From: a virus
IMG/VR virus record: IMGVR_UViG_3300030202_003452
Location: 1 to 64,000 of that record
Direction: 5' to 3' (one strand)
Length of the DNA: 64,000 nt
Made by a program: the position numbers and the translations under genes. The notes under the pieces are model-generated. The model did not search any database. It was not told where the DNA came from and worked only from the letters and a program-made list of their open reading frames with translations. This document shows, one piece after another, positions 1-64,000 of this stretch (positions are counted from its first letter, which is position 1; each line of letters begins with the position of its first letter).

Positions 1-1
1 A

Positions 2-3000
2 AAAACTGTTGACAGTTCCGTCTTAAATAGAATAATTGCTGAAGAGGTTAACGCTAGTGTTTTAAAAGAAGAACCAAAAGGTTCTTTATCAAATAAACTT
101 GGACAACTTTTACAAAACATAACACCAGGTCCTAAACAAGAGGTTGAAAAACAAGTAGAGGATATCATTAACACTTTTTTAGAAGAGATAAAAACTGAGG
201 AAGGTTTAGCAAAATACATTACCGACTGGGGTAATGCAAATAAAAAAAGAACAATAAATAATAAAGAGGTATCCTATGAGGATTGGAAAGCAGCATATCT
301 TGAGGCAGCACAAAACTTAAAGGTAGATAACCTTCAAAGAACAACGACGGCACTTAAAAATTTTATCAAACAAGAGGGTGAAAACTTTGACATACCCGAC
401 GAAGATGTCACAGATGAGGAAACAGGGATAGTTACACAATTAAAATTAGATTTTGAGGATGCCGCTAGTGCAGCACTAGCACCAGTACAAGCACCAAGCG
501 AACAAGAAGTTGAGGCTGTGATTGCTGAACTGACACCACCAGAGGAAAAGGCCTTAAGCGATTTTGCAAGAGAATTCATTGAAAAAGGTGGTAAAGAATT
601 ATTAGAAGAAGAGGTGGACATACCAACAAAAGAGGCAGCGTACGGATTCTTTAGAGGAGTCCAGCAGTTCGCCACCGGCCAGGTATCTGATGAACTCACG
701 GACTTTGAAAGGGGAGAGAGTTTTTTCAATAAAAAGCAATCAAAATTAGCATGGGAAATTGTATCTGATAAATCATTTGATCAGAATAGAGAACCTTTTA
801 TTAATGCTATCAGTGAAAAACCCAAAATTGCATACAATTATTTTAACGCAGTAATTTTTGGAAACCCAATTACAACTGGCACAGAATTAGATCGTGCTGT
901 TAGAAGCCTTCCACTCCAACGACCAGCGGATGATGTTGAAGTGATTGATGATGAGTTCCAAGACCTTAAACCAGCAGAGAGAGATCAAGCAACTATCAAA
1001 GCGAGACTTGAACCCGCAAAGAACTTTTTTGAGGGCGACAAGAGTTTCATGAGAGTAAACTTGCTAAGGGATCAAGGAGATTTATTGCGCAATCTTATTG
1101 TTGCTCTTGGTCAAATTATGACCGGAGACTTTAATGATGGTGAACGACAGGCGTTGACTGATTTTGTTGAGGTTCCCGCCGAAGAGCAGCCTACTCAACT
1201 ACCAGAGGAAGAAGCACCAGCAGATCCAGAGGCACCCCTCCAAGAACAAAATTTTAGTAGAGCGCCAAGGTTACAAAGGTTGATGCGTAAATTACGTGGA
1301 AACATTGAAGCAAAAGATATACCAATCGGCCCAAAAGGAATCCGAATTACAAAAGGTGAGATTCAATCAATTAGAGATCTTTTAGTCGAACTGAGTAAGT
1401 TGGCCAAGCAATATGAAAAGTATGCAACAAGAACGCATATTAACTCTAGTTTTGATGGAACAAAATTAAAGGAATTATTTAACGAAAGACTTCAGAGTGT
1501 TCAAAAGCATATTGCTAGAATAGTTGCAATTATTGCAAAGGTTATAGAGGCTGAATTTGAAAAACTAGCAGCCCAAGAAGAAGTTCCAGAGTCAGGTGAG
1601 CAGTTACAAGAACAAGATGCTCGCGCTAGAAAAGAAAAGGTGGAATTAGTAAAAAGGACCTATAATGAACTGTACAAATTATATAATAATTCTCTGAAAG
1701 TTCATTTAGGGGATGACTTCAATTTTCCAAAAGCACAACAGACAGCCACAAACATGATTGATATTATTAATGATAGTGGTATTGTTTCCTTTTTCCCTAG
1801 AATTTCAAGATTTGATGCAGCAACAGGCCGGGTAATAACACTTGAGGATGCATACAAAAGAATAAATGAGTTGATCAATGATCTTTCTAGAACTGTTGCG
1901 AATATTTTCCTCAACGTTAGAGATGGAGAGATTGAAGTTCCAAACATGCAAGATACAATTGATAAATTAGTTGAAATTTCAAACGCGATTGAGACTCATT
2001 ATGGAGTGAAGTCCATGGTTCGTGGACAAGACATACAGATGATAGATCCGGAGGCGGAACCAAGTATTAACCCTGAATATCCAGAAGTTGAGGTGGAGTT
2101 GATTGACACTGATGGAGATGGAATTCCAGATACTCAACGACAAATAATGGGTCCATATTCAACAGATCCAGATCAAGACTTTGGATTACCAGTACCTGGT
2201 GCTGATTTTACCCTCAACACGAGCCAAGTGATAAAACGCTTAGCAAGACCTGAAACAGGATTAGAAAGATCTGGGATTAAAAAAATAATTAGAAGTTTCA
2301 CCCCAGAGAAATTTCAAGAGATCATATCCACAAATGAACTTTTGAGTGAAAAAAGTGACGAATATTATGCTGCGTTTATTGCTCTTATGATTTTTATGGC
2401 ACAAGAAAAAGGTCGTTTAGTTAAAGAGGATGCAGAAGACACTAGTCCCGCTGTTGGAGATGATACTTTGAGTGATGAGGGGGCAACATTGCCACGATCA
2501 GTCGCCACAAAATACACGCGACTTTTTAACAAAATTCAAGGGAATAATCAAGATGTTGCAAGTGGCGAGTTAGTTTATCAAGCCATGGCAAATTTAAAAC
2601 AAGCACTCGACAACCCTACGTTATATAAAAAAGTTTTACAAAATTTAAAGGATTTTGCCGCACTTGCATTTTCAGACAAAAAAATTATTTTTAAATTAAA
2701 AAATGAAATTACAAATTCTATCAAACGCTTGGCAAAAAGTAAAACCAGAAGCAATACTGGTACCAAAAAACCACAAGATGGCAGTTCAGCACAAAGCCAG
2801 GATTTAGATTTTGAAACGGGAGAGGGTACTTATTCAACAGGACAAATGGGCACCGGTAAACCGACAGACTTCAGCCCTGATCCATCCAAAAGAGCAACCC
2901 CCGGAGAAAGAAAAACATTTAGTGGCCCAACAGGCTATACTGGCTCAGCATTTGAAAAAACACCTCCTCGCCGCCTTAGAGGCTCTCGGCCCCTAGGAGG

Positions 3001-3130
3001 AAAGAAACCTAAAAGACCATCTCGCGATTTTATCGACTCAAAGGAGGCTGAGGATTTCTTCTCTCGGAAATTACAAGAACAACTAATCAAAAAACTTATT
3101 CCCATTGTGGAATCTATCCTAAAGGACTGA
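2..3130 (+). CDS. Large phage protein of unknown function (5' end missing)
   Basis: The frame is open from base 2 with no stop, so the gene enters from the left edge; the GTG at 518 is an internal codon. About 1042 residues are visible. I do not recognise the family. The protein is hydrophilic and mostly helical in character, with an acidic Pro/Glu linker near visible residues 390-415, long charged helices around 440-545, and a DTDGDGIPDT stretch near 702 that resembles a thrombospondin type 3 or EF-hand-like calcium loop. The end is basic and Ser/Gly/Pro rich, then a short amphipathic helix (LIKKLIPIVESILKD). No signal peptide or membrane segment is visible in the part present. Its TGA ends one base before the phoH ATG, so the two genes are probably co-transcribed. 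A virion or prohead-associated role is possible but unsupported. Confidence 0.75.
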   Translation, partial: KTVDSSVLNRIIAEEVNASVLKEEPKGSLSNKLGQLLQNITPGPKQEVEKQVEDIINTFLEEIKTEEGLAKYITDWGNANKKRTINNKEVSYEDWKAAYLEAAQNLKVDNLQRTTTALKNFIKQEGENFDIPDEDVTDEETGIVTQLKLDFEDAASAALAPVQAPSEQEVEAVIAELTPPEEKALSDFAREFIEKGGKELLEEEVDIPTKEAAYGFFRGVQQFATGQVSDELTDFERGESFFNKKQSKLAWEIVSDKSFDQNREPFINAISEKPKIAYNYFNAVIFGNPITTGTELDRAVRSLPLQRPADDVEVIDDEFQDLKPAERDQATIKARLEPAKNFFEGDKSFMRVNLLRDQGDLLRNLIVALGQIMTGDFNDGERQALTDFVEVPAEEQPTQLPEEEAPADPEAPLQEQNFSRAPRLQRLMRKLRGNIEAKDIPIGPKGIRITKGEIQSIRDLLVELSKLAKQYEKYATRTHINSSFDGTKLKELFNERLQSVQKHIARIVAIIAKVIEAEFEKLAAQEEVPESGEQLQEQDARARKEKVELVKRTYNELYKLYNNSLKVHLGDDFNFPKAQQTATNMIDIINDSGIVSFFPRISRFDAATGRVITLEDAYKRINELINDLSRTVANIFLNVRDGEIEVPNMQDTIDKLVEISNAIETHYGVKSMVRGQDIQMIDPEAEPSINPEYPEVEVELIDTDGDGIPDTQRQIMGPYSTDPDQDFGLPVPGADFTLNTSQVIKRLARPETGLERSGIKKIIRSFTPEKFQEIISTNELLSEKSDEYYAAFIALMIFMAQEKGRLVKEDAEDTSPAVGDDTLSDEGATLPRSVATKYTRLFNKIQGNNQDVASGELVYQAMANLKQALDNPTLYKKVLQNLKDFAALAFSDKKIIFKLKNEITNSIKRLAKSKTRSNTGTKKPQDGSSAQSQDLDFETGEGTYSTGQMGTGKPTDFSPDPSKRATPGERKTFSGPTGYTGSAFEKTPPRRLRGSRPLGGKKPKRPSRDFIDSKEAEDFFSRKLQEQLIKKLIPIVESILKD

Positions 3131-3131
3131 C

Positions 3132-4475
3132 ATGGCTAAAAAAAACATCGTCATTGACACCTCCGTTTTCTTAACGGATGCTCAATGCATCTTTAAATTC
3201 GACAACAACGACATTTTTGTTCCTCTGAAAGTTCTCGAGGAAATTGATAAGCACAAAAAGCGCCAAGACTCTGTTGGTTTTAATGCTAGAAATGCAATCA
3301 AAAACTTTGACATCTTAAGGGCACGAGGATCGCTCTCAAAGGGCGTTAGGCTTGACAAGGGCAAAGGTATCATCCGAGTGATTAAAGCCTCCGAGATCTG
3401 TCTAGAGGAACTCCCACGCGATCTTTCTCATAAGGTAGCAGACCACCTTATCCTTGCCACTGCTTTAACAATACAAGCCGATGCTCCAAAGCGCAAATGT
3501 GTGGTTATGTCAAGAGACATTAACATGAGGGTCATCGCTGATGCTCTTGGTCTACTAACAGAGGACTACAGCATAACACAGGTTGTCGATGATGCTGACA
3601 AAATTTACAATGGCTTCACCAGCGTTTTGGTTGACGATGAAACAATTGACCAGTTTTACAGAGGCGAAGACATTGTTATTGAACCTGAGGTTCTGCAGGA
3701 ACAAAAAATAACTTTGCACCCTCATGAGTTTGTGATGCTTGTGTCTCTGGCAAACGAAAAGAAGACTGCACTAGCAAGATACGAGGACCCAATCAATCCA
3801 CTGTTGCACATTTACGATAACAAGGAAGAATTATCCTTTAATGTTCATCCAAGGAACAAGGAGCAATCATTTTCTTTTGATCTTCTGTTTGACCCAGAGA
3901 TACCCCTTGTCTCCCTAATAGGTCGTGCTGGTTCCGGTAAGACACTCATGGCCATTGCAGCAGGCATGGAACAGGTTTTAGGTCACGGCGAGAGAGTTTA
4001 TGATCGTTTGATTATCTCTCGACCAGTTCAGCCTATGGGTAAGGACATCGGTTTCCTCCCAGGGACAATGGAAGAAAAGATGCTTCCTTGGCTTAAGCCG
4101 ATTGAAGATAACATTCGTTATGCAATTGGCGACAACAATGTTAAACTTAAAGAATACATGGATATTGGTAAACTTGAAGTGGAGGCTTTAACTTACATCC
4201 GTGGTAGATCAATCTCAAACTCCTTTGTTATTATTGACGAAGCACAGAACTTAACTGCACACGAAGTAAAAACAATTATTACAAGAATTGGCGAGAACAC
4301 GAAAATTGTTTTAACCGGAGATATAGAACAGATAGATAACGTTTATACAAATGAGACAAGCAATGGTTTAGCATACGCAGTAGAAAAATTTAAAAATTCT
4401 GAACTATCGGGCCATGTAACGTTTCGCAAGGGTGAACGTAGTAAATTGGCGACTGCCGCTTCTAAATTGCTCTAA
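3132..4475 (+). CDS. phoH: PIN-PhoH family ATPase
   Basis: 447 residues. The N-terminal 140 residues are a PIN-type RNase domain (IVIDTSVFL with Asp9, then conserved acidic residues). The C-terminal half is a PhoH ATPase with Walker A GRAGSGKT at 264-271, Walker B VIIDEAQN near 366-373 and the sensor-like VLTGDIEQID. This is the PhoH2/YlaK arrangement, in which an RNase is joined to an RNA-helicase-like P-loop ATPase. PhoH genes are common in marine phages; their role in infection is unsettled (phosphate stress and RNA turnover have both been suggested). An AAGGA site lies 5 nt before the ATG. It follows the upstream gene directly and ends just before a sigma-70-like promoter. Confidence 0.95.
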   Translation: MAKKNIVIDTSVFLTDAQCIFKFDNNDIFVPLKVLEEIDKHKKRQDSVGFNARNAIKNFDILRARGSLSKGVRLDKGKGIIRVIKASEICLEELPRDLSHKVADHLILATALTIQADAPKRKCVVMSRDINMRVIADALGLLTEDYSITQVVDDADKIYNGFTSVLVDDETIDQFYRGEDIVIEPEVLQEQKITLHPHEFVMLVSLANEKKTALARYEDPINPLLHIYDNKEELSFNVHPRNKEQSFSFDLLFDPEIPLVSLIGRAGSGKTLMAIAAGMEQVLGHGERVYDRLIISRPVQPMGKDIGFLPGTMEEKMLPWLKPIEDNIRYAIGDNNVKLKEYMDIGKLEVEALTYIRGRSISNSFVIIDEAQNLTAHEVKTIITRIGENTKIVLTGDIEQIDNVYTNETSNGLAYAVEKFKNSELSGHVTFRKGERSKLATAASKLL

Positions 4476-4479
4476 AAAT

Positions 4480-4508
4480 TTGACTAACTTGCCTTTTTAT
4501 GTTATATT
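4480..4508 (+). promoter_or_regulatory. Sigma-70-like promoter for the metallopeptidase gene
   Basis: TTGACT (4480-4485), 17-bp spacer, TATATT (4503-4508), with a TG one base before the -10 (extended -10). It lies in the gap after phoH, 22 nt before the ATG at 4530. It begins TTGACTAACTTG, as does the promoter at 18118. Confidence 0.7.
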
Positions 4509-4529
4509 AGTTATAAGTTGGAGATAATT

Positions 4530-5192
4530 ATGTGGATAAAAGAATCTGCCAGAAGAGGGAGCAAGTTAAAAGATATGTATTCTTTAAGTGGTGTTGACGT
4601 TTTCATTAAAGATAAACTTCCAGAACATATTGACCCAGAGTTTGTGTTTAAATATATTTCAAGTCTTTTGCCTTCCCATGTCATTGATGGGGTGGACATA
4701 ATTTACATTGGAGAATTCCCAAGGTTTAAGAAAGATGGAATAAATGCTTACTTTGAAGACGGTGCAATTTATGTATCAAACGAGCAAGACGATGATCGTG
4801 ATATGATTGATGACATTATTCACGAAATTGCACATGCTAGTGAAGAACTGCATATGGATGAAATTTATATTAAGTCATTCATACGTGAGTTTAAGGCAAA
4901 AAGAAAAAACCTCGCAATGCGACTTGAAGACATATCTGACGTACCTGATGATTTCTTAACAAGAATAGAGTACAGCAAGGATATTGATAATTATCTTCAT
5001 AAAGAGGTTGGTTATGATATTGTAAATCAATTGTGTGTTGGTATCTTTCCTTCTGCTTATGCTGCAACTTCTATTCGTGAATACTTTGCCCGTGGATTCG
5101 AAGAATATTTCATCGGAGACAGAGAAAATTTAAAAAATACTTGCCCAATCCTTTATTACGTGTTACATTCATTAATATCCACGGAGGACTAA
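4530..5192 (+). CDS. HExxH zinc metallopeptidase-like protein
   Basis: 220 residues from the ATG at 4530, chosen because GGAG sits at 4520-4523; the upstream in-frame TTG at 4518 overlaps that site. HEIAH at residues 98-102 is the zinc-binding and catalytic motif of zincins. A downstream SIREYFARGFEEYF segment (Glu184) fits the third zinc ligand of gluzincins and recalls the anthrax lethal factor-like peptidase family. There is no signal peptide, so it should act in the host cytoplasm. The substrate is unknown; a host protein or a phage precursor are both possible. It has its own promoter and overlaps the next gene by one base (TAATG), suggesting translational coupling with the Cas4-like nuclease. 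Confidence 0.75.
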   Translation: MWIKESARRGSKLKDMYSLSGVDVFIKDKLPEHIDPEFVFKYISSLLPSHVIDGVDIIYIGEFPRFKKDGINAYFEDGAIYVSNEQDDDRDMIDDIIHEIAHASEELHMDEIYIKSFIREFKAKRKNLAMRLEDISDVPDDFLTRIEYSKDIDNYLHKEVGYDIVNQLCVGIFPSAYAATSIREYFARGFEEYFIGDRENLKNTCPILYYVLHSLISTED

Positions 5193-5974
5193 TGACTAAA
5201 AAACACATTTCATACTCAGAATTGAAGACCTGGGCCGAGTGCCCATGGAAACATAATCTGATGTACTTACAGGGCATCAAGGGCTTTACAGGCAACCTTT
5301 ACACTGCGTTTGGGACAGCAATACATAGTGTGTGCGAGAACATAGCAAAAGGGCTTTTGACAGAAGATGCAGACCGCGAAGACTTTTTTGATGAAACTTT
5401 TGATCAAGAACTTGAGAAACTTGAATTGGATGAGGAAGTTCAAGAAGTGGCACTCAAAGAGTTTAGAAGAAATGCAAGACTTATAATGCCACTTGTTTTT
5501 CCTCAATTAGAAGAACACTTCCCAGGCTATGAGGTCTACTCGACAGAGGAGATGTTGTATCAACAGATTGAAGAACTTGATTATGATTGGAACCTCAAGG
5601 GATTTATTGACCTTGTAATCAAGACACCAGATGATAAATACCACATCATTGACTGGAAGACCTGCTCTTGGGGCTGGAACATGGAGAAGAAACAAAGCAC
5701 ACTGGTGACATACCAGTTAACTCTTTACAAAAAGTTTTTCTGTGAGAAGCACAAAATAGACCCAAAAATGGTTGAGACCTACTTTGGCCTTCTTAAGAGA
5801 ACTGCGAAAAAAGATAATGTTGAGATCTTTCGTGTGACATCTGGTCCTCGCAAGACCAAGAGTGCAACCAAACTTCTTACTGATGGCTGTAGGTCCGTTA
5901 AGGCCGGCCTTAAGATAAAAAACAGAAAAAACTGTAGATACTGTGAATTTAAAAATACAGAACATTGTCCTTAA
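5192..5974 (+). CDS. Cas4/RecB-like PD-(D/E)XK exonuclease with Fe-S cluster motif
   Basis: 260 residues from the ATG at 5192, placed 4 nt after GGAGG; an upstream in-frame ATG at 5141 lies inside the previous gene and has no such site. SYSELKTWAECPW begins the domain, His45 lies in FGTAIH, and GFIDLVIK with HIIDWKT gives the Asp140, Asp154 and Lys156 metal and catalytic set. Cys17 with Cys248, Cys251 and Cys259 reproduces the one-plus-three cysteine pattern that holds a 4Fe-4S cluster in Cas4 and AddB. Such phage enzymes process DNA ends in recombination or host DNA degradation. There is no CRISPR array or Cas1 nearby, so a phage nuclease role is more likely than spacer acquisition. Confidence 0.9.
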   Translation: MTKKHISYSELKTWAECPWKHNLMYLQGIKGFTGNLYTAFGTAIHSVCENIAKGLLTEDADREDFFDETFDQELEKLELDEEVQEVALKEFRRNARLIMPLVFPQLEEHFPGYEVYSTEEMLYQQIEELDYDWNLKGFIDLVIKTPDDKYHIIDWKTCSWGWNMEKKQSTLVTYQLTLYKKFFCEKHKIDPKMVETYFGLLKRTAKKDNVEIFRVTSGPRKTKSATKLLTDGCRSVKAGLKIKNRKNCRYCEFKNTEHCP

Positions 5975-6000
5975 AAAATAAAAAAAAATCATTTTTTTTC

Positions 6001-6029
6001 TTGACAACTCTCCTTGATGGTGTTATATT
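6001..6029 (+). promoter_or_regulatory. Sigma-70-like promoter of the glycan island
   Basis: Consensus TTGACA (6001-6006), 17-bp spacer, TATATT (6024-6029) preceded by TG-T (extended -10). The expected start near 6036 leaves a leader of about 17 nt that still contains AAGGA (6042-6046) before the ATG at 6053. The -10 sits in the loop of the hairpin at 6011-6046. Confidence 0.75.
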
Positions 6030-6052
6030 AAAGACATCATCAAGGATTTTTT
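6011..6052 (+). terminator. Rho-independent terminator overlapping the island promoter
   Basis: TCCTTGATGGTG (6011-6022) pairs with CATCATCAAGGA (6035-6046), 12 bp with one G-U pair and a 12-nt loop, followed by six T (6047-6052). RNA coming from the Cas4-like gene would fold into a terminator here. Transcripts starting at the embedded promoter contain only the right arm and would not. Confidence 0.7.
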
Positions 6053-7315
6053 ATGAAAAAACTAAAAGTATTAACGTTAAGTGATCATCCACTATCTCCT
6101 TCGGGGGTCGGCACCCAAACCCGCTATATTTGTGAGGCCTTACTTAACAGTGGCAAATTTGAAGTCATTTCTTTGGGCGGCGCCATGAAACACCATAATT
6201 ATGACCCAATAAGTGTTGATCCGTATGGAAATGATTGGCGCATCATTCCTGTTGACGGATACGGTACTCAAGAAATGGTTCGTTCGATTGTTCGTAATGA
6301 ACGACCAGATTTTGTTTGGATTATGACCGACCCCCGATTTTGGGATTGGCTGTGGGCTATTGAGAACGAGATTCGTCCTCTTTGCCCTATTGTTTATTAT
6401 CACGTTTGGGATAATTACCCCTATCCTCACTTTAATAAAAAGTTTTACGAGTCAAATGATCGTATTGCTTGTATTTCAAAGGTTTCTCATGATATTGTGA
6501 AGACTGTTGCGCCAAATGTGCCGTCAAAGTATATTCCTCACGCTGTAAATGCACAATATTTCCAACCTTTGAACAGAGCCGAACGTCGAGAGTTAAGGAA
6601 AGCCAACTTCGTACCAGATGATGTCGATAAATTTGTTGTTTTCTGGAACAATAGAAACGCTAGAAGAAAACAGTCTGGAACACTAATTTGGTGGTTCAAA
6701 GAATGGCTTGATAAGAATAATTTACATGATAAAGCCCAGTTGATCATGCATACGGACCCTAAAGACGTTCACGGGCAGGACTTGAATCATCTTATTGAAC
6801 ACTTGTGTTTAGATAACCGAGAGGTCTTGCTATCAGTTAACAAAGTATCCTTGGAACAAATGAGCACGTTTTATAACTTGGCCGATGTTACAATCAATAT
6901 TTCAGATGCTGAAGGGTTTGGTCTCTCCACTCTAGAATCTCTTGCATGCGGTACTCCAATTATTGTTAATAAAACCGGAGGTCTTCAAGAGCAAGTCAAG
7001 GGTAAAAAGCACATTTATGGAGTTGGAATTGAACCAGCATCAAAGTGTGTAATAGGGTCACAGCAGGTACCATATATTTATGAAGATCGTATTGCTCAAA
7101 AAGATTTTGATAGGGCCTTGAGTAAGATGTATAACATGCCGGCTTCTAAGAGGCATGAAATTGGAATGAAAGGGTATCAGCATGTAAGTAACAATTACAA
7201 CTTTCAAACCTTTCAGGATAATTGGGTAAACTATATGTTGCAAATTCATGAAGAAGAGGGTTCTTGGGATACAAGAGTCGGATATTCTAGCATCACTTTT
7301 AAGGAGGTAGCGTGA
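6053..7315 (+). CDS. GT4-type glycosyltransferase
   Basis: 420 residues, GT-B fold. The N-terminus (VLTLSDHPLSPSGVGTQTRY) is the usual glycine-containing acceptor-side loop. The C-terminal domain has the EX7E motif (EGFGLSTLE, Glu287 and Glu295) followed by CGTPIIVNKTGG, which binds the nucleotide-sugar donor in GT4 enzymes. It is a retaining transferase by family; donor and acceptor cannot be told. It is the first gene of the glycan island, with its start 6 nt after AAGGA. Its stop overlaps the GTG start of the next gene (GTGA). Confidence 0.9.
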   Translation: MKKLKVLTLSDHPLSPSGVGTQTRYICEALLNSGKFEVISLGGAMKHHNYDPISVDPYGNDWRIIPVDGYGTQEMVRSIVRNERPDFVWIMTDPRFWDWLWAIENEIRPLCPIVYYHVWDNYPYPHFNKKFYESNDRIACISKVSHDIVKTVAPNVPSKYIPHAVNAQYFQPLNRAERRELRKANFVPDDVDKFVVFWNNRNARRKQSGTLIWWFKEWLDKNNLHDKAQLIMHTDPKDVHGQDLNHLIEHLCLDNREVLLSVNKVSLEQMSTFYNLADVTINISDAEGFGLSTLESLACGTPIIVNKTGGLQEQVKGKKHIYGVGIEPASKCVIGSQQVPYIYEDRIAQKDFDRALSKMYNMPASKRHEIGMKGYQHVSNNYNFQTFQDNWVNYMLQIHEEEGSWDTRVGYSSITFKEVA

Positions 7316-8556
7316 AAAAGAAAATTTTTGTAAGAGCACCAGTTCTGTCCCAGAGTGGTTATGGAGAACAGTCCAGATTTGCTCTTCGCGCTTTGCGTTC
7401 TAGAGAGGATTTGTTTGAAATTTATGTTTCTCCAATCCCATGGGGCAAAACCGGCTGGGTTTGGGAAGACAATGAATTTCGTCAGTGGATGGATTCTAGA
7501 ATTGTAGAAACTCAGTTGTTAATCCAACAGCAGCAAATGAACCCTGATCTTTCATTACAGATAACAATACCAAATGAATTTCAGAAAATTGCACCTGAGA
7601 ATATTGGGTTTACTGCTGGAATTGAAACAACGAGCGTGGCACCCCAATGGCTTCAGCAAGGCAACATAATGGATAAAATCCTGGTTGTTTCTACACATGC
7701 CAAAGAGACGTATGAAAACACAGTTTTTCAAGCAAAAAATCAACAAACAGGGGATGTGTTTCCTTACAGGTTGGAAACTCCGCTTGAAGTAGTATGGGAA
7801 AACACGCCAAGAAAAGAACCAGAAGCCATACCGGGCTTTGAATTGCCATATACAAATAATATGTTAATGGTGTCTCAATTTTCTCCGCGAAAAAACTTTG
7901 TTAATTCATTGCGATGGTGGGTCGAAGAGTTTAAAGACGAAGAGGTTGGTCTAGTTGTTAAGACTAACACTGCTGGAAATTCTAGAATGGATCTAGAAGC
8001 AACAGAAAATATGTTAAAACAGATATTGAGCACCCACCCAGATAGGAAGTGTAAAGTTCATCTTCTTCACGGAGACCTTTCTGCCGGTCAAATGACATGG
8101 TTATACAATCATAACAAAATTGGCGCACTGGTCAATATTGCTCATGGCGAAGGCTTTGGTCTTCCAATGTTTGAGGCTGCTCGTGAAGGCATGCCAATTG
8201 TTACTGTTGGTTGGTCTGGACAAATGGACTTCTTACATCATGATGGAAAAAATTATTTTGAAGAGGTTGATTTTACTCTTGAACCAGTATCTCAACAAGC
8301 CGTCTGGGATGGCGTAATTCAAGCCGATTCCATGTGGGCCTATGCTGACAAGGATTCTTACAAAAACGCGCTTAGAAACGTTTTACGGGACTCTGAGGGT
8401 GCAAAACAAAGAGCGCTTGAACTAAAAGAACTAGTTAACGAAAAATTCAGTGATGAAAACTTGTTTAAAGGATTTGTTGATTCAATTTATGGAGAACAAA
8501 TAGACTTAGATGGTTGGTTATCCGAATTAGAAGGTGATTTAGTTGAGCAAGAATAA
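7312..8556 (+). CDS. GT4-type glycosyltransferase
   Basis: 414 residues, starting at GTG 7312 with AAGGAGG at 7301-7307. The start VRAPVLSQSGYGEQSR resembles the acceptor-side loop of the preceding gene, and the donor site has HGEGFGLPMFE (Glu280 and Glu288) then GMPIVTVGWSG. The two adjacent GT4 genes are probably an old duplication or a matched pair acting in sequence on one glycan. The C-terminal tail is acidic. The gene overlaps the next one by 14 nt. Confidence 0.88.
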   Translation: MKKKIFVRAPVLSQSGYGEQSRFALRALRSREDLFEIYVSPIPWGKTGWVWEDNEFRQWMDSRIVETQLLIQQQQMNPDLSLQITIPNEFQKIAPENIGFTAGIETTSVAPQWLQQGNIMDKILVVSTHAKETYENTVFQAKNQQTGDVFPYRLETPLEVVWENTPRKEPEAIPGFELPYTNNMLMVSQFSPRKNFVNSLRWWVEEFKDEEVGLVVKTNTAGNSRMDLEATENMLKQILSTHPDRKCKVHLLHGDLSAGQMTWLYNHNKIGALVNIAHGEGFGLPMFEAAREGMPIVTVGWSGQMDFLHHDGKNYFEEVDFTLEPVSQQAVWDGVIQADSMWAYADKDSYKNALRNVLRDSEGAKQRALELKELVNEKFSDENLFKGFVDSIYGEQIDLDGWLSELEGDLVEQE

Positions 8557-9379
8557 TATTTTATACATATCAGACTTCTTTTTATCTGATTTAATTGGCG
8601 GTGGCGAACTTAACGATTATGAGTTATGTTCGCTATTGCTCGTTAATAAACTTAAATCTCACGAGGTAACAACAGAGGTATTGAAAAAATATATGGGGCA
8701 TAAAATAATAGTCTCAAACTTTGTTAACTTACCCGTTGGGACAAGAGATCTGCTAGCAGATAATTTTGATTATGTGATTTACGAGCATGATCACAAATAC
8801 TTAAGAAACAGAAACCCTGCTAAATTTAAAGATTTTATAGCACCAAAAAGTCAAATAGTAAATGCTAAATTTTATCAAAACGCCATGGCAGTCTTTTGCC
8901 AATCTTCTTTTCATAAGAGCATAATAGAGAAGAATTTATCAATAAATAATGTCCATAACCTCTCAGGAAACTTATGGTCAGAAGACTCACTATCAATTCT
9001 GGAAATATTGTCAAAAAAAGAAAAAAACAATAGATATTCTATTCTAAATTCTGGTACTTGGCACAAAAACACATCAGAAACATGTTTTTATTGCGAAAAG
9101 AAAGGGTATGAGTACGAATTAATCTCGTCAAAAAACTATAATGAGTTCTTGTCATTGATGAGTAATAATAATAAATTCATATTTTTACCAAAATCTCCTG
9201 AGACTTTATCTAGGGTTGTTGTTGAAGCAAGAATGATGGGTATAAAAACGATCACAAACAAGAACGTTGGTGCTTCCTATGAGCCATGGTTTAAGTTAAG
9301 TGGTTGTGAACTGATAGAGCACATGAGAGGCAAAAGGGTAGAGATACCTAATAGAGTTTTGGAGATATTGAATGGATAA
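8543..9379 (+). CDS. Probable GT-B-like glycosyltransferase
   Basis: 278 residues from TTG 8543, preceded by AAGGTG at 8531-8536; no nearby ATG gives a better start. The N-terminus reads ILYISDFFLSDLIGGGELND, like the first strand and glycine loop of GT-B enzymes, and the C-terminal part (SPETLSRVVVEARMMGIKTI) resembles a degenerate donor site where E...E would lie. It is shorter than the GT4 pair. Context between glycosyltransferases supports the call, but the family is not certain. It overlaps both neighbours (14 nt and 8 nt). Confidence 0.6.
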   Translation: MSKNNILYISDFFLSDLIGGGELNDYELCSLLLVNKLKSHEVTTEVLKKYMGHKIIVSNFVNLPVGTRDLLADNFDYVIYEHDHKYLRNRNPAKFKDFIAPKSQIVNAKFYQNAMAVFCQSSFHKSIIEKNLSINNVHNLSGNLWSEDSLSILEILSKKEKNNRYSILNSGTWHKNTSETCFYCEKKGYEYELISSKNYNEFLSLMSNNNKFIFLPKSPETLSRVVVEARMMGIKTITNKNVGASYEPWFKLSGCELIEHMRGKRVEIPNRVLEILNG

Positions 9380-10121
9380 TCATTTTAAAGTAATTATACC
9401 TCTGTATAATGTAGAAGATTGGATCGCAAAAACAATCAAGTCTGTACAGTTACAAAATTATGACAACTATGAGTGTATTTTGGTGGATGACATATCAACC
9501 GATAAAACATCAGAAGTTATTAAGGCAGCAATTGCTGGTGACGATAGATTTAAATTGGTTACAAATACAGAAAAATCATATGCCTTAAAAAATATACATG
9601 ACACGATACAGGAATTAAACCCTGACGATCAAGATATAATATTGACTTTGGATGGCGATGATTGGTTAGCCAGCAGACATGTGCTTTCAAAGATTAATGA
9701 AGTCTATAATGAGAGTGGTTGCTGGATGACTTATGGTTCCTATGTTGAACACCCTAGTAATGTAAAAGGACAGTTTAGCAGACAGATTCCGAAGTCAATA
9801 ATTTATTCAAACGCTTATCGAGAAAGTCCATGGTGTTCATCGCACTTGAGAACATTTAAGTGTGGTTTATGGAGAAAAATAAACAAAAAAGACTTAATCA
9901 ATGACGAGACTGGAAGGTTTGTGAAGGCTGCTTGGGACTTGGCATTTATGTTTCCAATGTTAGAGATGTCCGGTGAAAAAGCCGTATATGTGAAAGACAT
10001 TATGTATGTTTATAACAGAACTAATCCCCTAAATGAAGATAAAATTAACCACTCTGTCCAATTAGGCGAAGAAAGAATGATTAGGAATAGAAAGAAATAC
10101 AGTAAAGTTGATTCATTATGA
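9372..10121 (+). CDS. GT2-type (GT-A) glycosyltransferase
   Basis: 249 residues. VIIPLYNVEDWIAKTIKSVQ and ECILVDDISTDKT are the standard opening of family 2 transferases, with LDGDDW (Asp94, Asp96, Asp97) as the metal-binding DXD site. It is an inverting transferase by family; donor unknown. There is no membrane segment, so it is cytoplasmic. The start lies inside the end of the previous gene and its stop overlaps the start of the fucosyltransferase gene by 4 nt. Confidence 0.88.
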   Translation: MDNHFKVIIPLYNVEDWIAKTIKSVQLQNYDNYECILVDDISTDKTSEVIKAAIAGDDRFKLVTNTEKSYALKNIHDTIQELNPDDQDIILTLDGDDWLASRHVLSKINEVYNESGCWMTYGSYVEHPSNVKGQFSRQIPKSIIYSNAYRESPWCSSHLRTFKCGLWRKINKKDLINDETGRFVKAAWDLAFMFPMLEMSGEKAVYVKDIMYVYNRTNPLNEDKINHSVQLGEERMIRNRKKYSKVDSL

Positions 10122-10903
10122 TTTATGTGTCTTTAAAAGGAAGAATGTGCAACCAGATGTTCCAAATGGCAGCAGCAAAAGCATTATCTTTAGACAATAA
10201 TGCTGATTTTGTTTGTAGTAGTTACACTTCTGGTATTTCACCAACCAATTCAGAAACTACAAAGTACCGAATGACAATATTTGAAGATATAAAATTTGAA
10301 TCTTTTCCAAAGACAGGACTTACTGTACATCACGGATCACCAGACTTTTCTTATGAAAAAATAAACTACACTTCAAACATTTGTTTAGACGGATATTATC
10401 AAAGTGAAAAGTACTTTGTTCACCGAAAAGCAGAAATTAAAGATATGTTTGCGATCCCTGATAAAATTAACAACTTTATTTCTAGAAATTTCTCCAGCCT
10501 TCTGGAGAAGAATACTTGCGCAGTCCACATTAGGAGAGGAGACTACCTTAAATACAAAGAATACCACACCAACCTTGGAGAGGACTACTACAGTAAGTGC
10601 TTCTCTGCTTTTGAAAACACACATTATGTCTTCTTTAGTGATGATATAGAGTGGTGCAAGGAAAGGTTTAGTTATTTGGATGCGACATTTGTCAACACAG
10701 GTTTTGATGTAATTGATTTTTTTCTTATGAGTAAAATGAAAAACAACATCATTGCTAACTCTTCTTTTTCCTGGTGGGCAGCATGGTTAAATGAAAATGA
10801 AAACAAAAGAGTAATTGCTCCTGGAACTTGGTTTGGTCCAAAAAATAGCAATTTTAAAACTGAGGATATAATACCAAACGAATGGGAGATCATTAATGTA
10901 TGA
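10118..10903 (+). CDS. GT11 alpha-1,2-fucosyltransferase
   Basis: 261 residues. GRMCNQMFQMAAAKAL at the start and CAVHIRRGDYLK near residue 137 are the hallmark motifs of GT11 (GNQ/F and HXRRGDY, the GDP-fucose site). FFSDDIEWC and ANSSFSWWAAWLN complete the conserved set. It should transfer fucose from GDP-fucose to a hydroxyl at position 2 of a sugar. The donor can be made by the gmd and fcl products encoded 7-9 kb downstream in the same island. Overlaps the next gene by 8 nt. Confidence 0.92.
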   Translation: MIYVSLKGRMCNQMFQMAAAKALSLDNNADFVCSSYTSGISPTNSETTKYRMTIFEDIKFESFPKTGLTVHHGSPDFSYEKINYTSNICLDGYYQSEKYFVHRKAEIKDMFAIPDKINNFISRNFSSLLEKNTCAVHIRRGDYLKYKEYHTNLGEDYYSKCFSAFENTHYVFFSDDIEWCKERFSYLDATFVNTGFDVIDFFLMSKMKNNIIANSSFSWWAAWLNENENKRVIAPGTWFGPKNSNFKTEDIIPNEWEIINV

Positions 10904-11741
10904 AGTTAACCTTTGGGACAGCACCTTTGAGCATCTTAGGACTAAATCTGGCAATTTTTCTATGATTAAAGACAAGTCCAATAACCATTTCAGGTATTTA
11001 TATAGAAAAACTAATTTTGATGGTGTAACTATTTTCACTGATAATTTCTTAAACCCAGTGTACATTAAGTCAGTTAAGAGCAATATAAAGATTGGTTGGA
11101 TGATAGAGCGGCGTGAAGTTCACCAGCATGCATACGTGTTAGTGGACAAATACATTGATTTACTTGATGTTTTACTCACAAATGATACATCACTATTGCA
11201 GAAATACCCAGAAAAATGCAAATTTGTTCCATTTGGCGGTACATGGGTTGAGGAAAGCAACTATAAAATATTTGACAAGACAAAGGGTATTTCAATGGTT
11301 TATTCAAATAAAATTGGTGGCTTACAAGGTTGGAATCTAAGGCACCAAGTGGCTTCTGTGCTAAAGGGCAAAGTTGATTTGTTTGGAACTGGGGCGGATA
11401 AGTTTATTGAGAAAAAAGAAGAGGCCTTAACAGATTACAAATATTCGATTGTCATAGAAAACGTCAGGAAAGACAACTATTTTACAGAAAAATTATTGGA
11501 TTGTTTTGCCGTTGGTACGATTCCAATTTATTGGGGCTGTCCAAACATAGAAGAGTTTTTTGATCCACGAGGAATTATAACCTTTGAGACTGCTGATGAG
11601 TTATACAATATTATCAATGGAATCGAAGACACGAGACTAGAACAAGAAGCAATATTGCACAATCTAGAAGAATGCAAAAAATATGATGTTGTTGAGAACT
11701 GGATGTATGAAAATATACTAAAGGAGGCCCTTGATGGGTAA
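10896..11741 (+). CDS. GT10 alpha-1,3/1,4-fucosyltransferase
   Basis: 281 residues. The GT10 signature lies near residues 195-222: YFTEKLLDCFAVGTIPIYWG then CPNIEEFFDP, with IVIENVRKDNYF just before it. This is the GDP-fucose-binding region shared with bacterial and animal Lewis-type fucosyltransferases. Bacterial members often have a C-terminal heptad tail; none is seen here. It sits beside the GT11 enzyme, so the product could carry two differently linked fucoses. Confidence 0.9.
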   Translation: MYEVNLWDSTFEHLRTKSGNFSMIKDKSNNHFRYLYRKTNFDGVTIFTDNFLNPVYIKSVKSNIKIGWMIERREVHQHAYVLVDKYIDLLDVLLTNDTSLLQKYPEKCKFVPFGGTWVEESNYKIFDKTKGISMVYSNKIGGLQGWNLRHQVASVLKGKVDLFGTGADKFIEKKEEALTDYKYSIVIENVRKDNYFTEKLLDCFAVGTIPIYWGCPNIEEFFDPRGIITFETADELYNIINGIEDTRLEQEAILHNLEECKKYDVVENWMYENILKEALDG

Positions 11742-12564
11742 AATAATCAATATACCATTTGTAGATCCTCCAAGATGGCAATCCTCTACCTTAACACCTT
11801 CACAACAACTAGAGAGACTAGGACGGTCCGGAAGATTCGTTGGTGATTTTAAAGAGTACAACAGGGACGAGAATTTAGCACACTTATTGAAAGGCAAAAG
11901 AATTGCCTACGTGTGCCCTTCTCCTCACCTGAGGGGCTTAAACATGGGTGAGTATATAGATTCCCATGACTTGGTAATTAGAGTCAACCAGGCGTATCAT
12001 ATGCGTGAAAATGACTGGCAAGATTATGGCAAAAGAACAGATATTTTAATAAACTGTTTAAACATTCACAAAAGACGTGCTTTAGGTGCAAACATGGAAT
12101 TTGCAAATTCTCTAAAATACCTAATATGCTCCATGGTTAACGTACAAACGCTACCAGCAGTTAATCAATTCTTAAGTAAACTAGAAATACCAACCCACAA
12201 TGTTTGTGATGGTTATCTCTTCAAGATATTTGAGCAAGTCGGGACAACGTGTAACACAGGCTTGACAGGAATCATAACATTGCTAAATTATGATATTGAA
12301 AGTTTATATGTCACAGGAATGTCGTTTTTTAATATGAACAATTTTGGTAAAATATATAATGATACGTATCATGATGAGGCGGCCAAAAATAATAATTTCA
12401 CAAGCACCTCTAATAAGATGCCATCTAAGTCTGATCTTAGAATTGACATCCACCAGCAAGGTCCTCAAATAGAATATTTTAGAAAAATGCTTGATCATCA
12501 TTACTCAAAAAAACTGAAGGTCGATGATTATTTGATTAAAAACTTTAACTTGGAAGAAAAATGA
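11734..12564 (+). CDS. GT29 sialyltransferase-like protein
   Basis: 276 residues. The ATG at 11734 is chosen over the TTG at 11731 because AAGGAGG at 11721-11727 is better spaced. Residues about 56-105 match the sialylmotif L of GT29: MGEYIDSHDLVIRVNQ then YGKRTDILINCLN. Residues about 170-190 (CNTGLTGIITLLNY) match sialylmotif S. GT29 uses CMP-sialic acid in animals. It has no N-terminal membrane anchor, unlike the animal Golgi enzymes. The next gene encodes a CMP-sugar synthetase-like protein, which fits. The actual donor is unproven. Confidence 0.75.
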   Translation: MGKIINIPFVDPPRWQSSTLTPSQQLERLGRSGRFVGDFKEYNRDENLAHLLKGKRIAYVCPSPHLRGLNMGEYIDSHDLVIRVNQAYHMRENDWQDYGKRTDILINCLNIHKRRALGANMEFANSLKYLICSMVNVQTLPAVNQFLSKLEIPTHNVCDGYLFKIFEQVGTTCNTGLTGIITLLNYDIESLYVTGMSFFNMNNFGKIYNDTYHDEAAKNNNFTSTSNKMPSKSDLRIDIHQQGPQIEYFRKMLDHHYSKKLKVDDYLIKNFNLEEK

Positions 12565-13694
12565 ATAATATTGTAGCAATGATCCCCGCAAGATTAGGTA
12601 GTAAAAGAGTGCCTAAGAAAAACATAAGATTACTGAACAACAAGCCTTTGATACAGTATGTTATAGATGCTGCCAAAGATTCTGGTTGTTTTGATGCCAT
12701 TTATGTAAACTCAGAATCAGAAATTCTTAAAGAGATCGCTGAGATATCAGGTGTAAAATTTTTTAAGAGATCACCCTACATGGCTTCTGATGCAGCCACC
12801 AATGATGAATTTATGCTTGAGTTTTTAGAAAACGTAGCATGCGACATAGTAATTCAAATTTTACCCACTTCTCCTTTCATCACCCCTGAGGAGATAAGGT
12901 GTTTTGTTAATGAAATTGTTGACAACAAACTTGATACACTAATATCCGTATCAAGTCAGCAAATAGAATGTGTTTATAATAATGATCCGATTAATTTTGA
13001 TCCCACAAAGATAAGCCCTCCTTCGCAAGAAGTAACACCAGTTCATCCTTACGCTTGTTCTTTAATGGGCTGGAGATCTGAAAATTATGTTTCCAACATG
13101 AATGAGTACTCTGCCGCTTACCACGGTGGGCTAGGCAAGAAAGGCTTTTTTGAACTCAAGGGGTATTCAACCATTGATATAGACAATGAAGAAGATTTCC
13201 AACTGGCAGAAGTTGTTTCTAGACATCTATCTAAGAACGACTCGTTCAAGCCACAATTCTATGGAGCCGAACATTCTGAGGTTGATGTCCCCTCTATCCT
13301 AGCAAAAGACGGCGTTATGTACAATAACTTGCATGAATGTAATAAAGAGATTGTAAACATCAATTCTATTCGGGCCGCGAATGATGACTCCAAGAGTTGG
13401 AGCCACCGAGTAGTAAATACCGAGAACAACAGTGCAACAATTATTCATCAACAACCCGGTGAGGGTAATCGACGACACTACCACCCCAGTTGGAATGAAT
13501 GGTGGTATATTATTGATGGCGAGTGGGAGTGGGAGATTGACGGTGTTATTAAGAAAATTAAAAAAGATGACATAGTTTTTATTGGAAAAGGTATCCCACA
13601 TAGAATTCAGGCGGTAGGTAACAAGCCGGCGATTAGATTAGCAGTTAGTAGAGAAGATGTTGCTCATGTCTACCCAGATGGAGACAGTTCATAA
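12561..13694 (+). CDS. CMP-sugar (NeuA/KdsB-like) cytidylyltransferase fused to a cupin
   Basis: 377 residues. The first 230 residues are a cytidylyltransferase: MIPARLGSKRVPKKNI is the nucleotide loop, and DIDNEEDFQLAE is the usual end of the domain. The C-terminal part is a cupin with motif GX5HXHX4EX6G (Gly300, His306, His308, Glu313, Gly320) and a second His in GKGIPHRI. Members activate 3-deoxy-2-ulosonic acids such as sialic acids or Kdo with CTP. The cupin could epimerise or otherwise change the sugar, or only bind it. No sialic acid synthase (NeuB) is in the window. Overlaps the GT29 gene by 4 nt and the SDR gene by one base. Confidence 0.85.
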   Translation: MNNIVAMIPARLGSKRVPKKNIRLLNNKPLIQYVIDAAKDSGCFDAIYVNSESEILKEIAEISGVKFFKRSPYMASDAATNDEFMLEFLENVACDIVIQILPTSPFITPEEIRCFVNEIVDNKLDTLISVSSQQIECVYNNDPINFDPTKISPPSQEVTPVHPYACSLMGWRSENYVSNMNEYSAAYHGGLGKKGFFELKGYSTIDIDNEEDFQLAEVVSRHLSKNDSFKPQFYGAEHSEVDVPSILAKDGVMYNNLHECNKEIVNINSIRAANDDSKSWSHRVVNTENNSATIIHQQPGEGNRRHYHPSWNEWWYIIDGEWEWEIDGVIKKIKKDDIVFIGKGIPHRIQAVGNKPAIRLAVSREDVAHVYPDGDSS

Positions 13695-14419
13695 TGAAAA
13701 TTGATTTTAAAAATCAGACAGTCTTGGTAACAGGGGCCACCAGAGGAATAGGTAGGCAAATTGCCGAGGATATGTTTCACGCTGGTGCAAACATTATAGC
13801 AACAGGCACCAGTGATCTTTCTTTAAATCAACTAAATGATGGTTTTGAAAAATACCCTGTTGATTTTTTAGATTCACAATCAGTAGATAACTTTATTAGT
13901 TTCCTCTCAAATAAAAAGATTGATGTGTGTATTAACAATGCAGGTATCAATAAGATTGCATCAATTGGTGATGTACAACAAGAAGACTGGGATGCCATAA
14001 TTAAAGTAAATTTGACAACACCATTCAGAATAATAAAAACAATCTCAAATACAATGAAGAGACATAACTATGGAAGAATAGTAAACATTTCATCTATTTG
14101 GGGTACAATAAGCAAGGAATATAGAGCATCATATTCCTCTAGTAAATTTGGCCTTGTAGGCCTATCGCTTTCAGCAGCCGCAGAGTTGGCAAAATATGAT
14201 GTCCTTGTTAACACGGTGTCTCCTGGCTTTACATTAACTGATCTAACAAGAGAAGTTCTGGGTGAAACAGAGATGGTTAAAATTGCAAAAACCATACCAA
14301 TTGGCCGGATGGCAACACCAAGTGATATTTCAAAAGTGGTTATGTTTATGGCTAGTAATCAAAATAATTATATTTCTGGGCAAAACATCGTAGTGGACGG
14401 GGGATTTACAAATGTATAA
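13694..14419 (+). CDS. Short-chain dehydrogenase/reductase
   Basis: 241 residues, a classical SDR: GATRGIG (residues 14-20) binds NAD(P), NNAG follows, and the catalytic YSSSK has Tyr147 and Lys151. It ends with GQNIVVDGG, the common C-terminal motif. It resembles 3-oxoacyl-ACP reductases (FabG), but its place between a cytidylyltransferase and a sugar cyclase argues that it oxidises or reduces a sugar or cyclitol. It overlaps the next gene by 8 nt. Confidence 0.88.
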   Translation: MKIDFKNQTVLVTGATRGIGRQIAEDMFHAGANIIATGTSDLSLNQLNDGFEKYPVDFLDSQSVDNFISFLSNKKIDVCINNAGINKIASIGDVQQEDWDAIIKVNLTTPFRIIKTISNTMKRHNYGRIVNISSIWGTISKEYRASYSSSKFGLVGLSLSAAAELAKYDVLVNTVSPGFTLTDLTREVLGETEMVKIAKTIPIGRMATPSDISKVVMFMASNQNNYISGQNIVVDGGFTNV

Positions 14420-15467
14420 TATGAAAATTTCCTCATATAGAAGAGAATACGAAGTTAATTTTTACGATTCAGAAGTAAATTTAAACCGATGGGCAGATGA
14501 CTCTTATGTTCTAATTGATTCTACTGTTAACGAGTTGTACCCGCATCTCACATCAGGCTTCAAGACAGAAAAAGTCATCATTATAGAAGCCACAGAGGAC
14601 AATAAATCATTGCCTTTTTGTCAAGACTTAATTGGTCTTTTAATTAACAAGGGTGTGAAGAAAAACCATAAACTAATCGCCGTTGGCGGAGGAATTATAC
14701 AGGACATAACAGGATTTATTTCATCTGTCTTGTATAGAGGTATAGAGTGGGTCTTTTACCCCACCACATTGTTATCTCAATCGGACAGTTGCATAGGAAG
14801 CAAGACATCAATTAACTTTTTAAATGTCAAGAATTCTATCGGGACTTTTTATCCACCAAGAGAAATTATTTGCTGCACAAAGTTCCTGAAAACACTAAGT
14901 GACTCTGAGATTAAATCAGGCATTGGAGAGATGCTTCATTACTACATTTATGATGGCAACTCTATGGCGTTAAAAATCAAAGAAGAATACGAAAGTCTTT
15001 TCACAGACCGATCTTCTTTGATGCCGTATGTTAGAGAAAGTCTGTCAATAAAGAAAAAATTAATTGAAATAGATGAGTTTGATACGAACCTAAGGAGGGT
15101 CTTTAATTATGGCCACACTTTTGGTCATGCAATTGAGACTCTTAGCAACTACAGCATCCCTCATGGCCAAGCAGTGACTCTAGGGATGGATTTGGCCAAC
15201 TATGTTTCTTGGAAACTAGGTTTTTTATCTTTTGAGAGATATAAATTTATGAATCAAATCCTGTTTAAAAATATACCAGAGTTTTTGATAACAAAAGATG
15301 AGATTGATGAATACATGGAGTATTTGTCGAAGGATAAGAAAAATATAGAAAAAACAATTGTTTGTATATTGGCATCTGATTTTGGAGATCTATTCGTTCA
15401 TCAAGTGCAAAACAAGAGCGAATTGCAAAATCTAATATTAGAATATTTTATTGGGGATAGAGTATGA
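14412..15467 (+). CDS. Sugar-phosphate cyclase of the 3-dehydroquinate synthase family
   Basis: 351 residues. VGGGIIQDITGF (Gly92-94) binds NAD; PTTLLSQSDSCIGSKTSIN is the substrate loop; Glu173, His235 (GHTFGH) and His251 (PHGQAV) match the three zinc ligands of AroB. Two places differ from AroB: the substrate loop has GSKT instead of GGKT, and His176 replaces the Lys found three residues after the zinc-binding Glu. The family also contains 2-deoxy-scyllo-inosose and 2-epi-5-epi-valiolone synthases. Given its neighbours I infer a sugar cyclase, not shikimate synthesis. No other shikimate gene is present. Overlaps the aminotransferase gene by 4 nt. Confidence 0.85.
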   Translation: MYNMKISSYRREYEVNFYDSEVNLNRWADDSYVLIDSTVNELYPHLTSGFKTEKVIIIEATEDNKSLPFCQDLIGLLINKGVKKNHKLIAVGGGIIQDITGFISSVLYRGIEWVFYPTTLLSQSDSCIGSKTSINFLNVKNSIGTFYPPREIICCTKFLKTLSDSEIKSGIGEMLHYYIYDGNSMALKIKEEYESLFTDRSSLMPYVRESLSIKKKLIEIDEFDTNLRRVFNYGHTFGHAIETLSNYSIPHGQAVTLGMDLANYVSWKLGFLSFERYKFMNQILFKNIPEFLITKDEIDEYMEYLSKDKKNIEKTIVCILASDFGDLFVHQVQNKSELQNLILEYFIGDRV

Positions 15468-16636
15468 TAAGTTTAGCCAGAAACAGTAAATTCAATATTA
15501 ACGTTAACTTCTCTAAATCAAAAGGGTCTTATCTTTATGACAACAATACGGAGAGAAGATATTTAGATTTTTTTGGAATGTATGCATCTCTTCCACTAGG
15601 TTATAACCATGATATTTTTCTTTCTGAAGAATTCAGGGATGAGATTTTAGCAGCCTCTACATTTAAGATAAATAATTGCGAGTTTGTTTCTAATGAAACT
15701 TTAGGTTTCGATAAAGAGTTTAGACAGTTTACAGGTAATGGTATTTACGATAACTATCACTATACTTGTACGGGTGCATTGGCAGTTGAAGCCGCAATAA
15801 AGACTTGCATACATCGATCTGGCTATAAAAAGCCAAACATAGTATCTTTTAGAAATAGTTTTCATGGGATAAACAGTTTTGGTTCTTTTGTGACTGATCA
15901 TTTCTGGCCTGCCAGTAATAAATTAGACGGTCTCCCAGAAACTTTTTCAACAAAACTAAATTGTGATTTGAGAGAGATTGAGTCTTATTTGCATAAAAAT
16001 TTTGTAACTTGTGTTTTAGTAGAACCAATACAGTGTAGCGCAGGAGATATACATCAAGACATTATTTTCTTTACAGGATTGAGGCGCCTTTGTGATAAAT
16101 ACGATGTTCCTTTAGTGTTTGATGAAATACAAGTAGGTTTCGGTAGCACCGGTAAACTTTGGTTTTATGAGCACACTGGTATAGTCCCTGACATTGTAAT
16201 TTTTGGCAAAAAAACACAATTATCTGGCATTATGGTAAACGATAAATGTAATAAAATATTTGACAAAAGTAACATCACTAGGTTACAAGTAACTTGGGAC
16301 GGTGATGCGGTAGACATGATAAGATGCAAATATATAATGAGGGCATACAAAAAATATGAAATCATTGAAAAGGTTGCTGAAAAGAGTGAATACTTAATCA
16401 ATAACTTAAACAAGACAAAGAGACTTTTAAACTTGAGATCGTCCGGGCTAATTATGGCGTTTGATTTAGTAAACACAAAGGAAAGGGATGAATTGGTAAG
16501 CAAATTGTATCAAAATGGATTGATTTGCAACAAGACTGGTGAAAAATCGGTTAGGTTGAGACCAAATTTGGCAATTTCTTACGATGAAATAGAACAATTT
16601 ATATCTATTATTAACAAAACATGTGGAGGTTTATAA
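15464..16636 (+). CDS. Class III PLP aminotransferase, lysine 6-transaminase-like
   Basis: 390 residues. EPIQCSAGD and VFDEIQVGFGSTGKLW are the class III PLP-binding segments, and IFGKKTQLSGIMV (Lys249/Lys250) holds the Schiff-base lysine. The FGKKTQ form is typical of L-lysine 6-transaminases. Next to the cyclase and SDR genes, a role adding an amino group to a ketone or aldehyde sugar or cyclitol is plausible; use of lysine as amino donor is possible. Its stop shares one base with the ATG of the SIS gene. Confidence 0.82.
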   Translation: MISLARNSKFNINVNFSKSKGSYLYDNNTERRYLDFFGMYASLPLGYNHDIFLSEEFRDEILAASTFKINNCEFVSNETLGFDKEFRQFTGNGIYDNYHYTCTGALAVEAAIKTCIHRSGYKKPNIVSFRNSFHGINSFGSFVTDHFWPASNKLDGLPETFSTKLNCDLREIESYLHKNFVTCVLVEPIQCSAGDIHQDIIFFTGLRRLCDKYDVPLVFDEIQVGFGSTGKLWFYEHTGIVPDIVIFGKKTQLSGIMVNDKCNKIFDKSNITRLQVTWDGDAVDMIRCKYIMRAYKKYEIIEKVAEKSEYLINNLNKTKRLLNLRSSGLIMAFDLVNTKERDELVSKLYQNGLICNKTGEKSVRLRPNLAISYDEIEQFISIINKTCGGL

Positions 16637-17217
16637 TGTTGATAGATTTTGAAAATATACAAGAAAAGTGTAACCAGGCTTCTTCTTCAGAAGAGTATCA
16701 AAAATTAATTGATAAAGTAAATGGAGCCAAGAAGATTTACTTGGTTGGAAATGGTGGTCTTCATTTTGTGGCATGTCATATGTCAACTGATATGTCTAGG
16801 CTAATACCAGATAAATCCGTGTACTCGTTTGATAGTGTGGGGTTCATTACCTCAAATGCAAATGACCATGGATTTGAGCAACTTTTCATTAGATGGTTGG
16901 AAAGCATAGCGACAATCGAAAACCCAGAAGACTGCTTGGTTATAGGCCTATCTTGCTCTGGTAATTCTTCCAATGTTATTAATGCCCTACACTGGGCAGA
17001 TAATCGTGGCATGGGAACATTTCTAATTAGCGGTGAAACTTCTGAAAACTTACAAGACAACATTGACGAACTATCAATAAAATGTAAGTATTTTCATACT
17101 GTTGAGGTCTCAATTATGATGATTTTTTACGATCTGATCCATAGAACTGGTAATCGATGCCCTTCAATTAGAGACGAAAAAATTAGAATGGTAGATTCTC
17201 CTTTGAGGGCGAAATGA
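16636..17217 (+). CDS. SIS-domain sugar-phosphate isomerase, GmhA-like
   Basis: 193 residues from ATG 16636, with TGGAGG at 16624-16629; the in-frame ATG at 16621 lies upstream of that site and is rejected. VGNGGLHFVACHMSTDM and GLSCSGNSSNVINALHWA are the two sugar-phosphate loops of GmhA-type phosphoheptose isomerases. In GmhA the first loop is usually GNGGS; here the Ser is Leu, so substrate or activity may differ. GmhA acts on sedoheptulose 7-phosphate, the same compound used by valiolone-type cyclases, which makes its place in this module notable. Overlaps fcl by 4 nt (ATGA). Confidence 0.8.
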   Translation: MLIDFENIQEKCNQASSSEEYQKLIDKVNGAKKIYLVGNGGLHFVACHMSTDMSRLIPDKSVYSFDSVGFITSNANDHGFEQLFIRWLESIATIENPEDCLVIGLSCSGNSSNVINALHWADNRGMGTFLISGETSENLQDNIDELSIKCKYFHTVEVSIMMIFYDLIHRTGNRCPSIRDEKIRMVDSPLRAK

Positions 17218-18125
17218 GCAAGTATAATAGTGTTCTAGTAACTGGAGGTTCTGGTTTTGTTGGCAAACGTTTAAAACATTTCAGACCAGATTGGAACTAT
17301 TGTTCTTCAAAAGATTGTAATCTACTAAGTATAGATTCCACAATTAATTATTTAGAACAGACCAAGCCTAATGCAATAGTGCATTTGGCTGCTAGAGTTG
17401 GTGGAATAAAAGACAATAAAGAAAACCAGGCAGAATTTTTTTATGAAAATACCGTTATAAACACCAATCTTTTACATGCGGCTCATTTATGTGGCGTGAA
17501 AAGAGTTTTATCATCACTTAGCACCTGTGCCTTCCCAGACGAAGGTATGTCTTACCCTTTTTCTGAGTCTGATTTGTTTTTAGGCCCACCCGCCGAAACA
17601 AACTTTTCATATGGATATACGAAAAGAGCGTTACATGTTCAGTCAATTTCATATAGAGAGCAATATGGCTTAAATTATTCAACTTTTAGTCCATCCAACA
17701 TATACGGTATTGGTGATTATTTTGGAACAATGTCCTCGCATTTTGTAGCCTCTTTGATCCATAAAGTAGCAGTCTGCAAAACAGGAGAGACATTGACCTT
17801 CTGGGGAACTGGGAGACCTTTAAGGCAACAGTTGTATGTTGATGATTTGTGCAGAATAATACCTATGCTGCTAGAAAAACATAACACTAGAATCCCTATT
17901 ATTGTAGCCCCAAATGAAAATTTATCAATATCTGAAATGTGTAGAATATTAGAGAAAAATATAGACAAAGAGGTTGATTTTAGATTCAATGGTATGCTAG
18001 ACGGTCAGTTTAGAAAAGACGGCAGCAATGATCAGTTAAAAAAACTCATTGGAGACTTTGAATTCACAAGTTTTAGCGAGGGGGTTAAAAAAACTTACAA
18101 TTCATACATAAAAACACTTGACTAA
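17214..18125 (+). CDS. fcl: GDP-L-fucose synthase (GDP-4-keto-6-deoxymannose epimerase/reductase)
   Basis: 303 residues, extended SDR. VTGGSGFVG binds NADP; HLAARVGGI, STCAFPDE and YGYTK (Tyr133, Lys137) follow the order of Fcl/WcaG, including the Ser-Thr-Cys segment that carries the catalytic Ser and Cys. It converts the Gmd product to GDP-L-fucose. The related ColC of the colitose pathway has the same fold, so after a ColD step it could also serve that branch. It precedes the promoter at 18118, which overlaps its last codons. Confidence 0.88.
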   Translation: MSKYNSVLVTGGSGFVGKRLKHFRPDWNYCSSKDCNLLSIDSTINYLEQTKPNAIVHLAARVGGIKDNKENQAEFFYENTVINTNLLHAAHLCGVKRVLSSLSTCAFPDEGMSYPFSESDLFLGPPAETNFSYGYTKRALHVQSISYREQYGLNYSTFSPSNIYGIGDYFGTMSSHFVASLIHKVAVCKTGETLTFWGTGRPLRQQLYVDDLCRIIPMLLEKHNTRIPIIVAPNENLSISEMCRILEKNIDKEVDFRFNGMLDGQFRKDGSNDQLKKLIGDFEFTSFSEGVKKTYNSYIKTLD

Positions 18126-18146
18126 CTTGTGAAAACGGGTTATAAT
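18118..18146 (+). promoter_or_regulatory. Internal sigma-70-like promoter in the glycan island
   Basis: TTGACT (18118-18123), 17-bp spacer, perfect TATAAT (18141-18146). The first 12 bases match the promoter at 4480. The leader carries a T-run and GGAG (18165-18168) before the ATG at 18174. All genes from here to the late sigma factor are nearly contiguous, so this promoter may drive them all. Confidence 0.75.
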
Positions 18147-18173
18147 ATATAAAAGTCTTTTTTTGGAGTTTAA

Positions 18174-19334
18174 ATGAAAAAAATTACACTAGTTGACGAC
18201 ACAATCTCAAAAGAAGATATAGAGAGATTAGTGGCGTGGCTATCAACCGATGTCCCGCCAAGACTTACAAAAGGCCCAGTAACAATTCAGTTGGAAAATA
18301 AGTGGTCTAATTGGTTAGGAGTTAACAATACTGTTTTTTGTAACTCAGGATCTTCAGCAAATTTACTGATGTTGTGGGCACTGTATGAGGCCGGTAGAAT
18401 ACCTAGGAATGCAAAAATCATAGTACCAGCGATTTCCTGGGCGACAGATTTATCACCAGTTATACAACTTGGCTTTGAGCCGATTATTTGTGATTGTAAC
18501 ATGAAAGACTTGTCTGTTGATATAGATCATTTAAAGCAAATAATTAGAGAAGATCAACCCCATGTCTTGTTACTGGTTTCAGTCTTAGGCTTGGTCCCCG
18601 ACATGCAATCTTTGAAGGATATATGTGATGAAAATAACGTAATTCTTCTAGAAGACACTTGCGAGAGCATGGGTTCTAAGTTTAGAGATAAGAAATTAGG
18701 CACCTTTGGCCTGATGTCTAGTTTTTCCACTTACTTTGGTCATCATATTTCTACGATTGAAGGCGGTTTTGTCAGCACAGATGATGAAGAGTTATATGAA
18801 GTCCTAAAGGCAATTAGGAGCCACGGCTGGACGAGAGACTCGAGTAAATCGTTTCGAGAACGCCATCTGACAGAGTGGAACACTAGCGAATTTGATTCTT
18901 TATATACTTTTTATTATTCTGGGTTTAATTTAAGATCTACTGATTTACAAGCCTATATTGGCCTGGGCCAAATTGACAAACTAGACCAGATCTCAAAAAT
19001 CAGGAACAGGAATTTCAAAATATACAATGAGAAGTTTAGTGATATATCTCCAATAATTTCTGAGGATACAAATTATATTTCAAACTTTGCATATCCTATA
19101 ATTCATGAAAACAGAACTCAGATAGTTGAAAATTTAATTAAAAATAATGTAGAGGTTCGACCATTGATTTGTGGTTCTATGGGAAATCAGCCCTTTTATG
19201 TCAAGAATTATGGGAAAAATAATTTAAAGAACTCTAGTGTTGTTGACAAAAATGGCCTGTATATACCCAACCATGATAAGTTATCAGAGGAAGAGGTCAA
19301 CCTGGTGGTTGATATAGTTAGGGAGAGTGTATGA
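18174..19334 (+). CDS. DegT/StrS-fold PLP enzyme, ColD-like 3-dehydratase
   Basis: 386 residues of the DegT/DnrJ/EryC1/StrS family (FCNSGSSANLLMLWAL, LEDTCESMGS, FNLRSTDLQAYIGLGQ). Where aminotransferases of this family carry the PLP-binding lysine (K, five residues before the GEGG-like motif), this protein reads FGHHISTIEGG with His190. The Lys-to-His change marks the deoxygenating members ColD and the CDP-hexose dehydrase E1 (RfbH). ColD removes the 3-hydroxyl from GDP-4-keto-6-deoxymannose, the Gmd product. The next gene is gmd, which supports a ColD-type role. An aminotransferase is unlikely without the lysine. Confidence 0.82.
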   Translation: MKKITLVDDTISKEDIERLVAWLSTDVPPRLTKGPVTIQLENKWSNWLGVNNTVFCNSGSSANLLMLWALYEAGRIPRNAKIIVPAISWATDLSPVIQLGFEPIICDCNMKDLSVDIDHLKQIIREDQPHVLLLVSVLGLVPDMQSLKDICDENNVILLEDTCESMGSKFRDKKLGTFGLMSSFSTYFGHHISTIEGGFVSTDDEELYEVLKAIRSHGWTRDSSKSFRERHLTEWNTSEFDSLYTFYYSGFNLRSTDLQAYIGLGQIDKLDQISKIRNRNFKIYNEKFSDISPIISEDTNYISNFAYPIIHENRTQIVENLIKNNVEVRPLICGSMGNQPFYVKNYGKNNLKNSSVVDKNGLYIPNHDKLSEEEVNLVVDIVRESV

Positions 19335-20308
19335 AGACAGCAATTATAACGGGAGTTACTGGTCAGGATGGATCTTATTTGTCCGAAATGTTATTGGGAA
19401 TGGGGTATCGAGTTGTAGGCCTTAAGAGAAGAACTTCTTTGATATGTACTGATAGAATTGATCATCTGATGAGTAATCCGAATTTTATATTAAGATATTA
19501 TAGTCTTCATGACTCCGGGGTGCTCTATTCATTACTGCAGCAATATAAGCCTGATGAGTTTTATAATCTAGCAGCCCAGTCGCACGTGAAAGTCTCCTTT
19601 GAGACCCCAGAGGAAACTGTTGCTACGATTGCAATGGGAACTTTGAGGATATTAGAGGCAATTAGGCACACTGACCCAACGATAAAATTTTATCAAGCAT
19701 CATCTTCTGAAATGTTTGGTGACAACCCAGAACACCCACAGAGTGAAAAGACTGCTCTAATGCCAGCCAGCCCATATGCTTGTGCAAAAGTATTTGCGCA
19801 CAATTTGTGTAATAACTACAGAAAAAGTTATGGTATGTTTATTTCTTGTGGGATATTGTTTAACCATGAATCTCCTAGAAGAGGAGAAACATTTGTAACC
19901 AGAAAGATAACAATTGCAGCAGCAAGAATAAAACTAGGATTACAAGACAAGTTATACCTAGGAAACCTAGATGCAAAAAGAGATTGGGGTCATGCTGAAG
20001 ATTACGTAAATGCAATGTGGCTAATGCTACAGAAAGATACACCAGGTGATTATGTTGTGGCAACGGGAAAAACATATACAGTAAAACAGTTTCTGCATCA
20101 AGTCTTTGAAATAGCCGACTTATCAGTTGAAGACTACGTTGAAATAGATCCAAAGTTATTTAGGCCACATGAGGTTCCATTACTGCTAGGAGATCCTTCA
20201 AAAGCAAAACTTGAGTTGGGCTGGGAACCTAAATACGAACTGCGAGGACTAGCGGAGGCAATGTATTTTGCAGATCTAGAAAAGATCAAAAAAGAGAATA
20301 ATTTGTAA
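19331..20308 (+). CDS. gmd: GDP-mannose 4,6-dehydratase
   Basis: 325 residues. ITGVTGQDGSYL binds NADP; YNLAAQSHV, QASSSEMFG and SPYACAK (catalytic Tyr and Lys), then NHESPRRGETFVTRKI and RDWGHAEDYV are the signature segments of Gmd. It converts GDP-mannose to GDP-4-keto-6-deoxymannose, the common precursor of GDP-fucose and GDP-colitose. GDP-mannose must come from the host or from genes outside the window. Overlaps the ColD-like gene by 4 nt. Confidence 0.95.
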   Translation: MKTAIITGVTGQDGSYLSEMLLGMGYRVVGLKRRTSLICTDRIDHLMSNPNFILRYYSLHDSGVLYSLLQQYKPDEFYNLAAQSHVKVSFETPEETVATIAMGTLRILEAIRHTDPTIKFYQASSSEMFGDNPEHPQSEKTALMPASPYACAKVFAHNLCNNYRKSYGMFISCGILFNHESPRRGETFVTRKITIAAARIKLGLQDKLYLGNLDAKRDWGHAEDYVNAMWLMLQKDTPGDYVVATGKTYTVKQFLHQVFEIADLSVEDYVEIDPKLFRPHEVPLLLGDPSKAKLELGWEPKYELRGLAEAMYFADLEKIKKENNL

Positions 20309-20324
20309 TAGTTTTGGGGTTTGT

Positions 20325-21182
20325 ATGAAGAAAGTTATAGTAACAGGTGGCTGTGGTTTTGTCGGCAGTAATTTGGTAGATCTTTTGATAGAGCAATCAT
20401 ATGAAGTAATTGTCATTGACGATTTATCTTATGGCAAAAAAGAAAATTGCAACCCATCTGCAAAATATATATTTGATGATTTTAAGAAATATTTGTCCAC
20501 CCCATCAATAGGTCTTGAGGGTGTAGAGGTAATTTTTCATATCGCAGCAGAAGCAAGAATACAGCCATCTTTTGATGATCCTTTATATACTTGTGAAAAC
20601 AATTCTTATGGTACTGCTGTTGTTTGTGAATACGCTAGAAAAAATAACTGCATGGTGGTTTATGCAGGATCCAGTTCGTTTTATGGAGGGGTTTATCTTA
20701 ACCCATATGCTTTTGCAAAATGGCAGGGGGAAGAAACTATTAAAATGTACACAAAAGTTTATGGAATCAAGAGTGGGATTGCAAGGTTTTTTAATGTTTA
20801 CGGACCAAGAAACCCTAGAATTGGACAATACACACCTGTCGTGGCAATCTTTGAAGAACAGATGAAGAACAAAAGCCCCCTGACAATAGTCGGGGATGGC
20901 ATGCAAAGAAGGGACTTTACACACGTTTATGACATATGTTCCGGCCTAATCGCTATTTCAAAAAAAGACAGGGAATGTAAAGTTTATAATCTTGGGACAG
21001 GAAGGAACTATTCGATAAATGAACTGGCAGACATGTTTGGTGGCGAAAAGAAACATCTACCAGCGAGACCAGGAGAGGCAAGAAATACCCTAGCAGACAT
21101 CTCAGAGTCGATAAAGGAATTAGATTGGCAACCCAAACGTCAGTTGTTTGACTATGTACAGGAGATAAAAAATGGCCTATAA
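20325..21182 (+). CDS. NAD-dependent sugar epimerase/dehydratase
   Basis: 285 residues, extended SDR. VTGGCGFVGSNLVDLL binds NAD, IAAEARIQPSFDDP and GSSSFYGG follow, and NPYAFAKWQGEE gives the Tyr-XXX-Lys pair; RFFNVYGPRNP and RRDFTHVYDIC are typical of UDP-glucose 4-epimerase-like enzymes. The C-terminal domain (LPARPGEARNTLAD) is also standard. The substrate cannot be told; an NDP-hexose 4-epimerase is the best guess. It follows gmd by 16 nt and overlaps the sulfotransferase gene by 11 nt. Confidence 0.85.
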   Translation: MKKVIVTGGCGFVGSNLVDLLIEQSYEVIVIDDLSYGKKENCNPSAKYIFDDFKKYLSTPSIGLEGVEVIFHIAAEARIQPSFDDPLYTCENNSYGTAVVCEYARKNNCMVVYAGSSSFYGGVYLNPYAFAKWQGEETIKMYTKVYGIKSGIARFFNVYGPRNPRIGQYTPVVAIFEEQMKNKSPLTIVGDGMQRRDFTHVYDICSGLIAISKKDRECKVYNLGTGRNYSINELADMFGGEKKHLPARPGEARNTLADISESIKELDWQPKRQLFDYVQEIKNGL

Positions 21183-21786
21183 CCATGCCAAGGGTCTTTC
21201 TTATATTTATGAAGACAAAGGCATATGTTTCGTGCCTATACCTAAAAACAGCAGCACAACAATTAGAAGATTAAACCCTGACTATAGAGTTTCAAACTTT
21301 TTGGATGACCCAACAATATTAGAAAACTATAAAACGATATGTGTTGTTAGGGATCCTTTCGAAAGATTTTGCAGTGCATATATTGAGATAAACAAGAGAG
21401 CGCTTGGCGATGGCGTAGAGACTAGGAAAAAAAAATTTTTTAAGATACATGGTGAGCCAAAAAGATTTTACTCTTTCATAGAAGAGGTGCATGATTATGG
21501 TTTTTTTGATGCACATATTGAACCACAAATGTTTTATATGACAGACTTAGACAATAACATTGTAATAGATAAGGTCTATAAAATAGAAGAGACCAATTTA
21601 CTTCTAGAGAATGAATTTTCTATTATTAATTCTAGTCATTATAACAAAAACTCTGGTGTTGCAAAATCCACAATATCACAGTATCTAAGAAACAACAAAG
21701 AACTTTCACGTATGGTTTTAAAAATGTACAGGAAAGATATTGATTTTATTTTAAATTTTAAGGAGCAAAAAAATGAAAGATCATAA
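21172..21786 (+). CDS. Sulfotransferase-like protein (carbohydrate sulfotransferase family)
   Basis: 204 residues. VPIPKNSSTTIRRL (Lys25) matches the 5'-phosphosulfate-binding loop and VVRDPFERFCSAY (Arg60, Ser68) the 3'-phosphate-binding motif of PAPS-dependent sulfotransferases. It should transfer sulfate from host PAPS to a hydroxyl, most likely on the glycan built by the island. There is no membrane anchor. It is the last enzyme of the island; its end overlaps the start of a small conserved phage gene by 14 nt. Confidence 0.82.
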   Translation: MAYNHAKGLSYIYEDKGICFVPIPKNSSTTIRRLNPDYRVSNFLDDPTILENYKTICVVRDPFERFCSAYIEINKRALGDGVETRKKKFFKIHGEPKRFYSFIEEVHDYGFFDAHIEPQMFYMTDLDNNIVIDKVYKIEETNLLLENEFSIINSSHYNKNSGVAKSTISQYLRNNKELSRMVLKMYRKDIDFILNFKEQKNERS

Positions 21787-21982
21787 ATTATCAAACCAAG
21801 CCGTCGGAGCAATTATGATGGCCCTTCAAAAATCTCTTATGGAGCAATCGGACATCACACCGGTCCTTCGAGGATTCAAGGTACAGGTAGATGATGCAGG
21901 GGAACTTGTAATCGTTAATCCACCAACCGTGAAAGTTCCTCAAGCCAAGGCGACACCGACAATCCTTACAGGAGATGAGTGA
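21773..21982 (+). CDS. Small phage protein of unknown function
   Basis: 69 residues, not recognised. The N-terminal half (AVGAIMMALQKSLMEQSDI) looks helical; the rest (FKVQVDDAGELVIVNPPTVKV) looks like strands. It has no cysteines or membrane segment. AAGGAG lies just upstream of the ATG. It overlaps both the sulfotransferase gene and the zinc-ribbon gene, so it is translated in the same run. Confidence 0.8.
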   Translation: MKDHKLSNQAVGAIMMALQKSLMEQSDITPVLRGFKVQVDDAGELVIVNPPTVKVPQAKATPTILTGDE

Positions 21983-22245
21983 TGCCAAAGTATCACTATA
22001 ACTGCCCATCTTGTGATCAGGGATACTACCTTTATCATGGAATGAGCGAAGAACACAACAAGTGTCTTCACTGTGGACAGGAAACTGTCTATAGGGTGCC
22101 TGAAATGCCTCATATTCGTCGAGAAAACAAGTCGGAAGGTGGTAAGGTAGGGGACGAAGTTAAGAACGCTATAGAGGAAAATAGAGCGATTCTTGAACAA
22201 GAAAAAAAGAGGGCACGCAACAATAATTGGGAACCAAACACATGA
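21982..22245 (+). CDS. FmdB-like zinc-ribbon protein
   Basis: 87 residues from ATG 21982, which overlaps the previous stop (ATGATG context; the GTG at 21979 is less likely). CPSC at 8-11 and CLHC at 28-31 form a zinc ribbon like that of FmdB regulatory proteins, starting MPKYHYNC. The rest is a charged helix. Such small zinc ribbons are frequent near late-transcription genes of T4-like marine phages; function unknown. Confidence 0.82.
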   Translation: MPKYHYNCPSCDQGYYLYHGMSEEHNKCLHCGQETVYRVPEMPHIRRENKSEGGKVGDEVKNAIEENRAILEQEKKRARNNNWEPNT

Positions 22246-22634
22246 CATTAGAACTATGGCTTATATTTGCATTAACAATCTCACTCATTCTTAATGGGTT
22301 TTTGGTCTGGTTTTCACGAGAGCAATCAACAAGAATTACCTATGTTTCTCAAAATATTGGGGATTTAGTTGAATTAGTTGCTAATTATCGTGATCATCTT
22401 AAGGCTATCTATCAACTTGATACGTATTATGGGGACGAAAACATCCAACACCTTTTCGCCCATACACGTTCTCTTATTACTATTTTGGAAGAAGAGTACG
22501 CGGACGTGTCATCGTTGACAGAGGCTTTAGAGATCGAATTTTCCGAGGAGTCTGATGGTGAAGAAGAAATCGAGGAGCAAAAACCCTATGGGGAGAATGT
22601 ATTTTACGCAGGATCACGAGAACGCAATTCTTAA
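22242..22634 (+). CDS. Small single-pass membrane protein, unknown function
   Basis: 130 residues from ATG 22242, overlapping the previous stop (ATGA); the in-frame TTG at 22227 lies deeper in the zinc-ribbon gene. Residues about 4-26 (LWLIFALTISLILNGFLVWF) are a membrane helix, followed by a soluble helical region and a very acidic tail. Not recognised. Its 3' end overlaps the sigma factor gene by 47 nt. Confidence 0.75.
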   Translation: MTLELWLIFALTISLILNGFLVWFSREQSTRITYVSQNIGDLVELVANYRDHLKAIYQLDTYYGDENIQHLFAHTRSLITILEEEYADVSSLTEALEIEFSEESDGEEEIEEQKPYGENVFYAGSRERNS

Positions 22635-23256
22635 GTATTGTGTCTCTGAAGACCGAGCAGAGAAAGAGGTATTATATGGAGATTGGATTCAACCAGCCTT
22701 TAACGAAATGGTTGATAAAATTGTATTCGCGTACAAGTTTACCTCTCTCCCAAACATTGACGAACTTAGAATGGAGTGCAAGGTATGGTTAACAACAATT
22801 TTAGACAAGTACGATCCGAACAGAGGCTCAAAAGCGTTCTCGTACTTTTCAGTTATCACAAAAAATTGGTTTATTCACAAAGTAAAAAAGAACACTAAGC
22901 GTTTACAGCGTGAGGTGCCTTATGAGGAAGCAGAGTTGGAACTTCAAACTAACTTTGTGGACCCTGGGGATCAATTTATAAGGGAGTCCATAAACACTGA
23001 GTTTTGGAACAACTTATGGGTAGAGATTGACACTTGGGACTCTGACTTTGAGAAAGAACAAGAGCGAAAAGTTTATGAAGCCGTAAAAATTGTTTTGTCA
23101 TCTGTTGAGGAAATCGACATCTTTAACAAGAAAGCAATTTATCTTTACCTACGAGAAATCACGGGTATGAATACCAAGCAAATTGTAACTCAACTCAACA
23201 AAATGAGGGAAAGGTACAGAGAGTTTAAGGTAGATTGGGATGACGGTAAAATCTAA
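22588..23256 (+). CDS. 55: T4 gp55-like late-transcription sigma factor
   Basis: 222 residues from ATG 22588 (GAGGAG at 22572-22577). An in-frame ATG at 22555 with GAGGAG 4 nt upstream is possible but would give an 80-nt overlap. YFTQDHENAILKYC aligns in style with the start of T4 gp55, and the core YDPNRGSKAFSYFSVITKNW then FIHKVKKNTKRL matches sigma region 2 (core binding and -10 recognition), as in T4 (FDETKYKNPHAYIT...). gp55 is the minimal sigma that directs host RNA polymerase to late promoters together with the sliding clamp. The C-terminal part is longer than in T4 and not assigned. Five CTATTTA sites in gaps are candidates for its target. Confidence 0.85.
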   Translation: MGRMYFTQDHENAILKYCVSEDRAEKEVLYGDWIQPAFNEMVDKIVFAYKFTSLPNIDELRMECKVWLTTILDKYDPNRGSKAFSYFSVITKNWFIHKVKKNTKRLQREVPYEEAELELQTNFVDPGDQFIRESINTEFWNNLWVEIDTWDSDFEKEQERKVYEAVKIVLSSVEEIDIFNKKAIYLYLREITGMNTKQIVTQLNKMRERYREFKVDWDDGKI

Positions 23257-23263
23257 CTGAAAC

Positions 23264-23270
23264 CTATTTA
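23264..23270 (+). promoter_or_regulatory. CTATTTA motif, candidate late promoter
   Basis: CTATTTA in the 19-nt gap between the sigma factor gene and the 98-residue gene, ending 5 nt before the ATG at 23276. It lies upstream of the whole baseplate block. If the motif acts as a -10 element, the first gene would be leaderless. Confidence 0.45.
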
Positions 23271-23275
23271 AATGT

Positions 23276-23572
23276 ATGAGTAATAGCGAAAAACATATTA
23301 AAGAAGCCATTAAAAACATTGAAGAAGACCGACAAATCACACGAGAGTTGCTTGATGATGCCATCAAGTGGCTTTCTGTTGATGAGGCCCGACACAATCA
23401 AATTGGTGGCGTTTTGGCAAAGTATGTAGAAACCCTGCAGAGGTCCAACGAGCAGTTGGTCAAGTTGTGTGGCCTTATGAAAAAAGGTGAAAACACTTCT
23501 GACGAATTGACCGATAAGGACTTCGCAGGGATTTTTGATGCAATACAGAATTCCGAGAAAGAAGATAAATGA
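23276..23572 (+). CDS. Small acidic helical protein, unknown function
   Basis: 98 residues, helical and charged (HIKEAIKNIEEDRQITRELL), with no membrane segment. Not recognised. The ATG has no visible Shine-Dalgarno site; a CTATTTA motif ends 5 nt before it. It overlaps the lytic baseplate gene by 4 nt (ATGA), so it is probably the first gene of the baseplate operon. Confidence 0.75.
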   Translation: MSNSEKHIKEAIKNIEEDRQITRELLDDAIKWLSVDEARHNQIGGVLAKYVETLQRSNEQLVKLCGLMKKGENTSDELTDKDFAGIFDAIQNSEKEDK

Positions 23573-24792
23573 GCATTTTCACACCCCAACAGGTACGTAG
23601 TTTTTCTGATCGTTTAAGTAGTCGTGCAGACTTGTTTCAAGAAGCGTTCATTGATTCCATTTTTGATAACTTACCAGATGTATTTAATGCCACGGTGTTA
23701 TCGGATAATAACCCTTCAGATAGCGATGGTACGAGAATTGTATTAGATGATCAATCTTATATCCTTGCAAGGATTCGGCCAACTAGAGCACTCAATAGAA
23801 TCTACCCAGATCCACTTGATGCTGCGTGCTTAAATATCGCTCGTAAATTAATTAATATGCATCCACAATGTGTTTTTGAGGTAACCAACGATTTCGAAGC
23901 ACCAAATTTTGGAGATGAGATCGAATGCAGAAGAATCAAGGAGTCAAATGGTCAAAAAGCAGTTCTTTTTGCTACAAGAATCACAAAAAGAACAACCTCT
24001 GCTACAATTCTTCGAAAAAGAAGACAGTTGGCAATGAGTGCTTTTGCCGATTCAAACTCGGCACCTTCAACTATTGGAGAATCATCTACAAATCCAAGAA
24101 AATCTACCAACAATGTATCGACTGTTTATACCCTACAGCAATACAAGGACTTTGTTCCGGCACTTACTGGCTTTCTTGATGATATTTCCTCCCATGAGAC
24201 TGGACGTACTGGTCCTGATTCCTACGATGCTTACAATTGTGGCGCAACGGGTGAATGTAATGACACTGTTGTTCAAGAGTTTGGTAGATGGAAAAATGGC
24301 GCCGGTAAGTTATCAACCAAAACCATAGCAGAAATTAGAGCATCTCAAAATAAAAGAAGCGCAGGCAATCTGGGTGTTGGAGTTTTTGCAGTTGGAAGGT
24401 ACCAACTTGTAGGCTCCTTTGACAAAAGATCACAGACATTTCAAGAAACAATTGCTGCTCTGAATATTGATCAAAGCCAAGTATTTAACAAAGAAATCCA
24501 AGATGCTATGGGTGCTTATTTAATCTTGAGCAGCAAAAGACCGGTCTTGCACGGCTATATGGTTGACAAGCATGACGATGCCATCGCGGCAGCACATGCA
24601 ATAGCGGAGGAGTGGGCATCTTACCCATCTCAATACGGAGCCAATAAGGGACAAAGTGTGTATAAAGGGGTTGGTAATAACGCTGCTGCAAAAAAAGATA
24701 GCAAAAACCCAGAAGGTGTTGCACAAAGACTCAGGGGTTGGAAAAACACTTTTCTATCAAATGCAAAAGTGAAGGAGATACTGGGGATATAA
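23569..24792 (+). CDS. Baseplate-hub-like protein with lambda R-type lytic transglycosylase domain
   Basis: 407 residues. Residues about 1-135 are an unassigned domain. Residues about 200-400 resemble the lambda endolysin (GH104): LTGFLDDISSHETGR holds the candidate catalytic Glu210, FAVGRYQLVGSFDK (Gly276-Gln279) matches GAGRYQLLSRWWD of lambda R, and EEWASYPSQYGANKG matches its WASLPGAGYGQ. A murein-cutting domain on a structural-size protein just before the baseplate genes suggests the role of T4 gp5, whose lysozyme opens the cell wall during DNA entry. A free endolysin remains possible, but the extra N-terminal domain and lack of membrane helpers beside it favour the virion. Confidence 0.75.
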   Translation: MSIFTPQQVRSFSDRLSSRADLFQEAFIDSIFDNLPDVFNATVLSDNNPSDSDGTRIVLDDQSYILARIRPTRALNRIYPDPLDAACLNIARKLINMHPQCVFEVTNDFEAPNFGDEIECRRIKESNGQKAVLFATRITKRTTSATILRKRRQLAMSAFADSNSAPSTIGESSTNPRKSTNNVSTVYTLQQYKDFVPALTGFLDDISSHETGRTGPDSYDAYNCGATGECNDTVVQEFGRWKNGAGKLSTKTIAEIRASQNKRSAGNLGVGVFAVGRYQLVGSFDKRSQTFQETIAALNIDQSQVFNKEIQDAMGAYLILSSKRPVLHGYMVDKHDDAIAAAHAIAEEWASYPSQYGANKGQSVYKGVGNNAAAKKDSKNPEGVAQRLRGWKNTFLSNAKVKEILGI

Positions 24793-25826
24793 TGAGTATT
24801 GAAAACAACAAAATGATAACCTTAGGCTCAGCCTATTCAGTTGGGTATGATAAAAGAAGAATGATTCAACAGTCTAACGACAATTTGGTAAAGAAAAAAC
24901 CAGAATTGTTTGAGTCTGGGGTCTTTCTCATTAAAGACAATGAAGACTTGCCAAGTTTCGGACCAGTTATGGGACTAGAGAAGATCGTCTCTAGATCTAA
25001 AAACCAGAATGGTCCCACAGGTGGCCGTATATTGTTTACAAAAGATAATTACGGACCTGTTCATTCTGGCCTAGGAGGTGCCGGAGGCACTCAGTGTGAG
25101 GCCATAGATATTGTTGTAGGATCACTTGGTAATGAGTCAAGGGTTTATACCTCTGACATACAGTCGAGAGCAAACTTTGCCTCTGATGCAGCCAGAATCT
25201 ATCTTACCGAGAGGGGATCCCTGGAACATTATTTTGGCTTAGGTACACCAAACACCTGTTTTGCTGCTAATATGAAGTCCGGTATTGGCATCAAAGCAGA
25301 TCATACATATGCAATAGGGCGCGAAGAAGTTAGAATTTTAGTTGGGTCCGCAAATTTTACACCCAAAGATTCCTCTGACCTATTGGCGACTGGTATTCGA
25401 AGTATTAAACCCAAGATTACTTTGGCAAGAACAACAGAAAAAGATATTCAAGCAGCAGTCTTAGGTGGAAACCTTAAAGAGTACCTTAGAAAACTTGTAA
25501 AAAAGATAATGAAAATACACTCAAAAGTTCAAACTCTTGAACAAAAATTAATAAAATTAGAAATATCTTATGCTGTCCACAACCATCAGGGTGCTGGGGT
25601 AGGGGTTATTCAAACAGCCCCAGCAGTCAATGCTGTTACGCATACTGGCGGTAGTGTTCCGAATTTCTTTAAGGATACGTTATCAAACATATTGGATAAT
25701 GTAAATACCAACATTGAACAATTAGAGTCGCTCGGACTTTCTTCTTTTTCAACTAGTGCAGAAACAGACGAGTTAATACAGGGCGCCGGCGACATTTGCA
25801 GCAGCACAGTATTCATAGGAAAATAA
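24792..25826 (+). CDS. Probable baseplate spike or hub protein
   Basis: 344 residues from ATG 24792, one base overlapping the previous TAA; the in-frame TTG at 24738 lies inside the previous gene. Residues about 100-210 are rich in short strands and Gly/Ala/Ile (SDAARIYLTERGSLEHYFGL, GIGIKADHTYAIGREEVRIL), like trimeric spike repeats, followed by a coiled-coil near 230-265 (KLVKKIMKIHSKVQTLEQKL). I infer a spike partner of the lytic hub protein from position and composition; there is no firm family match. Confidence 0.65.
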   Translation: MSIENNKMITLGSAYSVGYDKRRMIQQSNDNLVKKKPELFESGVFLIKDNEDLPSFGPVMGLEKIVSRSKNQNGPTGGRILFTKDNYGPVHSGLGGAGGTQCEAIDIVVGSLGNESRVYTSDIQSRANFASDAARIYLTERGSLEHYFGLGTPNTCFAANMKSGIGIKADHTYAIGREEVRILVGSANFTPKDSSDLLATGIRSIKPKITLARTTEKDIQAAVLGGNLKEYLRKLVKKIMKIHSKVQTLEQKLIKLEISYAVHNHQGAGVGVIQTAPAVNAVTHTGGSVPNFFKDTLSNILDNVNTNIEQLESLGLSSFSTSAETDELIQGAGDICSSTVFIGK

Positions 25827-25827
25827 C

Positions 25828-28800
25828 ATGGCCGAAAAAGATTTCTCAAAATTTCAAAAAGACGTTTGTGATGATATTACACCACCACCACCGATAAAAA
25901 AAATATGCCCAACCTGTATTGTAAACCCCAACTATATTGAGCCTGACTGGACTGGTATGGTTAATCGTCCATATCTAAACGAAGGGACTTGTGAATATAC
26001 TTGTGTAGTTAGTCTTGATAGATACGGGGAATATCTTACTGCTGCTGATTTTAGAAGCCCTCCTCAAGGCCGTGAGGTGGCTTTGAGACAATATATCGAG
26101 CCGGCATTGCGTTTAATGTTGCGGCATTTTGGGAAACTTGAGGCTGATGCAATAATTTGCGCTTCATTTCCTGGACTTAAACTTGAAGGGTTGGCCCCGG
26201 ATGAGTTACTAGAACTTCAAAGTGACTATACTTTGGCCTATACGAGGCATATCGAATCTGGTGGGACTGATGTTTTTGACGAGAGAAGCCTGGAAGATAT
26301 TCCATTGTCTCAGAGAAATTCATGCCCACCTATTGATCAAATAATAGCAGAGGCAACCAACTCAATTTATGCAGGAGAAAATAGAACAACTGAAGAGGGC
26401 GACTCCTTTGAAGTGTTTGATGCCACCAAGTTTGCAACAGGAGAGTATCCTGAGATTACAAACCCTTACGCTTTAGAACTATATGCCGTAATAAAAGATT
26501 TTGATATTGATCCAATAGGAAACTATCTTAAAGTAAAAGTTACTGTCCCTGCATTTATCTTTGATCAAGTGCCAAGCAAGCCTAGAATACAACTTCCTGG
26601 TGGATCCGATACAGTAAGTAAACTTAATGCCAATAATTCAGTTGAGTTTTTATCCGAGGATTTGTCTCCTCAACTGACTAGGCTGTCTACTAGTTTGGGT
26701 ATCTATAGTACATACCAATCATTGTTTTGGAGAAACCAAGATGGTTATCTAATATTTTCTGATACTCAAGACGTAGAGGCGCTTAGCGCAGAGGACATTC
26801 AGCCTGTTGATTATTATGCATCTGAAGAAAAGGTCAAAATTGATCAATTTAAAGATAAAATTGTGCAGATTATAAGAGATAATGGTTATGAAGTCAATAG
26901 TTTCTTTTCTGGTATAGGCAACCTTGTAAGGAAAGTTAAACTAGAATTTTTAGAAGGAGAGATTTACAAACTTAAGGCGGTGAAGGTAGAAGTTAATGGT
27001 TGCGGGTATAGCAAATTAACCGACGGGTTTGATAATTTCAAAAGTTGGTGTGACAATCGACCCACCACAATGCACTATGTTGCTAATTTAAAGAAGATAG
27101 ACATGTCATTGCGTGCATCACAGTCCTATCCATGGTTAGATTTTTTAGTAGCATACACATACCCACAGATATCTGTTGTTTACGGTCGCCTTAGCAAAGA
27201 CAATCTTGAGCAAGACGTTGGTAGTTGCATAGTAAACAACGCGAACCAATATGCTATTGAGTTGAGAGACACTATCTTAAATGATTCAGTCAATTTAATG
27301 AAAGCATTAGAATTTGAGTTCAACAATGTGTCATGTTCTAGGCCCGGGTCAAAGCCAAAGTTCTTAGAAAATGAAGATGCTATTAATGCTGCTAATCAAC
27401 AAGTATATCAGGCGCAATTTGATAAATTTTTCGCCCAAGATTCCTTTTTAAAGTCTTTAATCCCACCAGATACATTAAGATCAATGAGCACAAATCCTAA
27501 CAGTTCAGCACTTAAGTCTCTTAAGGACGAACCCAAAGGTTCTCAAAGTGATCACGTCATTAAAATGTTGACTTTATGTAACATCAATAGTGTTGGTATG
27601 GCAGCAATGCGCTGTCTTTTCTCAGGGACTTCTTACCAAAATGCAATGTCTAAAATTGTTCGTGTGGCGCTTGAGTCCATGGATATTGATGTTATTGGTT
27701 TTTTCATTGAAAACCTACCACCAGAAGATCAGATTAAGATCCGTCAGCAATATGAAAAAGATTTTGGCAATCTACCACTACCATGGGAAGCAGGATATGA
27801 TCCTGGCTCAATGTCAAACTCAAACCCTTATCAAAAATACAAAGATGGGTTTATTAAGCAAGCGTTAGCGGGTCAAGACGATAACAAAAAATTAGTGCAA
27901 TTTAAAGCAGAATTAGATCAATCAATCAAAGATCAGGCCGCACAATTGAACAGAGTTGGTGATCAATTAAAAAGAGTCAATAAGATCTCAGGAGAAATTG
28001 CGGAAGTCAATGCTCAAGAATATAATCCATGGCAAGAAGGAACTATCGCAGGCCTTATGAAACAATTGGAATCTGAGAACAAAGTTCTTGCTGGTGAACA
28101 GTTGGTATACGAACAACTTTTGGCACGTACCACAGACTTAGAAGCACAAATATCAAAATTATCAAAGGAGACATCTGATCCTAACGCAAAAAAATCTGAT
28201 TTGGAAATCTGGAGGGATCTACCGGAAGAGGAAAAGAAAACATTAGCGGATGCTGCCAATAGGGAGTCAAAAGCAAAAGAAAACACCCCTCCTGGGACTT
28301 ATGGTAATGCACTTGGGTCTCTTCAAAAGACAATTACTTCTGCTTATATTGACTATATGATGGACTCTCTGCAGATTGATGTACTACTTCAGACTCTTGA
28401 TAGGGTGCCGCTTGTAGGTGAGTTATTGCCCAGGTTATTAGCCAGCGTAAAATGTGCCGCACAGAGTCCATCAGAACCTCCAATTGATAGTTTTCTTAGC
28501 ACTCTAACACTAGATGTGTGTGGGGATTTACAAAATGGACTGAGGATGCCTAAAATCCCAACAGTTCCAAACTTTTTTGACACTGCGCTGCTAACAAAAC
28601 TGGCCAATATATTCATAGCATCATTTTCACAAACAATTACAAAAGTTTTGGTTAGTTTAATGTTTAAATTACTACAAACAATTGAGCAAGGAATTTGTGA
28701 TGGCCTTAATGCTCTCGGTCAATTTGTGGCAGAGGGTGACTTTTCAGGGGATGGTTTTGATAATGCACTTAGAGATGCCTGGTGCCCAGATGGAGACGAA

Positions 28801-31800
28801 GATGATCTGGCAGCGGCTAAGAATGGAGTTTTTGGTAATCTTGGAGGGTTCGGGGGAGATATTAATTGTCTTTTTAGAACACTTAATTCAGTCACGTCTC
28901 GAAAAGAAAATGTGCAATTAATGGCTGGCCAAGGAGAGCCGCATGTATCTGCTAGAATAGCAGAGGCAGTAAATACATTTTGTCCAGAATATGGTGGAGT
29001 CATGGGTACTCCTCAAGACGTAGAGAGAGTTTATGTCAATTGTGGTTCATATTGCCCACCAGAACTGTTGCAAGAACTGCTAGAAGAAGTAAACAGGGCG
29101 CCTGATGGGCCAATATATGAATCAATTTGTTTGACTCAGGAAGAATTGGATCAATTTAACAGAGATAGAGAGGGGCTGCTAACTGCAAATGGTTTAGACG
29201 AAGAAACAGCCAGAGACATGATTGACAAGGCGAACGAAAGAGTACTAGACGACCTAGGTGATGTTGCAAAAATCATGCAACAGGGACCACAGGGATTAAT
29301 GGAGCAGGCAATCGATGATTTGTTGTCTCGTGCTGATCCAACTTGTTCTGTAAATAAAAGCGCTATATTACTTGAAACACCAGAGAGCCGTGAACAAAAG
29401 AAAGGATTAATTAATGACTTCTTTAGTTTGCTTGAAAGAAGATTTTTTGATGATTTAATTGGAGAGTATCATTCTGTTTTGGCCAGTATCCTAACAGACA
29501 CTGCTGATAATTCATTAAAACTCCACGAACTGTTTGTTGGGTTGCCGATATTCATTCCAAATTATGTTAACTCAGAAGCAGACTGGGAATTTAGAAAAGA
29601 GTATGGCTCTATATGGTACGCAAATGACTTTCGTATGCCTGATATAGAGAACGCTAGCGGGATGTTTCCTGCAACAGTTGGTATTCATATGAGGAAACAA
29701 ATACAGATGTCGATGTTTTCGTTCTTAAATACCGACGGAGAGGTGAAGATTAGTGGCAACTTTACGAACGATGCAAATGGTGAAGGCCCAGACTATGAAA
29801 TGGAAATGTCAATAACCAGAAAAGGCGGCATAGATAATAAATTTAATATCAACATCAAGGAAATTTTCTATTCTTTTAGACCTGGTCAAGATTTAGATGA
29901 GGCATTTAGTAACGATCCTGTTATTGAAAGGGATAGAATAAAATATTCTAAGCCTTTTGCGTATGATGATTCCTTCTTAGAGGGCATACAGTTTCCCGTA
30001 GCGGGTCGTACTAAGGGATATGTTAAAGTTTTTGAAAATTTACTAAAACGTGGCCTCAACAGGCCCGTAGAAATCAATAGTATAGAGAGTAGAAAAGTTT
30101 ACGAAGCGATTAACTCAGAAATGTTTACATTTGTTAGGGATGCCATGTTAAATGATCCGGATGGAGGGACCCCTATAGGTTATAAATTTGGTTATGATGC
30201 AAGCCAAGCCATTGAATTTAGAGATCTAATATATGTGGATCCAGACGCTAATCCTAATGATGAAGGTACTTGGAGTTATACCTTTGATGAGGAAGATAGA
30301 AAACTTGGTAAAAGTGCAACAGAGAATCCAAGAGTGCATTTTTTGGACCCGGATATTCACGGTGGCTCCTATAGGAGACCAAAGATTTACATTGAGCCTG
30401 CAACTTATAATGGTTGGATGGGGATGATGCGCACTTTTGTCCCTGAGATTTCTAGTTGTGATGAGAATACAACTAATTTCTTAGATCTCGCTCAAATCAC
30501 CAATCGAGTTAAAGAAATTGAAGACAACCTGCCATTCGACGAGCGCTTATCATTACCGCCGGAATGTCGGGTAGAGATACCATTTGATAGACAATTTAGT
30601 CCTATAAACCACGGATTAATGGATGGCGTTGTTACTTCAACGGTTAGAGTATATGCCACAGAGTTTATTCTAAAAACACTTCCAGTTTTTAGCAGCGTTG
30701 AAATGTCGGATAGAAACATTGATGATATTTTTTCTGATGTTTTGATTGAGGCTATGAAAGATGGGATGGTGGATCAATTTAATCTTTTCAATGTTATACA
30801 AGGTTATACTTATTGGCTATTGTTCTTAGAGCAATCAGTGCAATCTGTTGAAAGAATGATCTTGGATGGGATGCTTGAGATGACACCAGCGCTTGTTGAA
30901 GCAAAAGAACAAATAGATCAAGCAAAGGAACAGTTTGCCTCACTAGGCCAGGATTTCTTCCAAGCATGCGATGACATAGCCAGAGGCTCAGCGATTATTG
31001 CTTATGGCGAAGATTGGGAAGAAGTTTTAAATGATTCTATGAAGATGGACTGGGGTGATGTTGCAGGTTTATGGAGAGCAGCAGCAGGTATTCCGTTATC
31101 ACCATTTCGCTTAGGCTTGGCAAACAGCATAAATACTATATGGAAGGCTCGAGATGCCGCGAAAGTATTCTTAAGAGAAATAGTGAAAAGGGAAATAACA
31201 CAATTATCTGAGAAGTTATATTTTAATATGCGCCCTCGACCTCATGTTTACGACATAAGCAAGTACTTATTATCTAAGAATGGTATGATGAGGGGTTCAA
31301 CTTTAAGAGCGGGAGAGAGCAAAATTGAGGCTCCTGTGACCGGTGGTAAATCTGGTATTGGGTATGGATCTATTTTTGATGTACCACGGAACATTTTAGA
31401 AGAAAATGTGTTTGACAATGCTTTATTAACACCAGATGAACTTGAGGAATTAAATGAAAAAGGTGTTTTTTATCTCGAGAGGTACATTCGAACCACCGAC
31501 AAAGACGGCTTGGAACAAGTTTACAACATCAAAGAACTACAGGAATTACTTAGCGATAGGGCCGTTTATGACGAGAACTCAAAACTATCAGACTATTTTG
31601 GCAACCTAGAGTTGATCAGCGATGACAGAATTCTAGTCGGCTCCTTAGGGGTACAGTTTGGGGTACGACTAATGTATTGTCCTCCTTCGGCTTTTTCTTA
31701 TGACTTAAATGATTTAGATGCAGAGACAAACCGAGCATTCTCTCACAAGCCGGCCATGATACAATTAGCAACTGAAACTAGTCAAAGGCCTTGGCAATTA

Positions 31801-32364
31801 ACGGCACGAACAGTTCCAATTGCAGTCTTTGAGCAAGATGTTCTTGATAAGAAGATAAAAGACATCAATTTTGAAGATGAGAACATGGGAGAAGACTTAA
31901 AGTGTTACATAGATAATCTTGTGCAAACAGAAGAGTACCAGGTTCTTGTTGATTACTGTTTCCCTTTAAAGACGTATGTTTCTTCTATAGGTGTTTACTC
32001 TTTTTATAATTTCTTTGAATCAATTGGAAAAGATCCAAGTGAAAGAATAGACTCCGGTATAGGTTTAGGAGGCATCGCACCGGATCTCTGGAAGTCGTTT
32101 ATATTTAATGAGTCAAAGAGTACATGTAGGAAACTGTTTAATTCAGTGTATCGCTCTGATGATGATGAGCCAGAAGAAAATAGAGTTTCCAGCGAAGATT
32201 TAAAAAGGAAATTTTTTGAAAATATTCTTCCTCAATTATATATAAATTTAGACAGCAGCATTTCTTGGTGGCAAAGAAGAAGAATTGTTAAAGAAAATCC
32301 ATTTGATGCGGATGGTAAAGATTGCAAAAACGCATTTCAAAAGTTATTTGACAAAAAGGGTTAA
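25828..32364 (+). CDS. Giant virion protein, probably baseplate (2178 aa)
   Basis: 2178 residues, one uninterrupted frame. The N-terminus is Pro/Cys rich (ITPPPPIKKICPTC, then CEYTC), which may bind metal or form a compact cap. Residues about 690-785 form a strong coiled coil (LNRVGDQLKRVNKI). There are no transmembrane runs typical of a tape measure, and no enzyme motif that I can see. It directly precedes gene 25, so a baseplate role, perhaps replacing T4 gp7 or gp10-type wedge parts, is the most likely. The start follows the previous stop by one base. Confidence 0.7.
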   Translation: MAEKDFSKFQKDVCDDITPPPPIKKICPTCIVNPNYIEPDWTGMVNRPYLNEGTCEYTCVVSLDRYGEYLTAADFRSPPQGREVALRQYIEPALRLMLRHFGKLEADAIICASFPGLKLEGLAPDELLELQSDYTLAYTRHIESGGTDVFDERSLEDIPLSQRNSCPPIDQIIAEATNSIYAGENRTTEEGDSFEVFDATKFATGEYPEITNPYALELYAVIKDFDIDPIGNYLKVKVTVPAFIFDQVPSKPRIQLPGGSDTVSKLNANNSVEFLSEDLSPQLTRLSTSLGIYSTYQSLFWRNQDGYLIFSDTQDVEALSAEDIQPVDYYASEEKVKIDQFKDKIVQIIRDNGYEVNSFFSGIGNLVRKVKLEFLEGEIYKLKAVKVEVNGCGYSKLTDGFDNFKSWCDNRPTTMHYVANLKKIDMSLRASQSYPWLDFLVAYTYPQISVVYGRLSKDNLEQDVGSCIVNNANQYAIELRDTILNDSVNLMKALEFEFNNVSCSRPGSKPKFLENEDAINAANQQVYQAQFDKFFAQDSFLKSLIPPDTLRSMSTNPNSSALKSLKDEPKGSQSDHVIKMLTLCNINSVGMAAMRCLFSGTSYQNAMSKIVRVALESMDIDVIGFFIENLPPEDQIKIRQQYEKDFGNLPLPWEAGYDPGSMSNSNPYQKYKDGFIKQALAGQDDNKKLVQFKAELDQSIKDQAAQLNRVGDQLKRVNKISGEIAEVNAQEYNPWQEGTIAGLMKQLESENKVLAGEQLVYEQLLARTTDLEAQISKLSKETSDPNAKKSDLEIWRDLPEEEKKTLADAANRESKAKENTPPGTYGNALGSLQKTITSAYIDYMMDSLQIDVLLQTLDRVPLVGELLPRLLASVKCAAQSPSEPPIDSFLSTLTLDVCGDLQNGLRMPKIPTVPNFFDTALLTKLANIFIASFSQTITKVLVSLMFKLLQTIEQGICDGLNALGQFVAEGDFSGDGFDNALRDAWCPDGDEDDLAAAKNGVFGNLGGFGGDINCLFRTLNSVTSRKENVQLMAGQGEPHVSARIAEAVNTFCPEYGGVMGTPQDVERVYVNCGSYCPPELLQELLEEVNRAPDGPIYESICLTQEELDQFNRDREGLLTANGLDEETARDMIDKANERVLDDLGDVAKIMQQGPQGLMEQAIDDLLSRADPTCSVNKSAILLETPESREQKKGLINDFFSLLERRFFDDLIGEYHSVLASILTDTADNSLKLHELFVGLPIFIPNYVNSEADWEFRKEYGSIWYANDFRMPDIENASGMFPATVGIHMRKQIQMSMFSFLNTDGEVKISGNFTNDANGEGPDYEMEMSITRKGGIDNKFNINIKEIFYSFRPGQDLDEAFSNDPVIERDRIKYSKPFAYDDSFLEGIQFPVAGRTKGYVKVFENLLKRGLNRPVEINSIESRKVYEAINSEMFTFVRDAMLNDPDGGTPIGYKFGYDASQAIEFRDLIYVDPDANPNDEGTWSYTFDEEDRKLGKSATENPRVHFLDPDIHGGSYRRPKIYIEPATYNGWMGMMRTFVPEISSCDENTTNFLDLAQITNRVKEIEDNLPFDERLSLPPECRVEIPFDRQFSPINHGLMDGVVTSTVRVYATEFILKTLPVFSSVEMSDRNIDDIFSDVLIEAMKDGMVDQFNLFNVIQGYTYWLLFLEQSVQSVERMILDGMLEMTPALVEAKEQIDQAKEQFASLGQDFFQACDDIARGSAIIAYGEDWEEVLNDSMKMDWGDVAGLWRAAAGIPLSPFRLGLANSINTIWKARDAAKVFLREIVKREITQLSEKLYFNMRPRPHVYDISKYLLSKNGMMRGSTLRAGESKIEAPVTGGKSGIGYGSIFDVPRNILEENVFDNALLTPDELEELNEKGVFYLERYIRTTDKDGLEQVYNIKELQELLSDRAVYDENSKLSDYFGNLELISDDRILVGSLGVQFGVRLMYCPPSAFSYDLNDLDAETNRAFSHKPAMIQLATETSQRPWQLTARTVPIAVFEQDVLDKKIKDINFEDENMGEDLKCYIDNLVQTEEYQVLVDYCFPLKTYVSSIGVYSFYNFFESIGKDPSERIDSGIGLGGIAPDLWKSFIFNESKSTCRKLFNSVYRSDDDEPEENRVSSEDLKRKFFENILPQLYINLDSSISWWQRRRIVKENPFDADGKDCKNAFQKLFDKKG

Positions 32365-32366
32365 TC

Positions 32367-32738
32367 ATGCCAATTAGTATACAATTTCCAATAGAGATAG
32401 GACCAGAAGGTTTTCTCAGTTACACAGATGATCAAACCACTGAAGCAATTAATCAAAACTTAAAATTTTTACTGTTAACGGTACCAGAAACATTTGTTGG
32501 GGAACCACAATTTGGCGTTGGCATACAGAAGTATCTTTTTAGTTTAGCATCACCCAGTATTCTGAGTCAGGCCAAATCGGAAATTTTAAATCAGTGCCGG
32601 AGATATTTGCCATATCTTTCTATTCTTGATATATCTCTGGCTTTGAATGAAATGGTCATGGTTATTAAAATTCAATATAGAATTGATAGTACGAATGAAG
32701 TTGAATACTTTGAATTAGTCGCAACAGAAGTGATATAA
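32367..32738 (+). CDS. 25: T4 gp25-like baseplate wedge protein
   Basis: 123 residues. The GPW/gp25 domain fills the protein: INQNLKFLLLTVPETFVGEP then FGVGIQKYLFSLA is the conserved core (EPXFGXXIXXYLF). gp25 helps join the baseplate wedge to the sheath and is one of the most conserved parts of contractile injection systems. It follows the giant protein by 2 nt and precedes gene 6, as in many myoviruses. Confidence 0.93.
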   Translation: MPISIQFPIEIGPEGFLSYTDDQTTEAINQNLKFLLLTVPETFVGEPQFGVGIQKYLFSLASPSILSQAKSEILNQCRRYLPYLSILDISLALNEMVMVIKIQYRIDSTNEVEYFELVATEVI

Positions 32739-32753
32739 CTTTTGATCAAAAAA

Positions 32754-32760
32754 CTATTTA
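32754..32760 (+). promoter_or_regulatory. CTATTTA motif, candidate late promoter for gene 6
   Basis: CTATTTA in the 44-nt gap between gene 25 and gene 6, ending 22 nt before the ATG. The leader carries TAGGAG, a good ribosome site. No -35-like hexamer is seen at the usual distance. Confidence 0.5.
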
Positions 32761-32782
32761 AGTTTTAGGAGTACCCTTTAAT

Positions 32783-34585
32783 ATGCCAAAAACAAAAAAC
32801 ACTCCTATCAAATATACCTCTAGAGACTTCTCTACAATTAAGGAAGATTTGATAGATCACGCAAAAAGATTCTACCCGGAACAGTATAAAGACTTTTCTG
32901 TCGGTACAGTTAATTCCCTGCTCATGGATCAAGTTGCTTATGTTGGTGATGTTTTATCATTCTATCTAGATTACAGTGTTAACGAGTCTTTTCTGGATAC
33001 GGCTCTTGAACGAAAGAATGTGAGAAAACACGCAAGATCACTTGGTTATAGGTTTTCTGGAACACCTAGTTCCTATGGAACTATTGCGATGTATGTGCTT
33101 GTGCCTGCTGTTAGTGACGGCACAGCGCCGGACACAGCCTATTTACCAATTGTAAAAAGAGGTACTTCCTTTCAATCTGCAAATGGGAGCAATTATGTCC
33201 TGACAGAAGATGTTCGGTTTGATGATGCTGATAATGAAGTTGTGGCTGCAAGATTTAATGACACAACTGGTGCGACCACATTCTTTGCAGTCCGTGCTTA
33301 CGGACAAATTACGTCCGGAATCTTCCAGAGAGCGACAGTTGATTTGTCAAGTGCAACTTTTAAAAAGTTTCGTAGAATACGAGTTGGCGGAGACAATGTA
33401 TCAGAAATAGTTTCGGTCATTGACACAGACGGAAATGAATACTATCAAGTTGAAAATTTAGCACAAGAAGTTGTGTTCAATGAAACAACCAACAAAGATG
33501 CCGCATCTGATGGTGTCAGAAGCATACTTAAACCATTTATTGCCGCTAGAAGATTCGTCATGGAGCAGGACGACACAGGAACATACATTCAGTTTGGTTT
33601 TGGAGACGAGAATGACGAACCAGACGGTTTAATAGATCCGTCCAAAGTTTTCCTGCGTATGCATGGCCAAAGACAAGTGACAGATCTTAGTTTTGATCCA
33701 ACGCAACTAGTAGGTACATCTAAATTAGGACTTGCCCCACAAGGCACAGAGTTGACAATAGTGTTTAAAGTCAACACCACAGAGTCTGTCAACGCTGCTT
33801 CAAACACGATCCAATCGGTAGTTAGAAGGATTATTGAATTTGATGATCCGCAAAATTTAACACAAACATTAATTCAGGGTGTTATTACTTCTCTAGAGGT
33901 AACAAATGAAGACCCAGTATCAGGTGATGCCTCAACAGTTACAAATGAAGAAATAAAAGAAAGAGCAAAGGCCTATTACGCGATGCAAAATAGAGCAGTT
34001 ACTCGACAAGATTATGAGTCTGCCGTTTACAATATGCCAAAGAAGTTTGGAGAGATCAAAAGAGCATCTATTATTAATGACCCAAGTGCGACCAATAGAA
34101 GAATGGCGCTTTATGTAACTGGTCTAAACTCAGACGGCCAACTTCAAGATGTTAATGAAAAAGTTAAAACAAATGTTAAAAACTGGATTACACATTATAA
34201 ATCAATGAATGATGTTATTGACATTTTTGATGCAAAAATTGTGAATTTTGGAATTGAATTTAAATTAAGGATAGATAATCGATTCACAGATGCAGATGTT
34301 TTAAGTAGATCAATAAGTAAAATTCAAGAGTATTTTGAGGACAAACTATACATTGGTGAACCTGTATACGTTAACAGACTGTATTCCGTTCTAGGTAAGG
34401 TTGACGGCGTAGCAGAGGTTCGTCATCTGAAGATCCTCCCACGATCCGGCTCTTCTTATTCAAGCAACAGAATTAATCTTGATGATATGATGTCTAGAGA
34501 TGGATCTTTCATCAAGGCCCCAAAAAACGTCATTATGGAACTTAAGTTTCCTGATCGAGACATTAAAGGAACAATTATCAGATGA
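32783..34585 (+). CDS. 6: T4 gp6-like baseplate wedge protein (baseplate J family)
   Basis: 600 residues. The start IKYTSRDFSTIKEDLIDHAK and the segment VNSLLMDQVAYVGDVLSFYL then DYSVNESFLDTA are characteristic of gp6 of T4-like phages. The C-terminal half carries the baseplate-J-like part (NRAVTRQDYESAVYNMPKKF). gp6 dimers form the inner iris of the baseplate ring. The length is near that of T4 gp6 (660). It overlaps the next gene by 4 nt. Confidence 0.93.
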   Translation: MPKTKNTPIKYTSRDFSTIKEDLIDHAKRFYPEQYKDFSVGTVNSLLMDQVAYVGDVLSFYLDYSVNESFLDTALERKNVRKHARSLGYRFSGTPSSYGTIAMYVLVPAVSDGTAPDTAYLPIVKRGTSFQSANGSNYVLTEDVRFDDADNEVVAARFNDTTGATTFFAVRAYGQITSGIFQRATVDLSSATFKKFRRIRVGGDNVSEIVSVIDTDGNEYYQVENLAQEVVFNETTNKDAASDGVRSILKPFIAARRFVMEQDDTGTYIQFGFGDENDEPDGLIDPSKVFLRMHGQRQVTDLSFDPTQLVGTSKLGLAPQGTELTIVFKVNTTESVNAASNTIQSVVRRIIEFDDPQNLTQTLIQGVITSLEVTNEDPVSGDASTVTNEEIKERAKAYYAMQNRAVTRQDYESAVYNMPKKFGEIKRASIINDPSATNRRMALYVTGLNSDGQLQDVNEKVKTNVKNWITHYKSMNDVIDIFDAKIVNFGIEFKLRIDNRFTDADVLSRSISKIQEYFEDKLYIGEPVYVNRLYSVLGKVDGVAEVRHLKILPRSGSSYSSNRINLDDMMSRDGSFIKAPKNVIMELKFPDRDIKGTIIR

Positions 34586-36072
34586 TTAAAAGATACTTCG
34601 CACTAAAAGATAATACAATCACAAATGCATTTGATCGTTCACTCGCCACTCGCGGTACTGGGTCTAATATGGGCCAGTCTGATGTTCTTGAGGCATTTAC
34701 AATCTATGCTCAGGTTTCAAACTCAAGTGGCCTTTCTAGCGAAAAAGCAAGGATACTTATTGAATTTGACTTAAATGAAATAAATGCCGATAACAATCCA
34801 ACTGGTACAAAGTACTTTTTAAAGTTGTTCAACGCAAGACACTCGTCTACTTTGCCAAGAGATTTTACTATGGAAGTTCTTGCAATTAACGGAGAATGGG
34901 AAGAGGGTCGCGGATTGGATATGGATAACTATTCTGATCGTACCTATGATGTAACTGGCTCAAACTGGATCAGAAGAAAGGGATCAACCAGTTGGGCTGA
35001 TCAAGGGGGTGCCACTCATGCTGCTCCAATTTTTCCTGTAAACTTCCCGGTAGGAGACGAGGATTTAGAGGTTGATGTTACAACGCTAGTTGACCAGTGG
35101 GTTGCCGGATCAAAAAACAACAATGGGTTTATGGTTCGCATGTCTTCTTCTCTAGAGAGTGCTCCCGAGTCTTTCTTTACAAAGAAGTTTTTTGGTAGAA
35201 CATCTGAGTTTTATTTTAGTCGGCCTGTGCTTGAAGCCAGGTATGATAGTTCTAAGTTAGATGATAGAGGGCAATTTTACCTATCTTCTTCTTTGGCGCC
35301 TGGTGTTGATAACCTCAATACAATTTATTTGTATAATTATATTCGTGGTAAACTGAGAAACATCCCTTCGATTGGAACTGGGAAAATTGGTGTTAGTATT
35401 TTTTCTAGTTCTGCCGGTGTACCAACAGGGCCTGAACTAAAACTGGTTGATGATCGCGAGTTTGTCAGGACTGAAAATCAATATGTTGTGACAGGGGGAC
35501 ATGTTTCAACCGGTATATATTCTGCATCTTTTGCCTTTACTGGTTCTACTACATTAACCGAATTTAATGATGTTTGGTTTAAAATGGCAAATGCAGTCCA
35601 AGCAGCCAGTGATACACCCAATCAATTTGCAACCGGTACAATTACTCCAAAGTCTTTTGAGTCCTATCAATACTCTGATACTGGTAGATATGTACTCTCT
35701 GTGAGTAACAGAAACAATAAGTATGCTCATAATCAAACACATAGAGTTAGAATTTATGCTAGACATAAGAAATGGTGCCCCAATATTTATAATGTGGCCA
35801 GCACAATCCCAGATTCTTTAGTATTCCCAAGTGCCTCCTATCAAATTTGCAGAACAGTTGATGATCGCGTAGTTGTACCTTATGGTACTGGTTCGACAAA
35901 TCATACTAGACTATCATATGATGTATCGGGTAGTTATTTTGATCTAGATACTTCTATTCTTGAACCTAATTATATATATGAGGCAAAGATCTCGATTTAC
36001 GATCCAGATGTTGGCACTTACGAAGAGCAGCCTTTTAGATATAAGTTCAGAGTAGTTAAGAATGAGTATTAA
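34582..36072 (+). CDS. Virion protein with DNRLRE-like beta-sandwich
   Basis: 496 residues. Residues about 1-235 resemble a DNRLRE domain: paired WEEGRG and SNWIRR segments and LEVDVTTLVDQWVAG then NNNGFMVR. These domains form beta-sandwiches and often bind carbohydrate or stabilise surface proteins. The remainder is beta-rich and unassigned. It lies between gene 6 and the giant LamG protein, so it is probably a baseplate wedge or peripheral part. Its stop overlaps the next start by 11 nt. Confidence 0.65.
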   Translation: MIKRYFALKDNTITNAFDRSLATRGTGSNMGQSDVLEAFTIYAQVSNSSGLSSEKARILIEFDLNEINADNNPTGTKYFLKLFNARHSSTLPRDFTMEVLAINGEWEEGRGLDMDNYSDRTYDVTGSNWIRRKGSTSWADQGGATHAAPIFPVNFPVGDEDLEVDVTTLVDQWVAGSKNNNGFMVRMSSSLESAPESFFTKKFFGRTSEFYFSRPVLEARYDSSKLDDRGQFYLSSSLAPGVDNLNTIYLYNYIRGKLRNIPSIGTGKIGVSIFSSSAGVPTGPELKLVDDREFVRTENQYVVTGGHVSTGIYSASFAFTGSTTLTEFNDVWFKMANAVQAASDTPNQFATGTITPKSFESYQYSDTGRYVLSVSNRNNKYAHNQTHRVRIYARHKKWCPNIYNVASTIPDSLVFPSASYQICRTVDDRVVVPYGTGSTNHTRLSYDVSGSYFDLDTSILEPNYIYEAKISIYDPDVGTYEEQPFRYKFRVVKNEY

Positions 36073-39000
36073 AGATTTATTTTCAAAGTCAATAAAAAGT
36101 TATGAAAGCAGCAGCGCTGATGTAGAGTCAACCAGATTTGCTGATAATGTTGCGAAAGAGAGAGTGACCTTTCTTCCGCCAATAGACTTTAGTAGTGCCT
36201 CAAATTTTGTCAAGTATGGTTTAGCCGAAGTTTACTATGACGAGTCTATTAAGAGAATCTATAATCAGTATCCATATGATGGTTCTGAAAAAGAAAAGAT
36301 TGAGTTTCACTTATCTTCCTCTTACTTAGATCGATGGATGTACGAAAAGAAATACCCCAAAACCACAGGATATATAGTCCATGGACTGACCAGTCCTCCG
36401 GGGGCAAAAGGCCCTAGGGGTTATGGTAAGACTTATGCTTCTTTAGAACACATTGACATTGACGGTGGTGTTCACATTTCATCGGATTTTTCAACAACGG
36501 ATCCTCTATCAAAAGCATTTGAATTAAATTCAAAATATGATTCTTCAAAAAATCGAGAAAAAACATTTAAATTAGATTTTGATGCTGGTGCGACTTTTGA
36601 ATTCTACCTACAGAAAACAGCATTTGATTCAGATTCCGACAAAGAAGTAATTTTAGACCTTTGGAACGGTGAGATTTCAAGTTCTGCTACCTATGGAAGG
36701 GTCACGATAGAACTTACTAGTTCTAATAATGATTTACTATTGACCGTGCAAAACGGAACAACCGGCTTCTTCCAGGCACCTCTTGCATCTTTGACACTAG
36801 ATCCTTTTAAACACTATGCGATAACTCTAAAGAACACGACTAGTGCTGTTACCACCACGTTGTATCAAAACGGTGTTAGAACAAACCAAAGTAACCTTGG
36901 GTCCTCTACAGTTAATGAGATTAGAGGACTTGTAAAAGGTCGTATTGGCGCACTTTTAACCGCACCTTCTTCATCCCAGGGGTCCGGAACAGAAGTTCCA
37001 GGAGATGGAAAATTATCTGGTTCACTTGATGAGTTTAGATTTTGGAAAACAGAAAGATCCAGCAGACAGATTGGCTTGAATTACTTCAAAAATGTTGGTG
37101 GTGGTGCAAATACAGATGATGCAACAAAAGACTTGGGGTTATATTTTAAATTCAATGAAGGTATTACAGGCAATAATACAACAGATGCTGTTGTTTTAGA
37201 TTATTCTGGTCGTATCGCCAATGGCTCTTGGACTGGCTATGCCGGCAAAGGTAGGGACACTGGCTCTGCTTTTCCAACTACAGAGATCTCTGATCCAATT
37301 ATCTATTCGTCTCATCCACAAGTTATTTCATTAGTTTCAGAAATGCAGACATCCGGATCAAACTATGACCGAACTTACGGCGGGTCATTATTTAATTCAA
37401 TGCCGGATTGGATGAAAAACGAAGATGATAATGGCAATCTTAAAAATATAAACCAAGTCATTGCAAGTTATTTTGACACCCTCCACGCTCAGATATCAGC
37501 GCTTCCTGATCTGCGAAGCAAGAAATATGTTGAGCAAGGTTCTGACGGTAACTATAAAGCACTTCCTTTCATGAAGAATGTACTTGAAGATAAAGGGTTT
37601 ATGACTCGTGATATTTTTATTGATTCTGATGTCTTTGAGAATTTGACTTCTTATGATGAAAACACAAATAAGTTTAACAAGAACCTTGATGAGATTAAAA
37701 ACTTAATTTATACCAACATATATAATAACCTTGAGGCAATCTATAAATCAAAAGGCACAGAGAGATCAATAAGAAACCTCATACGTTGTTTTGGGGTTGA
37801 TGATGAACTTGTTAAACTAAATGTTTATACAGACGGTGGGACTCATTATTATACTGATAAATCAAAAAACACTTCGCTGTCTAAGAAATACATCAATTTT
37901 AACTCAACAGGTAATTTTTCTTCAACAATTTATCAAACAGGATCAGTGTCTAATTCTAATACTTTCATAACGGGGTCTCGTGCCACAGCGAATGAAAAGA
38001 ATAATGCTTTCTCTGTGGAACTTGATATGATTGTTCCGTATAAGAGGGAGGCTCATGAAAATGGCTATTTCCCCACTACTTTTTTATCATCTTCTCTTTT
38101 TGGGTTTCATGAAGCAGCAGATAATGTACATGAGTACACATGGGTAACTCCAGAGACAGCATCTCTCCAGGTTTTTCTTGTAAGAGATGAAGTGGAGTCA
38201 AAGCGTGCCAAGTTTCAAATGAAAAGTAGAGATGGCTCAATTAATGTCTCTTCTCCTTTTATTGAAAATATCTACGATAACACACACTGGAATGTCGCTG
38301 TTAGGGTGAAACCCAACACTTATCCTTATGCTGGTAATGTAACCAATAACACACCAAACTACACAGTTGATCTTTACGCAGTAAACCATAATTTGGATGA
38401 ATTAATAAATGAAATTAACCTAACTGTTTCGATCAATGCTACGTCCGGATCAGCGTTTTTATCTAACCCAAAGAGAATTTATTTAGGCGCACATTTAGAA
38501 AACTTCACCGGCTCAGTCCAACAACAGTCTGATATTATGGTTGGCGGATGCCGAGCATGGCTAGACTTTCTACCTAACGAAGCAATTAAAGCACACAACA
38601 AAGATGCCAGTAATTTTGGAAACCGTGATGCTTTTCAGACATCTAATATGTTCACCATAGCAAACAAACACATTCCAAGTCAAGATCTTAAAATTTTAAA
38701 CTGGGACTTCGACACAGTAACTGGATCCAATGCCTCCGGTGATTTTGCAGTTGATGACATCACCTCTGGTTCAACCAATACAATATATGGGTGGCCGGAC
38801 ACAATCATTCGAAGAGAACACAGAGGTAGAGGTCGTGGCTTCGGTGCTTCTAACACAGGGTTCTTAAAAGACAAATTTGTTTTTGCTTTGAAAAAAGAAC
38901 TACCAGAAATTTCTTACACAAACGAGAACGTATTCATTAAAGGTGATAGGGAAATCAACTTCATAAAAGATGACGATGTATCTGACAACTTTTTCCTTCT

Positions 39001-42000
39001 TGAGAAAAGCATGAATGCAATTGTATCTGAGAAAATGCTAGAAACATTCTCGACAATTCAAGAGTTCGCCAACTTAATTGGAAGACCGGAAGATAGATAT
39101 AGACAAAACTATAAGCGACTCGATAAAGTGCGTGAGTTGTTTTTTAATAGAGTTACAGCAGACATTGATTTTGAAACATTTACCAACTATTATAAGTGGA
39201 TAGATTCTTCCGTTTCTGCCATGATATCCCAACTTTACCCTGCATCTGTCAGGTTTGGTGAGGCAGCCTCAAATGTTGTTGAGTCTCACATCTTGGAGAG
39301 GAATAAAATTCAGAACAGAATTGGCCTGCTAGATAGACATGACAGTACAGAAGGGTCAATTCGTGGAGTAAATGAGTTAACTTACAATTGGAAGTTCGGT
39401 CATGCACCAAATTATGAGACATATGCCTACCAGAACACAAAATCTCTTTTAATGGCTCAAGATGCCAATGATGTTGCAACGACAAATTTTACAACGTCAG
39501 ATCAATACTGTCTTGCTTTTTGGTTTAAGTCGGATGCGAATACTGATAATAATGACATTATTAAGTTGCAAGACTCAACAAATGTTGTTCATAGATTGGA
39601 TATAAAAAACGCTACTGCTTCACACTACAGATTTAGACTTAAAGTAGGTAACAGTTCATATGCTGTTGGCAATACGATAAATTGGAGCCAAACCATAGCC
39701 GATGACACTTGGGTACATGTTCTACTGCAAGTTAGTGGTACGGGTAATATTCCACATACCGCCTCTACTTCTGATCCAAACTCTAGTATTAAATTGTTTG
39801 TCAATGGCGCTGAAGCAACAGTTTCCTCTAATACGGTCACAACAGCGTTTCAAATCGGTGATGTCAATAGAATGTTGCTGAATAGTAATACCAATTTTGA
39901 TATGGAATTTGATGAAATGACGTTCCTTACTGGAACTTTAACCACCAGTCAAATTAATGAACTTTACAATGCCGGAAATTATTTTGATCCAACTTCTGAT
40001 GCATTTTCTGACAATAATTCTGTCGTTGCTCATTGGAGAATGGGAGACACTCCCGGTGACACAGCGGCACTTGTTCAAGATGTAGTGTCAAATCACAACT
40101 TTGTTATTAATCCAAATAGTAGTGTTTCCCTGACCAGCGACGTGTTTAACCAAGGGCAGTTTGTCCAAAACAGAGACAATGTTAATTGTTTATGGCAAAA
40201 AGAGCGAGAGGAAAGATCAGATCTTCCAGACAGAGAGATTATTAGACAAGTTTTGGTTAATCAAACTAATCAAACTAGTTCTAATCTAGCACAGACTGAT
40301 AAGACAATCTACCAAGGCTCAACTTATGCAAGGAGAAAGTTATCACGTCCATATGCTGTTTCTATAGGGTTCAATAACTCTATTCATGGAGGTACAAACT
40401 ACTCCCCTCAGAAGAATCGTAATTTCGTTCGTGAAGTTACAAGTCCTCATGGTGGCACCTTTTCATCTGGTGCCCCTAAAAGAGTATTTGGCATTGGTTT
40501 AGGCGGCGGCCAGGGTATTCGTGAAAGGCAAAAATGTGATGACGTTTTAGATCCTAATCAATTATACAAGTTTAATGCTGATGCCGTTGTTGGTAAGTCA
40601 TCTGATTCTCAAGGTGGGTCACCCCTTTCTCCTTTAGCGGAACCAGAACAGAAACTTAAAACAGAACACTACTGGCCTTTTAACATTATATCCGGAAGCA
40701 TGAAGACGGGATACAACAGGAGAGTCCACGCAGAATTTAAAAAAGATGCAATTTTTGCAAACATACATGCCGATACCATTGATATAACAAATGAAGTGCC
40801 AATGCAAGGCCCTTTCACAAATCAGTGGGTTGGAGGAAATCAGGCACGACATGTTGATATTAACAGACATGATACAACTCTTAAAACCGAAGGTGGCGCA
40901 GCAACACTCAATAATCTACAGGATCAGTACACAAGACCAGAAGCATGGCGATTACTAATCGGAGAGCACCAAACTGTTACTAGTCGTGATGGTGCTGTTG
41001 GTTTTGCTGGTCCAGATTATGGAGGGCCTTATCCAAACATTACAAGAAAATGGGCAATCTATTTCCGAGAAGAAAAGGCAAAGAGACCAGTTAACGTTAA
41101 AAACATTCAAAGCACAACTGCTTCCGCAAATGTTGGAAACTATTTTCATTCTTATGAGTTTCTTAATTCGTTTGGCAAGAACAAAAGACACTTTGTTAAG
41201 TCATCTGGTTTCGCATTACCAACACACATATCAGTGTTCCCAGAGACAACACAGGCGCTCTCATATATTAGCGCTTCTACAAACTTTCAGGTACCAGAAG
41301 AGACTATTAACAGTTCCAAGAACATGATCACGACCAGATTCTCTGCACCAGGTGGCCCAGAAGTTAATACTCGCGGGTATCTTGACATTGCAACTGGTGA
41401 GATGTCTGTCTATAATTCAATTAACTTCCGGAATTTGAGCGTTGTAGGTTCTGGCTCTGGCGAGATATCCGCTGATATTGCCCCGCGTAGACCTACTGAC
41501 AGGGCAACCATGGTTACTGGTCCCTCAATTAGAGTTAATGATCAATTGAACAAAAGAAGAGGGCTTAGATCTTTATTGAACTTGCATTCGGGAAGATTTG
41601 GCGTTGACCCCACACATGGTTCTGTTGTAAGTACAACATATGTTACGCAACCATCTTTTCATAAGCAGCATAGAAATACGTTGTTTAGGAGAGAAAACGT
41701 TTATAGATTGAATCGTGCAATAAATTTTAGCAGCACAACTGCCACTGCCGCATTTCCCACTGTTATTTCTGCTGCCGACACTGTATCGGTTCATTTTTGG
41801 GTTAGGTTTGACGTTGTCGCCGGTTCTGCTGTCTCAAGAACGATACTTGATGGTAACAGAGACGGCCAGACAACAATTACTATCTTGAGAAACGCAAGTC
41901 AAAAATTAGTTATTGACATATGCGAGCAAGGAAATGGTTCGATAAAAAGAAGGCATACGTCAAGTGATTCTTTGGTTGATAATGTTTGGTATTTCATTGG

Positions 42001-42670
42001 GTTTTATTTTAGAAACAACACAACCAACGTTCTTACTATTAATGGAGCAGCGGCCACAACGACAGATTCTAATGTAGGAGGGTCCCCATCCAGCCCATCC
42101 ACTGGCTTGGGCACCATCACTATTGGCGAGGATAGCAGCAATTCAAATTCACTAAAAGGCACCTTGCAAAACCTTGCATTGTACAGTCACAATGGTCCAT
42201 CGACGGCAGGTAACTTCAATGATATTTATTCGTTAGATGTTGATGGCACTTATGTCAACACTACTTATACAAACAACTTAATTCAATTCTTTCAACTTGG
42301 AGAAGACTTGGAGCCATTAGTGGTTGGAAATAACTTGGGCACGGTAACCTCAATTCCACCAGCGTTTGGAACAAATCCTGGGGTGACAACAGTTACTGCT
42401 GGAAGCAACTTGGTTATAGTTCAAGGTTATTTTCCAGGAAAATATATCGATATTGAAGAAGGGTTTCATAACACAGCCCTAATTACTTCACTACTTCCTG
42501 CTTCTGATTTTCAATATAGTTGGGTCATGAATGCGATTAGCGGATCCAATTGGCGAAACGGTCAAAAGGTTCACGGATACGCACCTAGAAATGGTATTTT
42601 AAGTTCATCAGCAGGATTCACAGAGGCAATCGTGTTCCCATCATCATCAGCATTATTTGGAGAGGATTAA
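36062..42670 (+). CDS. Giant baseplate or tail protein with three LamG-like domains (2202 aa)
   Basis: 2202 residues. Three LamG/concanavalin-like segments can be read near residues 147-345, 1126-1331 and 1884-2080. Each has a strand set with HYAITLKN, TWVHVLLQVSG or VWYFIGFYFRN, a short ligand-side repeat (LYQNGVRT, LFVNGAEA, LTINGAAA), an indexing strand (RIGALL, RMLLNS, TITIGED) and ends in a similar LYFKFNEG, VAHWRMGD or IQFFQLGED segment. LamG domains commonly bind glycans. Between them lie helical stretches of unknown fold. Position in the baseplate block suggests a wedge-attached receptor-binding or scaffold protein. No enzymatic motif is seen. Confidence 0.72.
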   Translation: MSIKDLFSKSIKSYESSSADVESTRFADNVAKERVTFLPPIDFSSASNFVKYGLAEVYYDESIKRIYNQYPYDGSEKEKIEFHLSSSYLDRWMYEKKYPKTTGYIVHGLTSPPGAKGPRGYGKTYASLEHIDIDGGVHISSDFSTTDPLSKAFELNSKYDSSKNREKTFKLDFDAGATFEFYLQKTAFDSDSDKEVILDLWNGEISSSATYGRVTIELTSSNNDLLLTVQNGTTGFFQAPLASLTLDPFKHYAITLKNTTSAVTTTLYQNGVRTNQSNLGSSTVNEIRGLVKGRIGALLTAPSSSQGSGTEVPGDGKLSGSLDEFRFWKTERSSRQIGLNYFKNVGGGANTDDATKDLGLYFKFNEGITGNNTTDAVVLDYSGRIANGSWTGYAGKGRDTGSAFPTTEISDPIIYSSHPQVISLVSEMQTSGSNYDRTYGGSLFNSMPDWMKNEDDNGNLKNINQVIASYFDTLHAQISALPDLRSKKYVEQGSDGNYKALPFMKNVLEDKGFMTRDIFIDSDVFENLTSYDENTNKFNKNLDEIKNLIYTNIYNNLEAIYKSKGTERSIRNLIRCFGVDDELVKLNVYTDGGTHYYTDKSKNTSLSKKYINFNSTGNFSSTIYQTGSVSNSNTFITGSRATANEKNNAFSVELDMIVPYKREAHENGYFPTTFLSSSLFGFHEAADNVHEYTWVTPETASLQVFLVRDEVESKRAKFQMKSRDGSINVSSPFIENIYDNTHWNVAVRVKPNTYPYAGNVTNNTPNYTVDLYAVNHNLDELINEINLTVSINATSGSAFLSNPKRIYLGAHLENFTGSVQQQSDIMVGGCRAWLDFLPNEAIKAHNKDASNFGNRDAFQTSNMFTIANKHIPSQDLKILNWDFDTVTGSNASGDFAVDDITSGSTNTIYGWPDTIIRREHRGRGRGFGASNTGFLKDKFVFALKKELPEISYTNENVFIKGDREINFIKDDDVSDNFFLLEKSMNAIVSEKMLETFSTIQEFANLIGRPEDRYRQNYKRLDKVRELFFNRVTADIDFETFTNYYKWIDSSVSAMISQLYPASVRFGEAASNVVESHILERNKIQNRIGLLDRHDSTEGSIRGVNELTYNWKFGHAPNYETYAYQNTKSLLMAQDANDVATTNFTTSDQYCLAFWFKSDANTDNNDIIKLQDSTNVVHRLDIKNATASHYRFRLKVGNSSYAVGNTINWSQTIADDTWVHVLLQVSGTGNIPHTASTSDPNSSIKLFVNGAEATVSSNTVTTAFQIGDVNRMLLNSNTNFDMEFDEMTFLTGTLTTSQINELYNAGNYFDPTSDAFSDNNSVVAHWRMGDTPGDTAALVQDVVSNHNFVINPNSSVSLTSDVFNQGQFVQNRDNVNCLWQKEREERSDLPDREIIRQVLVNQTNQTSSNLAQTDKTIYQGSTYARRKLSRPYAVSIGFNNSIHGGTNYSPQKNRNFVREVTSPHGGTFSSGAPKRVFGIGLGGGQGIRERQKCDDVLDPNQLYKFNADAVVGKSSDSQGGSPLSPLAEPEQKLKTEHYWPFNIISGSMKTGYNRRVHAEFKKDAIFANIHADTIDITNEVPMQGPFTNQWVGGNQARHVDINRHDTTLKTEGGAATLNNLQDQYTRPEAWRLLIGEHQTVTSRDGAVGFAGPDYGGPYPNITRKWAIYFREEKAKRPVNVKNIQSTTASANVGNYFHSYEFLNSFGKNKRHFVKSSGFALPTHISVFPETTQALSYISASTNFQVPEETINSSKNMITTRFSAPGGPEVNTRGYLDIATGEMSVYNSINFRNLSVVGSGSGEISADIAPRRPTDRATMVTGPSIRVNDQLNKRRGLRSLLNLHSGRFGVDPTHGSVVSTTYVTQPSFHKQHRNTLFRRENVYRLNRAINFSSTTATAAFPTVISAADTVSVHFWVRFDVVAGSAVSRTILDGNRDGQTTITILRNASQKLVIDICEQGNGSIKRRHTSSDSLVDNVWYFIGFYFRNNTTNVLTINGAAATTTDSNVGGSPSSPSTGLGTITIGEDSSNSNSLKGTLQNLALYSHNGPSTAGNFNDIYSLDVDGTYVNTTYTNNLIQFFQLGEDLEPLVVGNNLGTVTSIPPAFGTNPGVTTVTAGSNLVIVQGYFPGKYIDIEEGFHNTALITSLLPASDFQYSWVMNAISGSNWRNGQKVHGYAPRNGILSSSAGFTEAIVFPSSSALFGED

Positions 42671-45600
42671 ATGGCTAAGTATTATCAAGACTTTGTTGGA
42701 CTGAATACATTCATATATGAACCCAATGGTTACAATGTTAGCGCATCTCAACAATTCTCACCAAGTGTTTATAGTTTTGGAAGAGAGGCTGTTTCTCACA
42801 TTGATTTTTTTGGCGAGACTGCTGAAAACTATATTTATTTTAATCAAAATTTTATTGGTGCCGATCTATCAATTACTCCAACTGGTTTTAGAACGACCGA
42901 TCTAGCCGCCTATAAGAACTATCATTTCTCTCATGAACTATCAAACACAGCATCTTTTTTCAATGCCTTGATGTCTAAAAGAAATGGACCATACGGCTAC
43001 CCAATGTGGAAACAAATCAGGACAGGACAAAACCCACTCTCCAGAAAACAAAGAAGAGAGAATGTTTTCACCTACGTCACCGAACCGGGAACTTCTCGCG
43101 ATGTAACCATCGGAGGAAGAACAAATCAAATCACCGACCGTTATGGTGCAATTAATGTATTCACAGAACCGGTCGTAAACGCCTCTCACAAGCCGCTTGA
43201 GTTGTATGGAGGGGTAAGTGTCTATGATGCCTCTAAAGACAAGGAAATCAAGCATAGCGTTCGCTTAAAGACATCTTTCGGTAGTCAGATGGTGTTCTTT
43301 GCAAATGATGAGCCGAATCGTTACTATGATTTGGTTTTTGAGACTGATGAGAACTACGAGAATCTTAAAAAATTATATCTTAAAGATGCTCTTGGAAGTG
43401 ACTCATCACCAATGGATAGATTTACATTTTTGTCATACAAACAACAAATATGGCCAAAGCAAGAGTATGCTTTTCTAGACAAGACAAGGTCTCGAACGTT
43501 TTTTGTTAATACCTTCTGGAGAGACGTAAGAACATCTAGAACAGAGACAAATGTTTCAAACGGTCAAGGAGTTACGGTTCCGTTTCAATCAATGTGGCCA
43601 CTGGATGCCGCCGCTGATTTTGAAACAAGAAGTGAGCCAAATTTACAAGATAACGTTTATGCTGCTGGTAACAATCATGCATTTTATTATTATGTTGGTG
43701 GTGTATCCGGTTCCGGTGATGGGGGGAGTTCTGGTAAGACCCTCGGTGGCTTCAATACAGGCCAAGATACAGAATCAGGAACGGCAGGTACCCCAAACGC
43801 CTCTTTGGGGGGCAGTGGTGTTCTTTGCAATTCATACTCTCAAGTTATGAGAGGAAATTACATCGCTGGAAGTTCACCGGGCAGTGTCAGCACTCTCAAC
43901 GGCATTACAGACCCAGGTCAAGCGCTTTCTTCCTCTTGTTATTACGCTAGACGACACACTCTTAACTCAATCACTTCTGTTGTTGGCCCCTCTGGTATGC
44001 AAATCGTAGAAACCGGAAGTCAAGCCTCAATTAGCACTGGCTCTTTGTTTGAAGGGATTGCTGCTTGGGATGCTGGTAAGCAGGCAGGGAAGAATCCTTT
44101 CTACGATTCTTATGAGGATTACAATCAAAATATACGCCTGAAAGGACAAGGGTACTCAATTGTTCCTGAATTTAGGATTAGTTCTCACGTTAAAACTTAT
44201 CAATCCAAAGGTGTTACTGAAGAATTAAAAGAGATTTTTGAACTGTCCGGTGCTTTAGGACAGAATACAACCACTAGTGGTTCTTCAACTTTCTATAAAG
44301 TCTTGTCGAACAGTGAATTCTTAAAACACTTTGATTTGATCAAGAAAGACCATGAGGATTTTGCTAATCCAATATCAATTGCATTAAGGTGTAAAGCAGT
44401 TAAGAAGTTTCTTCCGTATGAAGGTTTCTACCCAGCACAAAGATGTGTTAATTTGTCACAGCAATTCTATGATTCTTATGGCGATAAGATCCTTACGTAT
44501 ATCAACGGTGCTCAACAAGATTCTAGTGATAATTTTGCTGTTCAATCAATAATTGAGCCACTTTTTGCACCAGGGATACTTTTTAATACAATTAAGTCAG
44601 GAGTCGCTTGTGATTATCCGATTATTCTTTCTGATGATATCCATACAGGAAAGGTCAGTTATTTAGGTAAAGAATCAAACAAAAGGATCAATTATTTAAT
44701 CACTGGTTCTGATTATGCTCTTGATCACGATCAGTTGTATTCGGCGTTTATTAGAGTGCCTTTTGAAGCAATAGTAGAACCAGAAAGATTCCTTGCCGGT
44801 CGTGATTTAAGAACAATGGGTCCTCATCCATTTGAACTTGCAGCATCTGACATTTCTGCCCAATGGTCAGGCGACGGCGACCTTTTATACAAAAAAATGG
44901 CAAATAACTTTTTAGCAGAATCTACAGAATTTTTTCTAAAAAATGGGAATATGACAACAATCACATCCTTGCCATCAGAAAACCCAGCGTTTGGAAACGC
45001 AGAGTCTGGCTCTTTCTATGCCATGAGAGTCAAAATGAGAAGGACAAGAAACAAACCAAATGATTTTCTTCCTGGTTTTGGAGCAGATAAAGTTATTCCG
45101 CCCCAGGATCTCTATCCAAGATTTGATGTTAGAGAGAACTTTACAATGTATTCTCGACCATCTGCTTTTAGTCCTCCAACTTGGGGCGGTGATGGAACTG
45201 GTAGTTATGGAACCACCAATCAGTTTACCATTAATGGGTCGGATTCTATGTGGGGATATAATTTCCCTTATACTGCACCATATTATCACGGGGAGGGTTG
45301 GGCAGACCTGATTTTTAGACCTTCTGAAACTAAAAAATATACTGTTGATGAAATAATTGCATCGGCTTCTCTCTACCCTTACTATACAAGGTTTTGGTGG
45401 AACGGAACACAAGATGCATTACGTGACCTGTCTGGATATAGTGGATCTGAAGGAACAGCATTGCCATGGTCACAACCCCTGGATATTGCTGCTGGGGCAT
45501 ATACTCAATATGATAAATCTCCGTGGTTCACTTTAATCTCATCCTCTGCTAATATTATACAGGGTGAGCAAATGGCAGATACACAGAATTACGCAGCCAG

Positions 45601-47095
45601 TTTCAATTGGGGTGATGGTCTACCATTTGCCTCAAATTACCCAACAAGGGTTGCGTATGCGAATTACCCAAGTCAATATGCAATACAACATCCATATTAT
45701 ATAAATTATAATGCAATGCAAATGAATTCAAGTGTAAATTTGTTTGGTAAAGGAACCGCTCGTGTTATAACATCAGAAGAAGGTGATGAGCAAATTATTG
45801 ATATTAACACCGAAGCCACAAGCGGAAGAAAAACACGTTGGATTATTCAACCAAAATTTGAAACTCCAATGCTAAATTTTAACTCCTACACAGATCTTAC
45901 AGCAGATCCAAATCTTACTTGCCCAACCTTTGCTTCAGAATCGGTACCTCGAGGAATGTGGCATCAATATGGTCAAATTGAAGAAGATCCCTCAAGAGGA
46001 GTTTTCTTAGAAATCTCTGATATCCCACCAACATGGTGGAAAGGCGCCCTCGGTGTTAATCAGGGTATTCAAAATAAATATATTAAGTCTCTCGCTGACC
46101 TTTGCGGTTTTTCAAAGGAACCAGTTCGATTAGGAGAAGTTGGTCAAGCAAAAGAAATATCAGAGGCCGTTGTGGCAGTGCCTTTTATTGAACAAGATGG
46201 AACTCGTAAGTTCTTCAGTCTCCCTAGGATTGACATCACAACAGCACTTGATCGTATAAGAAACGAAAAAAGAATGTCATTTGTAGAGCCTCCAAATGTT
46301 GGGGACACTGTTTTGGAGATGGTGCGCAATATGCAAAAGTATGTTTTCCCACCGTCCATGGACTTTGTAAAAAATGAAGAAATCGATCCATTTGCAATGT
46401 ACATTTTCGAATTTAAGCACGTTCTTGACAAACAAGATCTTGCTGACATGTGGCAGAACTTGCCTCCAAAAATTGGACGGTCTTTTGAAGAGGCAGAGGC
46501 GACCATTGGACACCCTCTTGTTGCTGAAGAACTTCTTGGCGGTGGTGCTGTAATCCAAGCCGACAAAATCAGAAAAAATATACAAACAAATCTTGATAGC
46601 AAAATTCAGTGGATGATTTTCAAGGCAAAGAAAAGAGCAAGGACAAATTATTTTGACAAAGTTGTTGCCAAGAAAGGTGGTACCATGGATAGTTCTGTTG
46701 TTTCTGTTGAAAACTCAAGCACAAGTGAACTTGGTGATGATATGGGTGTCACGTACAATTGGCCTTACGATTTCTTTTCGCTAGTAGAACTAGTTAAAAT
46801 AGATGCGGAAGTCAATCTCGGAAACCTCCCTCCACCGGTGGATAATAATATAATGCAAGAAATAGCAGCCGAAGTTCCAAACAGCGTAAAGCAAAAAGCA
46901 ATTACCAATCCTACCGGGCTGATGAGCGCAGACAACCCTGGGTCTCTTGCGACAAATATTGCGGAGCAAAATGCGAGCACACCTGGGTTTTCTGAGGCTG
47001 GCTCATCTGGAGAGATTGACCCATCTGATATTTCAGGACCTGGTGGTGGCTCTGGTCCTGGATTTAACAGCGGCGGCGGAGGATTTGGATTTTGA
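42671..47095 (+). CDS. Giant virion protein with Gly-rich tail (1474 aa)
   Basis: 1474 residues, aromatic and Asn/Ser rich, with no recognised domain. A Gly/Ser segment near residues 345-395 looks like a flexible loop. The last 30 residues are Gly/Pro/Phe rich (GPGFNSGGGGFGF). It begins directly after the LamG protein stop and its own stop overlaps the TTG start of the next gene. Composition and context fit a baseplate or tail component. The same kind of Gly-rich tail is on the 1009-residue protein two genes on. Confidence 0.68.
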   Translation: MAKYYQDFVGLNTFIYEPNGYNVSASQQFSPSVYSFGREAVSHIDFFGETAENYIYFNQNFIGADLSITPTGFRTTDLAAYKNYHFSHELSNTASFFNALMSKRNGPYGYPMWKQIRTGQNPLSRKQRRENVFTYVTEPGTSRDVTIGGRTNQITDRYGAINVFTEPVVNASHKPLELYGGVSVYDASKDKEIKHSVRLKTSFGSQMVFFANDEPNRYYDLVFETDENYENLKKLYLKDALGSDSSPMDRFTFLSYKQQIWPKQEYAFLDKTRSRTFFVNTFWRDVRTSRTETNVSNGQGVTVPFQSMWPLDAAADFETRSEPNLQDNVYAAGNNHAFYYYVGGVSGSGDGGSSGKTLGGFNTGQDTESGTAGTPNASLGGSGVLCNSYSQVMRGNYIAGSSPGSVSTLNGITDPGQALSSSCYYARRHTLNSITSVVGPSGMQIVETGSQASISTGSLFEGIAAWDAGKQAGKNPFYDSYEDYNQNIRLKGQGYSIVPEFRISSHVKTYQSKGVTEELKEIFELSGALGQNTTTSGSSTFYKVLSNSEFLKHFDLIKKDHEDFANPISIALRCKAVKKFLPYEGFYPAQRCVNLSQQFYDSYGDKILTYINGAQQDSSDNFAVQSIIEPLFAPGILFNTIKSGVACDYPIILSDDIHTGKVSYLGKESNKRINYLITGSDYALDHDQLYSAFIRVPFEAIVEPERFLAGRDLRTMGPHPFELAASDISAQWSGDGDLLYKKMANNFLAESTEFFLKNGNMTTITSLPSENPAFGNAESGSFYAMRVKMRRTRNKPNDFLPGFGADKVIPPQDLYPRFDVRENFTMYSRPSAFSPPTWGGDGTGSYGTTNQFTINGSDSMWGYNFPYTAPYYHGEGWADLIFRPSETKKYTVDEIIASASLYPYYTRFWWNGTQDALRDLSGYSGSEGTALPWSQPLDIAAGAYTQYDKSPWFTLISSSANIIQGEQMADTQNYAASFNWGDGLPFASNYPTRVAYANYPSQYAIQHPYYINYNAMQMNSSVNLFGKGTARVITSEEGDEQIIDINTEATSGRKTRWIIQPKFETPMLNFNSYTDLTADPNLTCPTFASESVPRGMWHQYGQIEEDPSRGVFLEISDIPPTWWKGALGVNQGIQNKYIKSLADLCGFSKEPVRLGEVGQAKEISEAVVAVPFIEQDGTRKFFSLPRIDITTALDRIRNEKRMSFVEPPNVGDTVLEMVRNMQKYVFPPSMDFVKNEEIDPFAMYIFEFKHVLDKQDLADMWQNLPPKIGRSFEEAEATIGHPLVAEELLGGGAVIQADKIRKNIQTNLDSKIQWMIFKAKKRARTNYFDKVVAKKGGTMDSSVVSVENSSTSELGDDMGVTYNWPYDFFSLVELVKIDAEVNLGNLPPPVDNNIMQEIAAEVPNSVKQKAITNPTGLMSADNPGSLATNIAEQNASTPGFSEAGSSGEIDPSDISGPGGGSGPGFNSGGGGFGF

Positions 47096-48057
47096 CAACA
47101 TTTTTTGACAAAAAGCAAGATGTTATTTCGATTGAACTAACTCCATACGGTCGCCACCTTCTTTCTCTTGGGAGACTGAAGCCTGCTTACTATGCATTCT
47201 TTGATGATGATATTCTTTATGATGCTGCCGCTGGTGGATTTACCGAGGACAATACTGCCATCAGAAAAAGAATTATCGAAGAAACACCGCGCTTAAGACC
47301 ACAAAGAGACATTGATTCACCTGCTGGAACTATAACACAGTCAGAAAACTATTTATCAGTTAAAAAAATTAGAAGACCTAGTACGCAACAGAGGGTCCAT
47401 TTTTTAACTGAACCTTTGGGGACTTCCGATGCGGCAAAAGATGAGCCTCCAAGGTTTAAAACATCTTTTATTCAAGGAAAAATAACAGGCAGCGTACACA
47501 CTACATTAACTGGGTCATACTACGAAAAGCACATTACGCAAATTAATTGTGACTTAGAGTACACGATGAGCCTTGGCAACACAGCAAATGATCCAAAAGT
47601 AAGAGGTCGTTTGTCAAGCCTGAATAAATCGGTTAGCGATATTAAGCCTGACAATACATATATAAAAATTGACGACGAACAAATACTTGTTGAATTACTT
47701 GAACTAAATGGGTTTAGATTTAAAGATGGCCTTGAGGTAGAAGTTTTTTTGTATGACGATGTTTCTGGTAATGAGACTCTTAGGCCACTTAAGTTCTTAC
47801 CAGAACAAAAAAGCATTGTTAATGACCTAATGATAGACCCAGTACCAACTTTAGTTGATCCTTCCCCTGATTATGTTGAGCACTATTTTAATTTCTTGAC
47901 AGATAATCAGATACCCGAAAGAGACATCTGCGACGGACTTGAGAACTTAAAGTCAAAAGACATATTTATTGACACGGAACTTGACTGTCCAGATAGAGAG
48001 GCCATTGATTTTGACATTTATGGAACAAGAGTTACTGATGTGGAGGTTTGCGACTGA
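47092..48057 (+). CDS. Tail or baseplate protein, related at the N-terminus to the 53021 product
   Basis: 321 residues from TTG 47092, which overlaps the previous stop and follows GGAGG (47078-47082); no ATG lies near. The start FFDKKQDVISIELTPYGRHL then LSLGRLKPAYYAFFDDD has the same plan as the protein at 53021 (LDVVLTDHGRKVLAKG, FALADEEIDY). I know this plan only as a recurrent one in phage virion genes; its job is unknown. The rest is acidic and unassigned. Confidence 0.68.
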   Translation: MTTFFDKKQDVISIELTPYGRHLLSLGRLKPAYYAFFDDDILYDAAAGGFTEDNTAIRKRIIEETPRLRPQRDIDSPAGTITQSENYLSVKKIRRPSTQQRVHFLTEPLGTSDAAKDEPPRFKTSFIQGKITGSVHTTLTGSYYEKHITQINCDLEYTMSLGNTANDPKVRGRLSSLNKSVSDIKPDNTYIKIDDEQILVELLELNGFRFKDGLEVEVFLYDDVSGNETLRPLKFLPEQKSIVNDLMIDPVPTLVDPSPDYVEHYFNFLTDNQIPERDICDGLENLKSKDIFIDTELDCPDREAIDFDIYGTRVTDVEVCD

Positions 48058-51000
48058 TGTCAAATGAATTAGTGGGATTAGAAAATGTACCAAACTGTTA
48101 TATTTCCAGAATAGTTTTGGATGACAATACAACCAAGTCTTTTACATGCTCGGTTAACTTGGAAGTATTCGATGTCAATGAAGGCGACAGAACTATTTGG
48201 GGATACAATTCTTTATTTTCAGACTTTCTTAAAGTTGCCTTAATTGAGACAAGAAGAACACCTCTGGCTCAGCGTTTAACTAATGGAAGTACTTCACCAC
48301 TGCCGTCAAAAATAAAACAAAGCCCATTCTTTGATGAAACCTCAAAGATCCATATCGCATCAATTAAGGAGTTTACCAAACTAAATGGTGCTTATGTAAA
48401 AAAAATTAAGTTTCAAGTACCAATCAATTCAGAGAATTTATCTGTTTTTGCTGTTTGTTATATTGACACAAAAGGACTTAGTAATTTTTTACAACTTGAT
48501 ATGACTGGTGAGTTATCTCATTACCACGGAGCAGTAGCATCCGAGAAAGTTCTTGTTGATGGAGATACTATCAAGTCCTCTACGGTCTTCTATAAGCCTG
48601 ATGATGCGGTCTGGACAGGTCCCGTTCATCAACATGACGGAATGTATATGGAAGGCTCTAAGCATACAACAGAACCCCATAACGTGCTCCGAGTTGGAAC
48701 CGTTCAAAACCTAAAACTAATAGATCGAAGAGGAAAGAATTTTTCTGATAGACAGCAAGACTCAATCAAAAACAACCCAGTAATCAGCAATCTTCATTTG
48801 TCTGTTAATAACAATGATGATTTAAATGGATTGTTCTTTGTCAATATGAAACAGTTATTGCTTACGAGAACAAAACTAGGTAAAAAAATAGCAAATTTGA
48901 GTGCGAGAATGTTCAACGACTTTCTGATGCAGATTCAAATCTCACAATTAATTGTTAAGAGATTTAACTCCAACATTAGATTAGTCAAGGGCAAGATGGG
49001 AACCTTCCAGAAAAGCACAATCAATACAAAAAAAAGTGACATAATTGCCGCCTCTATAGACTTGGCACCTTATTCTCTAAGGTCCCAGGAACTATTGAAG
49101 GAAAGGCATTTGTTTACCAATAGAAACATTAGAGCATTTGAGTTTACCGATGACTCTAAAACAAGAAAAAATAAGGGTAATTTTAAATACTCAGTCGAAT
49201 TAACAATTAAAGATAAATCACAAGAATACATCGATAACATAATTTTACAACTTCGCTCCTCTTTGAGTAGCATGAAGGAGATTCACTACACCTTAACCAG
49301 AGAAAATTCTTACGATTATGAGATGAGAAAGTTAAGAGATGGAGTCACTGTTCCTGCCGATGTTACCGGTATTATAGAGACCTACTACAACACCCTTCAG
49401 TATTTTAAAGATTTCGACGACACAGAGAAAAGCAGACTTATTGACGAAAAAATTAAAGGTTTCTCTGTTGCCTCTTATAATCCAACGACATCTGAAAAAT
49501 TTGTTACTGATTTGAACAACTTAAGTAGTCTCATGTTTGAACGCTTTGGTGTTTTAAACAAATACAATTACAAAACACCAAAAACAACCAAAAAGAGTTT
49601 TATACCAGCCCGTATTTTCCTTAAGAAAACTTTTGAGGACAATATAAACTTCTTCAAGTATAGTCGTTCATACAATTATATAAAACCGTATACGACAAAG
49701 GGAATACCCGTGTTAACCACAAAGGACATTTTAGACAGAGGGAACGAAGAACTTGATAGATATTTTTACAGAAATCAATTCCAAGGTAATAACGTTGTTG
49801 CAGAAGAACTAAGGTCTCTCCCGCCAGAAATGATCTCTGCCTTGGCCAATCTTGATCCAACAAAGGTATCTTATTTTTCACCTCTGTCTTTAGAATACAA
49901 AGATGAGACTGTCCCAATGAAAAGCATTCAGAGCGTGGATCTCATGAGGGTAAATTCTGCTGTCGCCGGTGCAAAAGAGATCTCATCCAAAATAAGATCT
50001 ACTCACAGTCAAACACATACAAATCGCACAAAAGTTGGAACTACAAACAACCATAATCTTCAACAAAACTTTTTAAACGAGTTTGGTGTTTCCTCAGTAC
50101 AGACTGAAGTATTGGACACCTCTAGTAAGAATGAGGAAGAGGTCCAAAGAAGCCTGATAGAGAGTTTTTATTACTTAGGTGAAAACTCTGAGTTTGTCAA
50201 TGTTGATGACAATTACACCCCACCTGGAACACAAAATACCAAACAAGCATCGGATCAAATTGATCTCGCATTCTCCAATAATTCTGGTGCCAGTAATGAA
50301 AGGGAAGGGGGATCTAGTGCGTACAATTATGGTAGTCCAAATAATCTTATCTCTCACATGTTAAATTCTCAAAGAATTACTGTTGAAGATGTAGATAAAA
50401 TGGCAGCCCAAATGAAGGCTTTGGTTAATTCAAGATCTGCTGCTGTAAAAAACAACGTCCTACAGTCACCGATTGATCCTTTGAGTTCAACAATAACCCT
50501 AAACACATATGAGATTGTTTTCAAAACTCTTCAAGTGATTGAAAAAATTACTGGCTTTGCCACTGATTCAAATGGCGTAGAGATCGTAACACAGCCGATT
50601 TTTGAAATGCTAGGGACATCAGATGTGACAGATGACTCGACTCTTTTATGTAGAATGAGATATTATGAGGATGCCCCAATGAATCTTGGACCAAAGGCTG
50701 ATTTAATGTTTCCGGTCCGCAACCAGACATTTATTGTATCAAACAGGGATTTGTCTGTGCCTGAGTACAATGAAACACCAACATTAGTCATTCCTGATCT
50801 TTCTATTGTAATATCTCCGGTTGTAAAATATTCTACCACAAACATAGTTACTCAGAGATTAGATGGTACTTATATTGATACCACAAAGGCAATCGGAACT
50901 ATTCGAATAGCAAACCAGAGAGTTGGATCTAGAGTTACAAACAGAGGCCAGATAACTGATTCTTCCGCCACTAGAAGACAGAGGCGCACAACCAGAGATA

Positions 51001-51086
51001 CTAGAAACGCTCAAGGGATAACTTCTCCACGCACTGGAGCACCAAGATCAAGTGGTGGCGGTAGAAGCGGCGGAGGAGGATACTAA
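48057..51086 (+). CDS. Large virion protein with Gly-rich tail (1009 aa)
   Basis: 1009 residues from ATG 48057, chosen because TGGAGG (48041-48046) lies 10 nt upstream; the TTG at 48048 is only one base from that site. No domain recognised. The middle is charged and helical, and the end is basic then Gly rich (RSSGGGRSGGGGY). It lies in an unbroken chain of overlapping structural genes, so I call it a virion protein by context. Confidence 0.66.
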   Translation: MSNELVGLENVPNCYISRIVLDDNTTKSFTCSVNLEVFDVNEGDRTIWGYNSLFSDFLKVALIETRRTPLAQRLTNGSTSPLPSKIKQSPFFDETSKIHIASIKEFTKLNGAYVKKIKFQVPINSENLSVFAVCYIDTKGLSNFLQLDMTGELSHYHGAVASEKVLVDGDTIKSSTVFYKPDDAVWTGPVHQHDGMYMEGSKHTTEPHNVLRVGTVQNLKLIDRRGKNFSDRQQDSIKNNPVISNLHLSVNNNDDLNGLFFVNMKQLLLTRTKLGKKIANLSARMFNDFLMQIQISQLIVKRFNSNIRLVKGKMGTFQKSTINTKKSDIIAASIDLAPYSLRSQELLKERHLFTNRNIRAFEFTDDSKTRKNKGNFKYSVELTIKDKSQEYIDNIILQLRSSLSSMKEIHYTLTRENSYDYEMRKLRDGVTVPADVTGIIETYYNTLQYFKDFDDTEKSRLIDEKIKGFSVASYNPTTSEKFVTDLNNLSSLMFERFGVLNKYNYKTPKTTKKSFIPARIFLKKTFEDNINFFKYSRSYNYIKPYTTKGIPVLTTKDILDRGNEELDRYFYRNQFQGNNVVAEELRSLPPEMISALANLDPTKVSYFSPLSLEYKDETVPMKSIQSVDLMRVNSAVAGAKEISSKIRSTHSQTHTNRTKVGTTNNHNLQQNFLNEFGVSSVQTEVLDTSSKNEEEVQRSLIESFYYLGENSEFVNVDDNYTPPGTQNTKQASDQIDLAFSNNSGASNEREGGSSAYNYGSPNNLISHMLNSQRITVEDVDKMAAQMKALVNSRSAAVKNNVLQSPIDPLSSTITLNTYEIVFKTLQVIEKITGFATDSNGVEIVTQPIFEMLGTSDVTDDSTLLCRMRYYEDAPMNLGPKADLMFPVRNQTFIVSNRDLSVPEYNETPTLVIPDLSIVISPVVKYSTTNIVTQRLDGTYIDTTKAIGTIRIANQRVGSRVTNRGQITDSSATRRQRRTTRDTRNAQGITSPRTGAPRSSGGGRSGGGGY

Positions 51087-52981
51087 TGCCAAAAGTAAAG
51101 ATAGCAGAAGCGATACAGGAAAACCTGAAATCTGCCACTGGTTTTGCAAAAGTAGTTGACAACTATGACTTTGGTGTCTCTAGAATCAAAGTGATAGATT
51201 CTCGATTGTTTAATATGGAATATGGCAACCGTAGAATAAAACAGGAAGATGGGATCATAGCAGAGGTGCAAACTATTAAGTTGACCACAAAGACCAGTGA
51301 TTCAATAGAAAACCTAATATCACAAAACTTGACCCTCGACACTGATTACACTGATCACTACACCACCTTTCAAGTTCCTCAAAATGCCTTAGATGTACAA
51401 GCGATTTCTCTAAACAAGACGATTGCCACATATGATGTGTTTAGTAAATTTAATTTTAACTCACCAGAGTATGATAGAATCTCAGTTGATCTTCCAGAGG
51501 CAGCACTTCAAGCAGTATTTAATGTACCAGCAGGTGCAGATTTGTCACGCATGATATTACCAGGCGGACACCAAGAGGTTAATGACAAACCTTACTATAA
51601 TGAGATTTCAATTAAGAATAGAGTAGCAAATGACTTCACTAACTTCTTGAGAAAAGTCGGATTGTACGAGACAGTATTGAATGACTATCTAGAGGGAGAA
51701 AAATCAGAAATATCTTTCAACATACAAAACAACCAGGTTGTTTCCAGCGACACAAGTGTGCCTATATACAATTTATTAAATTGGGTATACTCCGAATCTT
51801 TTGAGTCAGATTTATACTCAGAGAACAGAATAGACGACTCGAACATGATTAAAACGTTTAAAAGAACCCTGTTTTTGTCTTATGTGAGACAATTATCAAA
51901 GAACTTTAGAACATTTAAAGATGTTGTTGCAAATAATGAGTGCTATAAGGAGGACTTTTGTTATAGTATAGATAAGTACTTAGGTGTCTCAATCGACCCT
52001 AAATTACAGCAAATTTACATACCAGCAGAAGATGATATATCAACATTTTTGGACTCACAGATAAAATATGGTGAAACCTATGCCTATAAGGGCACCGCAC
52101 ATTACATTATAGTAGGGAATAGTTATCGATACACCAACCTTCGTTTTGTGGAGGACACTGCTTTAATAGATGTCGTTAATAAGCCAACTGTGGTTATTGT
52201 TCCCTTTGAGATGTTCAACCAGACAATTAAAGTTATCCAACCGCCATCGTTACCACCGAATGTTCGATTTGTTACAAAAATGAATTCTGAGAATAAAATA
52301 AGCATTTATTTGTCTCCAACAAAAGGTCGGATGTTGGGAGAGTTTATCACGGTTCTATCAGAAGACGACAAGCAACTTCAAGAAATGACAATTAATAGGC
52401 AAGAAGGAAAACAATTATTTGAATTTAGCACAAGCCGAGAAGATGGCCTATATGAAATTTTTAAGACAAAAATCCCGCCAACATCTTATGATGATTTTAG
52501 GGACAATAAGTTAATAGAGATAGGTGCCCCTTTTAAAACTGATGATGCAATGTTTGTTGATCGAGTGACTCCTAACACTAAATACTACTACATGTTTCGT
52601 AAGATAAACGAAAAAGACTTGGTATCAAACCCCTCGCCTATTTTTGAAGTGGAACTATTAGTCGATGCAGACAATGCCAAAGTTATGGTAAATAAATATG
52701 AGTTTCCAAAGCAAGAGACGTATCAATTGTCGAAGACTTTCAAAAGCCTCTTTCAGGTAACCCCGGTCATTGAACAAACTTTATTTGAGGAAGAACAGGA
52801 TGTTTTGTTCAATAAAGATACTTATAAGGGGACGATTGATCGATTAAAGTTGGGAGTTGCTCAGGAATCTGTTTGGGGAAAGAGGTTTAAAATACGAGTT
52901 AAATCTACAACAACAGGTAAAATAATTGATTATAACGTAAATTTTAAATTGAAGAAAAATAAATCAGAAGAAGAATTCTAA
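51086..52981 (+). CDS. Virion protein with fibronectin type III-like segment
   Basis: 631 residues. Residues about 390-535 look like an FN3-type sandwich: PPSLPPNVRFVTKM begins it and VTPNTKYYYMFRKINEKDL then NPSPIFEVELL ends it. The rest is unassigned. FN3 domains are common on phage tail surfaces. Its ATG shares a base with the previous stop, and a 39-nt gap with a CTATTTA motif follows it. Confidence 0.62.
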   Translation: MPKVKIAEAIQENLKSATGFAKVVDNYDFGVSRIKVIDSRLFNMEYGNRRIKQEDGIIAEVQTIKLTTKTSDSIENLISQNLTLDTDYTDHYTTFQVPQNALDVQAISLNKTIATYDVFSKFNFNSPEYDRISVDLPEAALQAVFNVPAGADLSRMILPGGHQEVNDKPYYNEISIKNRVANDFTNFLRKVGLYETVLNDYLEGEKSEISFNIQNNQVVSSDTSVPIYNLLNWVYSESFESDLYSENRIDDSNMIKTFKRTLFLSYVRQLSKNFRTFKDVVANNECYKEDFCYSIDKYLGVSIDPKLQQIYIPAEDDISTFLDSQIKYGETYAYKGTAHYIIVGNSYRYTNLRFVEDTALIDVVNKPTVVIVPFEMFNQTIKVIQPPSLPPNVRFVTKMNSENKISIYLSPTKGRMLGEFITVLSEDDKQLQEMTINRQEGKQLFEFSTSREDGLYEIFKTKIPPTSYDDFRDNKLIEIGAPFKTDDAMFVDRVTPNTKYYYMFRKINEKDLVSNPSPIFEVELLVDADNAKVMVNKYEFPKQETYQLSKTFKSLFQVTPVIEQTLFEEEQDVLFNKDTYKGTIDRLKLGVAQESVWGKRFKIRVKSTTTGKIIDYNVNFKLKKNKSEEEF

Positions 52982-52988
52982 GTTAATT

Positions 52989-52995
52989 CTATTTA
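52989..52995 (+). promoter_or_regulatory. CTATTTA motif, candidate late promoter for the 53021 gene
   Basis: CTATTTA in the 39-nt gap before the ATG at 53021, ending 25 nt from it, with ATGGGAG as ribosome site. Same layout as the site before gene 6. Confidence 0.5.
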
Positions 52996-53020
52996 TTAAA
53001 GATGTAATGGGAGTTATTAA

Positions 53021-53971
53021 ATGGCCTTTTTAGACAACAGCGGCGACATTATTCTAGATGTCGTACTTACAGACCACGGAAGAAAAGTTTTAGCAAAGGG
53101 TGACGGTTCATTCCAGATCACAAAATTTGCTCTTGCGGATGAAGAGATTGACTACTCTCTTTACAACAAGAATCACCCTAGTGGTAGTTCTTACTATGAT
53201 CTTTCAATCCTTCAAACACCTATACTGGAGGCATTCACAAACAACGCATCTAGCGTTAAGACTAGGCTTTTAACTTATGATAATCTTGAGTTACTGTTTT
53301 TGCCTGTTTGTGTTCTTAATGAAAGAAACAATAACACCAAGCGACACTCGACAAAGAATGCTTTTTTGATCGCGGTTAATGCAGAAACTGAAGACAATGA
53401 TGGAAGTACTTCAACCACTACTGGTGTTGCCGTGAGTGCGGATGGTGCAATTGTCCAAGGTTTCCTTCGCGGAGAGACTCTCGCTAGCGAAAACTATATT
53501 CAAGTTGATCAAGGGCTTAACACCACTGAAATTTCTCCAAAGAGAAAACTTGACGACGAATTGAAAGAGACCAGTTATATCATACAGATGGACAATAGAC
53601 TAGGTAAATTAACTGATCGTGAAGGTACCGAGGCTACCCCTGATTATATAGACGATGACAACGTTGCATACTATACCGTAGATCTTGGAGATACTTTTGT
53701 AACTGAGATTCTTGAGGATGGGAATGTAACAACTGAGGCAATTAGTGGACCAAGAGGTACCCGTGTATCATTTAAGATCAAGTCTTCAATGGACACAAAT
53801 ACAAGTTCTTACCTATTTACTGAACTAGGCGGAACTGATACTTTGGCTAACAGAACACCTGGTGGTGCTGGTACTAGTAATGTTCGTTTCATCGACACAA
53901 ATGTTAGAATTACCGGTGTTAAAACAGGTGGTTTCTTAGACGTACCAGTACGGTACATTAGACTTCAATAA
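53021..53971 (+). CDS. Virion protein (probably tail), related to the 47092 product
   Basis: 316 residues. The start AFLDNSGDIILDVVLTDHGR then KVLAKGDGSFQITKFALADE is close in plan to the protein at 47092. The C-terminal part is beta rich (VRFIDTNVRITGVKTGG). It has its own candidate promoter and a good ribosome site, so it may be made in large amounts, which would suit a repeated tail component. Specific role unknown. Confidence 0.68.
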   Translation: MAFLDNSGDIILDVVLTDHGRKVLAKGDGSFQITKFALADEEIDYSLYNKNHPSGSSYYDLSILQTPILEAFTNNASSVKTRLLTYDNLELLFLPVCVLNERNNNTKRHSTKNAFLIAVNAETEDNDGSTSTTTGVAVSADGAIVQGFLRGETLASENYIQVDQGLNTTEISPKRKLDDELKETSYIIQMDNRLGKLTDREGTEATPDYIDDDNVAYYTVDLGDTFVTEILEDGNVTTEAISGPRGTRVSFKIKSSMDTNTSSYLFTELGGTDTLANRTPGGAGTSNVRFIDTNVRITGVKTGGFLDVPVRYIRLQ

Positions 53972-53980
53972 GGATAGAAA

Positions 53981-55078
53981 ATGACATACAAACCATTAAA
54001 TGAAAACGATGTAGTTTCAACAAGAACACTGCTTCATGAAGCAATTCCATTAACTGGAACTATTGTGTCCGGTACTTACGACGACAATAACATTAAAAAT
54101 TATACTCATGGCATGTTTCAATCTGTTTATGATTATCCTTATTTGAGTTCATCTGCTAATCATATTTTTGATATAACCATTGGCTTGAGTTCTGTTGGTT
54201 CTAACCTTTTTGACTCAACCACAGTACAAGCGGTTAAGAAAAAGAACATTTATAATCAAATGGCCCAAGTTTTAATGGGTTATGATGCCACTGGTTCAAT
54301 ACTTAGATTTGATGAAGATGGTAATTTGCTTGATGGTGGAAGAAAAGTAAACAACGTGTTCTTTTTAAATTTCTCTAGGCTTTTGGTCAAAGATGAAATT
54401 AAAAAAGGAACCTTTGAGTTGGAACTTGGTATAGATGATGCCTATGCACAAAACGGTGCTGTTTTTAACAACAGAATAAAAATCACAGACTACAGTGCTT
54501 CTTTGGCATCTCCTAGTTATCTAGTGAACTCTCCTGCTGGAGAATATGGTATTCTTTCCGCCACAGGAAGTAAGGGAACAGATGTAACAGGATTAGCGCA
54601 GAGATACTCAGTTGGTTTGATTTTCTATCAGGCTGGTATCGCTGTTATCTCAGGATCTGTATTTAACGACACCGCTCTCGGCGGTATTCTAAACAATACA
54701 CTTAATAGCACTAATTTATCATCCACTAGTGGGCCTTCAGGCTTTCAATTTGTGTCCGGATCTGAGATTTCATCATCTGCTGATGCGATTCGAAACAGAA
54801 TTTATAATCTCCAATTTAACAACACGACTGAATTGAATTCAACTGTTTACTTCTGTCGAGCAAATCACAATGAATTCAACTACAGTTCGAACCCGACTTA
54901 TGTATCTGGATCAAAGATCCGAGTTAAGTCTCAATCAACTGATAATCCTGTGTCATATATCACCACTGTTGGTCTTTACAACGACAACAATGAGTTGATG
55001 GCAACCGCTAAATTATCAGAACCTTTGAAGAAGTCACCAGATACAGAATTTACTATCCGTGCCAGATTGGACTACTAA
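53981..55078 (+). CDS. Virion protein, paralogue of the 55085 product
   Basis: 365 residues. The C-terminal 75 residues share a pattern with the next gene: NEFNYSSNPTYVSGSKI, then YITTVGLYNDNNELMATAKL and a short acidic-basic end finishing in LDY. This points to tandem duplication. The domain seems to be a conserved tail of phage structural proteins; no enzyme motif. AAGGAT lies before the ATG. Context puts it with tail or baseplate proteins. Confidence 0.7.
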   Translation: MTYKPLNENDVVSTRTLLHEAIPLTGTIVSGTYDDNNIKNYTHGMFQSVYDYPYLSSSANHIFDITIGLSSVGSNLFDSTTVQAVKKKNIYNQMAQVLMGYDATGSILRFDEDGNLLDGGRKVNNVFFLNFSRLLVKDEIKKGTFELELGIDDAYAQNGAVFNNRIKITDYSASLASPSYLVNSPAGEYGILSATGSKGTDVTGLAQRYSVGLIFYQAGIAVISGSVFNDTALGGILNNTLNSTNLSSTSGPSGFQFVSGSEISSSADAIRNRIYNLQFNNTTELNSTVYFCRANHNEFNYSSNPTYVSGSKIRVKSQSTDNPVSYITTVGLYNDNNELMATAKLSEPLKKSPDTEFTIRARLDY

Positions 55079-55084
55079 AATGTT

Positions 55085-56272
55085 ATGTCATACTACAAAT
55101 TTACAGAAGACGATCTTTTCGTCAATACATTAAAGACATACCCGGACGTAGATTTCTACATCCAAAGTGGCTCCGTATATATCAATAATGAAACAAATAT
55201 CTCCGGCACATACTCTGATAATATCAAGGGTGTGCCTGTGGGGTTTATCTCGCTCTATGAATATAATATAAATCGCGCCACCAACCAGACAATCTACCCT
55301 TTTGTTACAAAGGATGGCTTTAAGAATACCTTCAAGACAATAAACAAGAAAGACTGGAATACACAGTATGGTTATGGCGGAGACCAGATAACATCAAGTT
55401 ACAATCTCTCTGCTTCTATCACAAGATATTTTGTTAATAGCACAACAGACACAGACTATCGTAGATTACAGGCACTCAAGAACACAGTGAACCATTATGC
55501 CTACCTTTCTCCACGTTATGATTTTGAAACTTACTATTCAACTCCAAGTTCAAACATTAATGCTGTGAACATGATTACAATACCAAGTATTTTTTATGGT
55601 TCATCAATTAAGAAAGGCTCAGTTAATCTTAAATGGTATGTGTCTGGTACATTGGCTGCTCAAGCATCCGACTCTCGATTTAATGGTGATCTTGTTCAAG
55701 TTTCTGGTTCAACTACTGGTGGTGTTGTGGGTTCTATACTTTACAACGAAGGAGTTATTTTACTCACAGCATCCGCAGAATTGGACTCCACCTCAATAGC
55801 AAACCTTGTTGATAATTCAACTGCTGGTACTCCTCGGTGGATTTACTTTGGTCGGGGGGCAAATGATGGCTTAACACCAACAGATGTCCAACTAACAACA
55901 CTATCTGCTTCCTTTGGTATAGAGTTTCAGGGGACCAACGACATTCAGACAGTGACCATGTTAGCAAAAGCACCATATAATGAACTCAACCACTCAAACA
56001 ACCCAACTTATTTAAAAGATACAAATGTGACAAGGCGATTTATAACAAAAGCAACTTCCTCTTATATGTATACCGAGCCAAACATGGAGATTGCTAATGT
56101 TGTCCATTCGCCGTTTACAGGCTCTACCCCTCCGTTTCAAAAGGAGACATATATCTCCAAGGTCGCCTTATATGATGAAGATAAGAATCTGATTGGCTAT
56201 GCAAAACTTGCAACTCCTGTGAGAAAAACAGAAGACAGAGAGTTTTTGTTTAAATTAAAACTTGACATTTAA
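55085..56272 (+). CDS. Virion protein, paralogue of the 53981 product
   Basis: 395 residues. The end repeats the plan of the previous gene (NELNHSNNPTYLKD, YISKVALYDEDKNLIGYAKL, ending LDI), with a longer insert between the two segments. The N-terminal part is beta rich and only loosely similar. The ATG lacks a strong ribosome site and follows the previous stop by 6 nt, so coupling is likely. Its last codons overlap the ruvC promoter -35. It ends the structural block. Confidence 0.7.
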   Translation: MSYYKFTEDDLFVNTLKTYPDVDFYIQSGSVYINNETNISGTYSDNIKGVPVGFISLYEYNINRATNQTIYPFVTKDGFKNTFKTINKKDWNTQYGYGGDQITSSYNLSASITRYFVNSTTDTDYRRLQALKNTVNHYAYLSPRYDFETYYSTPSSNINAVNMITIPSIFYGSSIKKGSVNLKWYVSGTLAAQASDSRFNGDLVQVSGSTTGGVVGSILYNEGVILLTASAELDSTSIANLVDNSTAGTPRWIYFGRGANDGLTPTDVQLTTLSASFGIEFQGTNDIQTVTMLAKAPYNELNHSNNPTYLKDTNVTRRFITKATSSYMYTEPNMEIANVVHSPFTGSTPPFQKETYISKVALYDEDKNLIGYAKLATPVRKTEDREFLFKLKLDI

Positions 56273-56290
56273 TGTTAAATGTGTTATAAT
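56262..56290 (+). promoter_or_regulatory. Sigma-70-like promoter of the RuvC-like gene
   Basis: Consensus TTGACA (56262-56267), 17-bp spacer, consensus TATAAT (56285-56290) with an extended TG-T. It is the strongest promoter match in the window. The expected start falls at or next to the ATG at 56296, so the message would be leaderless. Confidence 0.78.
56265..56282. promoter_or_regulatory. Perfect 8-bp inverted repeat inside the ruvC promoter
   Basis: ACATTTAA, 2 nt, TTAAATGT (56265-56282) lies between the -35 and -10 hexamers and overlaps the -35. There is no T-run after it, so it is not a terminator. Its place fits an operator for a repressor. Confidence 0.5.
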
Positions 56291-56295
56291 ATATT

Positions 56296-56799
56296 ATGAT
56301 ATTAGGTTTAGACGTAAGTAGCAGTAAGATCGGCTACTCAATAATTGATCAAGATAAAAAACTCCTTATGTGTGAGTTTAAGAAATTTAAGTCTTCTGTG
56401 TCTTTAGAGACAAGAGCACTTGAGTTTTATGAGATATTAAATAATATAAATAATAAATATAAAATAAACAAAGTTGTAATTGAAGCACCTTTCATGGCTT
56501 TCTCTGGTGGTAGAACAACTGCTATGACAATGAGTAAACTTCAGCGATTCAATGGAATGATATCTATTTTGATTCCAATTGTGTTCGAGATGGAAGCCGA
56601 ACTTGTGAATGCTACATCAGCCAGAAAGAAAGTTGGTCTGAAGATTAAACGTGGAGACGACACGAAGAAGATGATTATTGAATGGGTTGCTAACGAATAC
56701 CCTAATGATTTTGTCGTTGAACTAACGAGGCACGGAAATCCAAAGCCCGGTACAGACGACATGGCTGATTCTGTTATTGTTGCCCTCTCAGGAATTTAA
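56296..56799 (+). CDS. RuvC-like Holliday junction resolvase
   Basis: 167 residues. ILGLDVSSSKIGYSII holds the first catalytic Asp (Asp6), VVIEAPF the Glu (Glu63), and the end GTDDMADSVIVALSG the last pair (Asp155, Asp158), as in RuvC. The Asp6 position forces the start at 56296. It should cut four-way DNA junctions during recombination-dependent replication or before packaging, the job done in T4 by the unrelated endonuclease VII. There is no ribosome site. Confidence 0.88.
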   Translation: MILGLDVSSSKIGYSIIDQDKKLLMCEFKKFKSSVSLETRALEFYEILNNINNKYKINKVVIEAPFMAFSGGRTTAMTMSKLQRFNGMISILIPIVFEMEAELVNATSARKKVGLKIKRGDDTKKMIIEWVANEYPNDFVVELTRHGNPKPGTDDMADSVIVALSGI

Positions 56800-56809
56800 C
56801 CAAAAATAC

Positions 56810-56838
56810 TTGACAAACTTGCCCCACCATGATACGTT
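56810..56838 (+). promoter_or_regulatory. Sigma-70-like promoter of the primase gene
   Basis: TTGACA (56810-56815), 17-bp spacer, TACGTT (56833-56838), a weak -10. Its first 12 bases TTGACAAACTTG nearly match those at 4480 and 18118. GAGAGG precedes the ATG at 56856. Confidence 0.5.
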
Positions 56839-56855
56839 TTTTATGAGAGGCAAAA

Positions 56856-57794
56856 ATGCAACACAACAAACTTAAAATTTTGACAGAAGTTCTAGGGTCT
56901 TACAGAAGATCCAATGATGAATATCTATTCCATTGTCCATACTGTGGCCATCACAAGAAAAAGATGTCAGTCAACTTTTCACTGAACGCTTTCAAGTGCT
57001 GGGTATGTGATCAGCGTGGCAAGAACATCTATCGTCTTGTCCGCAAGTTTGGCAATTACAAGCAACGACAACAGTATCTTGAACTGATCGGTCGTTTGGA
57101 TTTGTCAGAATTTGACAAAATCATGAATGAAATAAACGATGTGGAAGAGCAACAAGTGATCGACCTCCCAAATGAGTTTGTTTCTTTATGCAATAGGCAC
57201 TTACCTTTGGGTTCTAATCGTGCTTTAGACTATTTATACAATCGAGGCATAGAAAAAAATGAGATCCTTAGGTGGAAGATCGGATACTGCGAGAAAGGAA
57301 AATATGGCGGGAGAGTCATTATACCATCGTTTAATGCTGATGGGGACGTTAACTATTTTATCGCTCGCTCTTACGTTGGGCATAACCGTAGGTATCTTAA
57401 TCCGCCTTGCGGTAGAGATATCATCTTTAATGAGTTGAGCGTTGATTGGGATGAGCCTCTCATACTTGTTGAGGGCGTGTTTGATGCAATCGTTGCTGGT
57501 GATAACGCCGTTCCTATTCTTGGCTCAACGCTACGAACTGAGTCGCTGCTGTTCCAAGCAATTGCTGCACATGATACACCAGTGTATCTCGCCTTAGATC
57601 CAGATGCAGAGAAGAAAGCAAGGTGGATTATTATGTCGATGCTTCAATACGATGTTGAGATTTATAAAGTCCCCATTGGCGACTATGAAGACATCGGGTC
57701 AATGAGTCCGGAAACGTTCAAGGACAAACTACGACTATCAGTACCGATAGACAATGAAATGTATTTTTTAGAAAAAATGCTAAATAATATTTGA
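56856..57794 (+). CDS. 61: DnaG/T4 gp61-type DNA primase
   Basis: 312 residues. A zinc-binding domain (CPYC at 27-30, KCWVC with Cys48 and Cys51) is followed by a Toprim domain: ILVEGVFDAIVAG with Glu206 and LALDPDAEKKA with Asp248 and Asp250. The length is near that of T4 gp61 (342). It makes RNA primers for the lagging strand with a gp41-type helicase, which must be encoded outside the window. It has its own weak promoter and is followed by the tRNA promoter. Confidence 0.9.
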   Translation: MQHNKLKILTEVLGSYRRSNDEYLFHCPYCGHHKKKMSVNFSLNAFKCWVCDQRGKNIYRLVRKFGNYKQRQQYLELIGRLDLSEFDKIMNEINDVEEQQVIDLPNEFVSLCNRHLPLGSNRALDYLYNRGIEKNEILRWKIGYCEKGKYGGRVIIPSFNADGDVNYFIARSYVGHNRRYLNPPCGRDIIFNELSVDWDEPLILVEGVFDAIVAGDNAVPILGSTLRTESLLFQAIAAHDTPVYLALDPDAEKKARWIIMSMLQYDVEIYKVPIGDYEDIGSMSPETFKDKLRLSVPIDNEMYFLEKMLNNI

Positions 57795-57818
57795 CAAAAA
57801 TTATAAACATGTTACATT
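57791..57818 (+). promoter_or_regulatory. Sigma-70-like promoter for tRNA-Leu and thioredoxin
   Basis: TTGACA (57791-57796), 16-bp spacer, TACATT (57813-57818). It lies just before the tRNA gene and overlaps the primase stop. Confidence 0.6.
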
Positions 57819-57826
57819 ACAAGTAT

Positions 57827-57912
57827 GGGATTGTGGTGGAATCGGTAGACACACCAGACTTAAAATCTGTTGCTCATTGAGCGTGGGGGTTCAAGTCCCC
57901 CCAATCCCACCA
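57827..57912 (+). tRNA. tRNA-Leu (anticodon UAA)
   Basis: 86 nt with the 3' CCA encoded (57910-57912). Acceptor GGGATTG pairs with CAATCCC; the anticodon TAA (57861-57863) lies in loop CTTAAAA; the long variable arm GCTC-ATT-GAGC is the class II form expected for leucine; the T arm is GGGGG-TTCAAGT-CCCCC. It reads UUA (and UUG by wobble), which suits AT-rich phage genes. The first anticodon-stem pair (C-U) is mismatched; otherwise it looks functional. Confidence 0.95.
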
Positions 57913-57934
57913 ATATCAACAAAGGAAAAAAACA

Positions 57935-58255
57935 ATGCAAGTTATAGACAATAGAGAGAAATTTGAAGAGTTAACTTCCGCAGGGAACGTGATAGTACAG
58001 TTTTCAGCAGGATGGTGTCAACCGTGCAAGGTTCTGAGTAGGACAATGGCTAGTGTAACACCTGAACACTCAGACGTTTATTTTTACAAAGTGGACATTG
58101 ACTCAATGGACAGATCACTAATTAATCATTACAATGTTAGATCTGTACCTCGACTACTTATGTTTGTCAACGGTGAAGATGTCGCGGAACTTATTGGTGC
58201 CAAAGGTACAGATGAGATCAATGGTTTCATTAATTCAAATAAGGAGAACTCATGA
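57935..58255 (+). CDS. Thioredoxin-like protein
   Basis: 106 residues, thioredoxin length. SAGWCQPCKVLS holds the redox pair Cys28 and Cys31, with SVPRLLMF as the cis-Pro loop. The motif WCQPC differs from WCGPC of E. coli by one residue. It may keep phage ribonucleotide reductase reduced or act as an enzyme partner; neither is visible here. It lies 22 nt after the tRNA and overlaps the next gene by 4 nt. Confidence 0.9.
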   Translation: MQVIDNREKFEELTSAGNVIVQFSAGWCQPCKVLSRTMASVTPEHSDVYFYKVDIDSMDRSLINHYNVRSVPRLLMFVNGEDVAELIGAKGTDEINGFINSNKENS

Positions 58256-58467
58256 GTAAGGATATTTTTATGCCGCTTTATCGCGATGAAGACGAGACTT
58301 GGCTGGAGGCCGCAGAACGTCACGCAGATAACTACGGACTAAAGGACGACGTTCAGGCTATCTACTATGAGTTTATAAGAGAAGGCTATGATGATGTCAT
58401 GGCAGCAGTAGAGGCACTAGAACAACTAAAAATACCTCTAGATGGCTTAGAGGAAGAGTCCGCTTAA
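58252..58467 (+). CDS. Small acidic phage protein of unknown function
   Basis: 71 residues, acidic and helical (TWLEAAERHADNYGLKDDVQ), with no cysteine or membrane segment. Coupled to thioredoxin by an ATGA overlap. Not recognised. Its last 21 nt overlap the end of the minus-strand gene. Confidence 0.78.
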   Translation: MSKDIFMPLYRDEDETWLEAAERHADNYGLKDDVQAIYYEFIREGYDDVMAAVEALEQLKIPLDGLEEESA

Positions 58468-58614
58468 TAAAGCGGCAAGAAAAATAATTCCAAAAACTGG
58501 TGCTGTCACGTAGTCATCCGTAAGATCAAATTGTCGCCGATCCCTAACAGAGTTAATAAGATCAGTTGAAAAAATTGCAATTATCATGACTAAAAAAACA
58601 GCCAACCAGTTCAT
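58447..58614 (-). CDS. Small two-helix membrane protein on the minus strand, holin-like
   Basis: 55 residues, too short for many gene callers. Translation on the minus strand from ATG 58614 gives a membrane helix (NWLAVFLVMIIAIF), a charged middle (NSVRDRRQFDLTDDY) and a second helix (PVFGIIFLAALLSGLFL). GGGGG lies 8 nt before the ATG, and a CTATTTA motif in the correct orientation ends 21 nt upstream. It fills the only gap above 150 nt in the window and is the only supported minus-strand gene. Two helices with a polar loop fit a small holin, antiholin or other membrane protein; the function is not shown. Confidence 0.65.
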   Translation of the reverse strand: MNWLAVFLVMIIAIFSTDLINSVRDRRQFDLTDDYVTAPVFGIIFLAALLSGLFL

Positions 58615-58635
58615 TCATGAGACCCCCGGTATTTC

Positions 58636-58642
58636 TAAATAG
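58636..58642 (-). promoter_or_regulatory. CTATTTA motif on the minus strand, candidate late promoter
   Basis: Reads CTATTTA on the minus strand, 21 nt before the ATG at 58614, with GGGGG between. It is in the same orientation and spacing as the sites before gene 6 and 53021, but faces left. Confidence 0.5.
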
Positions 58643-58677
58643 TCCCGAGGATATCGAATCTATACGCAGGAGGAACA

Positions 58678-61600
58678 ATGACTAGATTTGCTCACATTAG
58701 CGATACACATATTAGAAATGTAAAGTATCAAGAAGAATATAAAATAGTCTTCAAACAGATTTACGAATCTCTTGAAAGAGAACAACCTGACTACATTATC
58801 CATACGGGAGATATTGCTCACACAAAAACGCAATTGTCCCCAGAGTATTTTGAGTTGTGTTCTGACTTTCTTAAAAACTTGGCAGACATTGCACCAACCT
58901 ATGTCATTCTCGGTAACCACGATGGGAATCTTAAGAATGATAATAGACAGGATGCAATTACGCCGATCATTGAGGCACTAGGCCACCCTAATCTTCATCT
59001 ACTGAAAAACTCAGGAGAAACAAGGTTGGGAAAAAAGATCACCCTTAATGTTCTTTCGGTCTTTGATCGAGACAACTGGAAGGCTCCAAGCAGCAAGTCT
59101 AGAATTAACATTGCACTTTATCATGGGGCAATCCGTGGTTGCAAAATTTCTGATGGGTTTACTTTAGAAAGCGGCGAGGACTCAATCAATATCTTTGATG
59201 AGTTTGACTATGCTATGCTTGGAGATATCCACAGGCGACAAAAACTTGATGAAGAAGGTCGCATCTGGTATGCCGGATCTACAGTACAACAAAACTTTGG
59301 CGAATCTTTGCTTAAAGGTTATTTGCTGTGGGACATCCGAGGCAAAAAGAAGTTTAAAGTTGAACCACGACTGTTTATGTCACCGCGACCATTTGTCACT
59401 GTGGAAGTAAACCAGGACGGCACTTTACCGAAAACTGATGTGCCAAGAAACGCAAGGCTCAGATTGGTCTCACATTACAATCTACCGCTCGCAAAGTTGC
59501 GTAGGGCCTGTGACTATGCCCGAACCAAATGGAGTGCCTATACGGTCAATTTCGTCAACAAGGCAGGCTATTCTGGACTGGGACTAGATGGAAATAACCC
59601 AGACAGTAAAATTATCAACATGCGAGACCCAAATACACAAGAAAAATATATCAAAGAGTTCTTGGCAGACAAAGAGATTACTGATGATGTGTTAGACAGG
59701 ATTATTGAACTTAATTCAAACTATAATAAGCAAATTGAAACTAGTGAAGATGTATCTAGGAACATTATCTGGAAACTTCGTAAAATGAAATGGAACAACT
59801 TGTTTAATTATGGTGAAAAGAACGAACTTGATTTTACAAAACTTAACGGACTTGTTGGTATCTTTGGTAAAAACTATTCTGGTAAATCAAGCATTATTGA
59901 TTCTGTTCTTTTTGGCATGTTCAATACGACATCAAAGACCGAGCGTAAAAATGTGCATTTGATTAATCAGAACAAAGAGAAGGCCAGGGTACAACTGGAT
60001 ATTGGAGTTGGTAACGATACGTTCAAGATCACTCGTTCACTTGAGGCATACGAGAAAAAGAGTAAAGGCACCATAACGAAAGAAGCAAAAACAGACCTAG
60101 ACTTTACCAAGTATGCACTTGGAACAATGGCAGAGAGCAAGAACGGCACAACTCGTAACGAGACAGACCTGAACATCAGAAGAGCCTTTGGTACCTTTGA
60201 GGATTTCATGATCACCTCTATGTCCTCCCAACTTGATTCTTTAGGTTTCATTAACGAAGGGTCCACTAAACGTAAAGAGATTCTCGCAAAATTTCTTGAT
60301 TTACAAATGTTCGAAGAGAAACATAAACTGGCCAAGAAAGACTCCGCAGAACTTAAGGGTATCATAAAACACCTCAGTACCATTGATTGGAATAAGAAAC
60401 TGGTCCATGGCCAAGAGGCACTAGAAGAAATTTTAGAGGAGATAGAACAGCAGTCTGGTTTGTGCGAAAAACTCAAAGCAAGGATAAAAGAACTGGAAGA
60501 AGAATCTGACCTTATTGGAGACCAATTGCGTTCTGTAGAGGATGGTTGGATTGATATAACTCAGGTTGAATCTAACTTAGAAGAAAAAGAGAGAGAGAAG
60601 TCTAATCTCGTTGGTAAAATTAAATTAATGAACGTATCCCGATTAGAATTTGAAAACAAACTCAGATCTGCCATTAATAACCTAAACCCAGAAGAGTTAT
60701 CTAGATTGGATGGCTTGGTCCAAAAACACAAAGAGTTGCTATACGAACATGAACAAATGTCACTTGATCTCAAGCCAAAAGAAACAAAGTTGCGTAATCT
60801 AAACAAAAAGATTGCTATGCTTCATGACCATGAGTATGATCCAGATTGTAGGTTCTGTTGTGATAACAAGTTTGTTAAGGATGCTAATAAAGCAAAGGGA
60901 GAAGCCCCAGTTATTGAACAGCAAATCAAAACACTACAGGACGAGATTGTATTCTTAGAGTCTGAAATGGAGGCGCTTGATTTTGATACCATAACAGAAA
61001 AACGCGATCAACTTGCAAGTTTTGAGGAACAAAAGACAGACTTTGAAGCCAAGATTCAAAAGATCACAACTCAAATTCAAATGTGGAATGCAACAAAGCA
61101 ACTTGTAAAATCGGAGATTAGAGAATTAAGAAAGAAGAAAGATCACTACTATGAAAATCAAGAGGCCTTTGACAACATTGACTCTCTAAAAAGAGACGTT
61201 AGATCTGTCAGAGCAATGATTGAAAACAAGACTCGTGACCTCGCTCGATGCGAAAAGAAGACAATGGGCCTTGTATCCGAAGAGGGCGCAACCCGACAAC
61301 AAATAAAGGAGGCAGAAGCAAAACTAGCAGAGATTCAAACTTACGAGAGAGACTACATTGCATACGATCTTTTCATTCAAGCAATGCATCCCAACGGGGT
61401 TTCTTACAGGGTTATCAGATCAATGCTATCAGTCATCAACTCAGAGATTGCAAAGATTCTAAACAGTATTGTTGACTTTGAAGTGTTCTTTGATAACGTT
61501 GGCAGCAAACTTGAAATCTACATTAAACATCCAAAATACGATCCTCGACCTTTATCGATGGGTTCCGGAGCAGAAAAGACAATTGCTTCGATGGCTATTC

Positions 61601-61833
61601 GCTTAGGTCTAATCTCGATAACCAATCTTCCAAAATCGGAATTGTTTATCCTTGACGAACCGGCAACGGCATTGGATGCAGAACACATGGACGGTTTTAT
61701 CAGACTTCTTCAAATGATTAAGTCACAATTTAAGACGGTTCTGTTGATTTCGCACCTCGAAACCCTCAAAGACGTTGTTGATATGACAATTGACATACAG
61801 AAGAAAGACGGATACGCACACGTCCAAATCTAA
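58678..61833 (+). CDS. 46/47: Fused gp47-gp46 (SbcD-SbcC, Mre11-Rad50) recombination nuclease
   Basis: 1051 residues. Residues 1-330 are an SbcD/Mre11 phosphoesterase: AHISDTHI, HTGDIAH, GNHDG and LGDIHRRQ are its metal motifs. From about 365 the protein is SbcC/Rad50-like: WNNLFNYGE, Walker A FGKNYSGKSS near 395-405, long coiled coils flanking a zinc hook CRFC (724-727), signature LSMGSGAEKTIASMA near 958 and Walker B/D-loop LDEPATALD near 990. In T4 these are two proteins, gp47 and gp46, that resect DNA ends for recombination and degrade host DNA. Here no stop separates them. An AGGAGGA site precedes the ATG; a terminator follows the stop. Confidence 0.93.
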   Translation: MTRFAHISDTHIRNVKYQEEYKIVFKQIYESLEREQPDYIIHTGDIAHTKTQLSPEYFELCSDFLKNLADIAPTYVILGNHDGNLKNDNRQDAITPIIEALGHPNLHLLKNSGETRLGKKITLNVLSVFDRDNWKAPSSKSRINIALYHGAIRGCKISDGFTLESGEDSINIFDEFDYAMLGDIHRRQKLDEEGRIWYAGSTVQQNFGESLLKGYLLWDIRGKKKFKVEPRLFMSPRPFVTVEVNQDGTLPKTDVPRNARLRLVSHYNLPLAKLRRACDYARTKWSAYTVNFVNKAGYSGLGLDGNNPDSKIINMRDPNTQEKYIKEFLADKEITDDVLDRIIELNSNYNKQIETSEDVSRNIIWKLRKMKWNNLFNYGEKNELDFTKLNGLVGIFGKNYSGKSSIIDSVLFGMFNTTSKTERKNVHLINQNKEKARVQLDIGVGNDTFKITRSLEAYEKKSKGTITKEAKTDLDFTKYALGTMAESKNGTTRNETDLNIRRAFGTFEDFMITSMSSQLDSLGFINEGSTKRKEILAKFLDLQMFEEKHKLAKKDSAELKGIIKHLSTIDWNKKLVHGQEALEEILEEIEQQSGLCEKLKARIKELEEESDLIGDQLRSVEDGWIDITQVESNLEEKEREKSNLVGKIKLMNVSRLEFENKLRSAINNLNPEELSRLDGLVQKHKELLYEHEQMSLDLKPKETKLRNLNKKIAMLHDHEYDPDCRFCCDNKFVKDANKAKGEAPVIEQQIKTLQDEIVFLESEMEALDFDTITEKRDQLASFEEQKTDFEAKIQKITTQIQMWNATKQLVKSEIRELRKKKDHYYENQEAFDNIDSLKRDVRSVRAMIENKTRDLARCEKKTMGLVSEEGATRQQIKEAEAKLAEIQTYERDYIAYDLFIQAMHPNGVSYRVIRSMLSVINSEIAKILNSIVDFEVFFDNVGSKLEIYIKHPKYDPRPLSMGSGAEKTIASMAIRLGLISITNLPKSELFILDEPATALDAEHMDGFIRLLQMIKSQFKTVLLISHLETLKDVVDMTIDIQKKDGYAHVQI

Positions 61834-61841
61834 ACTTGAAG

Positions 61842-61873
61842 CCTATTTAGAGTAAAATCTAGATAGGTTTTTT
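61842..61873 (+). terminator. Rho-independent terminator after the gp47-46 gene
   Basis: CCTATTTAGA (61842-61851) pairs with TCTAGATAGG (61858-61867), 10 bp with one G-U pair and a 6-nt loop, then six T (61868-61873). A CTATTTA motif forms part of the left arm, so terminator and candidate late promoter overlap. Confidence 0.7.
61843..61849 (+). promoter_or_regulatory. CTATTTA motif, candidate late promoter for the 61891 operon
   Basis: CTATTTA within the left arm of the terminator, 41 nt before the ATG at 61891. GGAG (61880-61883) is the ribosome site. Confidence 0.4.
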
Positions 61874-61890
61874 GTTTATGGAGACTAAAA

Positions 61891-62262
61891 ATGAAACTTA
61901 CAGAAGAAAGATTAGTAAAGATGATCTTAGAGGAACTTGATGCGATGGGAGAGGCGTATAGGGGTTCCGCCGGACAGCCTTTAAGTCGTGCTCAAAGAAG
62001 GGCGGCTAGGATGAAAAGACGAACTGGGGGACCTGGAACAATGGAACCACGAAAAAAAGGAACAGAAGAAGAAGAGGCCAAGCGTACTGCCAAGCGTGCG
62101 CTTGATCTCGCTGCGAGACCAACATTGATGATGATTCGGAAAGATATAGAAAATGAAAAAAAGACACAATATGATGTAGAACGGGACGTTTATAACTATA
62201 TCAAGAAATTGTCTAGGGATGACCAAGACGTTCTGGATCGCCTAACAATTAAGGAGGACTAA
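61891..62262 (+). CDS. Small basic phage protein of unknown function
   Basis: 123 residues. The start KLTEERLVKMILEELD is a short amphipathic helix of a type seen at the start of many marine phage proteins; the rest is very basic, then helical (RAQRRAARMKRRTGG). No domain recognised. First gene of the 61891-63322 cluster, with a good ribosome site. Nucleic acid or head-interior binding would fit the charge but is only a guess. Confidence 0.75.
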   Translation: MKLTEERLVKMILEELDAMGEAYRGSAGQPLSRAQRRAARMKRRTGGPGTMEPRKKGTEEEEAKRTAKRALDLAARPTLMMIRKDIENEKKTQYDVERDVYNYIKKLSRDDQDVLDRLTIKED

Positions 62263-62265
62263 AAA

Positions 62266-62544
62266 ATGGATTTAAAAGAAGAAGTAATAGACAGAGTAGA
62301 GGCTGTCGTTGAAAACATCGATTGCGAAAGTGTTGCTGCTGAGTTGCACCTTGATGACCCAGAGTTGGGCGTTTTGGATGCTGTTCAAGAAAAACTAATC
62401 TCAAGAAAACTTCTTGTGTTTGGTGTTGCAACCGCTCTTATGATCTGGTCAAACCTTGACCCGGATACTTGGGGACTTATTGCAATGATGTACATCGGTG
62501 GTCAATCTGCCATTGACCTTGCTAAGACTTGGAGACACGGATAA
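62266..62544 (+). CDS. Small membrane protein, holin-like
   Basis: 92 residues. An acidic soluble N-terminal half is followed by two hydrophobic segments (LLVFGVATALMIW and TWGLIAMMYIGGQSAIDL) joined by a short turn, and a basic end (KTWRHG). Two helices and this size fit a class II holin. AAGGAGG lies 8 nt before the ATG. It is the first of three membrane proteins in a row. Confidence 0.72.
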   Translation: MDLKEEVIDRVEAVVENIDCESVAAELHLDDPELGVLDAVQEKLISRKLLVFGVATALMIWSNLDPDTWGLIAMMYIGGQSAIDLAKTWRHG

Positions 62545-62927
62545 TGACCTGGTGGCCAGCATTTAAACTGTGGTGTAAACACAATTGGAAAGTGCTGGTC
62601 ATCGGTGCATCCATCTTAATTGCATTTCTTGCTGGAAACAGAAGAACAGCAGCAGCCAAAGCGCAACTTAAGTCAACAAGAGAGTTGTACAAGAAAGAAC
62701 GCGAGGCTCTAAAAAATCTAGATGCCGAAGAAGATGATCTTAAGCAAAAAGCACAAGAGAAATACAAGAAGGCAATAGCAGTTGCTGACAGGCAGATGCA
62801 CGAGTCTCGTGATGAGTTAGAGAAAAGAAGAGCAGAGAGGGTTAAGGAACTATTGGTAGAGAACAGTCATGACCCGAAAGTTATCGACGACATACTCTAC
62901 AAAGAATTTGGGATTAAAAATAAATGA
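62544..62927 (+). CDS. N-anchored coiled-coil membrane protein, spanin-like
   Basis: 127 residues from ATG 62544, sharing a base with the previous TAA (the in-frame TTG at 62529 is inside the previous gene). One membrane helix near residues 15-35 (WKVLVIGASILIAFLAG) is followed by a long charged coiled coil (residues 40-110). This is the plan of Rz-type inner-membrane spanins. No sequence family is recognised. Overlaps the next gene by 4 nt. Confidence 0.7.
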   Translation: MTWWPAFKLWCKHNWKVLVIGASILIAFLAGNRRTAAAKAQLKSTRELYKKEREALKNLDAEEDDLKQKAQEKYKKAIAVADRQMHESRDELEKRRAERVKELLVENSHDPKVIDDILYKEFGIKNK

Positions 62928-63322
62928 TTTTTTTGTTTTTTTCACTTGCAATTGCTGAGCCTTTGAGTTATACTATAAAGAAGGGTGATCCTGCCCCTAT
63001 TGATGGTAGACTATTCAACGACGAAGCAGTTGTTAATTTAATTGCCAGTAACGAAAAGTTACAAGATCAGTGCGAAATCTCTCTACAATACCAAGGTAAA
63101 ACTCTGGCCGCTGAACATGCGCTAGAAATGGAATACGTAAAGGCAGAACTTGAGATTGAAAAGAAGAAAAGCGAGACTTTAATTGGATTACGAGACGAGC
63201 AAATAGAACTACTACAGAAGCAACAAAGCCCATACCGCACAATTGGTTGGTTTCTAGCAGGCTTTGGATTAGGAACAGGAGCATCGATTGCGACTTATTA
63301 CGCAGCGAAGAACATACAATGA
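62924..63322 (+). CDS. Exported coiled-coil protein with C-terminal membrane helix
   Basis: 132 residues. A short signal-like start (IFLFFSLAIA then EP) is followed by KKGDPAPIDGRLF, a coiled coil (VKAELEIEKKKSETLIGL) and a C-terminal helix (TIGWFLAGFGLGTGASIATY). It is anchored at the C-terminus and lies outside the cytoplasm. There is no lipobox cysteine, so it is not a typical o-spanin or u-spanin. Position after the N-anchored coiled-coil gene suggests a partner in envelope disruption. Confidence 0.68.
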   Translation: MIFLFFSLAIAEPLSYTIKKGDPAPIDGRLFNDEAVVNLIASNEKLQDQCEISLQYQGKTLAAEHALEMEYVKAELEIEKKKSETLIGLRDEQIELLQKQQSPYRTIGWFLAGFGLGTGASIATYYAAKNIQ

Positions 63323-63750
63323 TTAAAATTAGAATTATCAAAGCAATGAAGCAACTTATGGGATTTGCATGTCCCGAAGCAACTCAAGATTTGGAGTTAA
63401 ACACAAAGAATCGTGATGCTTCAATCAAAGCCGAACACATTCAGTACGGCCCTCTTAATGTAGATGAGCCGGGTGATTACTGGAAGGACATCGCTGAGTA
63501 CTGGAACACCACTGAGAAGGCAGCAAAGAAGTCTTTATGTGGTAACTGTGTTGCGTTTGACATCAGCCCTAGAATGGATGACTGCATGCCCGGCCAGGTA
63601 TCTGATGAAGATGGCCGTCTAGGGTATTGCTGGATGCATCACTTTAAGTGCCATAGCGCACGTTCGTGCAGAACATGGGCAAAGGGCGGCCCAATTACGG
63701 AGGACACTATTTCTTACGATTGGCAAGAGAGAGGTGAGAGTGCCCAATAA
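63319..63750 (+). CDS. Conserved Cys-rich phage protein
   Basis: 143 residues from ATG 63319, overlapping the previous stop. LCGNCVAFDISPRMDDC and GYCWMHHFKCHSARSC contain six cysteines and two histidines in a compact pattern, fit for zinc or an iron-sulfur cluster. I recall similar proteins in T4-like marine phages, without a known function. It overlaps the right-edge gene. Confidence 0.8.
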   Translation: MIKIRIIKAMKQLMGFACPEATQDLELNTKNRDASIKAEHIQYGPLNVDEPGDYWKDIAEYWNTTEKAAKKSLCGNCVAFDISPRMDDCMPGQVSDEDGRLGYCWMHHFKCHSARSCRTWAKGGPITEDTISYDWQERGESAQ

Positions 63751-64000
63751 AGATCCAAACTATGCTGTTAAGGTAGAGCAGGCAATTGCAAAAAAATACG
63801 GCAAAGATACCGTTGTAAACCCAAAATCTCTATGGGATAACGAAAAAGAACAACAGTACGTTGCTGGACTCAAAGAAACTTACGTGAGAGAGACGTTAGA
63901 AGACTATGACAAAGTTGAGGTCGAAGGCGTTTTTATTCCGAGAAAACTAGTTAAAGAAGAGTCTAGTCGCTCTTGTCCAGTTTGTAATACTTATTCGTTT
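63740..64000 (+). CDS. Partial gene, zinc-ribbon-like protein (3' end missing)
   Basis: At least 87 residues from GTG 63740 (an alternative GTG lies at 63734), open to the right edge. The visible part is charged and ends CPVCN, the first half of a possible zinc ribbon. GAGAGG precedes the start. It overlaps the previous gene by 11 nt, as is usual in this window. Not recognised. Confidence 0.65.
   Translation, partial: MPNKDPNYAVKVEQAIAKKYGKDTVVNPKSLWDNEKEQQYVAGLKETYVRETLEDYDKVEVEGVFIPRKLVKEESSRSCPVCNTYSF

Follow-up and report, generated by a model that had tools for sequence, protein, structure and literature searches.

Phage genes that alter the nonulosonic acid of a host surface glycan have been described in Acinetobacter prophages, in the form of the EpaA/EpaB pair (PMC12053666), the function of which is proven, unlike that of the cassette presented here. 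Both systems include a protein in which a CTP_transf_3 domain is fused to a second domain, an aldo-keto reductase in EpaA versus a cupin in our locus, and the EpaA/EpaB pair lacks the cyclase, aminotransferase and GT29 glycosyltransferase of the cassette. Marine myophages likewise have islands of LPS genes, located in a variable part of the genome and encoding sugar enzymes as well as glycosyltransferases; the words dehydroquinate, sialic and aminotransferase are absent from the report on these islands (PMC7029224), which thus describes no such cassette.

The locus analyzed here is part of a window of 64,000 nucleotides, corresponding to bases 1-64000 of a 107,260-base IMG/VR virus record. The record (107 kb) is perhaps a fragment. 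Outside the window, its ORFs include terminase, portal, capsid and sheath-like proteins, from which we read the virus as a T4-like tailed phage. The nearest relative of the terminase is that of Flavobacterium phage immuto (47%), and a DNA search against phages with the present sequence gave no match. Genes for GT11 and GT10 glycosyltransferases, gmd and a sulfotransferase are located close to the cassette.

The five genes at positions 12561-17217 that had been singled out in the earlier note were confirmed as ORFs at these coordinates, all on the + strand and each overlapping its successor. The unit is bigger than these five genes, however, and reaches upstream to a gene for a GT29 (sialyltransferase-family) glycosyltransferase (11731..12564, +), which overlaps the next gene by 4 bases. 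Assignment of this protein was based on PF00777 (28.7 bits, above the cut-off of 23), on a profile search of the PDB, in which mammalian sialyltransferases were matched (E 5e-6), and on its fold: all 30 PDB matches of the AlphaFold model (pLDDT 89) with E<=0.001 were sialyltransferases or complexes of one, with TM scores of 0.41-0.55. The enzyme is likely a CMP-sugar user, and its gene, just outside the five-gene interval, is the strongest clue to the product, pointing to a predicted CMP-sugar donor. At the other end, the overlapping run continues into a gene for a GDP-L-fucose synthase-like (Fcl-like) epimerase/reductase (17214..18125, +), which is often found downstream of the cassette in related viruses as well.

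The first of the five genes (12561..13694, +) encodes a CMP-sugar synthetase domain (CTP_transf_3; Pfam 85.6 bits, cut-off 22.6) fused to a cupin (Cupin_2, 53 bits), which bears a motif of the metal-binding type. The CTP-transferase is nearest to NeuA/PseF, although below the PseF equivalog cut-off (94.7 < 205.7), and in three related contigs (L024, L025 and L128) the two domains are encoded by separate ORFs. It is followed by an SDR oxidoreductase (13694..14419, +; adh_short_C2, 168.8 bits), whose recurrent adjacency to the cyclase gene marks it as a cyclase partner, and by a cyclase (14412..15467, +) with the Pfam domains DHQ_synthase (118.6 bits) and DHQS_C (100.4 bits). The fourth gene (15464..16636, +) encodes a class III aminotransferase (Aminotran_3, 212.4 bits), closest to the L-lysine 6-aminotransferases (LAT) yet below their curated cut-off (256.8 < 520.8). 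The PLP lysine is kept in this enzyme, while Arg170 is replaced by I/V/L and Glu243 by S/T in 12/12 proteins checked; lysine is therefore an unlikely substrate, given the roles of these two residues in lysine 6-aminotransferase. The family of this enzyme is the one indication that the product would carry an amino group. The fifth gene (16621..17217, +) may start at its second ATG (16636) and encodes an SIS-fold phosphosugar-binding protein (SIS_2, 24.8 bits, slightly below the cut-off of 27).

Our family assignments agree with those of the earlier note for the first four genes, whereas its "GmhA-like" call for the fifth holds only distantly (61 bits versus a cut-off of 209). This protein retains the phosphosugar loop, including the phosphate-loop serines. 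At the position of GmhA His180 the window protein has Tyr, as do 35 of 38 viral SIS proteins. The connection to sedoheptulose 7-phosphate (S7P) that had been drawn through GmhA is consequently weak.

Related viral contigs were collected by scans with alignments of the CTP-transferase/cupin protein, the aminotransferase and the cyclase. After removal of near-duplicates, 44 contigs with the CTP-transferase/cupin gene remained, and the following frequencies are conditional on that gene and on flanks limited to 10 kb. LAT-like aminotransferases were found in 37 of the contigs, SIS proteins in 35, GT29 in 30 (directly before the CTP-transferase/cupin gene in 25), SDRs in 25 and cyclases in 24; in 22 of the 24 cyclase-bearing contigs the SDR gene is directly beside that of the cyclase. 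The same gene order, which the earlier note had proposed to look for in other phages, was recovered there: all five genes appear in the order of the window in 10/44 contigs, with protein identities of 39-74%, and the order is not due to chance. Together with the CTP-transferase and GT29, this conserved order upholds the original proposal of phage-borne synthesis and activation of a rare sugar.

With 426.8 bits, the cyclase exceeds the value of 400 curated in NCBIfam as the cut-off for TIGR04425, "AroB-related putative sugar phosphate phospholyase (cyclizing)"; for aroB, its score of 273 falls below the cut-off of 305. Single-sequence scans of viral and genome contigs with the cyclase found nothing, such that alignments were needed, and tblastn against phages and plasmids detected only AroB-like or other distant cyclases (roughly 26-36% identity). 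A literature search found no paper naming TIGR04425, nor a tested activity for any member. In a maximum-likelihood tree, bacterial and viral proteins of this type form a single supported clade (100/97), distinct from 2-deoxy-scyllo-inosose (DOI) synthases, S7P (valiolone-type) cyclases and AroB proteins. A single AroB, from Bacteroides, is placed next to the clade with weak support. The viral members are interspersed among the bacterial ones, which indicates repeated transfer of the family between the two groups.

The active site was compared in an alignment of the window protein, 48 viral and 74 bacterial members and reference enzymes, with positions given in the Aspergillus nidulans numbering. 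The window cyclase carries the letter of DHQ synthase at 14/15 tested positions, the exception being Lys197, which is His in the window and in 28/48 viral and 50/74 bacterial members. K250, E260, R264, H275 and K356 are kept in the window protein and in all 48 viral and 74 bacterial members, and so is N268, with a single exception. Roles are assigned to K197, K250 and R264 from background on DHQ synthase and from comparison among families; a literature search on DAHP-binding residues found nothing. Position 197 varies with gene context, His accompanying the loci with CTP-transferase/cupin and GT29 genes, and Lys or Arg the viral loci with a thiamine-diphosphate enzyme.

These comparisons bear on two alternative functions. 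In the first, suggested in the earlier note, the cyclase would act on S7P or glucose 6-phosphate and the aminotransferase would convert the product to an amino-cyclitol of the C7N or 2-deoxystreptamine type. The cyclase, SDR and aminotransferase classes fit such a pathway in outline, and the SIS protein is a distant relative of GmhA. The reference valiolone-type/S7P cyclases (EEVS, DDGS), however, have lost K250 and H275, with M at 250, P at 275 and D/A at 268, where the window has K, H and N; the reference inosose synthases have lost R264 and N268, with G/A at 264 and E at 268, where the window has R and N. The retention of these residues and of K356, the separate clade, the Tyr in place of His180 and the association of the cassette with CMP-sugar enzymes all argue against the analogy, and we consider an amino-cyclitol product improbable. 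A literature search on O-antigen cyclitols with such cyclases found nothing relevant.

In the second, the cyclase would be an extra DHQ synthase that boosts aromatic synthesis in the host. The window cyclase resembles AroB in fold (best match of its AlphaFold model, DHQ synthases, TM 0.86) and in nearly all active-site residues, but differs from it in its clade, in its sub-threshold aroB score, in the change of K197 to His and in a glycan rather than shikimate context. Moreover, a separate AroB above its cut-off was found in 6/6 bacterial genomes carrying TIGR04425. A shikimate role was rejected on the basis of the separate clade and this separate AroB, and we assign it a very slight chance indeed. 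The tree placement that the earlier note had asked for likewise sets the cyclase apart from true DHQ synthases.

In bacteria, 80 TIGR04425 loci from many phyla were compared, in most of which the SDR is upstream of the cyclase. The neighbours include Gfo/Idh proteins (65 loci), D-2-hydroxyacid dehydrogenases (62), SIS proteins (56) and HpcH/HpaI aldolases (36), as well as CMP-transferases of the KdsB type (30; a member of this type exceeds the kdsB cut-off) and of the NeuA type (30). YhcH-type proteins, of which YhcH is an experimentally demonstrated sialic acid anomerase (PMC8141875), occur in 24 of the loci. Several of these neighbours are enzymes of 2-keto sugar acids, which agrees with the retention of the DHQ-synthase residue set by the cyclase. 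In the bacterial loci, the SDR and cyclase occur with SIS proteins and CMP-transferases, whereas the LAT-like aminotransferase is absent from all 80 loci except L040. The latter is binned as a thaumarchaeal MAG; its cassette is of the viral type, and the contig is probably viral and misbinned.

Among the viral contigs, the SDR and cyclase genes are gained or lost jointly (24/44; one further contig has the SDR and ends right after it), while the LAT and SIS genes are usually kept. A HAD gene was found within 10 kb in 14 of the 20 cyclase-less contigs versus 2 of the 24 cyclase-bearing ones (Fisher 3e-5). Contigs L206 and L233 are 95.8% identical in DNA over a stretch of 13.6 kb, and the cyclase and SDR genes of L206 (17010-18747) are replaced in place by a HAD gene in L233 (15089-15600). 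The best family match of the L233 gene product is KDN-9-phosphate phosphatase (E 1.6e-14), at a score of 54 bits that is far below the cut-off of 180. A similar replacement distinguishes L228 and L239 (about 93.5% DNA identity), by a different HAD-like gene that its motif places near the EcbF/BcbF type, and a third HAD family occupies the syntenic position in L249. From family and motif, we infer that these HAD genes encode phosphatases. The SDR and cyclase thus constitute an exchangeable pair, replaced by a phosphatase-like HAD gene in near-identical phages. After correction for kinship, 3-4 independent swaps in the predicted direction and none in the opposite one were counted, too small a number to reach significance (sign test p 0.125, for the HAD families known prior to inclusion of the third). 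A stricter rule, that HAD and cyclase genes never co-occur, was weakened by the third family, which is present in two cyclase-bearing contigs: L200, which has a divergent cyclase encoded away from the cassette, and L234, which has the cassette cyclase. L234 is the same contig as L177.

The independent occurrence of the pair could also mean that the SDR and cyclase make a separate cyclitol acid, attached to the glycan on its own, while the CTP-transferase, LAT and SIS proteins make another CMP-sugar. The last three do occur without the pair, and in other viral loci the pair is accompanied by HpcH or NeuB genes and by a thiamine-diphosphate enzyme. In the cassette, however, the pair is located between the CTP-transferase/cupin and LAT genes, and its place is taken by a HAD gene in the swaps described above; we regard two separate products as unlikely.

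The locus is a genuine and recurrent viral cassette, the product of which is most likely a CMP-activated sugar, probably acidic and aminated. A CMP-activated rare sugar is supported by the CTP-transferase and GT29, and by the frequency of CMP-transferases beside the bacterial SDR and cyclase. Neither NeuB nor an HpcH aldolase is present in the 107 kb record, so that a keto-acid precursor must be supplied from elsewhere. With slightly better than even confidence, we propose that the product is an ulosonic-acid-like amino sugar, which is added to a surface glycan by the following flow. The SIS protein would handle a phosphorylated sugar acid, probably derived from the host. Its phosphate would be removed by the SDR and cyclase in this phage and by a HAD phosphatase-like enzyme in related phages. 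The cyclase would oxidize the sugar transiently with NAD+, eliminate phosphate and re-close the ring through carbon, as does DHQ synthase, and the SDR would reduce or oxidize a ketone; this route would lead to a carbocyclic or deoxy variant, and the HAD route to the plain sugar. The class III aminotransferase would then add an amino group, and the CTP-transferase domain would activate the product with CMP, possibly assisted by the fused cupin, which would open or anomerize the sugar. Finally, GT29 would transfer the sugar, probably to a fucose-containing glycan built with the GT10, GT11, Gmd and Fcl-like proteins encoded nearby. The purpose may be an altered host surface, e.g., against superinfection.

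A more specific version of this proposal, which we advance tentatively and hold to be rather unlikely, is that the virus synthesizes and CMP-activates a carbocyclic analogue of an ulosonic (sialic-type) acid, with a ring carbon in place of the ring oxygen, that the sialyltransferase-like enzyme attaches it to a surface glycan, and that related phages toggle between carbocyclic and normal sugar by exchanging the SDR and cyclase for a phosphatase. Against the general proposal as well as this version, the CMP-bearing carbon of a carbocyclic product would no longer be the anomeric carbon that ordinary glycosyl transfer requires, and the apparent exclusion between HAD and cyclase genes depends on the 3-4 independent swaps. 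The first objection disappears if the cyclase eliminates phosphate without closing a ring, leaving a terminal deoxy-ketone that the SDR and aminotransferase would convert to a terminally deoxygenated, aminated ulosonic acid for ordinary CMP activation. The phosphatase-like swaps suggest that phosphate removal is the common task, and the SDR always accompanies the cyclase. The retention of all DHQ-synthase residues but one suggests the full reaction instead, and we know of no superfamily member that stops at elimination; we consider this variant doubtful. Under the flow proposed above, a widespread cyclase family without known function, present in viruses and in bacteria of many phyla, acquires a concrete and testable role, and a new activated sugar may be discovered through the cassette. 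The swaps further suggest that phages use modules to remodel surface sugars, and that the chemistry of these modules is exchangeable in one step between near-identical genomes.

Compared with the bacterial TIGR04425 surface-glycan loci, the cassette shares the association of SDR and cyclase with an SIS protein and a CMP-transferase, whereas the bacterial loci additionally encode Gfo/Idh proteins and a D-2-hydroxyacid dehydrogenase, joined in many cases by a pyruvate aldolase. The synthesis of CMP-sialic or CMP-pseudaminic acid, by NeuA or PseF together with a sialyltransferase, follows the same logic of CTP-transferase and GT29; the phage record differs in lacking NeuB and in combining this logic with an additional cyclase, SDR, LAT-like aminotransferase and SIS protein.

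Adjoining the cyclase cassette of the related locus L177 are a GHMP-type kinase, a second SIS (phosphosugar-binding) protein and a HAD-like protein (11019-12790), whose families were assigned by reading the sequences. Their presence points to a possible separate heptose pathway, in which case the SIS protein of the cassette itself would have another role.

The SDR and cyclase pair was also observed in a second viral setting beside the cassette type, with a different surrounding gene arrangement (loci L150-L186). Its partners there were a thiamine-diphosphate enzyme (acetolactate-synthase-like), an HpcH-like or NeuB protein, an epimerase and an FGGY-like kinase, and position 197 of the cyclase (A. 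nidulans numbering) was occupied by Lys or Arg rather than His. A virus-type cassette was further detected on a contig binned as a thaumarchaeal MAG (L040), which also holds genes belonging to viral clusters and is probably a misbinned viral contig.

Elsewhere in the window, a metalloprotease-type domain (PF07737; 4518-5192) was matched weakly, at 20.5 bits, under the cut-off of 27.4. An ORF of 2178 aa (25828-32364) gave no match in a tblastn search of the phage collection, and a tRNA-Leu (taa) at 57827-57912 was confirmed by Rfam.

On either side of the cassette in the window (10118-12564 and 17214-21786) lie genes for GT11, GT10 and GT29 transferases, along with those for Gmd, a sulfotransferase and an Fcl-like protein. 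This combination, here in a tailed phage, recalls animal-type glycans that bear fucose and sialic acid.
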